Positions 1 to 64,000 of a DNA stretch of 64,000 bases are shown here, piece by piece. Position 1 is the stretch's first letter; every line of letters begins with the position of its first letter. The position numbers were made by a program, and so were the translations under genes. Source of the DNA: Sedimentisphaera salicampi (lineage in GTDB: Bacteria; Planctomycetota; Phycisphaerae; Sedimentisphaerales; Sedimentisphaeraceae); the NCBI RefSeq assembly GCF_002117005.1, contig NZ_CP021023.1, positions 2,280,995 to 2,344,994 of the forward strand. Direction: 5' to 3'. The notes below the pieces were generated by a model. The model did no database searches. It was not told the DNA's origin and saw only the letters and a program-made list of their open reading frames with translations.

Positions 1-2
1 GC

Positions 3-809
3 AAAATGCAGGGAACGGTGGCAAGCAGCACAATCCCTGAGAGCAGGTTCTTCGTTCAGGCCTACACCAATAAAGCTGAACCTGAAGATAGTGTGGTTGA
101 TTTTGCGGTAATACAAGGCGCAGGAGATTTTGAGCTTGAACTGCCGATGGGATTTGACGGCTATATCAAGGCTTATTCATCAATTTTCGCTTTTGAAAAC
201 CCATTCGAGGTGGGCTCAGAGCTGAAATGCGAAAGTGTGATTGAGTTTAAGCAGTGGAAGGATAATTTATCCTGCGGCATCATAAACGTTGAATATCCGG
301 AGATTATCAAGCCCGGAGAAACCCGAAGCTTTGAGGATGTTAATGGGGCATCGGGCTGCATTATCGCTCTTGACCTCTTGGCCGGCGAACAATACTCGCT
401 GGATTTCTCTTCACCTGAAATGCTTGATATTGGAATCTACGAGCCGGACGCAAGAACATATAATTACTATTACTCAAATAATTTCTCATTTGTACCCTCT
501 TATTCTGGGAGATACTTTATTGAAGTTTCCGAAGACTACTACTCACAAGAGCTGTCCCAGTTTGATTTCTCTGTTACCCTTACAAGCGAGTACCAACCTC
601 CAGCGGCTGATATAGCCAATGATAAAGGTATCGGAGCTCAAGACGGATATGTAAATGAGCTGGATATGCTTGCTTTTTCGGATATATGGCTCATCTCAGC
701 AAACAAGAATTCGTGGGCAGGATTTGCGGATTTCTCCGAAGACAGGTTTGTAAACTTAAAGGATTTTGCCCGTCTTGCTCTTTTCTGGTATACTTATGCA
801 GCTGAGTGA
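3..809 (+). CDS. Secreted protein with C-terminal dockerin-like domain (5' end outside window)
   Basis: The reading frame is open to the left edge, so this is the C-terminal part of a longer protein; the first ATG in view (position 6) has no visible ribosome site. Roughly residues 90-195 look like an Asx/Tyr-rich beta-sandwich region of the pre-peptidase type found in exported proteins. The last 60 residues contain two planctomycete dockerin-like EF-hand halves: a degenerate DGYVNELDMLAFSDIWL and the weaker DRFVNLKDFARLALFWY. Such tails end many exported proteins in Phycisphaerae and are thought to serve attachment or assembly. No catalytic domain is visible in the part present, so the function is unknown. 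Confidence is high that it is a real secreted-protein terminus and low for any specific role. Confidence 0.75.
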   Translation, partial: KMQGTVASSTIPESRFFVQAYTNKAEPEDSVVDFAVIQGAGDFELELPMGFDGYIKAYSSIFAFENPFEVGSELKCESVIEFKQWKDNLSCGIINVEYPEIIKPGETRSFEDVNGASGCIIALDLLAGEQYSLDFSSPEMLDIGIYEPDARTYNYYYSNNFSFVPSYSGRYFIEVSEDYYSQELSQFDFSVTLTSEYQPPAADIANDKGIGAQDGYVNELDMLAFSDIWLISANKNSWAGFADFSEDRFVNLKDFARLALFWYTYAAE

Positions 810-937
810 AATTGGCATAAGAGGCTCTAAACAGCATTTATCTGCTGGAGCGAACAAAATTTTAATGCGCAAAGTAAACGGAATTTGATACATTGAACGG
901 GTGAATCGTTAATTACGAATTAAGAACAGGAGAATTT

Positions 938-2092
938 ATGAGATTTTTTTCGGCCGTATTTTTATCGGCTATGTTAGCAGGGGTATGCATTGCCCAGCCT
1001 GATGGCAAAGAAGCCAAGGCTGAAAGTATGCTTGAAGATGTTAAGGCGGCAATTTCCGCACGCGAAGATTTTCTGAAAAACGGCAGGCCTGAAAGGCCGG
1101 ACTACCGCTCAGCACCAAATGATCAGGTGCGTCAGCAGATGTTCGAGAAATACCGCAGCAGATTTCAGGACTATCGCGATAATGTCTGGAAGAAAAGCTT
1201 AATGGTTCTCAATGAAGCGAAAAAGCTTTATGATGAATATCCCAATTCCAAGCAGGCTGAGAGGATCATCCCCGAGGCGGTGAATATTCTCGGGCTTATC
1301 GGGTCAGACCCGCAAACAGCGGCCGAATTTGAAGGCTTCTACAAAAAACTCCTCCAGCACGATTCGGTTGGCAAGCGTTTCATAGAAACTCTGCTGGAAT
1401 ACCGAGTTAGAAGAATGGGCACGCTGATCCAAAGCGAAACCGTTACAGGTGAAGACAAAACAGACGAGGTTAAAGAGCAGGTGGACAAACTCGTTGAAGA
1501 TATAGAATCAGTTGCAGGCAGATTCAAGGGCGTGGAAACCTTCCCAAACACCGCACTGACCATCGCTCGGGATATGATCTACTACAACCCTTCTCTGTCT
1601 GAACCGCTTGTTGAGGTTTGCGAAAAATACGGCGGCGCAATGGTAAAAGAAAAGCTCGCAGGCGTGAAGAAAAAGCTTGATATGCTCGGCAGCAAGCTTG
1701 AGATGGAGCTTGAAACGCTCGAAGGCAAAGAGATCTCCCTCTCAGACTACAAAGGCGATGTTGTGCTGGTGGATTTCTGGGCAACATGGTGCGGCCCGTG
1801 CGTTGAGGAAGTACCCCATTTGAAAGACATTTACGAAAAGTACAGCGGCGAGGGCTTTGAGATTCTCGCTATCAGCCTCGATAAGAGCGAAGAGGATTTG
1901 AAAAAGTTTGTGGAAGACAAGCAGATCAAATGGCCTCAGCACTTCGACGGCAAGGGCTGGGATAATGAGTATGTAAAAAAATACAACATACGAGGCATTC
2001 CAACGATGTGGCTCGTTGATAAAGAAGGCCGGCTTGCGGATATGAACGCAAGAGAGGGGCTCGAAAGAAAGATCAAAGAGCTGATGAAGTAA
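938..2092 (+). CDS. TlpA-like thioredoxin-domain lipid/periplasmic protein
   Basis: Exported thiol-disulfide oxidoreductase of the TlpA/ResA group. The N-terminus is a typical signal peptide (about residues 1-19, ending VCIAQ). Residues 25-240 are a charged, mostly helical planctomycete-specific region of unknown function. The thioredoxin fold follows at about residue 245, with the redox motif WCGPC in the context FWATWCGPCVEEVPHL, then a cis-Pro loop GIPTMWLV near residue 350. Family members reduce disulfides of envelope proteins or cytochrome c maturation factors; no cyt c genes lie nearby, so the substrate cannot be assigned. The start ATG at 938 has an AGGAG ribosome site 8 nt upstream. 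It is apparently monocistronic, with an intrinsic terminator immediately after the stop. Confidence 0.88.
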   Translation: MRFFSAVFLSAMLAGVCIAQPDGKEAKAESMLEDVKAAISAREDFLKNGRPERPDYRSAPNDQVRQQMFEKYRSRFQDYRDNVWKKSLMVLNEAKKLYDEYPNSKQAERIIPEAVNILGLIGSDPQTAAEFEGFYKKLLQHDSVGKRFIETLLEYRVRRMGTLIQSETVTGEDKTDEVKEQVDKLVEDIESVAGRFKGVETFPNTALTIARDMIYYNPSLSEPLVEVCEKYGGAMVKEKLAGVKKKLDMLGSKLEMELETLEGKEISLSDYKGDVVLVDFWATWCGPCVEEVPHLKDIYEKYSGEGFEILAISLDKSEEDLKKFVEDKQIKWPQHFDGKGWDNEYVKKYNIRGIPTMWLVDKEGRLADMNAREGLERKIKELMK

Positions 2093-2101
2093 GCAGAAGA
2101 T

Positions 2102-2127
2102 AAGGGCGGTTTTATTCCGCCCTTTTT
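2102..2127 (+). terminator. Intrinsic terminator of the TlpA-like gene
   Basis: An 8-bp stem AAGGGCGG/CCGCCCTT with a 7-nt loop is followed by a short T run, 10 nt after the stop codon. Confidence 0.85.
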
Positions 2128-2159
2128 AATTCACTCCAAAGCGTTTGCGGAAATTTTTG

Positions 2160-2460
2160 CAGCAAGTGGAGTCCGCCGAAGGCGAAGAGCCTCTCCGCCG
2201 GAGGCGGAAAACACGCGGATAGATTCGTAGCTCGTGGCAGAGTGGCAGAGTAGCAAGTGGCAGAGCTGCAAGTCCGCCTGCGGCGGATTGCGAGCAATAA
2301 AATCATTAGAGAAAAATTAGTGTGAATTAGTGGGTGAAAATTCTCGCATTAAAAAACCTTAGTGAATCTTAGCGCTGCTTAGCGGCTAATAAATCTCAGC
2401 GGAGATTAGCGGCTGAAAACATATCCCCTCTCCGCCGCAGGCGGACTGGCTCAGTCAAAA
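2160..2460. repeat. REP/BIME-like intergenic repeat, partial copy
   Basis: The gene-free stretch 2128-2590 holds a degenerate member of the window-wide intergenic repeat: GC-rich palindromes (TCCGCCGGAGGCGGA and GTCCGCCTGCGGCGGA type), the phrase 'gtggcagagctgcaagtccgcc', then 'attagcggctgaaaac' tracts. The conserved core ('gctcggtttaaatat') is missing here. From 2461 to 2590 there is only AT-rich sequence leading to proB, with no clear promoter. Confidence 0.8.
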
Positions 2461-2590
2461 ACACATTTTCCGCATCAGAATAAAATTGCCGCACACTCCC
2501 ACAGCCATCAAACCACAAAATACTTGTTAAAATATCAAACCTCTCTAAAATTCTTCTCATCAAATATTTTAAAATTTTAGATTTTGACTG

Positions 2591-3697
2591 ATGCGAAATT
2601 TCTCACAAATAAAACGTATAGTTGTAAAAATAGGAACAAACACCCTCAAGGGTGAGAGCGGAATAAACAGCGCACTTATCGTTGATATCGCAAGGCAGGT
2701 GAAAAAACTGCACGAAATGGGCTTTGAGGTTTTGCTTGTAAGCTCCGGGGCTATCGGCATGGGGGCGGGCAGGCTCGGATTGAGCTCAAAGGTGAAATCA
2801 ATCAAGATGAGGCAGGCATGCGCCGCTATAGGGCAGCCGCTTTTGATGTATGAATACTCAAAGGCCTTCGAGATTTACAATATCGTTATCTCGCAGGTCC
2901 TGCTCACTGCCTGGGTGATGGACAACCGAACTTCTTATCTGAACCTGCGGAACGCTGTGGAGAAGCTGCTGTCTCTTGGGAGCGTTCCGATAATAAACGA
3001 AAACGACAGCATCAGCACTGACGAAATCCAAAGCGCATTCGGCGATAACGACCGGCTCAGCGCGCTTGTAGCGAGCAAGGTGGATGCGGATCTTCTGGTA
3101 ATGCTTTCTGATATAGACCGGCTGTACACAAAAGACCCTCGAAAACACAAAGACGCAGAGCCGCTGAAGATTGTGGAGCAGCTTACAGATGAGCACAGGA
3201 GATATGCAGGAGAGAGCGGCTCAGAATTCGCTACCGGCGGAATGAAAACAAAACTCGATGCGATAAAAATCGCCTCAGACTCAGACTGCCGAGTGATAAT
3301 TACCAGCGGAAAGCTTGAAAACGTGCTTCTGAAAATAATCGACGGCGAAGATATCGGCACGCTCTTTATGCCGCGGAGAAAGCTCGGGAGCAAAGCCCGC
3401 TGGATACTCAACACAACCCCTGCCGGCAGAATTGAACTCGATGAGGGCGCAATGAAAGCGGTAAAGAATCACAAGAGCCTTCTGCCCAAGGGCATTGTAT
3501 CCGTTGACGGGGTGTTCGAGGAGGGCAGCGTGGTATCGCTCTCAGGCAAGGCAAAGGCCGTAACAACGATGAGCAGCGATGAGATCAGCTCGCTTATCGG
3601 CAAACACAGCAGCGAAATACGCAAGGTTCTCGGAAGCGAACGAAAAGACGTGGTAGCTCTGCCCGAGGATATTGTGTTTGATGAAAGCAGAAACTGA
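2591..3697 (+). CDS. proB: Glutamate 5-kinase
   Basis: Catalyses ATP-dependent phosphorylation of L-glutamate to gamma-glutamyl phosphate, the first step of proline synthesis, in the cytosol. The amino-acid-kinase fold starts at RIVVKIGTNTL (residues 9-19), with the glycine loop VSSGAIGMGAGRLGL, the substrate-binding INENDSIST, the nucleotide segment FGDNDRLSALVA and the GSEFATGGMKTKLDAIKIA motif. Residues 275-355 are a C-terminal PUA domain (GRIELDEGAMKAV...LLPKGIVSV). The length of 368 aa is normal for the PUA-containing form. The start ATG at 2591 has no obvious Shine-Dalgarno sequence. proA is not adjacent, unlike in many bacteria. It is followed directly by repeat DNA and IS110. Confidence 0.95.
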   Translation: MRNFSQIKRIVVKIGTNTLKGESGINSALIVDIARQVKKLHEMGFEVLLVSSGAIGMGAGRLGLSSKVKSIKMRQACAAIGQPLLMYEYSKAFEIYNIVISQVLLTAWVMDNRTSYLNLRNAVEKLLSLGSVPIINENDSISTDEIQSAFGDNDRLSALVASKVDADLLVMLSDIDRLYTKDPRKHKDAEPLKIVEQLTDEHRRYAGESGSEFATGGMKTKLDAIKIASDSDCRVIITSGKLENVLLKIIDGEDIGTLFMPRRKLGSKARWILNTTPAGRIELDEGAMKAVKNHKSLLPKGIVSVDGVFEEGSVVSLSGKAKAVTTMSSDEISSLIGKHSSEIRKVLGSERKDVVALPEDIVFDESRN

Positions 3698-3709
3698 GCA
3701 TGCAAAGCA

Positions 3710-4020
3710 TATAGCTTTCTCTGCGTACTGCTGTCCACTTATTCCGTCCCGCCTGCGGCGGGCCTACATGCGTGGCTCGGTTTAAATATCTCGTATCGTG
3801 AAATCGCTGCGTAATACTAACGACAATCAGAGCCGTGCGTGGAGGTCCGCCGGAGGCGGAGCGGAACAAGCGGATAGATTTGTGGCGAGTGACAGAGCTG
3901 CAAGTCCGCCTGCGGCGGATTGCTCGTGGCAAAATCATTAGTGAAAAATTAGCGGGGATTAGCGGCTGAAAACATCTCTCTCATATTTTTAACCTCTCCC
4001 CTCTGTGCCCCTCTGTGAGA
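3710..4020 (+). repeat. REP/BIME-like intergenic repeat, complete unit (reference copy)
   Basis: The best copy of the repeat. In order: 'ctctgcgtactgctgtccac'; a GC palindrome CCCGCCTGCGGCGGG; 'catgcgtggctcggtttaaa'; a core ending 'taacgacaatcagagcc'; 'gtgcgtggaggtccgcc' with palindrome TCCGCCGGAGGCGGA; 'gaacaagcggatagattt'; a second short palindrome; 'ttagcggggattagcggctg'; and a 'cctctgtgcccctctgtgaga' end. The core is bounded by imperfect inverted ends (gcGTGGCTCgG and cAGAGCCrTGC). The IS110 insertion point is exactly at the right end. Confidence 0.85.
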
Positions 4021-4064
4021 CTTGTATGATTAACTTTATGTTATTTGATGCTATAATAAGCTTA

Positions 4065-4240
4065 AGTTCTATGGTTCGGGTTTCTTGGTGCGGCAGCTGC
4101 CGCACCAAGAAACAGCAGCGGTGAGTTCGATTTGTGCTTTGGGATATATAAGCCCGTACGGAGTGTGATCCGCCGCTGCTATCTTCGTTAAAATCCGAAC
4201 AGTCGCATGGGACATTATATAATGAGCCCGAATTGCAAGA
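4065..4240 (+). ncRNA. Putative IS110 bridge RNA, copy 1
   Basis: The structured 5' non-coding region of the element is identical in kind in all three copies. Seen: a perfect 17-bp hairpin at 4080-4113; stem AGCAGCGG (4114-4121)/CCGCTGCT (4173-4180) enclosing an internal loop; and a second loop around hairpin GGG-CATTATATAATG-CCC (4209-4229). Loop 1 carries GTGAG (4121-4125), equal to the left target flank GTGAGA, and ACGGAG (4158-4163), the reverse complement of CTCCGT at the right target. Loop 2 carries ACAGTC (4199-4204), equal to the element's right end, and CAAG (4236-4239), the reverse complement of its CTTG left end. This is the layout described for IS110 bridge RNAs. Transcription is inferred. 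Confidence 0.7.
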
Positions 4241-4248
4241 AAGGATAA

Positions 4249-5232
<984 letters not shown>

Positions 5233-5257
5233 ATACTTGACTTTTAACACAGTCACT

Positions 5258-5577
5258 CCGTGGTTAATATATATCTTTCTCTGCGTACTGCTGTCCACTT
5301 ATTTCGCCCCGCCTGCGGCGGGCCTACATGCGTGGCTCGGTTTAAATATCTCGTTTTGTTAAGTTGCTGCGTATTACTAACGACAATCAGAGCCGTGCGT
5401 GGAGGTCCGCCGGAGGCGGAGCGGAACAAGCGGATAGATTTGTGGCGAGTGGCAGAGCTGCAAGTCCGCCTGCGGCGGATTGCTCGTGGCAAAATCATTA
5501 GAGAAAAATCAGCGGGGATTAGCGGCTGAAAACATCTCTCTCATATTTTTAACCTCTCCCCTCTGTGCCCCTCTCCG
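5258..5577 (+). repeat. REP/BIME-like intergenic repeat, right of IS110 copy 1
   Basis: Complete unit in the same order as the copy at 3710. It starts 'ccgtggttaatatatatc' directly after the IS110 CT core and ends 'cccctctgtgcccctc'. The core reads 'ctcggtttaaatatctcgtt'. Short reading frames across it are repeat shadows, not genes. Confidence 0.85.
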
Positions 5578-5897
5578 TGGTTAATATATATCTTTCTCTG
5601 CGTACTGCTGTCCACTTATTCCGTCCCGCCTGCGGCGGGTCTTCATGCGTGGCTCGGTTTAAATATCTCGTTTTGTGAAGTCGCTGCGTAATACTAACGA
5701 CAATCAGAGCCGTGCGTGGAGGTCCGCCGGAGGCGGAGCGGAACAAGCGGATAGATTTGTGGCGAGTGGCAGAGCTGCAAGTTCGCCTGCGGCGGATTGC
5801 TCGTGGCAAAATCATTAGAGAAAAATCAGCGGGGATTAGCGGCTGAAAACATCTCTCTCATATTTTTAACCTCTCCCCTCTGTGCCCCTCTGTGAGA
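5578..5897 (+). repeat. REP/BIME-like intergenic repeat, tandem copy with an uninterrupted left junction
   Basis: Follows the previous unit head to tail. The junction 'gtgcccctctccgtggttaa' shows what an empty IS110 target looks like. The right end is 'ctctgtgaga', where the left stub of IS110 copy 2 begins. Confidence 0.85.
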
Positions 5898-5940
5898 CTT
5901 GTATGATTAACTTGTATGATTAACTTTATGTTATTTGATG
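5898..5940 (+). mobile_element. Left-end stub of IS110 copy 2, separated from its body by 7.6 kb
   Basis: Begins with the CT core and the IS110 left end CTTGTATGATTAAC, contains an internal 13-bp duplication of that segment, and ends TTATTTGATG. In intact copies this sequence continues straight into CTATAATAAG. Here it is cut after TATTTGATG by the IS4-bounded insert, and the continuation is found at 13546. Confidence 0.8.
5932..5940 (+). repeat. 9-bp direct repeat TATTTGATG, left copy
   Basis: TATTTGATG directly precedes the left terminal sequence CACAGCCATCCCATAG at 5941. The same 9 bp directly follows the right terminal sequence (…GGCTGTG) at 13546-13554. This fits a target-site duplication from one insertion event, and the intact IS110 copies show the site unduplicated. 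Confidence 0.75.
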
Positions 5941-6245
5941 CACAGCCATCCCATAGAAGAACAAAATATAAGATGTTTCTTTAAAATTAACGGGGTATGA
6001 GTTACACTAATTTCAACAAACTAAGTAAAAATTAGGAGTAACTCATGACACCCGCTAAGCATCAATATACAGTTCTCAAGCAGATATGCCAACATATTCC
6101 TACTAATCTTGTTTCAAAAAATTGTCTCGGTCTTTCGGTATTGACAAGCAATCACGAACATTTTCGTGCTGGTCTCACATTGTATCTATGCTTCATGTCC
6201 AGATTGCTCACAGCCTCTCGCTGAACGACGTTGCCGACACATTGC
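5941..6245 (+). pseudogene. IS4-family element, left-end fragment with frameshifted transposase start
   Basis: Matches the first ~305 bp of the full element at 12038 with scattered substitutions. It contains the terminal sequence, the leader, the ribosome site and the first ~65 codons (MTPAKHQYTVLKQICQ...). A net +2-nt difference near 6118 ('caaaaaattg' versus 'caaaattatc') breaks the frame. Similarity stops abruptly after 'gacacattgc' at 6245, where unrelated sequence begins. Confidence 0.85.
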
Positions 6246-6489
6246 TGTTTCCACCGTTAGACATATAAAGGTGATTACAAACCGCATCAACGCCGTCTCT
6301 AACATGAATGGTAGTCAGGTTATCATCGCTGACATTGTACCAGATTTCGGTGGTGATATCCGGAACAGTGCCGCTGCCCCAAGTTAGAGGGTCGTCCCAC
6401 TCCAGATTTCCGGGGCCGTTTACACTGTCCGCCCAAGCCGGGCCAGCCGCAAACATGGCCATGAGTAGTACAAATAAATACTTTTTCAT
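6246..6489 (-). pseudogene. 5' fragment of an exported-protein gene truncated by IS4
   Basis: Starts at ATG 6489 with a good AAGGAG site and encodes a clear signal peptide (MKKYLFVLLMAMFAAGPAWA) plus about 60 residues (NLEWDDPLTWGSGTVPDITTEIWY...). This resembles the start of planctomycete autotransporter-like or PEP-CTERM beta-rich proteins. At 6245 the frame runs into antisense IS4 sequence and stops at 6208 after about 12 foreign residues, giving a 93-aa chimeric frame. The rest of the original gene is not in the window. Original function unknown. Confidence 0.7.
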
Positions 6490-6688
6490 AAAAAACTCCT
6501 TAAAATTAAAAATAAATCTTAAAACTGATTCCTAATACCGCATTGGAACCAACTTAAAAAAGCCATTTAGCGAGTATCTCAACCCGCAAAAAATACTTTC
6601 AATCCCTATTTTCAAATACAGAAATAGGTTAATATCTTAAGGAGGGCTATTTTTCACACCTAAGAAGAAAAAAATAAAATTTTTTGGA

Positions 6689-6712
6689 TTTTTTTCGCAT
6701 ACAGCGAAAAAA
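6689..6712 (-). terminator. Possible terminator downstream of uxaE
   Basis: On the minus strand, TTTTTTCGC and GCGAAAAAA form a ~9-bp hairpin with a 5-nt loop about 20 nt after the uxaE stop, followed by A/T-rich sequence. The stem is AT-rich and there is no clean T run directly after it. Confidence 0.45.
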
Positions 6713-6732
6713 TCAGGCCATAATTGCTATAA

Positions 6733-7977
6733 TCAGCCAAACAGCGGAAGAATATGGCGATTATATATGTTGTTCGTAACATTTCTGGAAATGCAGTTTT
6801 CGTATTGATCCAGCGCAAGAGTATATTCTTCTCCCATTTCAGCAGCAATCTTATAGCCAACATGCAGCAATTGACGCATATCTGGATTGAAACCCTTCGA
6901 ATCGGGCTCATGGCGGATAGCATCAGCGAATTTATCCGAGCTCCAGCGTTGAATCTCTTCTGCGGTAGGCAGGCGTTCTTTGCTTATATCGATAACAGAC
7001 CAGTATGGGGCAGTTAGCTCATCAAATCTCTCCAGAGACTCCTTATAAATGCGTTTTGCAATTTCAAGGCCGCCTCCGCCGGCTTCAGCAAGGCCAATAA
7101 GCTCTTCAAGCCAAGTTGTGCCGGCAGTTTTAACGTGAACGCCAGCATTAAATTTCTTCAATGCCTTATTGATTGGTTTGTAAATCGAAAATTTATCACT
7201 GCCGGAATGAACGCTGAGCTTGATATCTTTCGGCAGGCCAAATTCCTCAGCCGCAAACTGAACTACGGCTATATCCTGATTGAATTCTTTCTCAAAGTCT
7301 GAGGCATCTCCCACGTAGTCAACTCCCTTGTTGAAGCGTCCGGTAAATTTCGGGGCTATCGTTTGCGCAGGGATGCCCTCTTGAGAAATCATAAGCATTA
7401 TGAAAAACAGCTCTGCGGGGGTTTGAGGGGATTTGGTTTCATCCATAGAAACCTCGGTGATAAAGCTGTCTCTGCCCTTGGCCTTCTCTATTGTGCGATA
7501 GATTTTCCCAGCCTCTTTTACCGCGTAGAGATACTTATCTGCAATTGCTTCTATATCTTGCGGCGTAATCTGATATTCTTCTTCGAGCATAGGGATTGTC
7601 AGTTTGCCGGCATACTCAAAGGCGATTTCGGTGAATTTCTCCTTTGCCTGCTTTTGCGGGGCCGCTCCGATATAGTCGCCAATGTCGAGCGTGAAGAAGT
7701 CGCTGCATCCGATAAACTCCGATACGCTGCCCATATTGATATGGTCTGCATCCACGTGATAAGCCCCCTGCCAGCCGAGAGATTCTACGCTTTTATCCGC
7801 CTCAAGCCTTACATCCTCAGGGCGGCTGCCGATTGCCTTGTGTTCACGGTGCGATTTATTCCACACCGGCACAATATCAATCCCCGCCTCTTTTGCCTGC
7901 ATAACTGCTTTGAGCTGCCATTTACCCTGACAGCCAAAGCGGTCTCCAACACCGAATGAGTATTTCCCTAATTCCAT
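6733..7977 (-). CDS. uxaE: Tagaturonate epimerase (UxaE family)
   Basis: Epimerises D-tagaturonate and D-fructuronate, linking galacturonate (pectin) catabolism to the glucuronate branch, in the cytosol. Recognised from the UxaE pattern: GVGDRFGCQGKWQLKAV near the N-terminus, HVDADHINMGSVSEFI, a VSMDETKSPQTP segment, the strongly conserved IKLSVHSGSDKFSIYKPI and HVKTAGTTWLEELIGL. The His, Asp and Glu residues in these motifs are candidate metal ligands. The ATG at 7977 (AAGG 8 nt upstream) is preferred to a TTG eight codons earlier. At 414 aa it is shorter than the Thermotoga enzyme because the N-terminal extension is missing. No other uronate genes lie nearby. It is part of the IS4-bounded cargo. 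Confidence 0.85.
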   Translation of the reverse strand: MELGKYSFGVGDRFGCQGKWQLKAVMQAKEAGIDIVPVWNKSHREHKAIGSRPEDVRLEADKSVESLGWQGAYHVDADHINMGSVSEFIGCSDFFTLDIGDYIGAAPQKQAKEKFTEIAFEYAGKLTIPMLEEEYQITPQDIEAIADKYLYAVKEAGKIYRTIEKAKGRDSFITEVSMDETKSPQTPAELFFIMLMISQEGIPAQTIAPKFTGRFNKGVDYVGDASDFEKEFNQDIAVVQFAAEEFGLPKDIKLSVHSGSDKFSIYKPINKALKKFNAGVHVKTAGTTWLEELIGLAEAGGGGLEIAKRIYKESLERFDELTAPYWSVIDISKERLPTAEEIQRWSSDKFADAIRHEPDSKGFNPDMRQLLHVGYKIAAEMGEEYTLALDQYENCISRNVTNNIYNRHILPLFG

Positions 7978-8091
7978 TTTTGAGCCTTGTTTATTAAGCA
8001 ATTTTCATTATAAAACAAACATATTTCAAGCAGATAATTTTATACTTAAAATAACATTATGAACAGCAAAAAATTCATCTAAAACAGAAAA

Positions 8092-10326
8092 TCAGCGGTT
8101 TTTATACCCGTGCGAATCGGTCATCTCGAAAACGAGCCTCCGGCTATTCATAATTTGCGAATATGTGATATACGGTTTGTTTATAGTTTTGCCGTCGAGA
8201 GTAATTGAGCGAACATATTTATTTTCATCGCTGAGGTTCCTTGCAATTATCTCAAAAGTTTTTGGGCGGCCATTATGAGTAAGGTGCAGCTTGAATCTTG
8301 GAAATTGCGGAGCACCGAATGTGAAATGGTCTGTACCGGGCGAAACAGGATAAAAACCCATAACGCTGAATATATACCACGCAGACATCTGGCCGCAGTC
8401 ATCATTGCCGTTGATTCCGAGGGGCACATTGCGATAATTCTCCTCAGAAGTGTGTTTGCGAACAAGCTGCTGAGTCTTCCATGGTTTGCCGCAGTAATTG
8501 AACAGATAAATGTAATGATGGCCGGGCTCGTTATCGTGGCGATAATGGCCGTCTTCAAAGTTTTTGGTGAGCAAAGCTGCAAACTTCTCATCGCCGCCCA
8601 TCATTTCTATCATACCTTCTATATCATGCATCGCCCCAAATCGATACGTCCACGGGGAGCCCTCTGTGAAGCCCCAGTTGGGATGACCAGCCCATTCGCC
8701 ATTGAAAAGCCGAGGGGCTAAAAAACCAGTTTCGGGGTTGTACAGATTTTTGTAGTTACTGCTTCGCCGCATCAGGCGGCGATACTCATCATTTTTTCCA
8801 AGTTCCCCGGCCATCTGAGCTGCGCAGAAATCTCCATAACTGAATTCGACTGTGCGCGAAACAGATTCCTGAGTTCGGTCGAAGGGTACATAGCCGAGCG
8901 AATTATAATAAGATGACCCGCCGCGAGCCTCGTAATGCGGAATCTCTTCTCGGTCGCCCCACCCCCGCTTGGTGTCGCAATCGGGAGGCTGGAAGGCATT
9001 TTTACGAATTGCCTGATAAGCTTTATGAACATCATACGAGCGGAATCCCTTAATATAGGCATCAGCAATAACTGAATCTGCATGCGTGCCTATCATTATG
9101 TTTGTGTATGTGGGGTTGGGCCATTTCGGTATCCAGCCGCCCTGTTCGTACATCTGCACTAGAGACTGTATCATCGGGTTCACTCGCTCGGGCTGGATGA
9201 AATGAAAAAGCGGATGCACTGCGCGAAACGTATCCCAAAGCGAGAAATCATTGTAAGAAACGCCTTTGTGTATTTTGTCATCAAATGCGCTGTAGTACCG
9301 ACCGTATTCGGAAAACTCCCGCGGAAACAGCATCGTATGGAACATTGCAGTATAGAAGATTTCTTTCTGCTCCTCGCTCACTCCGCCAACCTCAATACGG
9401 CTCAAATTATCCTGCCACAGCTTGCGAGTGCTTTGGGAGAGCTTGTCGAAATTCCAATGGGGCACCTCATTTTCAAGATTTTGGCGTGCCTGCTCTAAAC
9501 TTATAAATGACGTTGCAATACGAGCGTTCACCTGTTCTTTTTCGGAAGTTGGGAAAGTAATATAGGCCCCCATACAAGATCCCCGCTCTTCGGCTGATCC
9601 CTCATTGATCTGGCCTTCTGTCCAAGTTCCATAAGTTTCAAACGGTTTGTCAAACTGAATAACAAACCAGCCTTTGAAGTTTTTCAGAGTTCGGACAAGG
9701 TGGGAACATTTCTGATCTGGGTTGTAACCTACAATTTCCTTTTTGTCGGGGCTGATATTAACATAACCCTTAAAGGGTTTGTCTTTTTCGGCATTTATAG
9801 CCTGAATAACCAAATGAGACTTGTCTGAACGGGGAAAGGTAAACCTAAAAAGAGCGCAGCGGGAAGCAGCGGCAATTTCGCCTTTTATAACCTTGCCGGC
9901 CTTTTGCATTTCAACAGAATAACGATACGGCGATGACTGCTCATTCTCATGGGAAAATGAAAGAGCCCGCCTGTCCTGCTGGACCTCCAGATCTCCGATT
10001 TGCGGCATAACAGATACGTATCCATAATCGCCCATCCAAACAGTAGGCTGATGGGTTGCCAAAAAGCCGATAATCTTATCATCCTCGTAAACGTAAGGCA
10101 TACGGCCAATGCGGTTTTGGCAGGTCTGGGGGACGAAGTTGGTCATGGCGAAGGGAGCATTCACGCAGGGCATTGTCCCGCCGCCTTCAAGGCCATCTTC
10201 AAAGCCGGCAAATGGGGTGCCAATGAGCGGGTTAACGCAGTCAACAGCCTGTCTGCCGCCTTGTACATCTGAGGCAAAAAACGCCGCCGCAGATAAAAGA
10301 AATAATACAAACTTACGCTTTACCAT
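8092..10326 (-). CDS. GH92 family exo-alpha-mannosidase, secreted
   Basis: Calcium-dependent inverting alpha-mannosidase family acting on alpha-mannans or N-glycan mannose. Residues 1-23 are a signal peptide (KFVLFLLSAAAFFASDVQG). The mature protein begins VDCVNPLIGTPFAG, the typical GH92 start. The N-terminal beta-sandwich covers about residues 30-275 and the (alpha/alpha)6 barrel the rest, with GH92 landmarks YSAFDDKIHKG, YNDFSLWDTFRAVHPL, GWIPKWPNP, GIEGNDDCGQMSAWYIF-like LGINGNDDCGQMSAWYIFS and GFYPVSPG. The length (744 aa) is normal. An AAAGG site precedes the ATG. It lies 90 bp upstream of uxaE on the same strand, so co-transcription is possible. The exact linkage specificity cannot be read from sequence. 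Confidence 0.92.
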   Translation of the reverse strand: MVKRKFVLFLLSAAAFFASDVQGGRQAVDCVNPLIGTPFAGFEDGLEGGGTMPCVNAPFAMTNFVPQTCQNRIGRMPYVYEDDKIIGFLATHQPTVWMGDYGYVSVMPQIGDLEVQQDRRALSFSHENEQSSPYRYSVEMQKAGKVIKGEIAAASRCALFRFTFPRSDKSHLVIQAINAEKDKPFKGYVNISPDKKEIVGYNPDQKCSHLVRTLKNFKGWFVIQFDKPFETYGTWTEGQINEGSAEERGSCMGAYITFPTSEKEQVNARIATSFISLEQARQNLENEVPHWNFDKLSQSTRKLWQDNLSRIEVGGVSEEQKEIFYTAMFHTMLFPREFSEYGRYYSAFDDKIHKGVSYNDFSLWDTFRAVHPLFHFIQPERVNPMIQSLVQMYEQGGWIPKWPNPTYTNIMIGTHADSVIADAYIKGFRSYDVHKAYQAIRKNAFQPPDCDTKRGWGDREEIPHYEARGGSSYYNSLGYVPFDRTQESVSRTVEFSYGDFCAAQMAGELGKNDEYRRLMRRSSNYKNLYNPETGFLAPRLFNGEWAGHPNWGFTEGSPWTYRFGAMHDIEGMIEMMGGDEKFAALLTKNFEDGHYRHDNEPGHHYIYLFNYCGKPWKTQQLVRKHTSEENYRNVPLGINGNDDCGQMSAWYIFSVMGFYPVSPGTDHFTFGAPQFPRFKLHLTHNGRPKTFEIIARNLSDENKYVRSITLDGKTINKPYITYSQIMNSRRLVFEMTDSHGYKNR

Positions 10327-10540
10327 ATTTTAACCTTTAACCTTTGAAAAACCGCATTTATTCTTATAAGCTTTGCAAATCCAACGGCCGTTTACTCTCT
10401 AACCTTTTCGGCACAATCTTTTTGAAAATATAGCTATTGGATGCACGCAAAACACCTTAAAAAATGGAACCTTTAGTTTGCCCTTTAGAGAGATGGCAAT
10501 TCCTGAATACAGTCTGCAGCGGAACCTCCGCCACTGGATT

Positions 10541-11509
10541 TTATTGCTTCGAGGCATCTATTTCTTTACGCTCCATAATATTCTCAGCCTTTGGGAAAGT
10601 GAAGGCGGGCTCTTTGTGAAGCAAAGTTTCTCCAAAATCGAGCATCGTATTGTTGCCAAGCTTTGTTATCTTCAAGGGCTTTATGAAGAGATTTGCTATC
10701 GCTCCCTTAATCCAACCGAACAGGCCGGCAGATTTGTTTTTCTCAGAGACAGATGCTATTGTTATGCCCATTTTGGGGGTCTTGTCAGTTTTCTCAAAAC
10801 TGAGCGTATTAACTCTGGCAACTATCTCATTTTTGCGGTTTTGATATTTGTATTTGCCGCCCTCAGGTACAACATCATAAAGACCAATTGTTACGGGGCT
10901 CTTCTTCCCCCTGTTATTGAACCTCAAATTTACCTCAGTAACAGCAGGGCCAGTGCCGGTTATTCTCCCCTTAGCCTCAATAGTGCCAAAACCATTTCCT
11001 TCAAGCTTGATATAATCCAAGATTTTTTCGAGGTTTTTGCCTTTTTTGAGCCCGTCTGAATTCTCTGCTATCATCTCGGAAGGTTCAAATGTGTTCATAT
11101 GAAAGCCGCTGCCTGAAATTTCAAATCCGCTGGTAACATGAAAAGAATTCGAATTTTTCTTTATCTCACGCGAGATTATATCCACCTGCTGCTCATTGCC
11201 GGCGCTGGATATATTATCAACAGGCGTAGGCGATATCAGCGGGACAAAATACATAAAAGAGGCTATCGGGTTATCTATCGGTTTATTGCTGTAGCTCATT
11301 TTCAAGGTGGGGCCGGCGGGCTTTTCTGAGGGCTGGCCGCCTTGGGGGGAAGCCTCGCTGCCGGGATTGCTTTCTGCGGCACGGAGATTTGAAACGGACT
11401 TATCAAAGACGGCCGCAAACGGCAATAAGCAAATCAATGCCGCCGAAAAAAGGACGAATGAACGGTTCGTTCTAAAGAACAAACCCGAATATATAGAAGG
11501 TAATTTCAT
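10541..11509 (-). CDS. Secreted or membrane-anchored protein of unknown function
   Basis: Not recognised. The N-terminus has a hydrophobic export segment (residues 16-36, FVLFSAALICLLPFAAVF), then a low-complexity Gly/Pro/Ser linker (about residues 45-70). The rest is a Lys/Asn-rich beta-predicted region with LRFNNRGKKSPVTIGLYDVVPEGG and repeated GSGF/GNGFGTIEAKGRITG motifs that suggest a beta-barrel or sandwich accessory protein. The ATG at 11509 is preceded by a strong GGGGGAG ribosome site. It lies divergently next to tRNA-Arg within the IS4-bounded segment and 215 bp upstream of the GH92 gene on the same strand. It could be an envelope accessory protein for glycan use, but nothing direct supports that. 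Confidence 0.75.
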   Translation of the reverse strand: MKLPSIYSGLFFRTNRSFVLFSAALICLLPFAAVFDKSVSNLRAAESNPGSEASPQGGQPSEKPAGPTLKMSYSNKPIDNPIASFMYFVPLISPTPVDNISSAGNEQQVDIISREIKKNSNSFHVTSGFEISGSGFHMNTFEPSEMIAENSDGLKKGKNLEKILDYIKLEGNGFGTIEAKGRITGTGPAVTEVNLRFNNRGKKSPVTIGLYDVVPEGGKYKYQNRKNEIVARVNTLSFEKTDKTPKMGITIASVSEKNKSAGLFGWIKGAIANLFIKPLKITKLGNNTMLDFGETLLHKEPAFTFPKAENIMERKEIDASKQ

Positions 11510-11813
11510 AAATTACTCCCCCTTCGAAAAATAGATACTTGGCAAATCAAAGACATTTCATTTTAAAAGCAAAGGCTTAGAAGCCCTTCTTTACAATGCA
11601 GGGTTATTATAACATACTGCTGCTATGATTTTAACCGTAAATTATTTTTTATTAAATCGTCCGCAAGCAAGCCTTATACAGGTTCAAATCAGTAATTCCT
11701 TGAGCCGATGCGCATTCCGCAGATTTCCACGCAGTTTCTCCGCCCGAAAACGTCTTTCGGCGGCACAGTGCGAACGGTAAAAAGCGAATGCAGCGAATAT
11801 TCAGAAAAGCCGA

Positions 11814-11833
11814 AACGGCTTTTTGCAGCCGTT
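11814..11833 (-). terminator. Possible terminator of tRNA-Arg
   Basis: AACGGCT/AGCCGTT hairpin (7 bp, 6-nt loop) about 20 nt after the tRNA 3' end on the same strand, followed by a T-rich but interrupted stretch. The rest of 11510-11813 shows nothing further that could be assigned. Confidence 0.4.
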
Positions 11834-11853
11834 GAGAGAGGATGAAAGCGAAC

Positions 11854-11927
<74 letters not shown>

Positions 11928-12037
11928 ATTGAAATTCGGGTGAACATATATTTATATGAAAGCCTCGCCGGCTGTCAAAGCAAATTGACTGCATAGAATA
12001 GCAAAAAACAAAAAAGTTGTCATTTTGTTATAAAAAT

Positions 12038-13545
12038 CACAGCCATCCCATAGAAGAACAAAATATAAGATGTTTCTTTGAAAATAGCGGGGTATGAGTT
12101 ACACTAATTTCAACAAACTAACCAAAAATTAGGAGTAACTCATGACACCCGCTAAGCATCAATATACAGTTCTCAAGCAGATATGCCAATATATTCCTGC
12201 TTATCTTGTTTCAAAATTATCCCGGCTTTACGGTATTGACAAGCAATCACGAACATTTTCTTGCTGGTCTCACATTGTATCTATGCTTCATGTCCAGATT
12301 GCTCACAGCCTCTCGCTGAACGACGTTGCCGACACATTGCGTAATCATTCCGGAGCTTTGATTCCTATTCGCCGTGCAACCCCACCAAGCAGGAATGGGC
12401 TTTCTCATGCAAACAGGGTTCGAGATCCTCGTATGGCAGAGACTCTCTTCTGGGAGGTGCTGTCCCATATCCAAGCCCAGCATCCTAATTTTGGCAGAGG
12501 TCATAAATACTCCGGCCTTCCAAGGCGTTTTAAGAGAGCAATATATGCGGTTGATTCAACAACGATTCAGCTTGTAGCCAACTGTATTGACTGGGCTAAA
12601 CATCGCAGACGCAAAGCCGCTGCAAAGTGCCACATGCAGCTTAATCTCCAGACATTCCTGCCTCAATTTGCTATTGTAAAAGAAGCCTCAACCCATGATT
12701 CGACAGAGGCTTATCAGCTCTGTCAGAACCTTAAAAGCGGCGAAATAGCGGTTTTTGACAAGGCTTACGTGGATTTTAAGCATCTGGCTGATCTTGACAG
12801 GCGAGAATTATTCTGGGTTACCAGAGCCAAAGACAATATGAAATATCGTTTTGTTAAACAGAATACAGAACCAAAAGGTGATATCCAATACGATGCATTA
12901 ATTGAACTTGAAATGCCGAAAAGCTATGAGGCCTACCCGAAGCAGCTCCGTTTGGTTAAGGCTTATGTGGAAGTTAACGGCGAGAAAAAGCTTATGAAAT
13001 TTATCACTAACAATACTCAGTGGGCGCCGAGCAGTATCTGCGGCCTATATAAATGCCGATGGGGCATAGAGGTGTTTTTCAAGCAAATAAAGCAGACTTT
13101 GCAGCTAAGCGATTTCCTAGGGCATAGCCAAGAAGCGATTCTATGGCAAGTATGGACGGCAATGCTTGCTTATATTTTAATACGGTATATAGGTTTCCTC
13201 GGCAAATGGAAAGGAACATTCAGTCGATTGTTTACTTTGCTGAGGGGTGTATTATTCAGCCGGCTGGATGTTTTTAGCGTTATGGCTGCCTGTGGGTCAG
13301 CACGTGGTTCACCGCGTATGGTTGCAAGCCCTCAGCAGGCTTATTTGCCAGGTTTTAATATGTAGCAAGATTTTACGCAAAGAAAGAGGTGAAAAAAGAG
13401 TGGGCAGTATTGAGCAAAAAACTGACAATTGAACAATAGCCAAAAAAATGCAAACTGGGGTGATTGAAATCCTTCAGGAAAAGGGCGTTTTAATACAATA
13501 AACAAGCCCTCAACGATAAATCTATGGACCTATGGGATGGCTGTG
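12038..13545 (+). mobile_element. IS4-family insertion sequence, full copy
   Basis: 1,508 bp with terminal inverted repeats CACAGCCATCCCATAG (12038) and CTATGGGATGGCTGTG (ending 13545). It holds one intact transposase gene. The region after the gene (13366-13545) is element sequence with nothing else visible. The immediate flanks do not match each other. The right flank instead matches the left flank of the fragment at 5941. Confidence 0.88.
12142..13365 (+). CDS. IS4 family transposase (DUF4372 type)
   Basis: 407-aa DDE transposase. The N-terminal ~75 residues match the DUF4372-type start (KQICQYIPAYLVSKL...SCWSHIVSMLHVQIAHSLSLND). The catalytic core has YAVDSTTIQL (first Asp, about residue 139), IAVFDKAYVDF (second Asp, about 207) and the C-terminal YKCRWGIEVFFKQIKQTLQ (YREK-like Glu, about 310). 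It is intact, with a TTAGGAG ribosome site just upstream. It can in principle mobilise the whole 5941-13545 unit, because the outer ends at both sides carry its terminal sequence. Confidence 0.95.
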   Translation: MTPAKHQYTVLKQICQYIPAYLVSKLSRLYGIDKQSRTFSCWSHIVSMLHVQIAHSLSLNDVADTLRNHSGALIPIRRATPPSRNGLSHANRVRDPRMAETLFWEVLSHIQAQHPNFGRGHKYSGLPRRFKRAIYAVDSTTIQLVANCIDWAKHRRRKAAAKCHMQLNLQTFLPQFAIVKEASTHDSTEAYQLCQNLKSGEIAVFDKAYVDFKHLADLDRRELFWVTRAKDNMKYRFVKQNTEPKGDIQYDALIELEMPKSYEAYPKQLRLVKAYVEVNGEKKLMKFITNNTQWAPSSICGLYKCRWGIEVFFKQIKQTLQLSDFLGHSQEAILWQVWTAMLAYILIRYIGFLGKWKGTFSRLFTLLRGVLFSRLDVFSVMAACGSARGSPRMVASPQQAYLPGFNM

Positions 13546-13554
13546 TATTTGATG
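13546..13554 (+). repeat. 9-bp direct repeat TATTTGATG, right copy
   Basis: Partner of 5932-5940, directly after the IS4 right terminal repeat. Confidence 0.75.
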
Positions 13555-13568
13555 CTATAATAAGCTTA

Positions 13569-13744
13569 AGTTCTATGGTTCGGGTTTCTTGGTGCGGCAG
13601 CTGCCGCACCAAGAAACAGCAGCGGTGAGTTCGATTTGTGCTTTGGGATATATAAGCCCGTACGGAGTGTGATCCGCCGCTGCTATCTTCGTTAAAATCC
13701 GAACAGTCGCATGGGACATTATATAATGAGCCCGAATTGCAAGA
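13569..13744 (+). ncRNA. Putative IS110 bridge RNA, copy 2
   Basis: Same sequence and foldable structure as the copy at 4065-4240, including the perfect 17-bp hairpin and both guide loops. Its natural upstream sequence has been replaced by the IS4 right end, so its promoter may differ. Confidence 0.65.
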
Positions 13745-13752
13745 AAGGATAA

Positions 13753-14736
<984 letters not shown>

Positions 14737-14761
14737 ATACTTGACTTTTAACACAGTCACT

Positions 14762-15060
14762 CCGTGGTTAATATATATCTTTCTCTGCGTACTGCTGTCC
14801 ACTTATTCCGTCCCGCCTGCGGCGGGCCTACATGCGTGGCTCGGTTTAAATATCTCGTTTTGTTAAGTTGCTGCGTATTACTAACGACAATCAGAGCCGT
14901 GCGTGGAGGTCCGCCGGAGGCGGAGCGGAACAAGCGGATAGATTTGTGGCGAGTGACAGAGCTGCAAGTCCGCCTGCGGCGGATTGCTCGTGGCAAAATC
15001 ATTAGTGAAAAATTAGCGGGGATTAGCGGCTAATAAATATCGCATAAAAAAATCTCCGTG
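14762..15060 (+). repeat. REP/BIME-like intergenic repeat, right of IS110 copy 2
   Basis: Complete unit in the same orientation as 3710-4020, entered directly from the IS110 right end. It ends in a 'ctccgtgtaatctgtggatc' type tract. From 15061 to 15180 there is AT-rich sequence with a small hairpin (CTCAGC-tttttgct region) but no gene. Confidence 0.85.
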
Positions 15061-15180
15061 TAATCTGTGGATCAATTACGACTTAACAAGTAAAATTACT
15101 TGCGGAAGCGGTAAAAATTAAAAAATCTCAGCTTTTTGCTGATTTAGCCGTTTTTAAACTTGAAACCCGCCCATCGATTT

Positions 15181-15385
15181 GCTAAATTAAATCCTGTAGT
15201 ATTCTCTCTGCAAGCGTATTGCAGGGAAAATGATGAAATTGATTATCCGGCCATGAGCCCCTGCTTAGCTGCCTAACAGGGAATCGGGCTGGGGTTTTCG
15301 GTTTCAAATCTAAAACTTTATTTTTCGTAGTGGGGCACGGTGCCCCGGAAAAAAGAATTACTAATTTTATGGAAAGGTTTTTCAA
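15181..15385 (+). other. Possibly structured leader of the dockerin-like protein gene
   Basis: Contains three hairpins in series: CTGCAA-GCGTA-TTGCAG (15208-15224), CCCTG…CAGGG (15259-15282) and GGGGCA-CGG-TGCCCC (15332-15346). They end shortly before the ribosome site AAAGG and ATG of the 15386 gene. No T run follows, so this is not an obvious terminator. It does not match any riboswitch family I could recall. Function unknown. Confidence 0.35.
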
Positions 15386-16135
15386 ATGAAAAATTGTTTC
15401 TTTGCACTGCTCGCAGTTGCAGCTGTAGCTATGGCCGGTTCAGTAACGTTTACTGCTACCGACAATGGCGACGGAACTGCAACAGTAAGCTACTCAGCGG
15501 ATGCTGCAGTAGTAGGGTTCGCTCTGGATGTTGATTCAGATGTGGACGTAACAGACGTTGCTATCCCTTCATTCTTCGATGTTTTCATGGACTACGCCAA
15601 TGAAGAGGGCGAAAGCTATGTTTACGGCGAAGGCGGCCCGATCGCTGCTCAGGATGCTGCCGGAACGGCTTCTTTGCCAAGCGCTGCTTTCTGCATCAGC
15701 GCCGGCGGTCTTGAAGACGACGAAACAGACGTACCTTCTACAAGCGGCGATATCGTGGTAACTACAGGTGCTGCTGCATCTGTTACTATCGGCGAGAACG
15801 CTCTTCGCGGCGGCGTTGTTGATTATGATGGTGCTATGGACACTAACCTCCCTATCACCTTCGATATCACTGACGGCGGAACCGAGCCTCCAGAGTGTGC
15901 TGCTTATGATCTTGACGGCAACAACTTTGTAAATGCTGAAGATATAACAGCGCTTGTTAATTACATCAACAACAACGGTTCTGCTCCGTTCTGGTCAATT
16001 GCTGTTGACGAGTCTAACGGTGCCTACGATGTTGATGGGAATGGTTTCATCAACGCTGAAGACATAACAGCTACGGTAAACTACATTAACAACAATGGTT
16101 CAGCTCCGTTCTGGTCAATCTCTTGCGATTACTAA
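15386..16135 (+). CDS. Secreted protein with two C-terminal dockerin-like repeats
   Basis: Signal peptide at residues 1-17 (FFALLAVAAVAMA). The mature N-terminal domain (about 18-165) starts SVTFTATDNGDGTATVSY and is acidic and Thr/Ala-rich, like cohesin/PEP-CTERM-type beta-sandwiches. After a TEPPE linker come two nearly identical dockerin-like modules, DLDGNNFVNAEDITALVNYI and DVDGNGFINAEDITATVNYI, each followed by NNNGSAPFWSI. Each has a calcium-loop pattern DxDGNxxxNxED. The leading module resembles the start of the next gene's product, so the two are probably paralogous with different tails. Expected to be exported, perhaps part of a surface assembly; the ligand is unknown. GGAAAGG ribosome site 10 nt before the ATG. 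Confidence 0.85.
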   Translation: MKNCFFALLAVAAVAMAGSVTFTATDNGDGTATVSYSADAAVVGFALDVDSDVDVTDVAIPSFFDVFMDYANEEGESYVYGEGGPIAAQDAAGTASLPSAAFCISAGGLEDDETDVPSTSGDIVVTTGAAASVTIGENALRGGVVDYDGAMDTNLPITFDITDGGTEPPECAAYDLDGNNFVNAEDITALVNYINNNGSAPFWSIAVDESNGAYDVDGNGFINAEDITATVNYINNNGSAPFWSISCDY

Positions 16136-16184
16136 CCTCGGTTTGAGCGTTTAACTTTTAACTTAAATTTATAGGAGTTTTCAA

Positions 16185-16694
16185 ATGAAAAAGATACTTA
16201 CTTTAGTATTGGTTCTGGCTGTGGCGCAGTTCGCTTCTGCTGCTGTCAGTTGGGATGTAACTGATAATGGCGATGGTTCTTTCAGTGTTTCTATGATGAC
16301 TGATGATCAAGTAAATGCAGTTGGTGTAGGTAACATGGCTTTATCTAATCCAGCTGGCTCAATTGACTCAGGTGTTTGGAACGCTACTTTTACAACGACT
16401 CAACCAATCATAGATCTCTCGTCTTATGGCGACTATGACTTTGGTGGCGCAACAGCAAATGTAGGCGCAGGTGTATACACATCAGGTGAGCTTCTCAGCT
16501 TTAACTATACTGGTGCTGTAGGTGATACTATTACGCTAGAAGACATACCTGCATTTGGAATGACTGCTAATTATAGTACTCAGTCTGCTGGCAAGCAATC
16601 TCTTGCTGGTGAATCTATCACAATCGTTCCAGAGCCAATGACAATGGCCCTTCTCGGTCTTGGCGGCCTCTTCGTACGCCGTCGCAGCGCTTAA
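16185..16694 (+). CDS. Small PEP-CTERM exported protein
   Basis: 169 aa. The signal peptide (residues 1-19, LVLVLAVAQFASA) is followed by AVSWDVTDNGDGSFSVSM, which parallels the N-terminus of the upstream dockerin-like protein. The body is a small beta-rich domain with no catalytic motif. The C-terminus is a PEP-CTERM sorting signal: PEPMTM, a hydrophobic stretch ALLGLGGLF, then a basic RRR tail. In the known system such tails are processed by exosortase after export; no exosortase gene is in the window. TAGGAG ribosome site; 49 bp after the previous gene with no terminator, so the two may be co-transcribed. Confidence 0.85.
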   Translation: MKKILTLVLVLAVAQFASAAVSWDVTDNGDGSFSVSMMTDDQVNAVGVGNMALSNPAGSIDSGVWNATFTTTQPIIDLSSYGDYDFGGATANVGAGVYTSGELLSFNYTGAVGDTITLEDIPAFGMTANYSTQSAGKQSLAGESITIVPEPMTMALLGLGGLFVRRRSA

Positions 16695-16727
16695 TTAACT
16701 TTGAGCGTTTAGACCTCAACATTGAAA

Positions 16728-16757
16728 CGAAGCGGGGCGGTCTTGTTGGCCGCTTCG
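16728..16757 (+). terminator. Hairpin after the first PEP-CTERM gene
   Basis: CGAAGCGG/CCGCTTCG 8-bp stem with a 14-nt loop, about 35 nt after the stop, followed by only a short T-containing stretch. It may be a terminator or an mRNA-end stabiliser. Confidence 0.5.
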
Positions 16758-16899
16758 CTTAACCGATGGTTTCGGTGTTCGTTTCAGAACATTTGGGAGT
16801 TGACAGGCCCATCCGCACAGGCAGCTATCAGCGGTCAGGCAGGTCAGACAGGCGTGTTGGGGTAAGACGAAAATGTTAATTTTTAGCGGGAGTTAAAAA

Positions 16900-17586
16900 A
16901 TGAAAAAAGTATTAATGGTCCTGGCAGTAGTTAGCGTATGCTCGATGGCAATGGCCTTGAGCGTGTCTAACGAAACCACATGGACGGCTCTCCCGGATGA
17001 AACTCAGGTTGATCTGAATCTTGATAAGTTCGACACCTCTCTTGGTACGCTCACCGGCGTTACTCTTGAGGTTAGAACCAAGACACTCGGCGCAGAAGTT
17101 CAGCTTGATAACGATTCTACTGAGGCTCAAACGGGCACAGGAAAAGTTATCAATACTGTAACCTTCAATTCAACTGTATCCACTGTGGACAGCAGCTTTC
17201 AGGCTATCACCGGCGCTGATATCAGCGTTAATGAAACTCAGGCCTTCGAGCTCGACCCCACTTCCGGGGATCCCGTAGGCGAGTTCAACGTAACAACGGG
17301 TGATGACTATGCAGAGTGGGTACCTGGTGATATTGAGAAATTCGTTATTCAGGAAATAGCTGATGCTGTTTGGGGTCAGTATGAAGGTACTGGCGAAGAG
17401 TTTACTCTGAGTTTCACCCCAAGTATGCTCACAGGAGCTACTTTTGACGGCGAAAACGGGCACTTCGAGGGCTCAAGCCCGAATGCTCAAGCCTTTGCAA
17501 AGGTAACCTACGAGTATATCCCAGAGCCAATGACAATGGCACTTCTCGGTCTTGGCGGCCTATTCGTACGCCGCCGCAGCGCTTAA
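16900..17586 (+). CDS. PEP-CTERM exported protein
   Basis: 228 aa. Signal peptide at residues 1-19 (VLMVLAVVSVCSMAMA), then a Thr/Asp-rich beta-sandwich region resembling the choice-anchor type domains that precede PEP-CTERM tails, and the sorting signal PEPMTMALLGLGGLF followed by RRR at the C-terminus. The last ~21 codons and the first ~25 nt after the stop are almost identical to those of the 16185 gene, although the rest of the proteins is unrelated. This points to 3'-end exchange between paralogous tails. A strong terminator follows. The function of the mature protein is unknown. Confidence 0.85.
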   Translation: MKKVLMVLAVVSVCSMAMALSVSNETTWTALPDETQVDLNLDKFDTSLGTLTGVTLEVRTKTLGAEVQLDNDSTEAQTGTGKVINTVTFNSTVSTVDSSFQAITGADISVNETQAFELDPTSGDPVGEFNVTTGDDYAEWVPGDIEKFVIQEIADAVWGQYEGTGEEFTLSFTPSMLTGATFDGENGHFEGSSPNAQAFAKVTYEYIPEPMTMALLGLGGLFVRRRSA

Positions 17587-17623
17587 TTAACTTTGAGCGT
17601 TAGACCCAAACTTTAATTAGACT

Positions 17624-17656
17624 CGGGGCGTTTGAAAAAACGCCCCGTTTTTTTTT
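17624..17656 (+). terminator. Strong intrinsic terminator of the PEP-CTERM cluster
   Basis: CGGGGCGTTT…AAACGCCCCG stem (10 bp) followed by ten T residues. Confidence 0.93.
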
Positions 17657-17856
17657 TGATCGAAACTGCTTCCTTGCACGGCTTTCATTTTCACTGCAAA
17701 ACTGCTGCCCCCTCCTCGCCCTCTCACTGCGGGAAAAGCAACACACGGACAAACAATCGCAGATACGAACAAACACTGGGGAAATAAGTGCGTGTCTGTG
17801 GAAGTCCGTGATGGTCGCTGATGATTTCGCCAACAGGCCTGTCAAGTCCTGATTTT

Positions 17857-18075
17857 GCCACGAGCAATCCGCCGCAGGCGGACTTGCAGCTCTGCCACTT
17901 GCCACGAATCTATCCGCGTGTTTTCCGCCTCGGGCGGACAGGCTCTCCGCCTTCGGCGGACTCCACGTGCGGCTCTGATTGTCATTAGTATTACGCAGCG
18001 ACTTCACGATACTAATATTTAAACCGAGCCACGCATGTAGTCCGCCGCAGGCGGGACGGAATAAGTGGACAAAAG
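17857..18075 (-). repeat. REP/BIME-like intergenic repeat (minus orientation)
   Basis: Complete unit read on the minus strand, with palindromes and core as in 3710-4020. The stretch 17657-17856 between the terminator and this unit holds no recognisable gene. Confidence 0.85.
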
Positions 18076-18096
18076 GACGCAGAGGAAATATATAAT

Positions 18097-18270
18097 CCAC
18101 AGATTACACAGATTGCACAGAGGGGAGATGTTTTTTTGACGGGATTTACAGCCCCAAACCGCTTTGGCTTCGGGGCAAGGATTCACAGGATAAATATTAA
18201 ATAAGGAAAAGGCGGAGAGGAATTTTTCAGCCGCTGATTCACACTGATTTTTCACTAATGATTTTGCTAC
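18097..18270. repeat. Long dispersed repeat, copy 1 ('gatttacagccccraaccgc')
   Basis: About 170 bp from 'gcacagaggggagatgtttt' through 'gatttacagcccc', 'ggggcaaggatt' and 'ggaaaaggcggagag' to 'cagccgctgattcacactga'. A closely similar stretch occurs at 56405-56570 and a partial one at 57960-58030. It contains the imperfect hairpin GCCCC…GGGGC. No coding potential. Confidence 0.75.
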
Positions 18271-18545
18271 GAGCCACGAATCTATCCGCGTGTTCTCCGC
18301 CTCCGGCGGACAGGCTCTCTGCCTTCGGCGGACTCCACGTGCGGCTCTGATTGTCATTAGTACTACGCAGCGACTTCACGATACGAAATATTTAAACCGA
18401 GCCACGCATGTAGGCCCGCCGCAGGCGGACTCCACGTGCGGCTCTGATTGTCGTTAGTATTACGCAGCGACTTCACGATACTAATATTTAAACCGAGCCA
18501 CGCATGTAGGCCCGCCGCAGGCGGGACGGAATAAGTGGATATCAT
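18271..18545 (-). repeat. REP/BIME-like intergenic repeat, partial tandem pair (minus orientation)
   Basis: Two successive cores ('gctctgattgtcattagtac…' and 'gctctgattgtcgttagtat…'), each ending 'aaccgagccacgcatgtagg', share the GC palindromes between them. This is a tandem head-to-tail arrangement like a mosaic BIME. Confidence 0.85.
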
Positions 18546-18661
18546 AAAATAGAAATAAGAGCAGTAGGCATAAGTTTTTTGCGCAGAGTTTTCAAGCAGC
18601 CTTGGGCTCTTTGATTGGTTTACCCCTGCAGGCAACACGCTGCTTGGTTTAAATATTCGAA

Positions 18662-19186
18662 TCACCGCAAGCTTTTATTATGATACACAGACATTGGAAC
18701 ACCCTGTTCATACAAAACATACTTGATAGCGTCGTATATGTGTTCAGTTTTCCATATATATTTAGTGCTGCCGTGCCTTGTCCATATTTTAAGATTTTGC
18801 ATCTCAGGGTAAGACTTGCGGAGTAATCTTGTGGCTTTTGATTTTATCTCTGTCATCATTCTTTCCGGTTTCTGCTTACCCGAAACTACAATATGCAGAT
18901 GTTCAGAGCGAACATGAGCCGCCATTAGATTCCATTCCCTCTCAGCGCATATATCGACAATAGACTTCAGAGCAATATCTCTCTGGCAGGGATTAAGGGT
19001 AACCTTTCTTTGCTGCATATTTTTTCTTATAGTATTCACTCGAAACTCATTCTCCGGCAGATAAGGTTGTCCGAACTTATTATGCTTTCTGTCAACACTT
19101 CCATTGCTCCTGCCATGCAATCGAGTTCCATAAGTTGAGAAGGTTATTAGAAAGCCTGCAGGCCAATATATATGCTCATATACCAT
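18662..19186 (-). CDS. REP-associated tyrosine transposase-like protein (Y1/HUH family)
   Basis: 174-aa single-strand DNA transposase-like protein. It starts like RAYT/Y1_Tnp members (WPAGFLITFSTYGTRLHGR), carries the HUH motif in RSEHLHIVVSG (HLH, about residue 100), and has the C-terminal helix YDAIKYVLYEQG whose tyrosine(s) are candidate nucleophiles. RAYT proteins cut REP palindromes and are thought to spread them. Here the gene sits between blocks of GC-rich palindromic repeats (17857-18545 and 19285-19385), the expected arrangement. No Shine-Dalgarno sequence is visible before the ATG at 19186. It lacks the terminal structures of a classical IS200/IS605 element. Activity is not proven. 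Confidence 0.8.
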   Translation of the reverse strand: MVYEHIYWPAGFLITFSTYGTRLHGRSNGSVDRKHNKFGQPYLPENEFRVNTIRKNMQQRKVTLNPCQRDIALKSIVDICAEREWNLMAAHVRSEHLHIVVSGKQKPERMMTEIKSKATRLLRKSYPEMQNLKIWTRHGSTKYIWKTEHIYDAIKYVLYEQGVPMSVYHNKSLR

Positions 19187-19244
19187 ACTGAAATTTTATC
19201 ACTAAAATAACCTGATACAATATAAAATTTTAAACGTCAATCAG

Positions 19245-19385
19245 AGGTGTGCGACAATATTTTTTGCAAAGCTTTTTAAAGCCGAATCTATCCGCGTGTT
19301 CTCCGCCTCCGGCGGACTCCACGTGCGGCTCTGATTGTCATTAGTATTACGCAGCGATTTCACAAAACGAGATATTTAAACCCGC
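19245..19385 (-). repeat. REP/BIME-like repeat with TGTGCGACA motif, upstream of the RAYT gene
   Basis: Begins 'ggtgtgcgacaatatttttt' and 'aagccgaatctatccg', then the core in minus orientation. It lies 60 bp beyond the start of the RAYT gene. The remaining gene-free sequence to 19579 is AT-rich and includes a 'tccgtgtaatcagtggatta' phrase. Confidence 0.8.
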
Positions 19386-19579
19386 GCCCCACTTGCTGCT
19401 CGCCACAGGCCACAAAAAATCTGTGCAATCCGTGTAATCAGTGGATTATATCTGAAATCTTTGCGAAAAAATTTAATATTTTTTTCGATTTGTCTTGATT
19501 TTTCTTCACAATCAAATTTAATCGATTAAAATGTTTCTCTATGCAGTTACGCATTACTCTTTATTGAAAGGTTTTTGTT

Positions 19580-19753
19580 ATGTATATGGGTATTGAAAGC
19601 GGCTTCGTATTTACAGGTTACATCCTGTGCATTGCCAGTGCCGTTCTGTGTGTGGTTTACGGGCTCTTAAACTGGAACAAGGGCAGCGAAAAGGTTGACA
19701 TCGAAGATGTTAAATGGGCAGACAAAGAGAAGGATGTGGAAAAAGAATTTTAG
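19580..19753 (+). CDS. Symporter small accessory protein, orphan
   Basis: 57-aa protein read directly: it starts MYMGIESGFVFTGYILCIAS, has one transmembrane helix (about residues 9-31, ending CVVYGLLNW), then a charged tail with NWNKGSEKVDIEDVKWADK. The LCIxSxxLCVVYGLxNWNxG pattern matches the small accessory protein normally encoded just before sodium:solute symporters, where it is presumed to aid the transporter. AAAGG ribosome site 7 nt before the ATG. No symporter follows: the next gene, 66 bp on, encodes an outer-membrane barrel. Either its partner is elsewhere or it has been separated by rearrangement. Recognition is from memory of the family motif. Confidence 0.72.
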   Translation: MYMGIESGFVFTGYILCIASAVLCVVYGLLNWNKGSEKVDIEDVKWADKEKDVEKEF

Positions 19754-19819
19754 CGTTTTTTCTATTTTAGTTGATCATGCAAACTGTTAGTTATTTTAAT
19801 TGCAATTGAGAGGAAAGTT

Positions 19820-21175
19820 ATGAAAAGGTTAGTTTTAATTCTTGTGCTGTGCGCATTTCTCCCGAAATTTCCGGCAAGCGCAGAAAATTCACTTCTTGAA
19901 ACGCTCAAAAATCCTGTAGAAGGTATGGAGCTCTACGGCGATTTCCGATACCGCAGGGTTTACGGCGAAGAGTGGTATCTAAACAATGCCGCTAAAGACG
20001 GGCATCAGAATTACGACAGGATCCGTGCCCGCCTCGGAGCAAAACACCAGTTTACCGATGAGATTGGCGTGGATTTCAGGATGGTTCAGGAGCTGTGGTG
20101 CTTCGACGATCCTGAATACAAAGACAATTCCGTTGATTTTGATGAGGCCATTATAGACCGCTTGAACGTAAAGCTGGATAATTTCCTTGATATGCCCGTT
20201 ACAGCGGTTTTAGGTCGTCAGGATATCATACTGAGCAAATGGCTCGTTTTAGACGGCACACCTCTTGACGGTTCAAGAACGATTTTCTTTGATGCCGCCA
20301 GATTCACAGTGGATATGGATGAGGGCAGAACGCTGGACCTCGTTTACACTCAGAACTACGCAAGGGCATCAAAAACGCTCGAGCCCTTCAGCGAGCAGGC
20401 AGACCGCCGGCTCACTCAGAACGATGAGCAGGGCGTAATTATGTACTATACAGACAAATCGCAGGAGGCCTTCAGCTGGGAAGCATACTTTATGCTCAAG
20501 GAAGACGATGTGGCGGAAATTGCCCCAAGGTATAATCCGGACTGGAGCAGGGAATCAGAGATCTATACCTTCGGCGGTGCGTTTAACGGCGGGATCAATG
20601 ATAATATGAGCTACCGCCTTGAAGCCGCTGTTCAGACAGGCGAGAAGGCGATTGATTCCAGCTCAGCCCCCCAAGACCTTGAGGCATTCGGAACGCTGAA
20701 CAGCCTCTGCTACTCGTTCAACGACGAGATGAACAATATGCTCACGCTCGAATATGAGTATCTCTCAGGCGATAATCCTTCCACAGACGACAACGAGGGC
20801 TTCGACCCGCTCTGGGGCGAATGGCCGAGATATTCTGAGATGTACGTTTACACTCAGGCTCTCGAAGGCTCGCTTGCAGACCATACCAACCTGCACAGGG
20901 TTGGGCTTACCCACAAATTCGACCCTGCCGAGAAAACTAAATGGACAAACGCATTCCATCTGCTCTGGGCTGCTCAGGACAGGCAGGGGGCTCAATATGG
21001 CGGAGACAGCGATGTATTCCGCGGCCAGCTCCTAACGAGCGTTTTGAGGCACAGAATCTCAAAACAGTTCTCAACTCGGCTCAACGCTGAATATTTCATC
21101 CCGGGCAATTACTACGATGAGGCTTGGCAAAATGAATCTCTCTTTTTGAGGGCGGAAGTGGTTTACTCATTCTAA
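19820..21175 (+). CDS. Alginate-export-like outer-membrane beta-barrel
   Basis: 451 aa. Signal peptide at residues 1-21 (LVLILVLCAFLPKFPASA). The mature protein has the AlgE/alginate-export pattern: LYGDFRYRRVYG, DRIRARLGAKHQFTDEIGVDFRMVQ, LGRQDIILSKWLVLDGTPLDGSRT and many alternating amphipathic strands to a C-terminal aromatic residue (RAEVVYSF). It probably forms a porin-like channel for anionic oligosaccharides or other small solutes. No alginate biosynthesis genes are present, so uptake or general porin function is as likely as export. GAGAGGAAAG ribosome site; intrinsic terminator after the stop. Confidence 0.82.
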   Translation: MKRLVLILVLCAFLPKFPASAENSLLETLKNPVEGMELYGDFRYRRVYGEEWYLNNAAKDGHQNYDRIRARLGAKHQFTDEIGVDFRMVQELWCFDDPEYKDNSVDFDEAIIDRLNVKLDNFLDMPVTAVLGRQDIILSKWLVLDGTPLDGSRTIFFDAARFTVDMDEGRTLDLVYTQNYARASKTLEPFSEQADRRLTQNDEQGVIMYYTDKSQEAFSWEAYFMLKEDDVAEIAPRYNPDWSRESEIYTFGGAFNGGINDNMSYRLEAAVQTGEKAIDSSSAPQDLEAFGTLNSLCYSFNDEMNNMLTLEYEYLSGDNPSTDDNEGFDPLWGEWPRYSEMYVYTQALEGSLADHTNLHRVGLTHKFDPAEKTKWTNAFHLLWAAQDRQGAQYGGDSDVFRGQLLTSVLRHRISKQFSTRLNAEYFIPGNYYDEAWQNESLFLRAEVVYSF

Positions 21176-21202
21176 GAAAAGAGTAAAATAATAGACTACC
21201 GC

Positions 21203-21235
21203 AGCCTGTTGTGCTTGAGCATAGCAGGCTTTTTT
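21203..21235 (+). terminator. Intrinsic terminator after the alginate-export-like gene
   Basis: AGCCTGTTGTGC/GCATAGCAGGCT stem with a TTGA loop and six T residues. Confidence 0.9.
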
Positions 21236-21257
21236 AGTGTTTTTCGGAAAAGAATTT

Positions 21258-22166
21258 ATGTGGATAACGCTTGGAATATTAAGCTCGCTTTTTCTCGGCC
21301 TATACGATCTGAGCAAAAAGCACTCGCTGCAGGATAATGCCGTTCTGCCGGTGCTGTTTCTCTCCACCCTCTCAGGGCTTATTGTCGTTCTGCCGTTTCT
21401 GTTTGTCTCGAGAGCTGCTCCAAGCCTTCTGGATGATACCATCCTCTATATCGCTCCCCTGAGCATCAAGAGCCATCTTATCATATCAGCAAAGAGTTTC
21501 ATCGTGGCCGGCAGCTGGGTTTTCGGATACTACGCCCTCAAGCACCTGCCGATATCCATCGTTGCCCCCATAAGGGCCACCTCGCCTTTCTGGGTGCTGA
21601 TAGGGGCTGTGCTGATATTTGGAGAATCGCCAAACCTGATTCAGCTTTCTGGGGTGATAATAATCATCGTTTCTTTCTACTGCTTCTCTGTTCTGGGCAG
21701 GCTGGAGGGGATACATTTCGAGAAAAACCGCTGGATTATTTTCACTCTAATAGCAATGGGGCTCGGTATTTGCAGCGGGCTTTACGATAAATACCTTATC
21801 TCCCGTGCGGGATATTCTCCGATAGCCGTTCAGCTCTGGTTCACGTTCTATATGGTGCTGATTTTCGGCCTGCTGAATATATTCCTCTGGTATCCATCGC
21901 GCAAACAGACTACGCCTTTCCGCTGGAGCATAAGCATAGTGCTGATTGGGGTGTTTCTTATCCTTGCAGACTTCGCCTACTTCACCTCGCTGAGCATTGA
22001 AGGCTCTCTGCTGACGATCCTTGCTGCTCTTAGAAGGGCAAGTGTTTTGTTTGTGTTTACGATTGGAGCGATTATATTTAAGGAAGTGAATAAAGGCAAA
22101 AAGGCATACGCCCTGATTGGCGTTGTTGCCGGCGTGATGTTAATACTATTCGGTTCAAATGGGTAA
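21258..22166 (+). CDS. EamA-family (DMT) transporter
   Basis: About ten transmembrane helices in two EamA repeats: residues 1-130, with YYALKHLPISIVAPIRATSPFWVLIGAVLIFGE, and residues 150-300, with DFAYFTSLSIEGSLLTILAALRRASVLFVF. Drug/metabolite transporters of this type export or import small metabolites; the substrate is not predictable. The ATG at 21258 with GGAAAAG upstream is preferred over a GTG at 21237 that overlaps the preceding terminator. The last codons overlap the maf start by 8 nt, indicating translational coupling. Confidence 0.88.
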   Translation: MWITLGILSSLFLGLYDLSKKHSLQDNAVLPVLFLSTLSGLIVVLPFLFVSRAAPSLLDDTILYIAPLSIKSHLIISAKSFIVAGSWVFGYYALKHLPISIVAPIRATSPFWVLIGAVLIFGESPNLIQLSGVIIIIVSFYCFSVLGRLEGIHFEKNRWIIFTLIAMGLGICSGLYDKYLISRAGYSPIAVQLWFTFYMVLIFGLLNIFLWYPSRKQTTPFRWSISIVLIGVFLILADFAYFTSLSIEGSLLTILAALRRASVLFVFTIGAIIFKEVNKGKKAYALIGVVAGVMLILFGSNG

Positions 22167-22773
22167 AACTATGAGCGGGAATAAATTTATACTCGCATCC
22201 GCCTCGCCGAGGCGTAAAGAACTGCTTGAGCAGGCTGGATATATATTTGATATTGTGCCTTCAGGTGTGGATGAAGAGAGCTTCAAACGCGCAGGCCTGA
22301 GCCCCACGGGCTACACAGAAAAGCTCGCAGAGGCCAAAGCAAAGGTGGTGGCGGAGGATTATCCGAGCATCCCCGTTCTCGGTTCAGACTGCATCGTAGA
22401 GCTGGGCGGCGAGATTTTCGAAAAGCCCCAAGATGAAAAAGATGCGGAGCGAATTATCAAAACGCTTTTCAGCAGTCCGCATTATGTTATCACTTCTGTT
22501 GCGCTTGTGCTGAAGGCGAAAGGGGAGCAAAGCGTTCAAACAGCCGTTACAAAAATCCATCCGGCAAGGCTTACCACCGAGCAGATAGCCCACCATATCA
22601 GCACCGGTAGATGGCAGGGTAGAGCAGGAGGCTACGGCGTGCAAGATCCGCATACCGAGGAATATATCGAGAAGATTGAAGGCAGCTTTACGAATGTCGT
22701 GGGACTGCCGATGGAGCTCACCAGCGAGATGCTGAAGGATTTCGGCATCACTCCCGAGCTTCAGGAGAATTAG
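22159..22773 (+). CDS. maf: Maf-like nucleoside triphosphate pyrophosphatase
   Basis: 204 aa. Hydrolyses (modified) nucleoside triphosphates, dTTP or UTP in characterised members, to monophosphates and pyrophosphate, as a housecleaning enzyme. Family motifs: FILASASPRRKELLEQAGY at the N-terminus, VLGSDCIVEL (catalytic Asp), the EKPQDEKDAERII helix and the C-terminal GRAGGYGVQD. The length is normal. The start at 22159 overlaps the EamA gene; an internal ATG at 22171 (MSGNKF) is also possible. It is followed after 17 bp by a hypothetical gene with an AAGGAG site, so the three genes form an operon. Confidence 0.93.
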   Translation: MGKTMSGNKFILASASPRRKELLEQAGYIFDIVPSGVDEESFKRAGLSPTGYTEKLAEAKAKVVAEDYPSIPVLGSDCIVELGGEIFEKPQDEKDAERIIKTLFSSPHYVITSVALVLKAKGEQSVQTAVTKIHPARLTTEQIAHHISTGRWQGRAGGYGVQDPHTEEYIEKIEGSFTNVVGLPMELTSEMLKDFGITPELQEN

Positions 22774-22790
22774 ATTAAGGAGTTTTTATT

Positions 22791-23348
22791 ATGTATGAAT
22801 CACCTTGGATTCTGATAATTGTTTCGGCAGCTGTCTTTGTGGCGGTATCGCTGTTCAGGATGTTTATGCCTGAGAAAAAGGCTTGGCATCAGCTTCTGAT
22901 TCCCGTTGTTATCTTTGCCTCCGCTTTCATTGTTGATCTTTCCGTCGAGACAGACAGAGAGGCTATAAGCTCTGTAATCAGCGATACGAAGGAGGCTGTT
23001 GTAACCCGTGATATAGAGCTGCTCAAATCAGTTGTATCCAAAGATTACAGAGACCCCAGAAACGGAACGTATAACGGCCTTATATCGGTGTTTGAAAGAT
23101 TTTTCAAGAGCCCTTTCTTGCGAGATTTGGATCTGCGGGGTGTTGAGATCACGCACGGAAAATCCAAGGGCAGCGTATCGGCTGCCGCCTTCTGCAAATT
23201 CGATCCGCAAAGCGAATATTCTTCTTATGCAGGTGTGGTGATTGTGGAAGGAAAGGCCAATCTGGAAAAGCAGGGCGGGCAGTGGAAGATTGTAAACGTG
23301 GATATAGACACAGTAAACAATCAGGACGTAAGCAATTTAGGCTTTTGA
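22791..23348 (+). CDS. Hypothetical membrane protein with an NTF2-like domain
   Basis: 185 aa, not a named family that I recognise. Two N-terminal transmembrane helices (residues 5-25 and 36-53). The soluble C-terminal part (about 55-180) begins REAISSVISDTKEAVVTRDIELLKSVVSKDYRD, a pattern typical of SnoaL/NTF2-like folds, and ends in QGGQWKIVNVDID. Similar two-domain proteins are common in Phycisphaerae. AAGGAG ribosome site. It is the last gene of the EamA-maf unit, and its 3' end overlaps the convergent gene by 12 bp. Role unknown. Confidence 0.75.
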   Translation: MYESPWILIIVSAAVFVAVSLFRMFMPEKKAWHQLLIPVVIFASAFIVDLSVETDREAISSVISDTKEAVVTRDIELLKSVVSKDYRDPRNGTYNGLISVFERFFKSPFLRDLDLRGVEITHGKSKGSVSAAAFCKFDPQSEYSSYAGVVIVEGKANLEKQGGQWKIVNVDIDTVNNQDVSNLGF

Positions 23349-23681
23349 GACCGGTTCAAGCAGGTAGTTTTCGTCCTCAGCGGGGCTTATGCGGAAAATC
23401 CCGCTTAATATCCTGCCCTCAAACCTGAAATTTTCGTTGCTGAGCGGGGTGCATTCTCCCTCGTCCGCTCTGGCTGCATAGCCCTTGCCCTTATTTACAG
23501 GCCCTTCGTAGGTGAGGAATTTCTTGTCGTGGTCTTTGATTTTAGCGATCGTTCTGGCTCTCTGGCCTAAATCGCCGAGCTCTTCTAAGCGGTACGTCTC
23601 GAGATGGTCCTTCCTTTCGAGCATAAGATCGAAATGGTCATTAGTGTACGGGCATTTATGCTCAATAAGTACAAATCTCAT
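23337..23681 (-). CDS. LigD 3'-phosphoesterase-like small protein
   Basis: 114 aa. Resembles the stand-alone planctomycete version of the phosphoesterase domain at the N-terminus of DNA ligase D: RFVLIEHKCPYTNDHFDLMLERKDHLETYRL (HxDLMLE motif), then LTYEGPVNKGKGYA and FRFEGRILSGIFRI. The domain in LigD trims 3'-phosphates and ribonucleotides during end joining. The small proteins are uncharacterised, so activity is an inference. The start overlaps the end of fetB-like by 4 nt (ATGA), making it the terminal gene of the minus-strand operon hydE-ribF-fetA-fetB. Confidence 0.7.
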   Translation of the reverse strand: MRFVLIEHKCPYTNDHFDLMLERKDHLETYRLEELGDLGQRARTIAKIKDHDKKFLTYEGPVNKGKGYAARADEGECTPLSNENFRFEGRILSGIFRISPAEDENYLLEPVSKA

Positions 23682-24481
23682 TTATCAGGCTCTTTCAATA
23701 CGTCCGGCTTGAGGTTATCGAACTTGTCAAACGTTGTAAGGGTGGTCAGTTTCAGGTTCAGATAGCCGGTGAAGGTCATAGTAATGAATATCGCAATCAT
23801 TATAGCAATCTGATACTTAATCGCAGTCATCGGCATTGAACCTCCGAGGATCTGGCCTGTCATAACCCCAGGAAGCGATACAATCCCCACCGTAGCAATC
23901 ACCGTAACCGTTGGTATCAGCGATGCCCTGAGAGCCTCGGCCATAAACGGTTTCATCGCCTCGTTTCGCGTTGCTCCCATCAAGAGATAACTCGAATAGA
24001 GCTTTCTGCTCTCTTCCATTTTTGTGTAGAACCGCTCAAGCACGAGCACATTCCCCCGCATAGAGTTCCCCAGTATCATACCGGTAAGCGGGATGAAATA
24101 CCTCGCATCGTAGAAAGGCTCCGGCCTTACCACAAGCACAATCAGAAACGAGGCTACTGTAATCGTGGAAATCGCTATCCCCGCAAGCACGGGCAGGAAG
24201 AAGTATTTTTTCCGCAGGCCGGCGTTTGATGTAACGCTCAGATTGGCCGCAAGGAGCATCACCATAAGCCATGCCGTATTGAGCAGGAAATTATTGAACA
24301 GGAATATATACTTCAAAAAAATCCCAACGAGAAGAAGCTGGCCGGTCATACGCAATATCGCAATAACCACCCTTTTGGTGAGCCCGAGCTTATAGCGGAC
24401 TATTATCGCAAGCGATGGAATAAGCAGGGCATACATAAAAATGAGCTTCCAGATTCCGATCTCTATCGCTCCGCCGTTCAT
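23678..24481 (-). CDS. ABC transporter permease, FetB/UPF0014 family
   Basis: 267 aa with six or seven transmembrane helices. It carries the UPF0014 signature: MILGNSMRGNVLVLERFYTKMEE, LLMGATRNEAMKPFMAEALRASLIPTV and GIVSLPGVMTGQILGGSMPMTAIKYQI. In E. coli FetAB exports iron and protects against peroxide; the same role is plausible here. It is encoded 1 bp after the ATPase gene. The size is normal. Confidence 0.88.
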   Translation of the reverse strand: MNGGAIEIGIWKLIFMYALLIPSLAIIVRYKLGLTKRVVIAILRMTGQLLLVGIFLKYIFLFNNFLLNTAWLMVMLLAANLSVTSNAGLRKKYFFLPVLAGIAISTITVASFLIVLVVRPEPFYDARYFIPLTGMILGNSMRGNVLVLERFYTKMEESRKLYSSYLLMGATRNEAMKPFMAEALRASLIPTVTVIATVGIVSLPGVMTGQILGGSMPMTAIKYQIAIMIAIFITMTFTGYLNLKLTTLTTFDKFDNLKPDVLKEPDK

Positions 24482-24482
24482 A

Positions 24483-25112
24483 TCAGGCCAGCCTCCCTTC
24501 TTTCATTGTGAGCTTTTCATCGCAGAAGCCGATCCAGTCCGGATCGTGGCTTACTGAAAGAACGGTATATTCATTCTCGTCCAAAAGACTCAGCAGCCTT
24601 TCCTTGCTTTCGGGGTCTAAGGCTGAGGTGGGCTCGTCCAGCAGAAGAACGTCTTTCTCAAGAAGGATCGCCCTTATTAGTGCAATTCTTTGCTTCTCTC
24701 CGCCTGAAATGAGTTTATTTTTCTTCAGGAGGATCGATTTGTCCAGCGCCAGTTTCTCAGCAAGCTGCTCCACTTTCTCCTGCGGGGGCTTTTTATCTTT
24801 GTTTGCCTTGAAGTCAAACGGCTTAAGCACCGCTTCGAGAGCTGTAGTGTTTCCGAGCTCCGGCTCCTGAGATACAAATCCGATCTTCCTTCTCAATTTG
24901 CCTACCGAGAAATGATCAATCTTTTCCCCTTCAAAGAAAATCTCTCCATCAAAGGCTGGGAGAATGCCTGCAATTGCCATAAGAAGAGATGTTTTCCCCG
25001 AGCCGGATGCCCCCGAGATTACATAACGCCTTCCCTTCTCGAAAGTGAAGCTTACGTTATCGAGGATCAAGGTGTCGGCGTTTTTTGCTGTAATATTTTT
25101 CAGCTCAATCAT
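24483..25112 (-). CDS. ABC transporter ATP-binding protein, FetA-like
   Basis: 209 aa, a single ABC ATPase. Walker A GASGSGKTSL (about residues 35-44), Q-loop GFVSQEPEL, signature ISGGEKQRIALIRAIL, Walker B VLLLDEPTSALDPES and the switch His in VLSVSHDPDW. With the adjacent FetB-like permease it probably forms a two-component metal exporter at the inner membrane. The ATG overlaps the 3' end of ribF by 8 nt, so translation is coupled. Confidence 0.9.
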   Translation of the reverse strand: MIELKNITAKNADTLILDNVSFTFEKGRRYVISGASGSGKTSLLMAIAGILPAFDGEIFFEGEKIDHFSVGKLRRKIGFVSQEPELGNTTALEAVLKPFDFKANKDKKPPQEKVEQLAEKLALDKSILLKKNKLISGGEKQRIALIRAILLEKDVLLLDEPTSALDPESKERLLSLLDENEYTVLSVSHDPDWIGFCDEKLTMKEGRLA

Positions 25113-26112
25113 TGTATAGGCTCATTTTCTTTTCGGTGAGGATCGATTCTGCCTGACGGCAGTCTAAGCTTATCTGCTCTGAGAGTTTGTCCTTATCCGG
25201 GAAAACCCTCTGCTCTCGCAGCTTTGCGATAAAGTCCATAGCCATCCATCTGCCTACAAGTCCTTTTTCAAGCGTTTTGCTTTCTCTGAGCAGATGTGCT
25301 TCGGTGAGCGTTGGGTTGCCGTCTTCAAAAGTCCTTGCCCGCCCAATGCTGTAAACTGCGGGTTCAAGCTTCTGCTTGTCTATCCGGCATACCTCCTCGC
25401 GGCTTTCTCCAATCTGCACAAACCCTGCGTAAACCCCGTCTGAGGGGCGGATTTGGATCTTTGGGTTTATGTTAGCTGTAGGGAAGCCGATCTGTCTTCC
25501 GATTCCTCGCCCGCACACAACCTCTCCAATAAGGCGATAAGGGCGCCATAGAGCAGAGGCTGCATCTTCAACAAACCCATTCTCGAGAAAATCTCTTATC
25601 AGTGAGCTTGATACCCTTCGCCTGCCTACCGAGAATTCAAGCTCGGCAAGCTCTTCGCAGCAGGCCTTGAAGCCGTGGACTTCGCCGAGTTTTTTCAGTG
25701 TTTCTATATCGCCGCTCCTTGAGTATCCGAAGCGGAAGTCGCAGCCTTCCACTATCGCTGCCGGATTGAATCTGCCGGCAAGAAAGTCCTTAGCAAATTC
25801 CTCCGGCGGCATATTCAAAAGCTTTGTGCTGTCTGTAATCACGGCAAGCTCATCAACCCCTGCCTTTTCCAGCAGGTTCACCTTCATCTCAAGAGGCGTG
25901 ATTATCTTAGGGGCCTTCTCGGGCTTGAGAAGGTAAACAGGGTGCGGCTCAAATGTTACAGCTGTAATCTTCTCTGTTCCTAATTCTTTTGCCGCCTCAA
26001 GGCATTTATTTATTATGTGTCTGTGGCCTCTGTGGATGCCGTCGAAATTGCCTATAGTGAGAATGCTTTTCGCTTTAGACTGGAAGCTTTCATCAACCTT
26101 AAAAACCTTCAT
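25105..26112 (-). CDS. ribF: Bifunctional riboflavin kinase/FAD synthetase
   Basis: Makes FMN from riboflavin and FAD from FMN. The N-terminal nucleotidyltransferase domain has TIGNFDGIHRGHRHII, a family variant of GxFDGxHxGH, and VEGCDFRFGYSRSGD. After the linker RRVSSSLIRDFLENG comes the C-terminal kinase domain with RGIGRQIGFPTANI and DGVYAGFVQIG. The start at 26112 (MKVFKVDE) is chosen because its ATG overlaps the hydE stop as ATGA; an upstream in-frame start lies inside hydE. The C-terminal ~40 residues extend slightly beyond the usual domain. Cofactor supply next to hydE is notable. Confidence 0.93.
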   Translation of the reverse strand: MKVFKVDESFQSKAKSILTIGNFDGIHRGHRHIINKCLEAAKELGTEKITAVTFEPHPVYLLKPEKAPKIITPLEMKVNLLEKAGVDELAVITDSTKLLNMPPEEFAKDFLAGRFNPAAIVEGCDFRFGYSRSGDIETLKKLGEVHGFKACCEELAELEFSVGRRRVSSSLIRDFLENGFVEDAASALWRPYRLIGEVVCGRGIGRQIGFPTANINPKIQIRPSDGVYAGFVQIGESREEVCRIDKQKLEPAVYSIGRARTFEDGNPTLTEAHLLRESKTLEKGLVGRWMAMDFIAKLREQRVFPDKDKLSEQISLDCRQAESILTEKKMSLYND

Positions 26113-27164
26113 TGCTGATACTCCCATTTCAATGTATGCCCGTGTGATAGATCCACAAGCCTTCCCGTTTCATCTGCGAGCTGCCTTACAGTGTCCACGG
26201 GATCCACCCCAGCCTCTGTAACGCATTTTTTGCCCGGATATATCTCATAGAGCTTCTTTACGTTTCCCGGGGTGAAGTTCGGCATTATCACATTAGCCCC
26301 AGACCTGAGGGCATCGAGCCTGTGGTCGCGGTCTGAGAAACTTGCGGTAGCCGTGGTTGCGGGCAGGTGTGTGTTTTTTGTAACGATTCGCGTAAGGGCG
26401 AGCATTTTCATCGTCATATCAAGGCTGCCGATTTTCTCTTCCCCAAGCTCAGTTTGTTTATGCGGTATGAAGAGCCCCATTCCGAGCATATCAAACCCGT
26501 ATTTATTGAAGAATATGATGTCTCTTGCGAGTATTTGAGGGGTTTGTCCTTTCAGCCCCACAAGAGTTCCGCTGCCGGCCTGATAGCCGAGGTCTATCAA
26601 ATCCTCAAGGCATCGGATCCTTTGTTCATAGCTCATATCAGGATGATACTTTTCATAAAGCTTTTTGTCTGATGTTTCAATCTTCAATAGATACCTGTCT
26701 GCGCCGGCGTCCTTCCAGAGTTTGTAAACCTCTCTCTCCCATTCTCCTGAGGAAAGTGTTACGGCAGCCCCGAATCTTTTCTTTATTTCGCTTACGATAT
26801 CAGCTATAAAGTCCGGGCTTATATCAGGGTCTTCACCGCCCTGAAGGACAACGGTTTTTACGCCGCATTTGTGAATAATCTCTGCCGATTCGAGTATCTC
26901 GTTTTTATCAAGCCGGTACCGCTGTATAGAGTGGTTGTTTTTGTTCAGCCCGCAGTACAGGCAAGTGTTTCGGCAGTAGTTTGTGTATTCGATTATGCCC
27001 CGCACGAGGATTCCGTCCCCGCAATACTCCCGCCTCACCTCATCAGCAGCTCTGAAGATCTTCTGCATTTCAGTTTTATCTTCCACTGCCAGAAGTTCGG
27101 CAAGATCATTTTCCTGAGGGGTTTGAGTTTTTATCTTTTCTATTAAGCTGTCTATCTTTTCCAT
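26109..27164 (-). CDS. hydE: [FeFe]-hydrogenase maturase HydE (radical SAM)
   Basis: 351 aa. Radical SAM enzyme that helps build the dithiolate-bridged 2Fe subcluster of [FeFe] hydrogenase. Cluster motif YCRNTCLYCGL (Cys64, 68, 71; CxxxCxxC), then VLQGGEDPDISP, LKIETSDKKLYEKYHP, GSGTLVGLKGQT and GLFIPHKQTEL, all HydE-like; BioB and PylB are the alternatives. hydF, hydG and hydrogenase genes are absent from the window, so either they are encoded elsewhere or the protein has another role. It leads the hydE-ribF-fetA-fetB-phosphoesterase operon, whose members mostly overlap. Upstream (27165-27179) is only 15 bp from the rhomboid stop. Confidence 0.88.
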   Translation of the reverse strand: MEKIDSLIEKIKTQTPQENDLAELLAVEDKTEMQKIFRAADEVRREYCGDGILVRGIIEYTNYCRNTCLYCGLNKNNHSIQRYRLDKNEILESAEIIHKCGVKTVVLQGGEDPDISPDFIADIVSEIKKRFGAAVTLSSGEWEREVYKLWKDAGADRYLLKIETSDKKLYEKYHPDMSYEQRIRCLEDLIDLGYQAGSGTLVGLKGQTPQILARDIIFFNKYGFDMLGMGLFIPHKQTELGEEKIGSLDMTMKMLALTRIVTKNTHLPATTATASFSDRDHRLDALRSGANVIMPNFTPGNVKKLYEIYPGKKCVTEAGVDPVDTVRQLADETGRLVDLSHGHTLKWEYQQ

Positions 27165-27179
27165 TTTATGCCTTCGGGG

Positions 27180-28352
27180 CTAAAGCTTCTTTTTAATCTT
27201 TTTGAGTTCATTGCCGCACATCTTTTTCTGCTCCGGTTCGGTGAGCTTTTTATATGCCTTTTCTAATTGTTTGGCAGCATTTTCAGGTTCATTGAGGTAT
27301 CTGGAGTATAGAAGGCCGAGCATAAGTTCAATATGTTCGATGTATTCGTAGCTTGGGTAGTTCGCTTTGAAAATCTTATACGCCTTTTCGGCCTGTTCCG
27401 CTTTGCCCCTGCCCATCAGATTGTTTGCTATATCAAGCTGCTCTCTTTCCGGCAGCACGGTATTCTCTCTGTTCATAAGGCTTACGTACTGATCTGCTGC
27501 GTCCTTTATTTTGCCAACAGCGACAAGTTTGCAAATCTGCTGTTCTTTTTCATTAAGCCCGCTTTTATCTCCAGCGGTGTTACCGCTTACCTGCTCTGCT
27601 GCGGGCATACCTTTAGACGCCTGCATTTGATACTGAACGGAGTTTTTCAGGGCTCTGCCCCTTTTCCACCGCTTTATCATATAATGAAAATCTATACCTT
27701 CGCTCTTGAGCAGTCTGGTGATAAGCATTAAGCCTGTGATCACTACTCCGAAGGCGTATCCGGAAAGATGCGCATCATAGGCAACTTTCGAATTAACATA
27801 ATTGGCCGGTATTACATTGTCAATCAGAACCATTTTCACAATGATAAACCAGAATGCTGGTATTGGGAAGGTGTAAAAGAAAACCAGCCAACCCATCAGC
27901 GTAATGTTGCTCCGCGGGTACAGGATCAGGTATGCGCCTGTAACCGCTGCTACAGCTCCGGACGCTCCGAGCATGGCGGTCTCATGCAGGTATGAATAGC
28001 CCAGTGCTGCGAATATCGCTCCGGAGATAAAAAAGCAAAGATAGCCTATATGTCCGAGCCGGTCGTTTATCTTGTTCCCGAATAGAAAAAGGAAAAACAT
28101 ATTTCCTGCTATATGAACTATATTTGAATGCAGAAAAGCATAGGTTATAAACTGCCATACCTTAGGCTGATCTGAATGAAGCACGAATGTGTCTGCCCAG
28201 GGCTTCAGCGGTTCAACAAACGTTTTATACCCGTACTTCACCTCCACAGGGGAGTATGTGGCCAGAAACACTGCAATGCAAACCGCTATGAGGAAATAGT
28301 TCATAAGCGGCGGCTTTGTTATCCTTACATCTGTTTTTATAGGTATAAACAT
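27180..28352 (-). CDS. Rhomboid intramembrane serine protease with C-terminal helical repeats
   Basis: 390 aa. Residues 15-225 are a six- or seven-helix rhomboid domain, with HSNIVHIAGNMFFLFLFG (oxyanion Asn84 region), catalytic Ser131 in LGASGAVAAVTG and catalytic His195 in AYDAHLSGYAFG. The GxSG motif and His are intact, so it is probably active. Residues 265-390 form a cytoplasmic tail with TPR-like helices (IADNLMGRGKAEQAEKAYKIF type). Rhomboids cleave membrane protein segments; substrates are unknown. It lies on the same strand as and just upstream of hydE, so may share its transcript. Confidence 0.92.
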   Translation of the reverse strand: MFIPIKTDVRITKPPLMNYFLIAVCIAVFLATYSPVEVKYGYKTFVEPLKPWADTFVLHSDQPKVWQFITYAFLHSNIVHIAGNMFFLFLFGNKINDRLGHIGYLCFFISGAIFAALGYSYLHETAMLGASGAVAAVTGAYLILYPRSNITLMGWLVFFYTFPIPAFWFIIVKMVLIDNVIPANYVNSKVAYDAHLSGYAFGVVITGLMLITRLLKSEGIDFHYMIKRWKRGRALKNSVQYQMQASKGMPAAEQVSGNTAGDKSGLNEKEQQICKLVAVGKIKDAADQYVSLMNRENTVLPEREQLDIANNLMGRGKAEQAEKAYKIFKANYPSYEYIEHIELMLGLLYSRYLNEPENAAKQLEKAYKKLTEPEQKKMCGNELKKIKKKL

Positions 28353-28534
28353 TTTCTGCTTCTTTTATAACCGAGTTTAGGGAAAACATTCTATTACCCC
28401 CGCCTTCTGTTACAAGTGATTTCTCCGCAAAACTCCCATTCCGGCCCCTGCTGCGCAAGCCTGTTCAAACACATTTTCAGCGAAAGATAAAGCTGGCTGA
28501 AAGACGGCCGTTTTAATTCAATCGGCAGGGCGGA

Positions 28535-29680
28535 TTATCTGATTTTCAGCGTAAGCATAGCGATAGCGGCGCAGATTATGCCGATAAGCCAAAACCGAAC
28601 AACCACCTGCTCTTCTTTCCAGCCCTTGAGGTTGAAGTGGTGGTGCAGGGGAGCGCATTCGAATATCCGCCTTCCCTTGCCGAACTTGTGTTTTGTGTAT
28701 TTAAAGTATCCCACCTGAAGCATAACGCTGAAAAGCTCCATCATAAAGACGCCGCCGATTATCAGAAGCAAAACTTCATTTCGAGTTACCAGCGCACCGT
28801 ATCCGATAGCTGCCCCGAGCGGGAGCGATCCTGTATCGCCCATAAACACCATCGCAGGACTGCAATTGTACCAGAGGAAGCCGAGAATCGCCCCGAACAT
28901 CGAGGCGAAAAACACCGAAAGCTCGCCGGCCTGCGGTATATGCGGCAGCAGAAGGTACTTCGCCCAGTACATATCACTGCCTCTGCCCATCTTCTCGCTC
29001 GCAACAAAACACAAAAACGCCAGCGAAGCGGCTACCACCGCCGTGCAGCCCGCAGCGAGACCGTCCATTCCGTCTGTAAGGTTCACTGCATTGCTTGTTG
29101 CGGTTATATAGCAGAATGCCAATATCACAAAAAGCCATACCGGCAGGTATATCCCCTGCTTGTAGAACGGCAGCCAGAGCATCGGCGCGTCGGGTATGTT
29201 TTCCAGATCGAAATATACAAACAGCGATACAAGAAGCGCTCCAGCTATCTGAAATATCGCTTTTTCGTGTGTGAGCAGTCCGTCTCGTGTTTTGCCCTTC
29301 TGCTTGAGCTTGAGCCAGTCGTCCACGCCGCCAAGCAGACCGAACCAGATCATAATGAACATTGCCTTGCGGATAAACGGATTATCCAGCCTTGCCCAGA
29401 GAAGTGTGCCGGCGAAGATTGAAAGCAGAATGATTATCCCGCCCATTGTGGGCGTGTTGCGTTTATTCTTCATGCACTCATTGAGAGCCTTTGTGTTGAA
29501 ATCCGGCACGTCCTTTATCTTCATCGAAAGCAGCCATTTGATGATCCGCTTGCCGAAGATGAATGTTACAAGGAAGCTGGTTATCATTGCAAGCAGCCCG
29601 CGGAATGTTACCTCCTGATAGGCGTAGAAGCCTAATGATTCGAGCTGTTCTCTGAAGATGTTCAGTAAATGGAAGAGCAT
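28535..29680 (-). CDS. mraY: Phospho-N-acetylmuramoyl-pentapeptide transferase
   Basis: 381 aa, ten transmembrane helices. Transfers phospho-MurNAc-pentapeptide to undecaprenyl phosphate, forming lipid I. Motifs: KRNTPTMGGIIIL, the catalytic Asp pair in GGVDDWLK, ATSNAVNLTDGMDGLAAG, MVFMGDTGSLPLGAAIGY and the C-terminal APLHHHFNLKGW. The length is slightly above average. It follows murF by 3 nt in the murE-murF-mraY operon. Together with MurE and MurF it shows that this planctomycete keeps a standard peptidoglycan route. 28353-28534 holds no gene. Confidence 0.96.
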   Translation of the reverse strand: MLFHLLNIFREQLESLGFYAYQEVTFRGLLAMITSFLVTFIFGKRIIKWLLSMKIKDVPDFNTKALNECMKNKRNTPTMGGIIILLSIFAGTLLWARLDNPFIRKAMFIMIWFGLLGGVDDWLKLKQKGKTRDGLLTHEKAIFQIAGALLVSLFVYFDLENIPDAPMLWLPFYKQGIYLPVWLFVILAFCYITATSNAVNLTDGMDGLAAGCTAVVAASLAFLCFVASEKMGRGSDMYWAKYLLLPHIPQAGELSVFFASMFGAILGFLWYNCSPAMVFMGDTGSLPLGAAIGYGALVTRNEVLLLIIGGVFMMELFSVMLQVGYFKYTKHKFGKGRRIFECAPLHHHFNLKGWKEEQVVVRFWLIGIICAAIAMLTLKIR

Positions 29681-29683
29681 ATT

Positions 29684-31072
29684 CTAACCCTTTGAATATG
29701 AGTTTATATTTTCAATTCTGCTTATTACAGGCTCTATCAGTCTCTCGAGCCGCATTGATCGCGAGCCTTTTATAAGCAGAGCTTCGTTTCCTCTCAGCTC
29801 CTCCAGAAGACTTCTCTCAAGGGCATCGTAATCCTCAAAAGCCATCCCGGCATCTGCCCCGAATCCCTCAAGCATACATTCAGCAAAATCGCCGAAGGCA
29901 AAAAGCTTGTCTGCACCGGAATCTCTGAGCTTCCTGCCTGCCTGAATATGAAGCTGCTCTGAGCTTTCTCCCAGCTCCTTCATATCGCCTGCAACAGCAA
30001 TCTTAACCGCCTGCCTCTGCGCCGCAAGAACTTCTGCTGCATTAGCAAGTGAGCCCGGGTTCGAATTGTAGCAGTCGTTGATTACTGATGACTGCCTGCA
30101 GTGGATAATCTCGAGCCTTCCGCCTTCGGTTTTCAGTTTCCCTGCGGCTTTTTTAATTTGTTCATCGCTTAGCCCGCAACGGACTGCAGCAAGGCGGGCG
30201 GCTATAAAATTCTCGAGATTGCCTTTTCCCGGCAGCGGAATTTGGAACTGAGTTCCGCTGATTGTTATTTTAGAGCCCTTATAATTTATTTCAAAGCTTT
30301 CTATATCATTTTCTCTGCCGACAAGGGGGTTATTCAGCGAAAAGAATTGTATGTTTGCTGCATCACCGCGCAGGGCATCGATTAGCTCTTTCTGACTCTT
30401 GCAGATTAACATCCCGTTTGGTTTGAGCCCTTCAATTATAGAAGCCTTCTCTCTGGCAATGTTTTCCAGAGATCCGAATCCTTCAATATGTGCGGGCAGA
30501 ACACACGTGATAATTGCTATATCCGGCCTTGCGATTCTGGAAAGCTTTTCTATCTCCCCCACAGCGTTCGTGCCTGCCTCGAGAACGAGGAATTCATCAT
30601 CTTTCTCTGCATTAAGTATGCTTATCGGAAGGCCGATCTGGTTGTTGAAGCTTTTCTCTGCTCCGCTTGTTTTGCGGTATTGCGAGAGGATTGTCTTTAG
30701 CATCTCGCGGGTGGTGGTTTTGCCCGCAGAGCCTGTAACAGCGATTACCTTTGCGTTTATCCTGTCGCGCCAAGCCGAGGCGATTTTCCCCAGAGCAGCA
30801 GTTGAGTTTTCTGCAAGGATTATATTGTGCTTTTTCTCTCTCAGTTTGCGTGCGGTTTCGGGATTATCTAATACAGCCGCAGATGCGCCTTTGCTGAGGG
30901 CCTCTTCTGCGAAGCGGTTTGCATCGAAATGTTCGCCTTTTATTGCGATGAAGCAGTCGCCGGAAGTGATTTTTCGTGAATCAATGCAGAAGCGGCGAAT
31001 CTGGATTTCATTCACCCTTCTCGAAGTTCTGTCTCCAACTATATCTGCCAGTTCACTAAACGAGAACATCAT
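29684..31072 (-). CDS. murF: UDP-MurNAc-tripeptide:D-Ala-D-Ala ligase
   Basis: 462 aa. Adds D-Ala-D-Ala to UDP-MurNAc-tripeptide. Mur ligase domains: N-terminal (RRFCIDSRKITSGDCFIAIKGE), central with P-loop VIAVTGSAGKTTTREML and FNNQIGLPISILN, and C-terminal with INDCYNSNPGSLANAAEVL and VAGDMKELGESSEQLH. Its start overlaps the murE stop by 4 nt (ATGA). All key motifs are present. Confidence 0.95.
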   Translation of the reverse strand: MMFSFSELADIVGDRTSRRVNEIQIRRFCIDSRKITSGDCFIAIKGEHFDANRFAEEALSKGASAAVLDNPETARKLREKKHNIILAENSTAALGKIASAWRDRINAKVIAVTGSAGKTTTREMLKTILSQYRKTSGAEKSFNNQIGLPISILNAEKDDEFLVLEAGTNAVGEIEKLSRIARPDIAIITCVLPAHIEGFGSLENIAREKASIIEGLKPNGMLICKSQKELIDALRGDAANIQFFSLNNPLVGRENDIESFEINYKGSKITISGTQFQIPLPGKGNLENFIAARLAAVRCGLSDEQIKKAAGKLKTEGGRLEIIHCRQSSVINDCYNSNPGSLANAAEVLAAQRQAVKIAVAGDMKELGESSEQLHIQAGRKLRDSGADKLFAFGDFAECMLEGFGADAGMAFEDYDALERSLLEELRGNEALLIKGSRSMRLERLIEPVISRIENINSYSKG

Positions 31073-32502
31073 CTTTCCATAATATTTTCTGCTGTTTTTT
31101 TGTCGCTGAAATCCCGCCTGCCTTCGGCGTTTTCCTGATATTCCTCGTGTCCCTTGCCCGCTATAATCACAGTATCTTCCGGACGGGCAAGGCTGATTGC
31201 CTTTTCAATCGCAATTTTTCTGTCTGACAGCCTTAAAACGTGTTCAAGCGAGGAAAACCCTTCGCTGATTTGATCGAGTATTGTCTCGGGATCTTCTTTT
31301 CGCGGATTATCGTTTGTAATAATCGATATATCCGAATACTTCTCGCTAACCTTCGCCATACGAGGCCTTTTGGTTTCGTCCCTGCAGCCCCCGCAGCCGA
31401 AAACGGTAATCAGCCTGCCTTCAGTGATTGGGCGAAGTGTTTGAAGCACGTTTTCCAGAGCGTCATCGGTATGGGCATAATCCACGAACACGTTCGGCCC
31501 TCTCTCATTGGGCACTCTCTCGAGCCTGCCCTTCGGCGGCCTGCATTTTTTCAGCCCTTCAGCTATTTGCCCTAAATCCAGCCCCGCAGACAGAGCTAAC
31601 CCCGCAGCGGCGAGCTGATTGCTTATATTGAACTTGCCTGCTAACTGCGTTTCCACGGTAAATTCCCTGCCTTCCCAGCAGAGCAGGTAACTGGTGGAAG
31701 AGGGCGAAATTTTTATTTCTTTTGCCGCTAAAACCCCTTCATTGCTGTTTTTCAGCGAATACCCTATCATTCCGCACTCCAATTCTTCTGCAAGCTCCCT
31801 GCCTTCCGGAGAGTCGAGATTTATTACTCCGCTGGAAATTGGCGGAGTGTGGTGGAAGAGCTTTTTCTTGGCCGCGAAATAATTATCAAGGGTTTTGTGA
31901 TAGTCTAAATGTTCGCCGGAGAGGTTGGTGAAAGCAGCGGCTTTGATATTTATGCCGGCAAGTCTTTCCTGGTCGAGGGCATGGCTGCTTGCTTCAATGC
32001 AAACTGCTTTACCCCCGTTTTCTGCTGTTATTTGCAGCATCCGGGATAAAGTCTCGGCAGGAGGGGTGGTCATAAACGCATGGCTTTTCCCCTCGCTCCC
32101 GCATAAGTCGTTCCATACCGTTCCAATCAGTCCGGTCTTTATTCCAGCTTGCTCCAAGAGCTGTTTGGTAAGCGAGGCAACGGTTGTTTTTCCGTTAGTG
32201 CCGGTAACAGCGAGGCAGCACAGTTTTTCCGAGGGGTTTCCGCAGGCAAAGTTGGAAAGGATTCCAAGAGCCTCACGAGAATTCTCTGTTTTCAGTGCGG
32301 GAAGGTTAGCGGGTAGATTCCCGTTTTGATAAACAATAAAGCCTGCCCCATTTCGGGCTGCCTGAGAGATGTAATTATGTCCGTCTGCCTTAACGCCCTT
32401 AACTGCAACAAATAAATCTCCCTCCTGCACCTCACGGGAATCGCTTGTTACCCTGAGTTTGGCGCTTGAAGCGAGATATTTTATTGCAGGCGATAAGTCC
32501 AT
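31069..32502 (-). CDS. murE: UDP-MurNAc-L-Ala-D-Glu:meso-diaminopimelate ligase
   Basis: Adds the third stem-peptide residue. The P-loop is LAVTGTNGKTTVASL, followed by MTTPPAETLSRML, the carbamylated-lysine region DYHKTLDNYFAAKKKLF and the C-terminal VFVDYAHTDDALENVL. The substrate-selectivity motif is DNPR (TNDNPRKEDPE), which in the family indicates meso-diaminopimelate rather than lysine. The ATG at 32502 is preferred to a GTG three codons upstream, though no clear Shine-Dalgarno sequence precedes either. First gene of the minus-strand mur operon after the small 32521 gene. Confidence 0.94.
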   Translation of the reverse strand: MDLSPAIKYLASSAKLRVTSDSREVQEGDLFVAVKGVKADGHNYISQAARNGAGFIVYQNGNLPANLPALKTENSREALGILSNFACGNPSEKLCCLAVTGTNGKTTVASLTKQLLEQAGIKTGLIGTVWNDLCGSEGKSHAFMTTPPAETLSRMLQITAENGGKAVCIEASSHALDQERLAGINIKAAAFTNLSGEHLDYHKTLDNYFAAKKKLFHHTPPISSGVINLDSPEGRELAEELECGMIGYSLKNSNEGVLAAKEIKISPSSTSYLLCWEGREFTVETQLAGKFNISNQLAAAGLALSAGLDLGQIAEGLKKCRPPKGRLERVPNERGPNVFVDYAHTDDALENVLQTLRPITEGRLITVFGCGGCRDETKRPRMAKVSEKYSDISIITNDNPRKEDPETILDQISEGFSSLEHVLRLSDRKIAIEKAISLARPEDTVIIAGKGHEEYQENAEGRRDFSDKKTAENIMER

Positions 32503-32520
32503 TTCACACACACAGCTTTG

Positions 32521-32778
32521 CTAAACGAGTTTCGATATGCACCTTGCCAGCTCGCCGAGATCTCGTTCTTCGAGGATATATTTAAGCTGAGCAGGTTTTA
32601 TTTCTAATTTCTTGAGCTGAGTTTCAGCTTTCTTCCAGAGGCTTGCTTGTTTCTTTTCTGATTCACAGATATAAAGCTCTGAAACAATCTCCTGGAGCTT
32701 TTGGAGCGCTATTGTGTCGAGGTTTTTGTAGTAGTTTTTGATAATATTCTTTTGATGCTGTGAGTAGCCCCTGGCCAT
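32521..32778 (-). CDS. Conserved small protein of the dcw region, unknown function
   Basis: 85 aa from the ATG at 32778 (MARGYSQHQKNIIKNYYKN), preceded by GGGGA. A longer frame upstream runs through AT-rich promoter-like sequence and is not credible. The predicted all-helical protein has LQEIVSELYICESEKKQASLWKKAETQLKKL and ends RDLGELARCISKLV. I recall similar short proteins next to cell-wall genes in planctomycetes, but no function is known. It is divergent from mraZ and sits directly before murE, so it probably heads the murE-murF-mraY transcript. Confidence 0.72.
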   Translation of the reverse strand: MARGYSQHQKNIIKNYYKNLDTIALQKLQEIVSELYICESEKKQASLWKKAETQLKKLEIKPAQLKYILEERDLGELARCISKLV

Positions 32779-32823
32779 AAACGAATCCCCGGTCCGAGTT
32801 TCAAATAAGTTAAGTTTAACCCT

Positions 32824-32852
32824 TTTGAGTGGTATTGTACTGTTTTGAGTGG
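32824..32852. promoter_or_regulatory. Direct repeat TTTTGAGTGG, possible operator in the divergent dcw promoter region
   Basis: Two copies of TTTTGAGTGG spaced 20 nt apart (about two helical turns) lie between the 32521 gene and mraZ. MraZ is known to bind short G-rich direct repeats near dcw promoters, but the spacing and sequence here differ, so this is only a candidate. Confidence 0.3.
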
Positions 32853-32945
32853 ATATTGGAAGGGTAAATATTGGCAAAAAATGAAAATTTTAATGTGAAA
32901 AGTGAAAGCAAATGGAAAAATTTTTAATTTTTTTGGAAATTTTTC

Positions 32946-32973
32946 TTGATTCGACAAATTTACAAGGTATATT
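32946..32973 (+). promoter_or_regulatory. Sigma70-like promoter of mraZ
   Basis: TTGATT and TATATT separated by 16 bp. The predicted start is just before a leader hairpin and about 70 nt from the mraZ start codon. Confidence 0.6.
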
Positions 32974-32982
32974 CTAATATTG

Positions 32983-33009
32983 AACCAACACCTTTATTAA
33001 GGTTTGGTT
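32983..33009 (+). promoter_or_regulatory. Leader hairpin of mraZ
   Basis: AACCAA-c-ACCTT-TATT-AAGGT-TTGGTT: an 11-bp stem with one bulged C and a 4-nt loop, located at the expected 5' end of the mraZ transcript. It is too AT-rich for, and lacks the T run of, a terminator. It may stabilise the mRNA or act as an operator. Confidence 0.5.
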
Positions 33010-33052
33010 GTAGCGGCAGCCGAAAACTTCTTATTAAAAGGAAGACGAAAAA

Positions 33053-33544
33053 TTGGCTTTTTTATCCGGAGAATACGATCATAAGATAGATCCCGAATCC
33101 AACAGGGTCAGCCTGAAGGTTGAGCTCAAGAAGATGCTCAGCGATACCGGCTTCACCGGGACCTACTACCTTACCCTCGGAGAGCGGGGGGTTCTCTGCC
33201 TCTATCCTGAAAAGGTTTACGAGCATTTCGTTTTCAAAGGCGCTCCCAAAACTGAAGGGGGCGAGGTGAAAGACGATCAGATCGTAGCCTATGAGAGGAT
33301 GAATTTCGGTTTTGCCACAAGGTGCGAGTTCGATAAACAGGGACGTTTGCTTATCCCCCAGAGGATAAGGCGAAGAGCAGTGCTGGGAACGGATATAGTG
33401 ATTGTGGGTGTGAACGATCATCTCGAAATATGGGATCCGGACAGATGGGAAGCCTATGCAGAGCAGATGCTTCCGGTTCACAATCAGCAGCACGGAGGCG
33501 CAAGGAAAGCCGCCTTCGAGGAAGCTTTGTCCAGAAATTTGTGA
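33053..33544 (+). CDS. mraZ: MraZ transcriptional regulator
   Basis: 163 aa. Two AbrB-like swapped-hairpin domains: FLSGEYDHKIDPESNRVSLK at the N-terminus and ATRCEFDKQGRLLIPQRIRRRAVL in the second half (DxxGRxxIP). In other bacteria MraZ binds upstream of its own operon and represses dcw genes. The start is TTG at 33053, supported by AAAGGAAG 10 nt upstream and by the family's usual F-GEY beginning; no ATG is available nearby. It is followed by rsmH after 232 bp. Confidence 0.93.
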   Translation: MAFLSGEYDHKIDPESNRVSLKVELKKMLSDTGFTGTYYLTLGERGVLCLYPEKVYEHFVFKGAPKTEGGEVKDDQIVAYERMNFGFATRCEFDKQGRLLIPQRIRRRAVLGTDIVIVGVNDHLEIWDPDRWEAYAEQMLPVHNQQHGGARKAAFEEALSRNL

Positions 33545-33776
33545 TTTAGAAAATCGCTCATGGATGGTTCGTCGGTCAGGAGGACCATTTTTAGTTCTTT
33601 GAAAACGATATAACTCAGGATGTGAAAGCCGGCAGGAAATCATAGAGGCAAGGATTAGCCTTTTGTTAAGATTTTTTCTGCAATAGCCTTTGATTTAGAT
33701 TCAATTAGCAGTACAATTCTTCCTCAGGACGAGATGGAATTTACTCTTTAACCAAAAGGCAAAAAGCAGAAAGTAT

Positions 33777-34658
33777 ATGTCGGCAAAACACATACCGGTT
33801 CTTGCAGAAACTCTTCTTCAGTGGATAAGCATAGGAAAGGATGCTGTTTTTGTTGACTGTACTCTCGGGCACGGAGGCCACGCTTATCTTATCTCGAAGA
33901 AGCTTAGCAGCAGTGGTATGATTATAGGCTTTGATGTAGACCAGAAGAGCCTTGATTATTCAGCAGATGTCCTTGCCGGTGCCGAGTGCAGGGTAGCGCT
34001 GGTGAAAAGCAATTTTTGCCGGGTTAAGGATAACCTCCATCGGTTGGGCCAAGCAAAGGCTGATTTGATTTTCGCTGATCTGGGATTTTCCTCCGGACAG
34101 GTGGAAGACCCCGATAGGGGAATGAGCTTTCAGAATAATATGCCTCTGGATATGAGGCTCAATGAAGACATTGAGATTACCGCTGCGGATATAGTTAACA
34201 CTGCGCCGGAGGAAGAGCTTGCTGATATAATCTATCAGTATGGCGAGGAAAGGGCTTCAAGGAAGATTGCCCGGCTGATATGCCAGAGAAGGCAGCACCA
34301 GAAGATAACCTCCACAGGCCAGCTTGCCTCGCTGACGGCAAGGGTAGTTAGAACCGGCGGAAAGCAGCACCCGGCAACCAGAACCTTTCAGGCTCTCAGG
34401 ATAGCGGTGAACGATGAATTGGGTGTTCTTGAAAAGCTTCTGCAAGATGCGCCGGAGATTTTGAAACCGGGCGGGCAGGTTGCAGTGATAAGCTTTCACA
34501 GCCTCGAGGACAGGATTGTTAAACAGAACTTTAAAGAAAATAAACAGGCAGGTATTTACGAAATTGTAACGAAAAAGCCTCTGACTGCTTCTGAAGGCGA
34601 GGTGAGGGAGAATCCCCGCAGCAGAAGCGCCAAGCTGAGAATTGCGAAACGAGTTTGA
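33777..34658 (+). CDS. rsmH: 16S rRNA m4C1402 methyltransferase
   Basis: 293 aa. SAM-dependent N4-methylation of C1402 in the ribosomal P site. Family motifs: HIPVLAETLLQWI, FVDCTLGHGGHAYLI, IGFDVDQKSLDY, DLIFADLGFSSGQVEDPDRGMSFQ, HPATRTFQALRIAVNDELG, VISFHSLEDRIVK and C-terminal NPRSRSAKLRIAKRV. It follows mraZ as in the canonical dcw order and ends 39 nt before the LysM gene. Confidence 0.96.
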   Translation: MSAKHIPVLAETLLQWISIGKDAVFVDCTLGHGGHAYLISKKLSSSGMIIGFDVDQKSLDYSADVLAGAECRVALVKSNFCRVKDNLHRLGQAKADLIFADLGFSSGQVEDPDRGMSFQNNMPLDMRLNEDIEITAADIVNTAPEEELADIIYQYGEERASRKIARLICQRRQHQKITSTGQLASLTARVVRTGGKQHPATRTFQALRIAVNDELGVLEKLLQDAPEILKPGGQVAVISFHSLEDRIVKQNFKENKQAGIYEIVTKKPLTASEGEVRENPRSRSAKLRIAKRV

Positions 34659-34697
34659 TTTCTTTAGCGCAGCAGCAGTTTCAGAGAGGGTATAGAT

Positions 34698-35489
34698 ATG
34701 TCAGGAAAAGAAAAAACGGGTTTACTCATAGCTTTCGCAGTGGTAGCGGGAGTATGGATCGCTGTGCAGGGCGCATCCCCGCGTCCGGAGGGTATATTTT
34801 CACAGCAGGAAAGCGAAGGGATTCTGCCCTTTCAAACGCAGAAAGTGGTAGTGAAAGATGCCGACGTGCTGGACTCTGCAAAAGATGCTGTGATGGTGAT
34901 TTCCGGCCCGGAGGCAGCCGCCCAGCCAGAGCCTGCCAAAAAGAAAGAAACTGCTTCTTTTGCCTCGAATAAGAAAGAGGCTGAGAAAATCGTTGCAACT
35001 AAAGAGAATCAGAAAAGGGCGGCCAAAAGCGTTGAAGACGTTATAAAAAATAATCGTAAGCAGGTCGTTAGATACAGGTCTTATGAGGTTAAGAAAGGCG
35101 AGAGCCTCAGCAAAATTGCTGTAAAGATATACGGCAAAGGAGACCTAAGCGAGAAGGTGGAAAAGATTTACTCGGCAAACAAGGATGTGCTGAAATCCAA
35201 GAACAATGTTATTGCAGGCCAAGAGCTCAAGATTCCGCCGGATAATGAGCTTTCTGATTCTGACAGTCTCAAAAAGCTTGCGAAAAATCATTCCGGCAGC
35301 CTCGAATACACACAAGCAGGCTCTTCAAAAAGGACCTACGTCGTAAAAGATGGAGACAGCCTCTGGAAGATTGCCAAGAAAAAGCTCGGAAAGGGAAGCA
35401 GATATCGGGAGATTATCAAGCTCAACAAGGATAAGGTCTCTAACGATAAGACCCTCAAGCCGGGAGTTCAGATCCTTTTGCCGAGCTGA
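34698..35489 (+). CDS. Membrane-anchored protein with two LysM domains
   Basis: 263 aa. One N-terminal transmembrane helix (residues 8-25, GLLIAFAVVAGVWIAVQG), a Lys/Ala/Glu-rich stalk (about 70-125), then two LysM peptidoglycan-binding domains: YEVKKGESLSKIAVKIYGKG…VIAGQELKIP and YVVKDGDSLWKIAKKKLGKG…LKPGVQILLP. Predicted to sit in the inner membrane and bind peptidoglycan. GAGAGGG ribosome site before the ATG. It takes the place between rsmH and the FtsL-like gene, where canonical clusters have ftsL directly, so a division or wall-anchoring role is likely but unproven. Confidence 0.85.
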   Translation: MSGKEKTGLLIAFAVVAGVWIAVQGASPRPEGIFSQQESEGILPFQTQKVVVKDADVLDSAKDAVMVISGPEAAAQPEPAKKKETASFASNKKEAEKIVATKENQKRAAKSVEDVIKNNRKQVVRYRSYEVKKGESLSKIAVKIYGKGDLSEKVEKIYSANKDVLKSKNNVIAGQELKIPPDNELSDSDSLKKLAKNHSGSLEYTQAGSSKRTYVVKDGDSLWKIAKKKLGKGSRYREIIKLNKDKVSNDKTLKPGVQILLPS

Positions 35490-35534
35490 GTTTGCGCGTT
35501 AAATGTTTTCCGCAGGTTTTGGGATATAATTATT

Positions 35535-35780
35535 ATGCGGCTTTTCAGGTTTTTGTTTTTTATAATCACGCTCACAGCTTCTATGCTTGCTGTGGTTAAT
35601 CTCCGCACAATCAACTCCCAGCAGTATTATCTGTGCAGGCGGAATGTCGTTAAAATAGAAAAGCTTCGAAACGACCTAACAGACCAGCGCATCGAAATTG
35701 AGCGGATGATAAACCCCAAAGCGGTGAAGCAGGCCGCAAAACCTTCAGGCACCGAAGACAGCTCATCAACAAGCCAATGA
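35535..35780 (+). CDS. FtsL-like single-pass coiled-coil protein
   Basis: 81 aa. A transmembrane helix at residues 5-22 (RFLFFIITLTASMLAVV) is followed by a short predicted coiled coil (YLCRRNVVKIEKLRNDLTDQRIEIERMI) and a disordered Ser/Thr-rich end. The topology and position (mraZ-rsmH-x-this gene) match FtsL, a small divisome scaffold, although sequence similarity in that family is always weak. ftsI, normally next, is absent: the following sequence is a 195-bp gene-free stretch and then an unrelated gene on the other strand. Confidence 0.6.
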   Translation: MRLFRFLFFIITLTASMLAVVNLRTINSQQYYLCRRNVVKIEKLRNDLTDQRIEIERMINPKAVKQAAKPSGTEDSSSTSQ

Positions 35781-35975
35781 GGCAAGCCTATACAGCGAAA
35801 TCGCTTTATATCCATTTAAGCCTTCACACACGCCTTATGCTGATTATGAACGCCGCATTGGTTTGCACCTAAGAACACCCTTCCCTGCTTTGGACTCCAA
35901 TTGTAAAAAATGTTTTACTCCGTGAAATCGGTGTAATATGTGGGTTTATATCTTCCGTCCAGTTTAATCCGCGGA

Positions 35976-37814
35976 TCAGTTTTCTCCCGCCCAATCATAC
36001 AGAAGGAGGATTCCGTCTTTGCTCCATGGCGACTTGAACTTCAGCTCTCCGCCTTTGTGGTTTTCTATGTCGCTGAGGATTTCCCATTCACCGGTCTTTG
36101 AGTTCATCCAGCCTGCCTTGTAGAGCTTTTCGGCTGGGGCTTTCACGCTAAATTCTTTCGCAGTCATTGCCTGCACTACCAAGCAGTTTTTCCCTGCTTT
36201 GTCTTTCCCGCTGAGGCATCTGTTCGGTGCGGCCGCCAAATCCTCCCTGCACCGCATATTCTCCACTGGCAAAGCCTTCCTGCCAGAATCATTCTCTGCC
36301 TTGAAGAATTCAACAGCAACCCGGCAGCAGTCCCAGAAGGCGTCTCTGCTGCGGAAATCTTGGCAGGTTAGGTCTGAGTGGGCGTGTTTATAGCCGAAGT
36401 ACCATTCATTCCCCCAGCCCCCGGCCATAAGCGTCCCCCAGAGGGCGTTGCGTCTTGCATCTTGATGTGAGCTGCCTGCATCGTTATCCGGCCTGAGGGC
36501 ATGCTGGGCATCTCCGGGTTCATCACAGGCAACCGCCCAAACCTTCCCTGCTTTCTTCGCTCTTTCGATATAGTTCTTAACTCTCGAATAGACGTTTCTG
36601 AAATCCGGTTTGTTAGTCTGCACAGACATCCCCGTAAGCCTTGAGCCCTCGCCCATAAGGTCGTGGTGCGGATTGCCCATATTATGGATTACAATATGAT
36701 GATGATACGGGTCGTTCTTATAGAAGAATTCAGCCCAGCTCTTTTTCTGGCTTGTGGAGGCATTGTTTATCTCCTCGCCGAGATTCCAGTTCAGGGCGAG
36801 GTGGTGGCTGAATCTCGCTATAAGCTCACGATAGTAGAGCCTTCGCTGAGGGCCTAAATCCCCGCCGTCCAAGAGCAGTTCGTTTTCTGTTTCCTGCGTT
36901 TTGAAGTGCAGAAACATACCCTTCTTATCTGCATATTCGAAAACAATCTCCCACTGCTCTAACCTCGAACAGTCCAGCCTGTATCGCTCGTTGTAGTCGG
37001 TGTATGGGAATACGTTCCTGTCGTCGCCTTTGATATTCATCGGGATAAATGAAAATGCGTTGAGACCTTCGCTTGCGAGGTAGTTTATCGCTCCGATTAT
37101 TTCTGTTCCCTTTTTGTCCTGCCAGTATGGCTCGCCTGCGTTCCAGTCTTTCTCGTGGGGAGCCCAGCTCTTCACTAAGTGATCCTTTCGCCCGTCTGAT
37201 TTGAAATTCCCGTCGAAATCTTCGTAGGCAAGGAAGTTTTCAGGGGCATCTGCACCCTGTTTGATGAAGTATTCGCCAGTGCCAGCGAATTTCAGGAATG
37301 TTTTGCCAACGTATTCGAGCCTCCCCTTCCCGCGAAGGTCTCTGCCTGCCTTATCCGACGGCTCTACTTTGAATTTGCCTGAAATTCCGTGATAAGGGGC
37401 AAGGGCAGCCCCCGCCTCAGGATCTTCCGATACCGCTGCATTTTTCCCTTTGCGGAATGAAATCTCGTATCTCCATTGGCCGGACTTATCGGGGCATAGG
37501 TGCGCACGCCATATATTCCCGCCCTTTGCTGAGGAGTTGGCGGCATTCCCGTCTGCGGCGAAATACCCGGGAACCCTGTATTCAAGCCCGCTTTTTTCGT
37601 GCGTGAACACAACATCCATTCTGTAATCGGTGAACGGATTCGGCTCGCCCTGTTCGCTCGCATCTGGGCCTTCGAGCGTTAATGTGGTCTTGTGCCACTG
37701 CAAAAGCCTTTCGGGGCTGTCAAACGGGCCGGTTATTTCCGGTGCGGCAGCGGCAAAATTGCAAACCATCAAAACAGAAGCGGCGAATAGTCTGAAATTC
37801 CTTAAAAACAGCAT
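35976..37814 (-). CDS. DUF5060-containing putative glycoside hydrolase, secreted
   Basis: 612 aa from the ATG at 37814, which has GGAG 9 nt upstream; a TTG five codons earlier is less likely. Signal peptide MLFLRNFRLFAASVLMVCNF…AAAA. An N-terminal DUF5060 beta-sandwich (about 25-150: WHKTTLTLEGP, NPFTDYRMDVVF, GQWRYEISF) precedes a TIM-barrel-like domain (about 165-510) with NAFSFIPMNIKGDD, LNWNLGEEINN (candidate catalytic Glu), GMSVQTNKP and AVACDEPGDA. The C-terminal ~80 residues match the collagen-binding-like domain that ends this family. Likely acts on a plant or algal polysaccharide outside the cell; the substrate is unknown. No linked transporter. Confidence 0.8.
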   Translation of the reverse strand: MLFLRNFRLFAASVLMVCNFAAAAPEITGPFDSPERLLQWHKTTLTLEGPDASEQGEPNPFTDYRMDVVFTHEKSGLEYRVPGYFAADGNAANSSAKGGNIWRAHLCPDKSGQWRYEISFRKGKNAAVSEDPEAGAALAPYHGISGKFKVEPSDKAGRDLRGKGRLEYVGKTFLKFAGTGEYFIKQGADAPENFLAYEDFDGNFKSDGRKDHLVKSWAPHEKDWNAGEPYWQDKKGTEIIGAINYLASEGLNAFSFIPMNIKGDDRNVFPYTDYNERYRLDCSRLEQWEIVFEYADKKGMFLHFKTQETENELLLDGGDLGPQRRLYYRELIARFSHHLALNWNLGEEINNASTSQKKSWAEFFYKNDPYHHHIVIHNMGNPHHDLMGEGSRLTGMSVQTNKPDFRNVYSRVKNYIERAKKAGKVWAVACDEPGDAQHALRPDNDAGSSHQDARRNALWGTLMAGGWGNEWYFGYKHAHSDLTCQDFRSRDAFWDCCRVAVEFFKAENDSGRKALPVENMRCREDLAAAPNRCLSGKDKAGKNCLVVQAMTAKEFSVKAPAEKLYKAGWMNSKTGEWEILSDIENHKGGELKFKSPWSKDGILLLYDWAGEN

Positions 37815-37904
37815 AAAATCAATCTCCAAGTTTAATGCGTATTTCTGGAAATATTAACCTGCCAGTCCATAATGTCAAATGGCTCCAATCCATAGCAAAG
37901 CACA

Positions 37905-38095
37905 GGTGTGCGACAATATTTTTTGGCAAAGCTTTTTAAAGCCGAATCTATCCGCTTGCTCCCGTCCGCCTTCGGCGGACTCCACGCACGGCTCTGATTA
38001 TCGTTAGTATTAGGCGGCGATTAAACGATACGAAATATTTAAACTGAGCCACGCATGAAGGCCCGCCGCAGGCGGGACGCTCGCGATGGTTCGCC
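37905..38095 (-). repeat. REP/BIME-like repeat with TGTGCGACA motif (minus orientation)
   Basis: Starts 'ggtgtgcgacaatatttttt', then 'aagccgaatctatccgcttg', palindromes and a core ('gctctgattatcgttagtat' to 'aaactgagccacgcatgaag'). The core orientation relative to its flanks is the normal one. Confidence 0.85.
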
Positions 38096-38147
38096 CCTGC
38101 TCGCCAACAAAACCCGCAGACAAAAAATACTTAGCGAGTTTCCGGAT

Positions 38148-38224
38148 AATATAGACAGCAATAAATTCTGCAAAGCATTGCAGCATGATGATTTGCATTT
38201 TGCTCAGAAAAATTGTCGCACACA
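38148..38224 (+). repeat. Second dispersed repeat family (~75 bp), copy 1
   Basis: 'atagacagcaataaattctgcaaagcattgcagcatgatgatttgcatttt…gtcgcacaca' recurs at 40033-40112 (minus) and 58138-58213 (plus). It contains the short palindrome TGCAAAGCATTGCA and ends in the TGTGCGACA motif. Non-coding. Confidence 0.8.
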
Positions 38225-38324
38225 AGCACAGTCCCTTCCCAGACAAAATTGTAACTGTAACGCTGTATTATTAGCCCAACGCCCTGCCTCTCTTGGGTAT
38301 CCTGAAAAACAAGAGAATAAGTAT

Positions 38325-38353
38325 TTGACAATGCCTGCCGATGTGGATAATAT
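38325..38353 (+). promoter_or_regulatory. Promoter of the AbiE operon
   Basis: Consensus TTGACA, 17-bp spacer, TAATAT. The expected start falls inside the inverted repeat that follows. Confidence 0.75.
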
Positions 38354-38354
38354 T

Positions 38355-38380
38355 ACAACCACTATAGAATAATTGGTTGT
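38355..38380 (+). promoter_or_regulatory. Inverted-repeat operator candidate of the AbiE operon
   Basis: ACAACCA and TGGTTGT separated by 12 bp, directly downstream of the -10 box and 20 nt before the antitoxin ATG. AbiEi antitoxins are known to autorepress by binding inverted repeats in the promoter, so this is the likely binding site. Confidence 0.65.
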
Positions 38381-38400
38381 ATGTTTTTCAGAGGAAGCTG

Positions 38401-39012
38401 ATGTATACCAGCAAAGAAAAAATAGAACAGGCTAAAAAAGTCTTCAAAAACCAAGGAGGAATTATGCGTACCTCCGAGGCCATAAAGCATGGCATTCATC
38501 CAAGAACGCTTTATTTTATGCGCGACCATAATTACCTAGATGTTCTGGCAAGAGGGGTATTCAGGCTGGCAGAGCTTGAACCTGTGGATTATCAGGATAT
38601 TGTAACAGTAGCCTCAAAAGTTAGATCCGGAGTAATTTGTCTTATCTCTGCTCTTTCATTTCATGAAATTACAACTCAGATACCGCATGAGGTTTATGTG
38701 GCCATAAGCCGCAAAATGTCTTATCCTAGGCTGGAATATCCGCCTGCCCGATTTTTTAAATTTTCTGAAAAGTCATTTAAGGCTGGTGTTGATATTCACA
38801 AAATCAGCGGCATTGATGTGAAAATATATTCCCCAGAGAAAACCATTGTCGATTGCTTCAGATATCGAAATAAGATAGGGATGGAGGTGGCCATGGAAGC
38901 TCTTAAACTCTGGCGAAGGAAAAAGAACGCTAACATTCGCAATGTAATGGAATATGCCAGAATCTGTCGGGTATATAACGTAATCAAACCCTATATAGAG
39001 GCAACACTGTGA
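38401..39012 (+). CDS. AbiEi-family antitoxin (type IV toxin-antitoxin)
   Basis: 203 aa from the ATG at 38401 (GAGGAAG ribosome site); an in-frame upstream start overlaps the operator and is rejected. The N-terminal winged-helix region (EQAKKVFKNQGGIMRTSEAIKHGIHPRTLYFMRDHNYLDVLARGVFRL) is typical of AbiEi transcriptional repressors. The C-terminal antitoxin domain follows (VICLISALSFHEITTQIPHEVYVAI, VKIYSPEKTIVDCFRYRNKIG). It neutralises the toxin without direct contact in studied systems and represses its own promoter. It overlaps the toxin gene (GTGA), so translation is coupled. Confidence 0.9.
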   Translation: MYTSKEKIEQAKKVFKNQGGIMRTSEAIKHGIHPRTLYFMRDHNYLDVLARGVFRLAELEPVDYQDIVTVASKVRSGVICLISALSFHEITTQIPHEVYVAISRKMSYPRLEYPPARFFKFSEKSFKAGVDIHKISGIDVKIYSPEKTIVDCFRYRNKIGMEVAMEALKLWRRKKNANIRNVMEYARICRVYNVIKPYIEATL

Positions 39013-39926
39013 GCCAAAAGAATCTAAAGAATGTTGCAGCTTCCATCAGACAGCGGTTGTTGAATAAAGCAAAGGAAAGCTCTCGACCATTTAATGAACT
39101 TCTGCAATATTATGCTTTGGAAAGGTTTTTATATAGGCTCTCTATTTCAAAATATGCTGATAATTTTATTCTCAAGGGTGCTTTGCTTTTTGCAGTTTGG
39201 CGGCAATCTCAAATCCGTTCTACTGCAGATATCGATCTTCTCGGGAAAATCAGTAATGAACCGGAGGCGATAATAAATGTTTTCCAAGATATCTGCAAAG
39301 TAAAAGTCGAGAACGATGGGGTTCGATTCGATGATTCAAGTGTTACTGCTGAGCAAATAACTGTCGATGCTGATTACCAAGGAGTTAGAGTGCAGCTGTA
39401 TGGATACCTTGGTACTGCCAGGATACGAGTGCAGGTTGATATCGGTTTTTCTGATGTCATTACGCCTGCACCGGAAAGATATAACTATCCTTCAATACTC
39501 GATTTATCTGAGCCAAAGTTGAACTGCTATAATAAGGAAACAATGATAGCAGAAAAATTACAGGCGATGACAAAACTTGATATTCTTAATAGTAGAATGA
39601 AAGATATTTATGATATATGGATACTGTCAAGGCGGTTCGAATTCGATGGAGCATATCTCCAAAAATCTATTATAAATACTTTCAAGCAGCGTGAAACCGA
39701 AGCTACAGAAAATGTTGCAATCTTTACAGAACGCTATTCTCAAAATGAGGAAAAACTGCAGCAGTGGCGTGGATTCGTCAGAAAATCTAAGGTTTCTGAT
39801 GTCCCTAAAGACCTGAGCTATATTACCGGCGAAATTAAAATCTTCATACAACCAGTGCTGGTTTCTATAATAAACAATGTAGATTACAAGAAGACATGGA
39901 ATCCTGAATTGCAAAAATGGCGATAA
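39009..39926 (+). CDS. AbiEii/AbiGii-family nucleotidyltransferase toxin
   Basis: 305 aa with GTG start overlapping the antitoxin stop. Nucleotidyltransferase fold with the family motif ILKGALLFAVW…STADIDLLG (catalytic Asp pair D-x-D), the downstream Asp in VQVDIGFSD, and the Lys-containing ETMIAEKLQAM plus KDIYDIWILSRRF segments. AbiEii toxins modify tRNA or other acceptors with nucleotides and cause growth arrest, giving phage abortive infection or stabilising DNA regions. All key residues look intact. The operon lies isolated among dispersed repeats, a common place for acquired defence genes. Confidence 0.92.
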   Translation: MSQKNLKNVAASIRQRLLNKAKESSRPFNELLQYYALERFLYRLSISKYADNFILKGALLFAVWRQSQIRSTADIDLLGKISNEPEAIINVFQDICKVKVENDGVRFDDSSVTAEQITVDADYQGVRVQLYGYLGTARIRVQVDIGFSDVITPAPERYNYPSILDLSEPKLNCYNKETMIAEKLQAMTKLDILNSRMKDIYDIWILSRRFEFDGAYLQKSIINTFKQRETEATENVAIFTERYSQNEEKLQQWRGFVRKSKVSDVPKDLSYITGEIKIFIQPVLVSIINNVDYKKTWNPELQKWR

Positions 39927-40032
39927 CCTATGAACATATTCATAATCACTCTTGTACAAGATAAATTTTGAAAAGTGAACAGAAAGGTATATACGGGTCA
40001 GCCTGATCCTTGGATTTATATCCCTTCTGCCT

Positions 40033-40112
40033 CGGTGTGCGACAATATTTTTTGGCAAAATGCAAATCATTATGCTGCAATGCTTTGTAGAATTTATTCC
40101 TATCTATATTAC
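40033..40112 (-). repeat. Second dispersed repeat family, copy 2
   Basis: Reads as the reverse complement of 38148-38224, from the 'gtgtgcgacaatattttttg' end to 'aatttattcctatctatatt'. Confidence 0.8.
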
Positions 40113-40450
40113 TGAGCCAGTCCGCCTGCGGCGGAAAACTCGCTAAGGATTTTTTGTTTGCTGGTTTTGTTGGCAAGTAGAGGCGAACCTGCGCGATCGT
40201 CTTGCCTGCGAAGCGTGAAAATTCGGCGGAAAAAACTTATACCTATTGCTTCTCATTGCCTTTTGTCCACTTATTTCGTCCGCCGTAGGCGGACTTCATG
40301 CGTGGCTCTGATTGTCGTTAGTATTCCGCAGCGATTTTACAAAGCGAACCATTTAAACCGAGCCGCACGTGGAGGCCCGCCGTAGGCGGGCCGGAACAAG
40401 CGGATAGATTCAGCTTTAAAAAGCTTTGCCCAAAAAAATTGTCGCACACC
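40113..40450 (+). repeat. REP/BIME-like repeat with inverted core
   Basis: The outer parts run in plus order ('tgtccacttatttcgtccgcc' on the left, 'ggaacaagcggatagattc' on the right). The core between the inverted ends (40297-40372) reads 'ggctctgattgtcgttagta…atttaaaccgagcc', the reverse of its orientation in other plus-oriented units. It ends with 'aaaaaaattgtcgcacacct'. No gene in 39927-40556. Confidence 0.8.
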
Positions 40451-40556
40451 TGCCTCGCGCTCATTCAGTTTAGCCTTGATAAAGAAGTTTTTTGCTTGAT
40501 AATAATGGTATGAGATTAAACATTTTTCCAAAGCAGAGAATAAACGGGGAGGTAAA

Positions 40557-41312
40557 ATGGCTGGCTTTATAGGCAATCTGGCTTACGGGCTCGGCAGGAA
40601 GCTCGGCCCGAAGTTCCGCAAGGCAAGATGGCTCTACAAAACGATGTCTGAGGGGAGCAAGGAGAGCATTAAGGCAGAGTATGAGCTTGGGCTCGATATA
40701 TACAGCGAGGTAGCCGAAAAGCTCACGCTCAACAAAAATGCCAGCTTTACCCGTCTTTTGAAGGGTATAGGTACAAAGCTGGGGAGTAAAGTGTCGGATA
40801 AAAACTGGCGATTCCATTTCTACCTCTACTCCGACCCAACACCAAACGCCTTTGCTATCCCTGGGGGATTTGTCTTCGTTGCAGACAGCCTCATAGACCT
40901 CTGCGGGGCAGACAAAAATGAGCTCGCATTTATCCTCTCCCACGAGATGGGGCACGTGGTTAAGCGGCACTGCTTCCACAGAACGATAAACGAATACGCA
41001 GTTAATACGCTCAAAACCGTGCCGGCTAAGGGGAAATTCGCCCCGATTATCAAAAATGCAGGCCTCGATTTCTTCATCAAAAACTACAGCAGAAAACAGG
41101 AGATGCAGGCCGACGAATTTGCTGTGTATCTCTCTTATGCCTCGGGCTTCAATCCTGCCGCTGGAGCGAGGATGATGAAGGCTCTGGGCGATAAAAATCC
41201 CGCCAGAGATGATTATATGAAATATTTCTCCACTCATCCCCCTCATAATGAAAGAATTGTGCATATCCTTTCCATCTGCAAGAGGATTACCAAAAAAAGC
41301 AAAGCAACTTAG
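40557..41312 (+). CDS. M48-family zinc metalloprotease, soluble
   Basis: 251 aa. Zinc motif HEMGH in FILSHEMGHVVKRH, and the third ligand Glu in RKQEMQADEFAVYLS, the M48 pattern. Upstream FAIPGGFVFVADSLID is the conserved segment before the helix. There is no signal peptide and no clear transmembrane helix, unlike HtpX; it is closest in layout to BepA/YcaL/LoiP-type single-domain proteases but apparently cytosolic, or anchored by a short N-terminal hydrophobic patch. GGGGAGG ribosome site. Monocistronic, with repeat DNA upstream. Probably a protein quality-control protease; substrate unknown. Confidence 0.88.
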   Translation: MAGFIGNLAYGLGRKLGPKFRKARWLYKTMSEGSKESIKAEYELGLDIYSEVAEKLTLNKNASFTRLLKGIGTKLGSKVSDKNWRFHFYLYSDPTPNAFAIPGGFVFVADSLIDLCGADKNELAFILSHEMGHVVKRHCFHRTINEYAVNTLKTVPAKGKFAPIIKNAGLDFFIKNYSRKQEMQADEFAVYLSYASGFNPAAGARMMKALGDKNPARDDYMKYFSTHPPHNERIVHILSICKRITKKSKAT

Positions 41313-41464
41313 TGCAAAATGTAATTTTTCTGCTCTCAACTTGCAATAATATGCTTTTTTTGTTTTTCTTTTAACAAAATTTTGCTGTAACCCTTGCTAT
41401 ATTCCGCTTTCTCCCCTAATATATCATACGGATATGTTAATTTTTATTTTTAAGAGGTATTTAT

Positions 41465-42091
41465 ATGGCAGATTTACAAGCGTTGGCTGACGCCATTATC
41501 GGCGGCGATCAAAGCACCGCAGTAAATGTTACTAAAGAAGCAATCGAAGAAGGCATGGGGCCTGATGAGGTGCTTAATAACGGTCTTGTTGCAGGTATGG
41601 CTGTAGTTGGTCGGAAGTTTAAGAACAACGAGGTGTATATCCCTGAGGTCCTCATTGCAGCAAGAGCGATGAAGGGAGCTATGGAGCTGCTCGAACCTGA
41701 GCTGGTTAAATCCGGCGTAGAGCCGAAAGGTACTGTAGTGATCGGTACTGTTCAGGGCGATTTGCACGATATCGGCAAGAATCTTGTAGCTATGATGCTC
41801 AAGGGTGCCGGGTTCAATGTTGTTGACCTCGGCGTTGACTGCTCGCCTGATAAGTACGTTCAGGCAGCCAAGGAGAGCGGAGCGGAGATCGTTGCAATGA
41901 GCGCACTGCTGACAACGACAATGCCTGCAATGGAGAAGGGCGTTAAGGCGATGAAAGATGCCGGCTTGGACTGCAAGGTAATGATAGGCGGAGCACCTGT
42001 TACGCAGGGCTTTGCAGATAAAATCGGCGCAGACGGCTATTCAGAAGATGCCGCAAGCGCTGTTGATTTGGCAGAGGAATTAATAGCATAA
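41465..42091 (+). CDS. Corrinoid (B12-binding) methyltransfer protein
   Basis: 208 aa. An N-terminal helical cap (about 1-85, EGMGPDEVLNNGLVAGMAVVGRKFKNNEVYIPEVLIAARAM) is followed by a cobalamin-binding Rossmann domain with the lower-ligand motif DLHDIG (GDLHDIGKNLVAMML) and the SALLTTTM and GGAPVTQGFADKIGADGYSEDA loops. Proteins of this MtaC/MtbC/MttC-like type carry a methyl group between a substrate-specific methyltransferase and a second acceptor enzyme. Neither a methyltransferase nor a reactivation ATPase (RamA/RACo) is adjacent. AAGAGG ribosome site; a terminator follows. Confidence 0.9.
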   Translation: MADLQALADAIIGGDQSTAVNVTKEAIEEGMGPDEVLNNGLVAGMAVVGRKFKNNEVYIPEVLIAARAMKGAMELLEPELVKSGVEPKGTVVIGTVQGDLHDIGKNLVAMMLKGAGFNVVDLGVDCSPDKYVQAAKESGAEIVAMSALLTTTMPAMEKGVKAMKDAGLDCKVMIGGAPVTQGFADKIGADGYSEDAASAVDLAEELIA

Positions 42092-42118
42092 AAATTTTCA
42101 ATAGCCTCCTTGAAAATG

Positions 42119-42155
42119 CAAAGGGCGAGCCGGATAAGGTTTCGCCCTTTGTTCA
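42119..42155 (+). terminator. Terminator between the corrinoid protein and the convergent DUF711 gene
   Basis: CAAAGGGCGA/TCGCCCTTTG 10-bp stem with a 13-nt loop. It may serve both strands because the genes converge here. Confidence 0.8.
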
Positions 42156-42162
42156 TTTAAGG

Positions 42163-43524
42163 CTAATTCCGCAGTGCTTTTATCGGCGCGGGGATTCTTC
42201 CAGCTCTTTCTATAAAGGCGGGGGAGGCCTCCATCGGAACTCTCATTATCGGGGCTCTTCCGAGCAGCCCGCCAAAATCCACGCAGTCTCCCTCTTTCAT
42301 CCCGGGAACTGGAATCACCCGTACGCCTGTGGTTTTGTTGTTTGCTACACCGATCGCCAGCTCATCAGCTATCACTGAGCTCAGCACTTCTGCCGGCGTA
42401 TCTCCGGGCAGGGCAAACATATCCAGCCCCACCGAACAAACAGAGGTGAGCGCTTCGAGCTTTTCGAGATTCAAAGCTCCCTGTTCCACTGCCCTTATCA
42501 TCCCGAGGTCCTCGCTTACGGGAATAAACGTGCCGCTCAGCCCGCCTACGTTGCCCGAGGCCATCGCTCCGCCTTTCTTTACCGCATCAATCAGAAGAGC
42601 AAGAGCAGCAGTGCTGCCGGGCCTGCCCATCCTGCTCACTCCCATCGCCTCAATAATCTCCGCCACAGAATCACCTACAGCGGTTGTGGAGGCCAGTGAG
42701 ATATCAACGATTCCGAATTCAACTCCGAGCATCTTCGCCATCTCTTTGCCGGTAAGCTCGCCTGCCCGGGTAATCTTGAAAACCGTGCGTTTTATCACTT
42801 CCGAGAGCTCTGTGAGGCTGCAGTCTGGATTCTCCGCTACAACCGCCCGCACAACTCCCGGCCCGGATATCCCAATATTGAGCGAGCAGTCCGGCTCGCC
42901 TACGCCGTGATTTGCCCCTGCCATAAAAGGATTGTCTTCAGGCACATTCGCAAACACCACAAACTTCGCGCAGCCTATGCCGTCTTTGCCCTTTGAAGCG
43001 AGTTTTTTGAGCATCTCGCCCGTGTCTTTGATGGCGGTCATATTCATACCTGCAAGCGTTGAGGCGAGGTTGAAAAATCCGCAAACCCTGCTGGTCTGGT
43101 TTAAGGCTTCGGGCATTGCCTGCATAAGCAGTCTGTCCGCCTTGGTCATCCCTTTCTGCATAAGCCCGCCGAATCCGCCGATGAAATCGATGTCTGCCTT
43201 CTCTGCCGCTTTGTCGAGCGTTTTGGCGAGGCTCACTGCCGATTCTGTTTTCGAAGGCAGCGGCTCCAGAAGAATCGAGGCGGGGGTTATAGAGATGCGT
43301 CTGTTGATAATCGGGATTCCGTATCTGGCTTCAAGCTCGTCTGCGTATTTGTTGAGCCTGCTGCCCATTTCAACGATCCTCTCGTATATCAGGGCGTTCA
43401 TCTCGTTCTGGTCTCGGCTGATGCAGTCTTTGAGGTTTATCCCGAGAGTAACAGTTCGGATATCGAAGCTGTACTCTGCGGTCATTTTTACGGTTTCGTA
43501 AACTTCTTCTACTGATATTCTCAT
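42163..43524 (-). CDS. DUF711/UPF0210 (PFL-like) protein
   Basis: 453 aa. Recognised by the N-terminal EVYETVKMTAEYSFDIRTVTLGINLKDC and RISITPASILLEP, the glycine-rich FIGGFGGLMQKGMT, FVVFANVPEDNPFMAGANHGVGEPD, NIGISGPGVVRAVV, the EFGIVDISLASTTAVGDSVAEIIE segment and GLDMFALPGDT. Structural work places this family with the pyruvate formate-lyase/ribonucleotide reductase barrel, but no glycyl radical site is evident and the activity is unknown. In many bacteria an ACT-domain protein gene precedes it; none is present here. Full length. Confidence 0.9.
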   Translation of the reverse strand: MRISVEEVYETVKMTAEYSFDIRTVTLGINLKDCISRDQNEMNALIYERIVEMGSRLNKYADELEARYGIPIINRRISITPASILLEPLPSKTESAVSLAKTLDKAAEKADIDFIGGFGGLMQKGMTKADRLLMQAMPEALNQTSRVCGFFNLASTLAGMNMTAIKDTGEMLKKLASKGKDGIGCAKFVVFANVPEDNPFMAGANHGVGEPDCSLNIGISGPGVVRAVVAENPDCSLTELSEVIKRTVFKITRAGELTGKEMAKMLGVEFGIVDISLASTTAVGDSVAEIIEAMGVSRMGRPGSTAALALLIDAVKKGGAMASGNVGGLSGTFIPVSEDLGMIRAVEQGALNLEKLEALTSVCSVGLDMFALPGDTPAEVLSSVIADELAIGVANNKTTGVRVIPVPGMKEGDCVDFGGLLGRAPIMRVPMEASPAFIERAGRIPAPIKALRN

Positions 43525-43616
43525 TTTATCTCCAGCGGGTGAATTTTCATTATAATCTAAAGCATATTATTATCGCTTTTTCGCTGGATTTTTAAATCTA
43601 TTTATAAGGCAAGTTT

Positions 43617-43780
43617 TTGTGGCTCGTGGCAGAGCTGCAAGTCCGCCTGCGGCGGATGGCAGAGTGGCAGAGTAGAAAAATCATTACTGAAAAATTAGCG
43701 GGGATTAGTGGCTGAAATATCTCAGTGCAGCTCAGCGGCTGAAAACGGCTTTGCCAAAAAATAATGTCGCACACCTAAAT
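43617..43780. repeat. REP/BIME-like repeat, partial copy
   Basis: 'gtggcagagctgcaagtccg', palindrome GTCCGCCTGCGGCGGA, 'ttagcggggattagtggctg' and 'aaaataatgtcgcacaccta'; the core is missing. Remaining sequence 43525-43616 is AT-rich without features. Confidence 0.75.
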
Positions 43781-43801
43781 TCTCTGCCGCAAATATTTTG
43801 C

Positions 43802-43830
43802 TTGACAAAGTACAAATGCGGACATACAAT
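43802..43830 (+). promoter_or_regulatory. Sigma70-like promoter upstream of the 43891 gene
   Basis: TTGACA, 17-bp spacer, TACAAT, ending about 60 nt before the ATG. Confidence 0.7.
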
Positions 43831-43890
43831 AGCTCGGTTTTTGTCTGAAAAGTCAGGGACTACCTTTGAAAATAATTTATGGGCTGATAA

Positions 43891-44280
43891 ATGGTTAAGT
43901 ATTTGAAAAATAACTGCTCGGTATCTGCAGGAGAAAGTCCCTTTTCAATTACTTTAGCTGCTTTATACATAATCATTTGCGGCAGCTCCTTAATCTATTA
44001 TTTGCAGCATTTTATTTTCAATGAAGGTTTTAGTGTATTTTTCCTGAAGCCTGCCCTTTGCCTTGGTTTTTTTGCGGCCTCGCTGCTTTATTTTTTTTGC
44101 CCAAAACCGGCTTTAAACGGGCTGCTGGTGCTTAGTTTAATTGCAGCAGCTGCTTGTTTTTTAATCCAAAACAGTGCCGGATTAGTTTTTCACACCATTG
44201 CTTTTATGGTATTCTCTCATAATAAAAAACTTTTCACCCGATTGAAAATAATGAACAGAAAAACTGTTAATCGAAGATGA
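43891..44280 (+). CDS. Small integral membrane protein, unknown
   Basis: 129 aa with about four transmembrane helices (roughly residues 20-40, 50-68, 72-92 and 97-110) and a basic C-terminus (KKLFTRLKIMNRKTVNRR). Not recognised. No strong Shine-Dalgarno sequence is visible before the ATG, but a consensus promoter lies 60 nt upstream, which supports expression. It is separated by 110 bp from the DUF4914 gene with no terminator between, so the two could be co-transcribed. Confidence 0.6.
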   Translation: MVKYLKNNCSVSAGESPFSITLAALYIIICGSSLIYYLQHFIFNEGFSVFFLKPALCLGFFAASLLYFFCPKPALNGLLVLSLIAAAACFLIQNSAGLVFHTIAFMVFSHNKKLFTRLKIMNRKTVNRR

Positions 44281-44390
44281 TAAAAATGCTGCACTTCAGA
44301 TTTTATTCTGAAGAGTAAAAGTGGTGCTGTTCTTAATTGATGCAAACAAATATTAAACGAGACTAATGTTTATATAGAAGGGATGTAAGA

Positions 44391-46277
44391 ATGCCTAATA
44401 AATTACCAGACAATTTAACACTGCCGGAAAAAACAAAGGATTTGCTTGAAAATGCAAAATCAGTCAGCTTTGCTGCAACAATCAAGGATTTGGAAGATCT
44501 TTCCTGCGGTAAAAGCAGTAATAATGAGTGGACAGTTTCATACACCCTTCCTGACGGCAGAGAAGTTGAAGAAGCAAATGTAGCGCGGGTAAAAAACGGG
44601 ATTAGTGCAAATTACACTGAAGCATATATGCGTCGTCGTGATCCAGATTGCATGGTAGTAGCAGATGACAATCCGACTGACAAGCCGCGTTTTGATGAAC
44701 GCTTTGGCTGCTCATTCGATAAGCTCCGCGAGGAAACTTTTGAATGGATGAGAAGTCAAGATTTGGCGGTATTCGCATTAGAAATGGGCTCTGATGGTCT
44801 TGGAGGCGATGCTTTGGCGATCTGCCCTGCAAATGCAGGTTTCTTTGCCTTTGGGCTTGGCCTGCTGCAGGGGGTTATGGATTTGAACAAGACTGACCGT
44901 GTGTTCGAGCCCTCGTTCATTATTTATGTTGCACCGCCGTTCAGGCATACACATTTTGACGGTCATCAGGTGGTAGTTCACAACCGTGTGGATGTCCATG
45001 AGATGTTCTCTTACAATCTTTATCCAGGCCCAAGTGCTAAAAAGGGTGTTTACGGTGCGCTGATTAACAAAGGTGCCCACGAGCAGTGGGTAACTGCTCA
45101 TTGTTCAGCAGTACAGGTGATAACGCCTTACGACAATATGGTAACATTTATGCATGAAGGTGCCAGCGGCGGAGGCAAGAGCGAAATGCTCCAGCAGCCC
45201 CATCGTTTGCCGGACGGGCGAATACAGATCGGGAAAAATCTGGTTACCGGCAAAAAGAAATTTCTGGAGATTCGCAGAACCTGTGAGCTGCATCCTGTCT
45301 GCGACGATATAGCTCTGTGTCATCCGTCTATTCAGAGAAATGACGGCAAGCTTCGGATTATGGATGCAGAAAACGGGTGGTTCGTTCGTGTAAATCATAT
45401 TACCGACTACGGCACTGACCGAGACCTTGAGCATCTTACAGTATCTCCCCCAAGCCCGCTTTTATTTCTGAATATAGATGTAGTAGCCGGAGGTACGGCC
45501 TTGATATGGGAGCATCTCTACGATGAACCCGGAGTTCCCTGTCCTAATCCGCGGGTTATACTCCCGCGTCAGGTAGTTCCTGATGTAGTCAAAGACGATG
45601 TTTCAGTAGATATACGATCATTCGGCGTTCGTACGCCTCCGTGCACTAAAGAAAAACCCAGCTACGGGATTATAGGACTTTTCCACATACTTCCCCCGGC
45701 ACTGGCATGGCTTTGGCGTTTGGTTGCCCCAAGGGGGTACTCTAATCCAAGCATAGTCGATGAGGGTGCTATGAGCAGTGAAGGTGTAGGCAGTTACTGG
45801 CCGTTTGCTACCGGCCGCAAGATTGATCAGGCAAATCTGCTGCTCAAGCAGTTTGTAACTTCAACTAAGACCCGCTATATACTCACGCCAAACCAGAACA
45901 TTGGTGCATGGGAGACCGGCTTTATGCCGCAATGGCTCGCGAGGGATTATCTGGCTCGACGAGGCCATGCAAAATTCAATTCTGATCAGCTTGTCCCCTC
46001 AAGATCCCCGCTGCTTGGCTATGCCCTTGACAACGTCCGTATAGAAGGCGTAAACGTTCAGCGCGGAATGCTTCAGGTAAACATTCAGCCTGAGGTGGGG
46101 ACAGAGGCTTACGACAAAGGCGCCGAGATTCTAACCGAATTCTTCCATCAGAACATTAAGAGTTTCCTTCAGCCCGAGTTAGACCCGCTGGGAGCCAAGA
46201 TTATCGACTGCTGCCTTGAAAACGGAACAGTAAAAGATTTTGAACAGTTTATTCAAACTGATATCTTTCGTGAATAA
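44391..46277 (+). CDS. DUF4914-family protein with a PEPCK-like P-loop
   Basis: 628 aa, full length. The sequence matches my memory of DUF4914: YMRRRDPDCMVVADDNPTDKPRF, VIYVAPPFRHTHFDGHQVVVHNR, MFSYNLYPGPSAKKGVYG and IIGLFHILPPALAWLWRLVAPRG. A Walker-A-like loop EGASGGGKSEM (about residues 257-267) is followed by a candidate Mg site region TDAENGWFVRVNHITDYGTD-like DAENGWFVRVNHITDYGT. This recalls phosphoenolpyruvate carboxykinase-type nucleotide binding, so it may be a kinase or carboxykinase-like enzyme on an unknown substrate. AAGGGATG ribosome site. Soluble, no signal peptide. Confidence 0.82.
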   Translation: MPNKLPDNLTLPEKTKDLLENAKSVSFAATIKDLEDLSCGKSSNNEWTVSYTLPDGREVEEANVARVKNGISANYTEAYMRRRDPDCMVVADDNPTDKPRFDERFGCSFDKLREETFEWMRSQDLAVFALEMGSDGLGGDALAICPANAGFFAFGLGLLQGVMDLNKTDRVFEPSFIIYVAPPFRHTHFDGHQVVVHNRVDVHEMFSYNLYPGPSAKKGVYGALINKGAHEQWVTAHCSAVQVITPYDNMVTFMHEGASGGGKSEMLQQPHRLPDGRIQIGKNLVTGKKKFLEIRRTCELHPVCDDIALCHPSIQRNDGKLRIMDAENGWFVRVNHITDYGTDRDLEHLTVSPPSPLLFLNIDVVAGGTALIWEHLYDEPGVPCPNPRVILPRQVVPDVVKDDVSVDIRSFGVRTPPCTKEKPSYGIIGLFHILPPALAWLWRLVAPRGYSNPSIVDEGAMSSEGVGSYWPFATGRKIDQANLLLKQFVTSTKTRYILTPNQNIGAWETGFMPQWLARDYLARRGHAKFNSDQLVPSRSPLLGYALDNVRIEGVNVQRGMLQVNIQPEVGTEAYDKGAEILTEFFHQNIKSFLQPELDPLGAKIIDCCLENGTVKDFEQFIQTDIFRE

Positions 46278-46558
46278 AGGCCGTATGAAATCAGGGCAGT
46301 CCCTCGTTTTGGAAACGTAAACGGCTTCTCGGCAAGTGTTTGCATACTCAAAACAGGGTATGCCCCTGATTGTTTTCTCGGCGATTGCACGTTTCGCCCC
46401 GTCCGCAGCGGCTAACAGCTAATCCCCGCTGATTTTGACTGATTTCTTTAAGATTAGCACGTACCGGGCTCAGGCCTAAGATAGTAGCGGGAAGGCATTA
46501 TCAGATTACGTAGAATGCGGAGTGAAAAAAGCCGCCACCCGGCGCATCTGAAGAGACC
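46278..46558. other. Gene-free stretch between the DUF4914 gene and IS256
   Basis: Mixed-composition sequence with a short 'gctaacagctaatccccgct' phrase of the dispersed repeats and a small GC hairpin near 46532-46545. No credible gene or clear terminator is seen. Confidence 0.5.
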
Positions 46559-47948
46559 GTCCCAATTAGTGTGTCTAAAGAAAAAGGGATTCCTTTTCTA
46601 AGCTATATGCTTAGTATGTTAAAAAAAAGTCAAATTAAACAAAAAGGAACCCCTATGAAAAGGAATTATAACACAATTTTGGAAAAAGCGGTTGAAGATT
46701 TTCTTGCCCACAGCGGGAAAAGTTTGGAAGATGCAATTCGGATTACATTCGAGACTATTCTCAAAGCCGAGCAGGATGAATTTTTGGGTTACGTCAACGG
46801 CTGCCGGAAAGACAAATCCACGAGCAACAAGCGTAATGGTTACCGTCAGGCTTTAGTCCAGGGATTGCAATCCACTTTCAGGATAAACATTCCCCGAGAT
46901 CGTCTTGGTAATTTTCAGCCATTTTTTCTTGATCTGTTAAATTCTCAGAGAGGCAAATATGATAATTTAGCCTTTAGGTTATACAGCAAAGGCCTTACGA
47001 CTCGAGAGATCGAAGAGATTTTCCAGGAGCTTTTCGAGCAAAATTACTCCAAGAGCAGCATATCTCGCATAACCTCGAATTTCACAGAATACCGCAAGCT
47101 CTGGCAGAACAGGCCGCTGGATGAAGACTGGTACATCATTTACATTGATGCGGTAAAGGTAAAGCTTCGCAGGGACAAGGTTTCCAATGAATCGATGTAC
47201 GTTGCTTTAGGGCTAAAGGAAGACCTAAGTCGAGATGTATTAGGTGTTTACAATATACCAGAAGAGAGCAGCGAAGGCTGGCATTCAGTTCTTAAAGACC
47301 TCAAAGAGCGTGGAGTAAAGAAGGTTCTTTGCTTTGCTGCAGATGGTCTAAAGGGTTTGTCGGAAACTGTGAGCAGGGTTTATCCTTCAAGCGATTTTCA
47401 ACGTTGTCTTATTCATAAGCTTCGCAATGTACTCAGCAAGGTTCGCCAAAATGACAAGAAGGAAGTTGCCTCAGATTTCAAAGCGGTCTTCAAGCTTGAA
47501 GATGGCAGCTACCGTTTAGAAGATGGTAAATGCGAGCTGGATAAATTTGTGAAGAAATGGGCAAAGAAGTACAGCAGTTTTGAGAATATTTTCCCTGAGC
47601 AGGAGAGGGATGATTATTTCACATATTTGAAATATCCGACTAAACTGCATCGTATGATGTACACCACCAATTGGATAGAGGCTCTTAACAGGATAATCAG
47701 GAGAACCGTTAAAATACGCTGCAGCTTTCCTACAGAAGAAAGTGCGTTGAATCTGATCTGCGCCCGTTTAATGGAGCACAGTGAGACGAAATTGATGAGG
47801 TATAAAGTTACGAGTCTGTTTGCATGCAAGGATGAACTTGATACAATGGCAAAAGAAAGGCGGAAAATTTCACCTCAGGGTACCCTGAGGTGAAATAAGG
47901 AGCTAAGCATAAATGCTGAAAAGATCCTTCAGACACACAATTTGGGAC
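46559..47948 (+). mobile_element. IS256-family insertion sequence
   Basis: About 1,390 bp bounded by inverted ends GTCCCAATTAGTGTGTCT and, on the other strand, GTCCCAAATTGTGTGTCT (16 of 18 identical). One intact transposase gene. The 8-bp flanks (AAGAGACC and ACTGCCCA) are not identical, so the usual 8-9 bp target duplication is absent or has been lost. Confidence 0.85.
46655..47893 (+). CDS. IS256 (Mutator-like) transposase
   Basis: 412 aa from the ATG at 46655, chosen for the AAAGGAA site; the upstream in-frame GTG starts within the terminal repeat. DDE transposase of the Mutator type: N-terminal DEFLGYVNGCRKDKSTSNKRNGY, then RINIPRDRLGNFQP and LYSKGLTTREIEEIFQELF, the first Asp in YIIYIDAVKVKLR, the second in LCFAADGLKGLSE, the conserved CLIHKLRNVLSKV, and the Glu in TTNWIEALNRIIRRTVKIRCSFP. 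It appears intact. The last residues read through into the right end (KISPQGTLR). Confidence 0.95.
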   Translation: MKRNYNTILEKAVEDFLAHSGKSLEDAIRITFETILKAEQDEFLGYVNGCRKDKSTSNKRNGYRQALVQGLQSTFRINIPRDRLGNFQPFFLDLLNSQRGKYDNLAFRLYSKGLTTREIEEIFQELFEQNYSKSSISRITSNFTEYRKLWQNRPLDEDWYIIYIDAVKVKLRRDKVSNESMYVALGLKEDLSRDVLGVYNIPEESSEGWHSVLKDLKERGVKKVLCFAADGLKGLSETVSRVYPSSDFQRCLIHKLRNVLSKVRQNDKKEVASDFKAVFKLEDGSYRLEDGKCELDKFVKKWAKKYSSFENIFPEQERDDYFTYLKYPTKLHRMMYTTNWIEALNRIIRRTVKIRCSFPTEESALNLICARLMEHSETKLMRYKVTSLFACKDELDTMAKERRKISPQGTLR

Positions 47949-48017
47949 ACTGCCCATCTGAATACCGGTTGGCGGCTAAAGGTCAGCTCTTGGCTGAAAG
48001 GCTTAGATTTGAATATT

Positions 48018-48749
48018 TTAGAATGTTGTAGAGAGCGAAATTCCTGCGTAAAGGTAATCCGGATCGGGCTCGTAGGCATCTGTCTCTTTGAGCTCATCAT
48101 CCATGATAGCAACATAGGTAACTGAAGGAGTGAGAGTCCAGTCGCCCATGGCAAGAGGCATAGACGCCGATAGAGCCAGATCCTGCATGGAGCTGTCATC
48201 AACGCCCCAGTATCCGAGGTTGTAGTCTGAGTCTGCATAGCCCAGCGATGCCGAGCAGTCTAAGGCCGTATCCTCGCCCATTGAGAAGCTGTGCGAAACG
48301 CCTGCGCTGAAATACGTGCCCTCAATTGCATCAATATCGCGGTAAACAGTGAATGAGGGGCTCAGCGGCATATCAAAGCTCAGTCCGCCGTAAACCTCAT
48401 TTGTGTTGCCGGCGTCTTCATCGAAATCGTACCTGATAACACCCACTGTGTAGTCAACTCCCTCAGCGAGCGAGTCGGAGTATTCTGCGGTGAAATCCAC
48501 CTCTGTGAAGTTGTTTTTCTCGCCCTCATCTGTTAAGTCCATATTGCCCCAGAGATTCAGGTATATTTTGTCCACCTGAAACCCTATCCCTGTCTGCATT
48601 ACAGACTCATCGTTAATCGCCTGACCGCGCCAGATGTATTTGCTGAAATAACCGACTGAAAGATCGCCTTCGATTTCCGCATCGAAAGCACTCGCCGAAG
48701 ACGCCAGCCCCGCTGCAAGGGCAGTTGTGAGAATGATTTTTTTAAGCAT
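48018..48749 (-). CDS. TorF-like putative porin
   Basis: 243 aa. Signal peptide at residues 1-21 (IILTTALAAGLASSASA). The mature protein begins FDAEIEGDLSVGYFSKYIWRGQAINDESVMQTGIGF, the characteristic start of the TorF/Gcw_chp putative porin family (a strand followed by W/F-RG). Alternating strands run to a C-terminal Phe (YAGISLSTTF), typical of outer-membrane barrels. The transported solute is unknown. The 3' end lies only 70 bp from the IS256 right end and no terminator is seen, so the element may have removed it. Upstream 48750-49137 is AT-rich and holds no gene. Confidence 0.8.
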   Translation of the reverse strand: MLKKIILTTALAAGLASSASAFDAEIEGDLSVGYFSKYIWRGQAINDESVMQTGIGFQVDKIYLNLWGNMDLTDEGEKNNFTEVDFTAEYSDSLAEGVDYTVGVIRYDFDEDAGNTNEVYGGLSFDMPLSPSFTVYRDIDAIEGTYFSAGVSHSFSMGEDTALDCSASLGYADSDYNLGYWGVDDSSMQDLALSASMPLAMGDWTLTPSVTYVAIMDDELKETDAYEPDPDYLYAGISLSTTF

Positions 48750-49617
48750 CGTAAACGCTCCTGATAAAAGTTAATAAAATTTACGGTTTCTAACAAACTT
48801 ATGCAATCGATGTGCCAAAGAGAAAAATTTTTTGCGATTTTTCATAAACCTATGCAGTAAATAGGCTTAGGCAATATTGGACAAGAAAGGCATAAACGAG
48901 CTGGCTACAATTATGTTTCTTTTTAAGCATTGATATACAATATTGTAACAAGAAAGCTTCCAACTACATTTTTATATAACCGAATTTCAGGCAGGAAAAA
49001 GGGGCGGAATTTTGCGGGATTCTTTTAATTTAAAAAAAATAAAAAAATTTTGCAGTTTTATTTAAAAAAAATCATATGCTTTAGGATATAAAACTTTGAA
49101 AGCAGTATAAAAACTTATATTTCAGGAGAACAAATGAGTGCGCCAAGCAAAGCTAATATGTGCAAGTCGGACAATCCGGCACGGGTAAAGGCTAACCACC
49201 AGCCCGGGACTGAACCGGACGTATTGCGAGGTAACGAGTAATGCGAAGCTTCGGTAAGGGCAGTTTGTCAGCCGTAACGCAAGTGAAGGTATCGAGCCCC
49301 GAAATAATCCTTATTTCACTGGGTCAAGGGTTTCATTTCCTGGAAACCAGTATCGATGCGCACGTTAAAGGTGAGTGCGTAATCGACGTGGCGGGGTCTA
49401 AGTCCGCAGCGGGCAAACAAACTGTACATATTGGAACTTGGGAGAACCGAAGCGTTCCGAAAGGAAGCCGCCAAATAGCCGAAAAAGTGATGAGGCGGTA
49501 TGGCGTTTCGGTAGTCGGACTAACCCATAGTAGAGGTGTAGCAGGGGTAATGCCCTGTGGGGCTATAAGCTTACTCGAAGGGGTTAGCGGTTTAACGCAG
49601 AGAGGTGAATTTTAACA

Positions 49618-50949
49618 ATGCAATACCCTGAGATTGGAAAAACATTTGAGAAGTTGCTTCTCATATCCGCTCGCGCCCGAAGGGAGCGAGGATTCAAGTT
49701 TACGAGCCTTGCTCATCTACTTGATGAAGAATACCTTCGGGATTGCTACCAGAACCTTAACCGGAATAAGGCGGTAGGAATTGACAATGTAAGCTGGCAG
49801 GAATATGGTATAAATCTGGATGAAAATCTCCGGCGGCTTGTCGATAGGCTCAAACGTAAAAAGTATAAGCCTAAACCGGCAAGGCGGGTATATATACCCA
49901 AGGACGATAAAGAAACCCGTCCACTGGGTATATCTGCGATAGAAAGCAAGATAGTAGAAAGCGGGATTGCCCGCATACTAAACTGCATATATGAGCAGGA
50001 TTTTCTGGATTGTTCTTACGGTTTTCGCCCGAACAGGAACTGTCATCAGGCGTTAAAGACACTTAACGACCTGATAACATACCAGCCGGTAAACCATATT
50101 GTCGAAGCCGATATTAAAGGCTTCTTCGATAATGTTGACCACGATAAGCTGCTGGAGTTTATTCGAATAAGGATAAATGACACGGCATTATTAGGGCTGA
50201 TTGGTAAGTTTCTCAAAGCCGGTTATGTTGACGATGGTCAACTAATAGTATCGCAAAAGGGTACTCCGCAAGGAAGTATTCTAAGCCCGATACTGGCGAA
50301 TATATTCCTGCACTATGTACTGGACGAGTGGTTTGAGGCTACGGTTAAAAGCCATACGACCGGTTACTGTGAGCTTGTGAGATATGCGGATGATTTTGTA
50401 TGCGTAGTTCGCTACGCAGACGATGCCGAACGCATTGAGCAGGCGTTGAAGAATAGGTTCAATAAATACGGATTGGAAATACATCCTACAAAGAGCCGCC
50501 GGATAACATTTGGTCGCTTTGAGAAGGAAAACGCCGTAAAAGAGAGCCGAAAGCCTAACACGTTTGACTTTTTAGGATTTACGCATTACTGCGACATCTC
50601 ACGCCGAGGCAAATTTAAGCTCGGGCGTAAGACAAGCGGAAAGAAATTCTCTGCCAAGTGCAGGGAGATGAATGACTGGCTCAAGGCGATACGAAACCAC
50701 GTCAAGACTAAAGACTGGTGGAAAGTTCTTGTTGCCAAACTGCGAGGCCATTATCAGTATTACGGCGTAAGTGAGAACTACGCCGGTATCAGGAGTTTTT
50801 ACAAACTCACGATAAGGATGGTACGGAAATGGCTGAACAGGCGTAGCCAAAAGCGAAAGATGAGTTGGGAACGGTTTAGTAATTACCTTGAACACTATCC
50901 TTTGCCAAAACCCGAAATAGTGCATAGCTTTTACAATCGGCAAGTGTAA
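49618..50949 (+). CDS. ltrA: Group II intron reverse transcriptase/maturase
   Basis: 443 aa. RT domain with LNRNKAVGIDNVSWQEY, RRVYIPKDDKETRPLGISAIESKIV, CSYGFRPNRNCHQAL, IVEADIKGFFDNVDHDKLLEF, GTPQGSILSPILANIFLHYVLDEWF and the catalytic YADD in LVRYADDFVCVV. Domain X/maturase covers about residues 325-420 (FDFLGFTHYCDISRRGKFKLGRKTSGKKF…LRGHYQYYGVSENY). No HNH endonuclease domain follows, so retrohoming would rely on single-stranded or replication-fork targets. The frame and all motifs look intact. GAGAGGTG precedes the ATG. Confidence 0.95.
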   Translation: MQYPEIGKTFEKLLLISARARRERGFKFTSLAHLLDEEYLRDCYQNLNRNKAVGIDNVSWQEYGINLDENLRRLVDRLKRKKYKPKPARRVYIPKDDKETRPLGISAIESKIVESGIARILNCIYEQDFLDCSYGFRPNRNCHQALKTLNDLITYQPVNHIVEADIKGFFDNVDHDKLLEFIRIRINDTALLGLIGKFLKAGYVDDGQLIVSQKGTPQGSILSPILANIFLHYVLDEWFEATVKSHTTGYCELVRYADDFVCVVRYADDAERIEQALKNRFNKYGLEIHPTKSRRITFGRFEKENAVKESRKPNTFDFLGFTHYCDISRRGKFKLGRKTSGKKFSAKCREMNDWLKAIRNHVKTKDWWKVLVAKLRGHYQYYGVSENYAGIRSFYKLTIRMVRKWLNRRSQKRKMSWERFSNYLEHYPLPKPEIVHSFYNRQV

Positions 50950-50965
50950 AGTGAGTTAAACCGAA

Positions 50966-51024
50966 GAGCCGGATGTGGGAAATCCACAAGTCCGGTTCTG
51001 TGAGGGGCATTGACGTTTCCTCAC
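50966..51024 (+). ncRNA. Group II intron domains V and VI
   Basis: Domain V: 34 nt forming a 14-bp imperfect hairpin around GTGGGAAATCCAC with the lower stem GAGCCGGA/TCCGGTTCT. Domain VI: GTGAGG…CCTCAC stem (51000-51024) with an unpaired A region (cattgacg) for branching. Confidence 0.88.
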
Positions 51025-51071
51025 ATTTAATAAATGAAAAAATTAAGTTTATGGATGAAAGGAACTATATT

Positions 51072-51932
51072 ATGTCTACTCGACAAAACAAAGCTTTTAC
51101 ATTAATCGAACTTCTCGTAGTAATCTCAATAATTGCCCTTCTTATGGCAATATTGATGCCCGCATTGGGCAAGGCGAGGGAGCAGGCAAAGAATGTTCTT
51201 TGCAAAAACAATCAGAGGCAGCTGATTACAGCACTGGTTACCTATGTGGCAGATAACGACAGCCAGCCGCTTATATCCGAAGGCGGCTCTGAATTCTGGT
51301 TTAATCAGATTGCTCCGTACCTCGGGGATGACAGCTATGAATACGACCCGCAGGCCAATCTCAAAGGAGCGATGGCAGTGATGATGTGCCCGAGCTGCAA
51401 ACCGCCGATGGAAGAGGACCCCACTACATACTATAATCCAGTGATTACCAATAAATATCAGAAATCCGGAGTGCATAACTGGCGATATCACGTGTCCAGC
51501 GAAGGGAATACATACAACACTCAAGGCTCGAAAAATGAAGGGTCCTACACTATGAATACCTGGGTCGGCGGCTGGAGAAGCAATTCTATGAGAGAAGGTG
51601 AGCCAAGTTACCGAAAGTCTTTCAGAGACGCATTTGTACAGAGAGAGGATGTTCCGGCGTTCTCAGATGGAGCGTGGGTTGATGCAGGACCGATGTACGA
51701 TGAGACCACACAGAACCAGCCCCCGAACGAATTTACAAGTCTTGGAGCCCCGCTGGGAAACAATATGGGCGGTATGCAGCGAGTATGCCTCGACAGGCAC
51801 GATATGGGCATAAACGTGGCATTCACCGACGGACACGTTGACAGAGTGGAGCTGGCGGATCTCTGGACGCTTAAATGGAACAAGCTCTTCCAGAAACAGC
51901 ATGACATAACAATGCCGAAAAGCCAAAGGTAA
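51072..51932 (+). CDS. Prepilin-like protein, H-X9-DG type
   Basis: 286 aa from the ATG at 51072 (AAGGA ribosome site 8 nt upstream); a longer frame reaches back into intron domain V and is not the natural start. The type IV prepilin-like leader [36 protein letters not shown] holds the cleavage/methylation site (K-A-FTLIE). The C-terminus has [17 protein letters not shown], a His, nine residues and Asp-Gly, defining the planctomycete H-X9-DG family. These are very numerous in the phylum and presumed to be pseudopilins or surface proteins; individual roles are unknown. A group II intron sits in its leader. Confidence 0.88.
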
Positions 51933-52089
51933 TCAAGCCTATAAAGCTTAAAGCATATATAAGCCACGGATTACACGGATTTTGATGTTTTTTCGCCGCT
52001 GAGTGCTCGAAGGGCACAAAGGGTTTTAAAGTTGGATCTTGTGTGATTGCGCTGCCATTATACTGATGCGGCAAGGGGCGTGCCGCAAA

Positions 52090-52330
52090 ATTATTAGTGA
52101 AAAATCAGCGCAAATTTGCGAGTGGACGAGGTGGACTCGGTCAGCGGAGTGATAGGAGCAAAAAAAATTTCTTTTGTCCACTTATTCCGTCCCGCCTACG
52201 GCGGGCCTTCATGCGTGGCTCGGTTTTCGTTAGTTTTTCGCAAAGTTTTGCGCAGCGAAGGGTTAATCAGAGCTGTGTGTGGAGGTCTGACGCAGGCGGA
52301 GAGCAAACGGATAGATGCGGCTTTAGAAAG
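52090..52330 (+). repeat. REP/BIME-like repeat, degenerate copy
   Basis: 'tgtccacttattccgtcccg', palindrome, 'cttcatgcgtggctcggttt', a diverged core and 'tcagagctgtgtgtggaggt'. 51933-52089 carries a 'cacggattacacggattttg' phrase. No gene in 51933-52488. Confidence 0.75.
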
Positions 52331-52488
52331 CATTTCCAGAATATTCCTGAATACTCAACAGAAAAAAACTGCGAGTTTTTCTTTGCCGCAAAAACGTTTT
52401 TTGTGTAGAATAAGGCCGTATTCTTCAAGAGAGAGTATTTTAAAATACTGCAGTTTAACTTTATAATCGTATTGAATGGAAGGCTTTT

Positions 52489-53907
52489 ATGAAAAATCTC
52501 AGCAGACGCGGTTTTATGAAGTCCATCGGCTTGGCGGCAGCAGTTTTTGCCTCCGGCGGATGCGGGAATATCAGTTCTTTAGCATCATCTAAAAACGTAA
52601 AAAGGCCAAACATACTGCTCATCCTCGGGGATGATATAGGCAGGGAAACAATTTCCTGCTGCGGCGGCGAGTCTTACAGCACGCCAAACATAGACAAACT
52701 CGCTGCAACCGGCATGCGTTTTAAGAACTGCTACGCTACACCGATCTGCTCGCCAACGAGAGTTGAGCTGCTCACGGGGAAATACAGCTTCCGCAACTAT
52801 ACAAAATGGCGCCAGCTCAAGGGCAGCGAAACCACCTTCCCGCAAATCCTCCAGAAACACGGTTACCGCACCGCACTCGCTGGGAAATGGCAGCTTGAAG
52901 ACTGGGACGAAGAGCCCAAAGGGATTGAAAAAGCCGGCTATGATGAATACCTCTCATTAGACCACCCAAAAATGCTTGCCTATTCAAAGAGAGATGAAGG
53001 CAATGTTTTCTGGAAGATCCCAACTCTCTACAAAAACGGCGAACATATCGAGCCCGGATATGAATACGGCGAGGACTTATTCTTCGAGTTTACCAAAGAC
53101 TTTATCTCCCGAGAAACAGATAAGCCTTGGCTGATGGAATATCATATGAACCTCTGCCACCGTCCGTTTATGCCCACGCCGGACAGCGAGGTAATAAAGA
53201 ATGGCGGTAAATCGGCAATTGATAATTACCTCGGCTTTGAAGGGGAAACGAAGTATTTCAGCGATATGCTCAGCTATGCAGATAAGCTTGTAGGTAAGCT
53301 CGTTGATGTGCTCGAGAAAACCGGCCAGAGAGACAATACGCTCGTCATTTTTACCGCTGATAACGGCACGGACAACGTTTGGGAGGCGAAGAAGCTGAGG
53401 TCAGAATACAGAAATCGAATGGTAGAAGGCGGGAAATACAAGATATCCGACCTTGGAGCAGCAGTTCCGTTTATCGCAAACTTTCCGGGAGTGGTAAAGA
53501 GCGGCGTGGTAACAGAGGAGCTGATAGACTTTTCAGATATCCTGCCCTCTTTTTGCGATGCAGCAGGGGCCAAGCTCCCCGAAGGGCTTGAGACAGACGG
53601 ACGAAGCTTTATGCCTGTCCTCAAAGGCGACAACTCAAACGCAAGGGAATGGATATACTCGTGGGGCGGATTTATCAAAACATCACGAAGATACAAAGAC
53701 CCCGTTAAATATAAAGATGAACACCTTCACATAATCCGGAATAAGAGATGGAAGTATTATTCGGACGGACGCATTTTCGATATGAAAAACGACCCGTTCG
53801 AGGAACGCGCCTTCAAAGAAGGCGAAAACAAGCAGGCAGACAAGGCCAGAAAACTCCTTAAATCTGAACTCGCAAAACTCAGATCCTCCGGCCGCCGGTT
53901 ATGGTAA
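52489..53907 (+). CDS. Sulfatase, Tat-exported
   Basis: 472 aa. The Tat-type signal SRRGFMKSIGLAAAVFA (twin Arg at 6-7) is followed by Cys25 in a weak lipobox context (SGGC). The alkaline-phosphatase-like sulfatase fold starts RPNILLILGDDIG (metal-binding Asp-Asp). The formylglycine signature CSPTR has its nucleophile at Cys87. Later metal motif FTADNGTDN, and DILPSFCDAAGA near the end. Needs maturation by a formylglycine-generating or anSME enzyme, which is not in the window. Probably desulfates algal or animal polysaccharides outside the cell. Ribosome site GAAGG; upstream is repeat DNA. Confidence 0.93.
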   Translation: MKNLSRRGFMKSIGLAAAVFASGGCGNISSLASSKNVKRPNILLILGDDIGRETISCCGGESYSTPNIDKLAATGMRFKNCYATPICSPTRVELLTGKYSFRNYTKWRQLKGSETTFPQILQKHGYRTALAGKWQLEDWDEEPKGIEKAGYDEYLSLDHPKMLAYSKRDEGNVFWKIPTLYKNGEHIEPGYEYGEDLFFEFTKDFISRETDKPWLMEYHMNLCHRPFMPTPDSEVIKNGGKSAIDNYLGFEGETKYFSDMLSYADKLVGKLVDVLEKTGQRDNTLVIFTADNGTDNVWEAKKLRSEYRNRMVEGGKYKISDLGAAVPFIANFPGVVKSGVVTEELIDFSDILPSFCDAAGAKLPEGLETDGRSFMPVLKGDNSNAREWIYSWGGFIKTSRRYKDPVKYKDEHLHIIRNKRWKYYSDGRIFDMKNDPFEERAFKEGENKQADKARKLLKSELAKLRSSGRRLW

Positions 53908-53977
53908 GCAGAATTAAGCAGTTTCCCATAATCAGGGAAATTGATTTATTGCTTCTAAGCGTTTAAGCAGGCAAAGA

Positions 53978-54008
53978 GCCCGCTTTCATCTAGTGGGCGG
54001 GCGTTCTT
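53978..54008. terminator. Terminator between convergent sulfatase and PEP-CTERM genes
   Basis: GCCCGC/GCGGGC 6-bp stem with a 13-nt loop and a short T-containing end; it may act on both strands. Confidence 0.6.
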
Positions 54009-54028
54009 AGTTCCTTCAGTCTGTTTTT

Positions 54029-54694
54029 TTACGCTCTTCTGCGGCGGATGAAGAGGCCGCCGAGGCCGAGAAGAGCCATCGTCGCCGGCTCGGGGACTGG
54101 GTCTATATCAATCTTGAGATTGGGCTGGTAAGGCACCTGCGCTCCCCAGCTCTCTGTGGGGAAAGAGCCATCCTGAGCACGGTAAGTCGATACTTCTTTT
54201 TCTGTATCTGTGTATCTCCAGCTTGGCGAGTCGTCTTTGGAAGAACCATATCTATCTTCCCATATGATCCAAAGATTGTCTGTGCCGTTGTATTCAAAAT
54301 CACTATCCAGTTCAAAATCCACCCAATCGCCGGCCTTGCCGCTAATATTTACAGAGCCGTAAAAAACTTCAGAAGCTCCGTTATCTTCAGGGTCTAAATA
54401 CGAAGTTGTGGGACTGGCATCATTTGATGTATGCCCTAAAAAAATCTTCTGGTTCGATAAATAAAAGTAGTCCTGCGAATCCCCCAATTGAAATGATAAG
54501 CCGCTGATTGTGCCGGAATGGCCTATCATATCGGACGAATAAATCATTCTGGACCACGAGTAATCCCAATAGCCGTTAAATGGCATATTTATAGTACTCG
54601 ATGTGCCGCTGTCTTCTAAAGTAATATAACCGGATTCTGCGACACCTGCAAAAAGCAGGATTACCATTGCGTTGTAGAAAGCCAACTTTTTCAT
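54029..54694 (-). CDS. PEP-CTERM exported protein
   Basis: 221 aa from the ATG at 54694 (AGG 7 nt upstream; a start four codons earlier is less likely). Signal peptide KKLAFYNAMVILLFAGVAESG. The beta-sandwich body has ISGLSFQLGDSQDYFYLSNQKIFLGHTSND and WVDFELDSDFEYNGTDNLWIIWEDRYG, a pattern of small jelly-roll/choice-anchor-like surface domains. The C-terminal sorting signal is PEPATMALLGLGGLFIRRRRA. It differs in tail detail from the two PEP-CTERM genes at 16.2-17.6 kb (PEPAT versus PEPMT). Function unknown. Confidence 0.85.
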   Translation of the reverse strand: MKKLAFYNAMVILLFAGVAESGYITLEDSGTSSTINMPFNGYWDYSWSRMIYSSDMIGHSGTISGLSFQLGDSQDYFYLSNQKIFLGHTSNDASPTTSYLDPEDNGASEVFYGSVNISGKAGDWVDFELDSDFEYNGTDNLWIIWEDRYGSSKDDSPSWRYTDTEKEVSTYRAQDGSFPTESWGAQVPYQPNLKIDIDPVPEPATMALLGLGGLFIRRRRA

Positions 54695-54829
54695 TTTTAA
54701 CCTCAAACTTTTTTAATTTATATAAATATTACAGAAACCACCGCAACCCACCCTAACAAACGTGAATGTAAAAATCAAATCTAAAACAAGTATTTTTTCT
54801 AATTTTTTGGAATTTTCTTTAAAGCTTTT

Positions 54830-55164
54830 CAAGCCCCAATCTATCCGATTGCTTTCCGCCTCCGGCGCACTCCACGTGCGGCTCTGATTGTCGTTAGTAT
54901 TTCGCAGCGATTTCACAAAACGAGATATTTAAACTGAGCCACTTGCCACTCTGCCACGAGCTACGAATCTATCCGCTTGCTCCGTCCGCCTTCGGCGGAC
55001 TCCACGTGCGGCTCTGATTGTCGTTAGTATTTCGCAGCGATTTCACAAAACGAGATATTTAAACCGAGCTACGCTTAAAGGCCCGCCGCAGGCGGAGAGC
55101 CTGTCCGCCGAAGGCGGAAAATAAGTGGACAGCAGTACGCAGAGAAAAGATATATTGACCACGG
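54830..55164 (-). repeat. REP/BIME-like repeat, tandem pair (minus orientation), left of IS110 copy 3
   Basis: Two successive cores ('gctctgattgtcgttagtat…aaacgagatatttaaac') with palindromes. The outer end 'gtccacttatt…ccgcctt' leads to 'ccacggagtgactgtg', the IS110 right junction read on the minus strand. Confidence 0.85.
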
Positions 55165-55189
55165 AGTGACTGTGTTAAAAGTCAAGTAT

Positions 55190-56173
<984 letters not shown>

Positions 56174-56181
56174 TTATCCTT

Positions 56182-56357
56182 TCTTGCAATTCGGGCTCAT
56201 TATATAATGTCCCATGCGACTGTTCGGATTTTAACGAAGATAGCAGCGGCGGATCACACTCCGTACGGGCTTATATATCCCAAAGCACAAATCGAACTCA
56301 CCGCTGCTGTTTCTTGGTGCGGCAGCTGCCGCACCAAGAAACCCGAACCATAGAACT
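56182..56357 (-). ncRNA. Putative IS110 bridge RNA, copy 3
   Basis: Same sequence and predicted fold as 4065-4240. The left target here (GTGTGC) matches the guide GTGAG at four of five positions, while the right target CTCCGT matches ACGGAG fully, consistent with tolerated mismatch in the left half. Confidence 0.68.
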
Positions 56358-56404
56358 TAAGCTTATTATAGCATCAAATAACATAAAGTTAATCATACAA
56401 GGCA

Positions 56405-56570
56405 CACGTAGGGGCACAGAGGGGAGATATTTTTTTGACAGGATTTACAGCCCCGAACCGCTTTGGCTACGGGGCAAGGATCTACAGGATAAATATTTAA
56501 TATAGGAAAAGGCGGAGAGAAAATTTTTCAGCCGCTAATCAGCGCTGATTTTTCACTAATGATTCTGCCA
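56405..56570. repeat. Long dispersed repeat, copy 2
   Basis: Closely similar to 18097-18270, from 'ggggcacagaggggagat' through 'gatttacagccccgaaccgc' to 'aggaaaaggcggagagaaaa'. Confidence 0.75.
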
Positions 56571-56730
56571 CGAGCCACGAATCTATCCGCTTGCTCCGTC
56601 CGCCTTCGGCGGACTCCACGCACGGCTCTGATTGTCGTTAGTATTACGCAGCGATTTCACAAAACGAGATATTTAAACCGAGCCACGCATGTAGGCCCGC
56701 CGCAGGCGGGGCGGAATAAGTGGACAGCAG
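56571..56730 (-). repeat. REP/BIME-like repeat (minus orientation)
   Basis: Complete core 'gctctgattgtcgttagtat…aaaccgagccacgcatgtag' with flanking palindromes, ending 'ggcggaataagtggacagca'. Confidence 0.85.
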
Positions 56731-56918
56731 ACGTTCATCACAGACTGCCGCAGCATTTACGGACTGAGTCAGAGGCACACATAGGTTATTAAATAGATAT
56801 ATTATTCTCTCCCTCCGATTGCTCTCCGCCTGCGGAGGACAGCCGGCGGATTGAAGATGTTCCTTAAATTGTATGCCGAGACAGCAGCAGGGTATCGGGA
56901 AGTCAAACATTTACAAAA

Positions 56919-57075
56919 CCTGCCCGAAAACCCAACCGGTAGGGAAAACCGACCAGTCCGAAAATCCGACCGGTACCTGCCCGAAAACACGACCGGTAGG
57001 AAAATCCGACCAGTCTGAAAATCAGGCAGGTACCTGCCCGAAAACCAGACAGGAACCTGTCCGAAAATTAGACCA
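56919..57075 (+). repeat. 57-bp tandem repeat array
   Basis: Units begin CCTGCCCGAAAAC at 56919, 56976 and 57033 (two full, one partial). Each contains three shorter CGAAAAnCCGACCGGTA-like subunits. The period is 19 codons, so the frame is kept. Confidence 0.85.
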
Positions 57076-57091
57076 TAAAAGAATAAGAAAA

Positions 57092-57200
57092 GAAAAGAGT
57101 AATGTGGACGAGCCTTCCGGATATGCTTTTGTGTTGAAGGGCGGGAAGGATTACTCACTACCAAAAGCCAAACTCGAAAAGCATCAAAAAACGTTCACAG
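57092..57200 (+). repeat. Direct repeat flanking the 80-bp array, left copy
   Basis: About 105 bp ('aaaagagtaatgtggacgag…' through 'ctcgaaaagcat') repeated at 57479-57585 with few differences, on either side of the 80-bp array. Confidence 0.8.
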
Positions 57201-57204
57201 CAAT

Positions 57205-57460
57205 GTGGGAGAAAATTCCACACCCCCAACGTCTAACTGTGGGAAAAACTTCCAAGGCAGTGTGGGAAAAACGTTCACAGCAGCGTGGGAGAAACTCCCA
57301 CACCCCCAACGTCTGACTGTGGGAAAAACTTCCAAGGCAGTGTGGGAGAAACGTTCACAGCAGCGTGGGAGAAAATTCCACACCCCCAACCTCTGACTGT
57401 GGGAAAAACTTCCCAAAGGTGTGGGAAAAACGTTCACAAAAGTGTGGGAGAAATTCCCAC
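57205..57460 (+). repeat. 80-bp tandem repeat array of imperfect palindromes
   Basis: Units start GTGGGAGAAA at 57205, 57285 and 57365, with a partial unit at 57444. Each unit holds three imperfect palindromes of the type GTGGGAnAAACTTCCACA. The 80-bp period is not a multiple of three, so the reading frame shifts in each unit. Confidence 0.88.
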
Positions 57461-57478
57461 GTAAAAGAAAAGAACTAT

Positions 57479-57585
57479 TAAAAGAGTAATGTGGCCGAGC
57501 CTTCAGGATATGCTTTTGTGTTGAAGGGAGGGAAAGATTACTCACTGCCAAAAGCCAAACTCGAAGAGTATGAAAACACTTTCAC
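57479..57585 (+). repeat. Direct repeat flanking the 80-bp array, right copy
   Basis: Partner of 57092-57200. Confidence 0.8.
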
Positions 57586-57600
57586 AACTGTGGATACATA

Positions 57601-58135
57601 TAATCCACAGATTACACAGAGGTATTTAAATATAATATATTAACATCCTCTCCGTTATCTCCGCTTCCGGCGGACAGGCTCGGTATAAATCAAATTTACA
57701 TTGGAGGAGGACAGACGCATAAATGAGGGGAAGGCTCTATGCCGGAAGGACGCTTAAAAGCAATACATAATCCTGCTCTGATGTTTAAATTGATTTTTAC
57801 ACGGAGGTATCGGAGGAAACGGAGGGGAGAGGGAAAAATATGAGAGAGATGTTTTCAGCCGCTAATCAGCACTAATTTTTCTCTAATGATTTTGCCACTC
57901 GCAATCCGCCGCAGGCGGACTTGCAGCTCTGCCACTCAGCCATCCGCCGCAGGCCACTATCTTTATCTCATCCTGTCAATCCTTGCCCCGTAGTCAAAGC
58001 GGTTCGGGGCTGTTAATCCTGTCTAATTTATCACATCCTCTCCGCTGTCTCCGCTTCCTCTCCGCCTCCGGCGGACAGGCTCGGTTTAACTCTCTTTTAC
58101 ATCAGAGATTAGACCGCCTATGGCGGACTGGCTTA
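57601..58135 (-). repeat. Mixed dispersed-repeat debris
   Basis: A patchwork of 'taatccacagattacacaga', 'cgctaatcagcactaatttt', palindromes CCGCCGCAGGCGG, 'acttgcagctctgccac' and a partial long repeat ('caatccttgccccgtagtca'). No coding region. Confidence 0.65.
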
Positions 58136-58137
58136 GT

Positions 58138-58213
58138 AAATAGACAGCAGTAAATTCTGCAAAGCATTGCAGCGTGGTTATTTTCATTTTGCCCAAAAAT
58201 ATTGCCGCACACT
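58138..58213 (+). repeat. Second dispersed repeat family, copy 3
   Basis: 'aatagacagcagtaaattct', 'gcaaagcattgcagcgtggt', 'attgccgcacactgag'; same order as 38148-38224. Confidence 0.8.
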
Positions 58214-58308
58214 GAGCGAAAGCCTTTCGGTTTGTGCATTTTTCGGAGGAGCGGAAAATTGAAAGGAATTAGATTCAGTAAACCCTTAACGCTGCTATTA
58301 TATAACAT

Positions 58309-58339
58309 CCGGGCTCTCTCTAAGGAAAGCCCGGTTTTT
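58309..58339 (+). terminator. Intrinsic-terminator-like hairpin with no gene on its strand
   Basis: CCGGGCT/AGCCCGG 7-bp stem, 12-nt loop, then TTTTT on the plus strand. The only neighbouring gene ends on the other strand, so it would terminate either a small RNA from about 58215 onward or readthrough. On the minus strand it lacks a T run. Confidence 0.5.
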
Positions 58340-58360
58340 ACAGCGGTTTATTTAAGGCTT

Positions 58361-59419
58361 TTAGAGCCTGTAGTCTCTGTTGGCGGGGTGTTCTGCGAGG
58401 AATTCTGTAACGAGCCGCACAACGTTTTCAATATCCTTTAGCGATACAATCTCCACAGGCGTATGCATATACCTGTTCGGGATTCCTATAAGTCCCGTTG
58501 CAACGCTCCCCCTGTTTACCTGAATGGCATTTGCGTCTGTGCCGGTAGCTCTTGGAGCGCTTGTAACCTGATACTTTATATCGTGCTTTTTGGCCGTTTC
58601 GAAGAGGCATTTATTCAGTATTGGGTTCATATTCGGCCCTCTCTGGATATTCGGGCCTTCTCCGAGTTTCAGCTCGCCGAGTTTCTTTTTGTCTGTTTCG
58701 GGGTGGTCTGAGGAGAAGTTCACATCAAATGCAATGCCCGCATCCGGATTCACAGAGAAAGCAGAGGTTCTTGCGCCCCTGATCCCCAGCTCTTCCTGCA
58801 CAGTGGCAACGCCTGCAACGCAGATGTTGAGGTCTCTGTCTGCCAGCTCACGCATAATCTCCGCTACTACAAATGCCCCTGCCTTATCATCAGTGCCTCG
58901 TGAGGTGATCTTGTCGTCTGTGAGTTCACGGCAGTTTACATCTACTACCATCGGATCGCCTACGCTAACTATTTTCTCGGCATCTTTTTTGCCGTCTGCG
59001 CCGATATCAACCCAGATATTCTCCATTTCCACGTTTTTCTTCCGCTCATCGGGTTTCATCTGGTGAATCGCTTTTCTCCCGATAACTCCTGTAACCTCGC
59101 CGTTTTCGGTGAGAATTCTAACACGCTGGCCAACAAGCAGTGCAGGGTCCATGCCGCCAACCTGTCCTGTGTAAAGGAAGCCGTCATCATCGATATATGT
59201 TATCATAAGGCCGATTTCATCAATGTGCCCGGCAAGCATAAACTTGAAATCCGCTTCTGGATTAAGCACTGCAATGCTGTTGCCGTGTGGGTCTGATGTT
59301 ATATTTTCAACCTTCTCGCCAACCCTGCTGCGCCATACCTTGGCTGCAGGCAGCTCTGAGCCTGAAGGGCTTGGGGTATTCAGCAGTTCCTTGAAGAAGT
59401 CAAGTCTTTGTTTGTCCAT
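58361..59419 (-). CDS. M42-family metallo-aminopeptidase
   Basis: 352 aa. Cytosolic dinuclear-metal aminopeptidase/endoglucanase-like family that forms dodecameric shells. Metal and catalytic motifs: MLAGHIDEIGLMI (His-Asp), SRGTDDKAGAFVVAE (bridging Asp), VATVQEELGIRGARTS (catalytic Glu-Glu), IAFDVNFSSD (Asp), and the C-terminal YMHTPVEIVSL (His). Trims peptides released by the proteasome-like or other proteases. AAGGAGAT ribosome site upstream. Intact. Confidence 0.94.
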   Translation of the reverse strand: MDKQRLDFFKELLNTPSPSGSELPAAKVWRSRVGEKVENITSDPHGNSIAVLNPEADFKFMLAGHIDEIGLMITYIDDDGFLYTGQVGGMDPALLVGQRVRILTENGEVTGVIGRKAIHQMKPDERKKNVEMENIWVDIGADGKKDAEKIVSVGDPMVVDVNCRELTDDKITSRGTDDKAGAFVVAEIMRELADRDLNICVAGVATVQEELGIRGARTSAFSVNPDAGIAFDVNFSSDHPETDKKKLGELKLGEGPNIQRGPNMNPILNKCLFETAKKHDIKYQVTSAPRATGTDANAIQVNRGSVATGLIGIPNRYMHTPVEIVSLKDIENVVRLVTEFLAEHPANRDYRL

Positions 59420-59617
59420 AAAGATATCTCCTTATTAAAGTATAAAATAAAGTAATTAATATAACGCAATCTCAGCAAGTGTAAAGCTTTTATAATAGCC
59501 AAATGCATAATTTAGTTTGCCAAAAATGGAGGCCTGTTTAAAAAAATAAAAAAAATGAAAAAATTTCTGCGGCTCTGTGTTTAATAAGTAAAGAAGATTG
59601 CATTTACAGGTAAATAT

Positions 59618-59631
59618 CCGGCAATTGCCGG
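59618..59631. promoter_or_regulatory. 14-bp perfect palindrome upstream of the sulfatase gene
   Basis: CCGGCAATTGCCGG, centred about 60 nt before the sulfatase ATG, in the leader or promoter region. Candidate operator; the binding protein is unknown. Confidence 0.4.
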
Positions 59632-59686
59632 CAAAAGGATGGCTTTTTGGCCTTGATTATATATTAGAAAAATTTTGGGAGAAAAA

Positions 59687-61114
59687 ATGAACAGACGCAG
59701 TTTTTTGAGTTCAGGCTGTGCCCTGATGGCAGGGAGTATGCTTCTGCCTGAGAGGCTTTTGGCAAAAGAAGCGGAAAAACCGAATATTGTTATAGTTTTG
59801 GCTGATGATTTGGGCTGGAACGACGTGAGCTATCACGGAAGCGAGATCAAAACGCCCAATATAGACCGTATAGTGAAAGAGGGCGTGGAGCTGGAGCGTT
59901 TTTATGTATGTCCTGTATGCTCGCCTACCCGTGCAACGCTTCTCAGCGGCCGGCATCCGCTTCGCTACGGTATGCAGGAAGGCGTTTGCACGCCGCTGAC
60001 CACCCACGGCCTCCCGCCGAAGGAGGTTACGCTTGCAGAGATGCTTGGAAGCGTTGGCTATGAGCACAGGGCATGTCTCGGGAAATGGCACCTTGGGCTC
60101 AATTCGCAGAAGTTTGACCCAATCAGCCAAGGCTTTAATTACTTCTACGGCCATTACAACGGTGCTCTGGACTACTTTACGCACAAAAGATACGGCCAGC
60201 TCGACTGGCACAGAAACCGTGAGGCCTGCGTTGACGGCGGCTACAGCACCGATCTTCTCGGCCGTGAAGCGGTTAGTTTTATAGACAAATATTCAGATGA
60301 TTCGCCCTTCTTGCTTTATGTTGCGTTTAATGCCCCGCACGGCCCAATGCAGGCGAAAAGAGGCGATCTCGAGGACTACGGCTTCGACCATGATAAGGGC
60401 ATTATAAAAAATTCAAGCAAGAGAAGAGGTAAAAGGGAGATGCAGCCGGACTACGGCGATTTAGGCAGGGGCAACACCGTCCGCCAGACCTACAGCGCAA
60501 TGGTGGCTGCTATGGACGAGCAGATCGGAAATATTCTCAATGCACTCGATAAAAATAAGATCAGCGAGAATACGATTGTCCTGTTCCAAAGCGATAACGG
60601 GGGCATAGCTAACTCAGGCGGGAGCAACAAGCCGCTCAGGGGCGGTAAGTTTACGCTTTGGGAAGGCGGCGTGCGCGTGCCGGCGGCAATCCGCTGGCCG
60701 AAAAAGCTCCGCAGCGGCGTAAAGCAAAACGCAGTTACAGGGGCTGTGGATATATTGCCCACGGTGGCTGAAATTACCGGAGCAAAGAAGCCCGAAGCCC
60801 AGCTCGACGGCAGGAGCATTTGGGGCATTTTGAAGGGCGAAGAAAAATCAGACCCCGAAAGAAAGCTCTATCTGGGCGAAAGGTCTGCGGTTATGCAGCG
60901 ATGGAAAATAAACAAAGGCAGGCTCTTCGACCTCACCAACGATCCTTACGAGAAGAATAATATTGCTGATAAACGCCCCGATATCGTTAAAAAGCTCAAT
61001 GAGTTTATAGAGCAGGTTGAATCCAAAGCCGGCGAAAAATGCAATCTCGGCCCGGAAAAAACCGACGATTTTGCGCCCCCGAAAGACTGGAACCTCGGTC
61101 TTTTGGATAAATAG
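59687..61114 (+). CDS. Arylsulfatase-like sulfatase, Tat-exported
   Basis: 475 aa from the ATG at 59687 (GGGAG 8 nt upstream; an in-frame TTG four codons earlier is less likely). Signal NRRSFLSSGCALMAGSMLL with twin Arg. Fold start KPNIVIVLADDLGWND (metal-binding Asp-Asp), formylglycine signature CSPTRATLLSGR with Cys78, LGKWHLG, FNAPHGP and FQSDNGG metal motif, DILPTVAEITGAK near the C-terminus. It resembles arylsulfatase B/GALNS-type enzymes acting on sulfated polysaccharides. It is separated from the other sulfatase by the IS110 region. Terminator after the stop. Confidence 0.94.
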   Translation: MNRRSFLSSGCALMAGSMLLPERLLAKEAEKPNIVIVLADDLGWNDVSYHGSEIKTPNIDRIVKEGVELERFYVCPVCSPTRATLLSGRHPLRYGMQEGVCTPLTTHGLPPKEVTLAEMLGSVGYEHRACLGKWHLGLNSQKFDPISQGFNYFYGHYNGALDYFTHKRYGQLDWHRNREACVDGGYSTDLLGREAVSFIDKYSDDSPFLLYVAFNAPHGPMQAKRGDLEDYGFDHDKGIIKNSSKRRGKREMQPDYGDLGRGNTVRQTYSAMVAAMDEQIGNILNALDKNKISENTIVLFQSDNGGIANSGGSNKPLRGGKFTLWEGGVRVPAAIRWPKKLRSGVKQNAVTGAVDILPTVAEITGAKKPEAQLDGRSIWGILKGEEKSDPERKLYLGERSAVMQRWKINKGRLFDLTNDPYEKNNIADKRPDIVKKLNEFIEQVESKAGEKCNLGPEKTDDFAPPKDWNLGLLDK

Positions 61115-61134
61115 CCAGCGGCGAGGATAATACT

Positions 61135-61172
61135 AAGCCCACAGATCCAGCGGATTTGATGGGCTTTTTTTT
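61135..61172 (+). terminator. Intrinsic terminator of the second sulfatase gene
   Basis: AAGCCCA/TGGGCTT stem with an inner ATCC/GGAT helix and eight T residues. The following gene-free region to 61565 has a short 'ttagcgtaaatcagcggcta' repeat phrase and the yajC promoter. Confidence 0.9.
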
Positions 61173-61451
61173 ATTGGATCCGTGAAGGATTTGCAAAGGC
61201 AAATCTGCGAGAACGCCCATTTCATTCGATTTGAGAAGACTCTGCGTGCTGCAGCGGGTTCTGCCGCCGCGGGACAGCACTGATTCGCCCCTGCATAGCA
61301 AAATCGTTAGGAAAAATTAGCGTAAATCAGCGGCTATTAAAAAATCGGTGCATCTCAGCCCTTCTTAACTGAAGCAAAATCTGAGAACTGTTTAGAAAAA
61401 GCCTCGCCCGCAAAATGCAGAACCTGCTGAAAAGTTTATTCTTTTCTGGTC

Positions 61452-61479
61452 TTGACGGCTGGAATGGTTGTGATAAAGT
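61452..61479 (+). promoter_or_regulatory. Sigma70-like promoter of yajC-secD
   Basis: TTGACG, 16-bp spacer, TAAAGT, about 85 nt before the yajC start. Confidence 0.55.
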
Positions 61480-61565
61480 TAAAAACCTGTTGCCTTATTC
61501 AGGCTTTCTTTTATAATTTCGATACTTTACTCAACAGTGAAATATTCTATAAATAAGGTAGTATT

Positions 61566-61997
61566 ATGCGTAATCTATGGGTTTTAGCAGCGGCCGATCC
61601 GGCCTCTGGCGAAAACACAGTAACAATGGAACAGGTTGATGGTTCAACCAGCACAAATTCAACGGCAGAAAGCACGGGTAAAAACGGTGCTGAGGGAACA
61701 GGCGAACAGCAGGCCCCTCAGGGTATGCCTCCCGGGCAGATTCTTCTGCTGGTAGGTCTTCTTGTAATGATGTATTTTGTGCTGTTTCACGGTCCGCGCA
61801 AGCAGCAGAAAAAGCAGCAGCAGATGCGTGATTCGCTGAACAAGAATGACAGAGTGGTTACTATCGGCGGTATCTACGGGACGATCCTCGAGATAAAAGA
61901 CGGTATGGTAACTCTCAAGGTTGATGAATCAACCAATGCGAAGGTAAAAATGAAGCTCACCGCTATAGCAGGCAAGGCAGAAGAGAAGCAGGCTTAA
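61566..61997 (+). CDS. yajC: Preprotein translocase subunit YajC
   Basis: 143 aa. Sec accessory protein associated with SecDF in the inner membrane. After an unusually long Ser/Thr/Glu-rich N-terminal extension (about residues 1-55) comes the single transmembrane helix QILLLVGLLVMMYFVLF and the conserved cytoplasmic part GPRKQQKKQQQMRDSLNKNDRVVTIGGIYGTILEI. Typical YajC is 85-115 aa, so the extension is the only oddity. Upstream of secD by 57 bp, the usual order. Confidence 0.93.
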   Translation: MRNLWVLAAADPASGENTVTMEQVDGSTSTNSTAESTGKNGAEGTGEQQAPQGMPPGQILLLVGLLVMMYFVLFHGPRKQQKKQQQMRDSLNKNDRVVTIGGIYGTILEIKDGMVTLKVDESTNAKVKMKLTAIAGKAEEKQA

Positions 61998-62054
61998 TTT
62001 TTAGAGCGGGTGAGTTGATATATTTAGTGTAAAGACATTGTCAGGAATATAGCG

Positions 62055-64000
62055 ATGGAGAAAAAACAGCACTGGAAAGGTGTTTTAATCTTAGTTCTTG
62101 TAGTTTTTGCGGCGCTTTCCCTTTGGCCGCCGCAGAGTAAGCTCAAGCCCGGGCTTGATCTCGCCGGCGGTGCGAGTCTGGTGTACAGTATCGATACCGA
62201 AGGTATGAGCGATTCTGAAACCGACGGACTGGCCGCAAAGGTGATTCCGGTTATAAAGAAGCGTTTAGACCCCGACGGACTGTCGAATATTGTAATTCGT
62301 CCGCAGGGCGATACGAGATTCGAAATCCAGCTTCCTCTCGCAAGCGAGGAAACTCAGAAGCTCAGGGAGAAATACCAGAAGGCTTACGATGCCCTCGCGG
62401 ATACCAACATAAATCTTGCGGTGGTTATCAACTCCCTGTCTCTGCCTGAAGAAGAGCGTCAGGAGAAGTTCAAAGAATTTGCGAAGTCTGATTCACACAG
62501 AGAATTGCTCAATACTCTTGCTTCAATTTATGATAAACGCCAGAGGCTTCGGGACCAGCGAGATTCAGCCAAGGAGGCGATGGAGAATGCCAAGTCTTCC
62601 ATGGAAGATCTCGGTATGCGCACAACAGGCCTTCAGTATCAGTATGAAAGCTGGTCTGAGAAAGAAGGCGAGGAACTGACAAAAGCCCTGAATTCTTTTG
62701 TAGAGAAGACGGCAGAGGAAGGCGAAGAGCCCGAAAATGCCCAGAAGAAGGTTTCCCTGCTAAAGGACTATATCCAGAGCAGGAGTAAATATGTGCAGGT
62801 GGTTGATGAGCTTGCAGGAGAAGTGGCGGATAAATACAAAGATGCCCTTAACGACATCTCAAAGCTCAATATCAGCCTTGAAGCCTTTACCGAGATGCTC
62901 GGTTCTAGCGGAAGGCAGGAATACCTCGCAGAGATAAAAAACAAATTCCCCGACAGAATCGAGGAGATTGAAAATTTTGTTTCAGCCTACGATTCCTATG
63001 CGGGTGTTCGCGGAAGGCTCGACGATCCGGAAGACGTCAAGCGTATGCTTAAAGGTGCAGGCGTTCTCGAATTCAGAATTATCCCCAGAGCCGCTTCAGG
63101 AGACATCAGCAGCGATGAAGCCCAGAACTATATCCAGCAGCTAAAGACTAAAGGGCCGAAGCTCGCATCAGATTCTGATTATGTATGGTGCGAAGTGGAC
63201 GACCCGCGCGGGAAAGGTTTCCCGGGTTCTGTAACAGGTGAGTTTGCAGGTAAGAAGTATGTACTTGCAAGCAACAAAGATGGTGAAGTGCTTCTGAACA
63301 ATCAGGACGGAAAAGACTGGAAGCTGGCCAAGGCAAGGCGTGAAACCGATCGGGCCGGAAGAAGGGCGATAGGTTTCCAGATGAACGAGATCGGCGCTAA
63401 TATGTTCTATGATCTTACCGATTCGAATATGAACCGCCAGTTAGGCGTTCTTCTCGACGGCAAGCTCCTCAGCAGCGCCACAATTCAGGCTGCTATCGGC
63501 AAGCGGGGTATCATCACAGGAAACTTCTCGCAGGTTGAGCAGGCCGATATGGTGAACAAACTCAACGCCGGCTCTCTTCCAGCAAGGATAAGCCCGGCAC
63601 CTATCTCCGAGAAGACAATCGGTGCGACAATAGGCGAGGATAACCGCGATAAGGGTATCACTGCCGGAATTATCGGGCTGGTATTAGTGATGATCTTTAT
63701 GCTTATCTACTACACCCTCAGCGGCTCGATTGCAGATATAGCGCTTCTTTTGAATATGCTGTTTATCCTCGGAGTGATGGCGTTTTCCGGCGCAACATTC
63801 ACCCTTCCGGGTATTGCAGGTTTGATTCTTACTATAGGTATGGCAGTTGATGCGAATGTGCTTATATTTGAGCGTATCAGGGAAGAGCAGGAATCAGGCG
63901 CTACCCTCAAAACAGCCATAAAATCCGGCTACGATAAGGCTTTCTCGACAATATTCGATGCGAACATTACTACCTTCATCACAGCCTTCATTCTGTACAA
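62055..64000 (+). CDS. secD: Protein translocase subunit SecD (possibly SecDF fusion), 3' end outside window
   Basis: At least 648 aa, open to the right edge. The N-terminus MEKKQHWKGVLILVLVVFAA is the first transmembrane helix, then the conserved LKPGLDLAGGASLVY. A P1-type domain is interrupted by a long charged helical region (about residues 95-320, many Glu/Lys heptads) absent from short SecD proteins. The conserved GVLEFRIIPR, TGRRAIGFQMNEIGANMF-like and LPARISPAPISEKTIGATIGEDN motifs follow, then helices with GLILTIGMAVDANVLIFERIREE (D-A-N/E region of the proton path). It uses proton flow to drive late translocation. A SecF part may follow in the same gene, as in many planctomycetes. Confidence 0.95.
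   Translation, partial: MEKKQHWKGVLILVLVVFAALSLWPPQSKLKPGLDLAGGASLVYSIDTEGMSDSETDGLAAKVIPVIKKRLDPDGLSNIVIRPQGDTRFEIQLPLASEETQKLREKYQKAYDALADTNINLAVVINSLSLPEEERQEKFKEFAKSDSHRELLNTLASIYDKRQRLRDQRDSAKEAMENAKSSMEDLGMRTTGLQYQYESWSEKEGEELTKALNSFVEKTAEEGEEPENAQKKVSLLKDYIQSRSKYVQVVDELAGEVADKYKDALNDISKLNISLEAFTEMLGSSGRQEYLAEIKNKFPDRIEEIENFVSAYDSYAGVRGRLDDPEDVKRMLKGAGVLEFRIIPRAASGDISSDEAQNYIQQLKTKGPKLASDSDYVWCEVDDPRGKGFPGSVTGEFAGKKYVLASNKDGEVLLNNQDGKDWKLAKARRETDRAGRRAIGFQMNEIGANMFYDLTDSNMNRQLGVLLDGKLLSSATIQAAIGKRGIITGNFSQVEQADMVNKLNAGSLPARISPAPISEKTIGATIGEDNRDKGITAGIIGLVLVMIFMLIYYTLSGSIADIALLLNMLFILGVMAFSGATFTLPGIAGLILTIGMAVDANVLIFERIREEQESGATLKTAIKSGYDKAFSTIFDANITTFITAFILY

Follow-up and report, generated by a model that had tools for sequence, protein, structure and literature searches.

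A class 3 TnpA_Y1 gene of Sedimentisphaera salicampi and a family of paired palindromes, part of which lies within small inverted-repeat elements

The Y1 gene and the repeats around it

The window analysed here is a stretch of 64 kb (genome 2280995-2344994) from the single 3.19-Mb contig of Sedimentisphaera salicampi. It contains an intact open reading frame for a 174-aa protein with a Y1_Tnp domain (Pfam; 37.4 bits, E 3e-9), referred to below as the RAYT. As an initial annotation of the region had described, this protein has an HLH motif and its gene sits among palindromic repeats, which lie on both sides and include a tandem pair (Table 1). The repeats are REPINs, in which two inverted hairpin arms with a CnGA foot surround a core of ~46 bp. 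The window holds 11 complete REPIN pairs and three half-units, so the "about fifteen places" counted initially were roughly right. The unit of ~300 bp reported at the same time proved to be a single sub-family, present four times in the window (3709, 5269, 5586 and 14773); the conserved unit is the inverted pair of ~145-165 bp.

Table 1. Features of the window (coordinates count from its first nucleotide).
Position	Strand	Feature	Evidence or remark
3733..3877	-	REPIN	
5293..5437	-	REPIN	
5610..5754	-	REPIN	
14797..14941	-	REPIN	
17910..18071	+	REPIN, 3' side of the RAYT	
18282..18540	+	Two REPINs in tandem with a hybrid middle hairpin in common, 3' side of the RAYT	
18642..18656	-	Right half of the REPIN core, ATATTTAAACCAAGC, just downstream of the RAYT stop codon	
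18662..19186	-	Class 3 TnpA_Y1 (RAYT-like) gene, intact ORF, 174 aa	Pfam Y1_Tnp, motifs, AlphaFold/Foldseek
19233..19246	-	Left half of the REPIN core, CTCTGATTGACGTT, including the complement of the CAGA foot, upstream of the RAYT	
19247..19268	+	Lone TIR (GTGTGCGACAATATTTTTTGCA) of the element with 8-bp target duplications; abuts the core half on the RAYT side, partner end missing	
about 19288..19381	+	Truncated REPIN (left arm and core; right arm lost), 5' side of the RAYT	
37906..38223	+	318-bp TIR element with a REPIN inside	8-bp target duplication AAGCACAG on both sides
40035..40449	+	415-bp TIR element with a swapped-arm REPIN	8-bp target duplication CTGCCTCG on both sides
52176..52325	-	Degenerate REPIN	Pair at genome position 2333201
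54845..55130	+	REPIN cluster, two partial units	
56587..56725	+	Near-consensus REPIN	Served as DNA query

The HUH, W and Y motifs of the protein read RSEHLHIVV, WTRHGST and YVLYEQG, and the patterns RSxHxH, WTxHGST and YVxxEQG are common to it and its aligned relatives. Class 3 TnpA_Y1 proteins have been described from Planctomycetes, Acidobacteria and Proteobacteria as ~178 aa long, with NHVH, W[TA] and YV[VI][AENY]EQ motifs and with associated hairpins that have a CnGA foot and reach up to ~600 copies in Solibacter (Quentin et al. 2018, PMC6006769). The length of the 174-aa protein and its EHLH, WT and YVLYEQ strings agree with this description, with departures in the HuH motif (N to E and V to L) and in the Y motif (V/I to L). 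Arms with CAGA, CCGA or CTGA feet flank the gene on both sides. They are also abundant in the host, since a search of the 3.19-Mb genome with the head pattern returned 139 arm heads against one for a reversed-pattern control, far above chance. By its motifs, length and flanks, the predicted product belongs to the rare class 3 of TnpA_Y1.

The AlphaFold model of the protein (pLDDT 86) had as its top Foldseek match 4er8, the E. coli TnpA_REP bound to a REP hairpin, followed by the IS200/IS608/ISDra2 transposases, and structural comparison gave VIA Z values of 11-14 to both. The resemblance to TnpA_REP, together with the GTAG or GGAG found just 5' of the inner stem in many arms, favours the initial framing of the locus as a canonical RAYT of the gammaproteobacterial GTAG type with BIMEs. 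That framing nevertheless seems very nearly untenable. The protein scored 29.1 bits with NCBIfam REP_Tyr_transpos, far under the cut-off of 80, and its Y motif ends in EQ rather than NP. GTAG was also rejected as the foot, since the string at that place sits inside the arm and varies (GTAG, GAAG, GGAG, GAAT), whereas CnGA, instead of the GT[AG]G of canonical RAYTs (TnpA_REP, class 2), stands at the stem base. Membership in IS200/IS605, which is judged by a curated TnpA score and by multiple identical copies, is not indicated either, the score with NCBIfam transpos_IS200 being 33.2 bits (cut-off 55) and the class 3 gene being single-copy in the genome. The other Y1 gene of the genome (C1:1615218, ~685 kb away) was rejected as the mobiliser of the REPINs, as it is an IS200-type TnpA with no arm heads listed nearby.

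Repeat architecture and the flanks of the gene

The arms follow the consensus CnGA-GCC...-YCCGCC-GNA-GGCGGR-...-GG, with CAGA, CCGA or CTGA directly 5' of each stem. In the window and 29 further loci, the feet were CCGA (21), CAGA (18) and CTGA (2) in a search that demanded a CnGA foot. When only the inner hairpin was searched for, 94 of 177 hairpins had a CnGA head; the remaining matches mostly had other upstream sequences, including GAGCCTG-headed and GAGCAA-headed kinds. The outer pair of the inner stem covaries among these 177 hairpins (T-A in 122, C-G in 38, mispaired in 17). Single arms folded better than shuffled sequences in three of four cases (z -2.5 to -3.05; fourth arm z -1.3). One long cruciform was rejected, since the whole REPIN folded no better than shuffles (z -0.45). 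Arm heads were spaced by 63-64 bp in 62 of the 64 inverted pairs, a near-constant distance as in REPINs; this count covers the fetched genome stretches that hold repeats, hence the genome has at least 64 REPINs. Their outer ends are constant across several unrelated contexts, and a mosaic of other repeats surrounds them.

The stems are swapped in some REPINs, with each foot staying with its core side (genome 764454, 1469468 and 1938595; window 40358). Such stem-exchanged REPINs are common among the copies bounded by terminal inverted repeats that are described below.

Several other repeats were observed in the same intergenic regions. Copies of an IS110-like element directly adjoin REPIN clusters (window 4042-5235, 13546 onward and 55180-56390 on the minus strand), and its end sequence was found again beside several other REPINs in the genome. 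A further repeated element, probably an IS, occurs at 5926-6245 and 12023-12340 in copies 93-95% identical. An 80-bp tandem repeat (TGTGGGAGAAA..TTCCACACCCCCAACGTCTGAC) lies beside GACCGGTAGG-type repeats at 57180-57460, with similar stretches at other repeat loci. At 2250-2300, 3879-3923, 43616-43660 and elsewhere, the mosaics interleave REPINs with a second hairpin family (GCAATCCGCCGCAGGCGGACTTGCAG) and a CTAATCAGCGCTAATTTTTCACTAATGATTTTGCC repeat.

Two strings that run inward from the feet in REPINs recur at the gene. CTCTGATTGACGTT occupies the interval 47-60 bp upstream of the RAYT start codon, and CGAATATTTAAACCAAGC begins within 2 bp after its stop. In the 64 kb, CTCTGATTGWCGTT and ATATTTAAACCRAGC (each with up to one mismatch) were found only in REPINs and once each beside the RAYT, where they keep their REPIN order and orientation. 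The alignment scores at the RAYT flanks were reached by 4 of 2000 dinucleotide shuffles on the left and by none of 2000 on the right, and swapped and reversed controls of the alignment were not significant. Only the outer stretches of the core, 14 and about 19 bp long, are matched; its central ~20-25 bp have no counterpart at the RAYT. The hairpins immediately at the gene are lost or degenerate, with a TIR end abutting one side and a weakly folding sequence (CCAAGCAGCG...) on the other.

Judged by these strings, the RAYT occupies the position of the REPIN core. Most simply, REPINs would be gene-less deletion derivatives of a RAYT-type element, or else the enzyme would impose a constraint on the sequence beside each foot; under either reading, gene and repeat would be tied together. 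Because the RAYT flanks match the inner ends of the paired palindromes, they suggest that this repeat is related to the RAYT's own element as a reduced form. The gene would lie between core halves in REPIN order also if REPINs came first and the Y1 gene inserted into one, or was captured by it, its flanks being the insertion site. We regard this sequence of events as quite improbable: a simple insertion should have left the middle of the core in place, and class 3 genes elsewhere also lie between CnGA hairpins. With a probability of roughly 0.7, we consider the locus to be a class 3 REPtron that has a REPIN family of its own.

Elements with terminal inverted repeats and the genus mate

A second layer of mobility is seen in elements of ~320-480 bp with terminal inverted repeats (TIRs) of ~22 bp. 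Compared with the genus mate G147, locus 2421008 has a 413-bp insertion (2420749-2421161) with the inverted repeats GTGTGCGACAATATTTTTTGGC at its ends and CGCTTTTT on both sides. The orthologous site in G147 is shorter and free of the insertion, giving a pair of occupied and empty sites. Among 16 TIR pairs, the 8-bp target duplication was exact in eight, matched in seven of the eight bases in one and was absent in seven; by chance, an 8-bp match is expected in one pair in about 65,000. TIRs combined with a target duplication of fixed length are the mark of DDE-type MITEs. Y1 enzymes (IS200/IS605) are not known to make such duplications, which points to a DDE-type transposase as the probable mover of the TIR elements and, with them, of the TIR-bounded part of the REPIN family. 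No pair among the 53 TIR ends in the genome was seen around a transposase ORF that could be an autonomous partner. TIR elements that contain no REPIN also exist.

The link between gene and repeat gains strength from the shared flanks; a DDE-type element bearing part of the family makes it less straightforward. The initial annotation had proposed that the RAYT mobilises or once mobilised the repeat. The gene-repeat link in this proposal is supported by the class 3 hairpins, the core halves and the scarcity of the repeat in G147, but given TIR elements with 8-bp duplications, mobilisation by the RAYT cannot hold for every copy. The REPINs might even be the cargo of the miniature element with TIR GTGTGCGACAATATTTTTTGGC and 8-bp duplication, with passive palindromes and the Y1 gene as a bystander. 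The duplications and the empty G147 site are as such an origin would have them, a TIR end directly abuts the RAYT side, and G147 has TIR elements and REPINs in the absence of a Y1 gene. Nevertheless, a complete TIR pair encloses 10 of the 64 REPINs and a single TIR lies within 600 bp of another 18, leaving 36 with no TIR within that distance; REPIN outer ends are also the same in several unrelated contexts. Moreover, outside REPINs the core halves flank the RAYT alone in the 64-kb window, and CnGA hairpins accompany class 3 genes across four or more phyla, at loci for which this TIR was not the criterion. An origin of the whole family as cargo therefore seems unlikely to us.

We propose instead that the single-copy enzyme, an HUH/Y1 single-strand DNA transposase, would recognise hairpins with a 5' CnGA foot. 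REPINs would be short derivatives of a gene-bearing element, having kept both arms and the sequence inside each foot and lost the gene, and the RAYT, or a close relative now lost, may have copied or moved them as single strands. Later, part of the REPIN family would have come to lie inside small elements with GTGTGCGACAAT... TIRs, whose insertion by an unlinked DDE-type transposase would have left the 8-bp duplications. That REPINs are gene-less class 3 Y1 derivatives subsequently captured by a DDE-type miniature transposon, so that two unrelated chemistries, single-strand HUH and double-strand DDE transposition, would have spread one family, is a proposition on which we find the balance even.

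Copies next to the RAYT were expected to be the least diverged if it had spread them. This was not borne out: they differ from the consensus by 16-27%, against an overall median of 20%, and divergence shows no trend with distance from the RAYT (rho 0.15, p 0.25). Copies within 25 kb were somewhat less diverged (p 0.017), an effect that depends on the recent 300-bp family.

No Y1 gene is present in the genus mate G147 (98% complete, one contig). In this single genome comparison REPINs are scarce in it, with three exact and five one-mismatch arm heads against 139 in S. salicampi, and the copies are diverged; exact arm heads were absent from the other genomes of the family. Related genomes with the same repeats and no RAYT had been named beforehand as evidence against mobilisation by the RAYT. 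G147 is a weak instance of this kind, since loss of the gene followed by decay of the repeats would fit its few diverged copies as well as irrelevance of the gene. A DNA search run without a positive control found no RAYT remnant in G147, G144, G145 or G146. Nor does G147 offer a clean empty site at the RAYT: an RNase D-like gene (named from its translation only) lies there, and collinearity ends at 19472.

Window positions 19472-35778 are the sole long stretch collinear with an 80-kb region of G147 (85% identity), and the left end of this stretch coincides with the RAYT/REPIN cluster. At six other REPIN loci, the flanking sequences map to widely separated places in G147; REPINs may therefore mark the breakpoints of rearrangements.

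Class 3 genes in other genomes and comparison with known systems

When 84,980 species genomes were scanned with an alignment of RAYT relatives, 80 class 3 loci were recovered, distributed over at least four phyla (Planctomycetota, Acidobacteria, Delta- and Gammaproteobacteria, and one Abditibacteriaceae). Among the 80 genes, 48 have a CnGA hairpin within 400 bp, 27 of them on both sides, and the density of these hairpins is 1.79 per kb near the genes vs 0.13 per kb further out; with a looser hairpin pattern, 62 of the 80 have one within 300 bp. Class 3, formerly known from few genes whose hairpins were recognised by eye, is here placed at 80 loci with a measured hairpin enrichment. Across 160 genomes of the order, hairpins of the canonical class 3 form are more numerous where a class 3 gene is present (Mann-Whitney p = 2.5e-4); they also occur in 54 of 139 order genomes in which no class 3 gene was detected, many of these assemblies being incomplete. 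In two relatives with class 3 genes, most CnGA hairpins appear to be single and unpaired, hence pairing is not a general class 3 feature. A general rule of hairpin orientation was rejected as well: at the 80 loci, the foot of the nearest hairpin points away from the gene in 80 of 112 cases, the reverse of the arrangement at the RAYT.

In several genomes of the order (L034, L035, L039-L043, L051), class 3 genes appear placed between ribF-like and DHH phosphoesterase (nrnA-like) genes, a setting conserved in other order genomes and not found in S. salicampi (gene names from translation only). Several Legionella genomes (L174, L179, L191, L193, L196, L197) have class 3 genes accompanied by CCGAGCC-type hairpins, either on one side or on both. 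A second, more distant Y1 family (25-33% identity, e.g. L054-L061), in which an N-terminal TTYGTWLQGD motif is kept, is common in the order.

The TIR elements resemble bacterial DDE-type MITEs in length, TIRs and 8-bp target duplications, and differ from them in carrying a REPIN and in that no autonomous partner with the same TIR was seen among the 53 ends. Their nesting with REPINs illustrates that proximity and abundance are insufficient to name the transposase that spread a repeat. With TIRYT genes and their TIRtrons (Di Nocera et al. 2013, PMC3733652), the locus shares the linkage of a Y1 gene to dispersed inverted-repeat families. A TIRYT has the same long TIR on both sides of the gene, whereas here the TIRs flank small non-coding elements with 8-bp target duplications, and the one end beside the RAYT is one-sided and points away from it.

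Class 3 REPtrons (PMC6006769) are matched in protein length, in the HuH, W and Y motifs, in the Planctomycetes host, and in the CnGA-footed flanking hairpins and their high copy number. Unlike in those systems, the hairpins are ~45 nt rather than ~25 nt long and have GNA triloops, and they form inverted pairs at fixed spacing, with core ends that also occur at the gene and with part of the family borne by TIR elements. As in the REPINs of Pseudomonas fluorescens SBW25 (PMC3116915), two inverted REPs stand at a fixed distance with a spacer, in many copies, in a genome with a single-copy Y1 gene; the S. salicampi family differs in its CnGA foot, its longer unit, its class 3 enzyme and the core ends shared with the gene flanks. 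The study of the SBW25 family proposed that REPINs arose from sequences flanking an IS200-like ancestor (Bertels and Rainey 2011, PMC3116915). The core ends that bracket the transposase gene in S. salicampi would be a concrete pair of parent and derivative, and the locus lends sequence support to an origin of REPINs from IS200-like ends.
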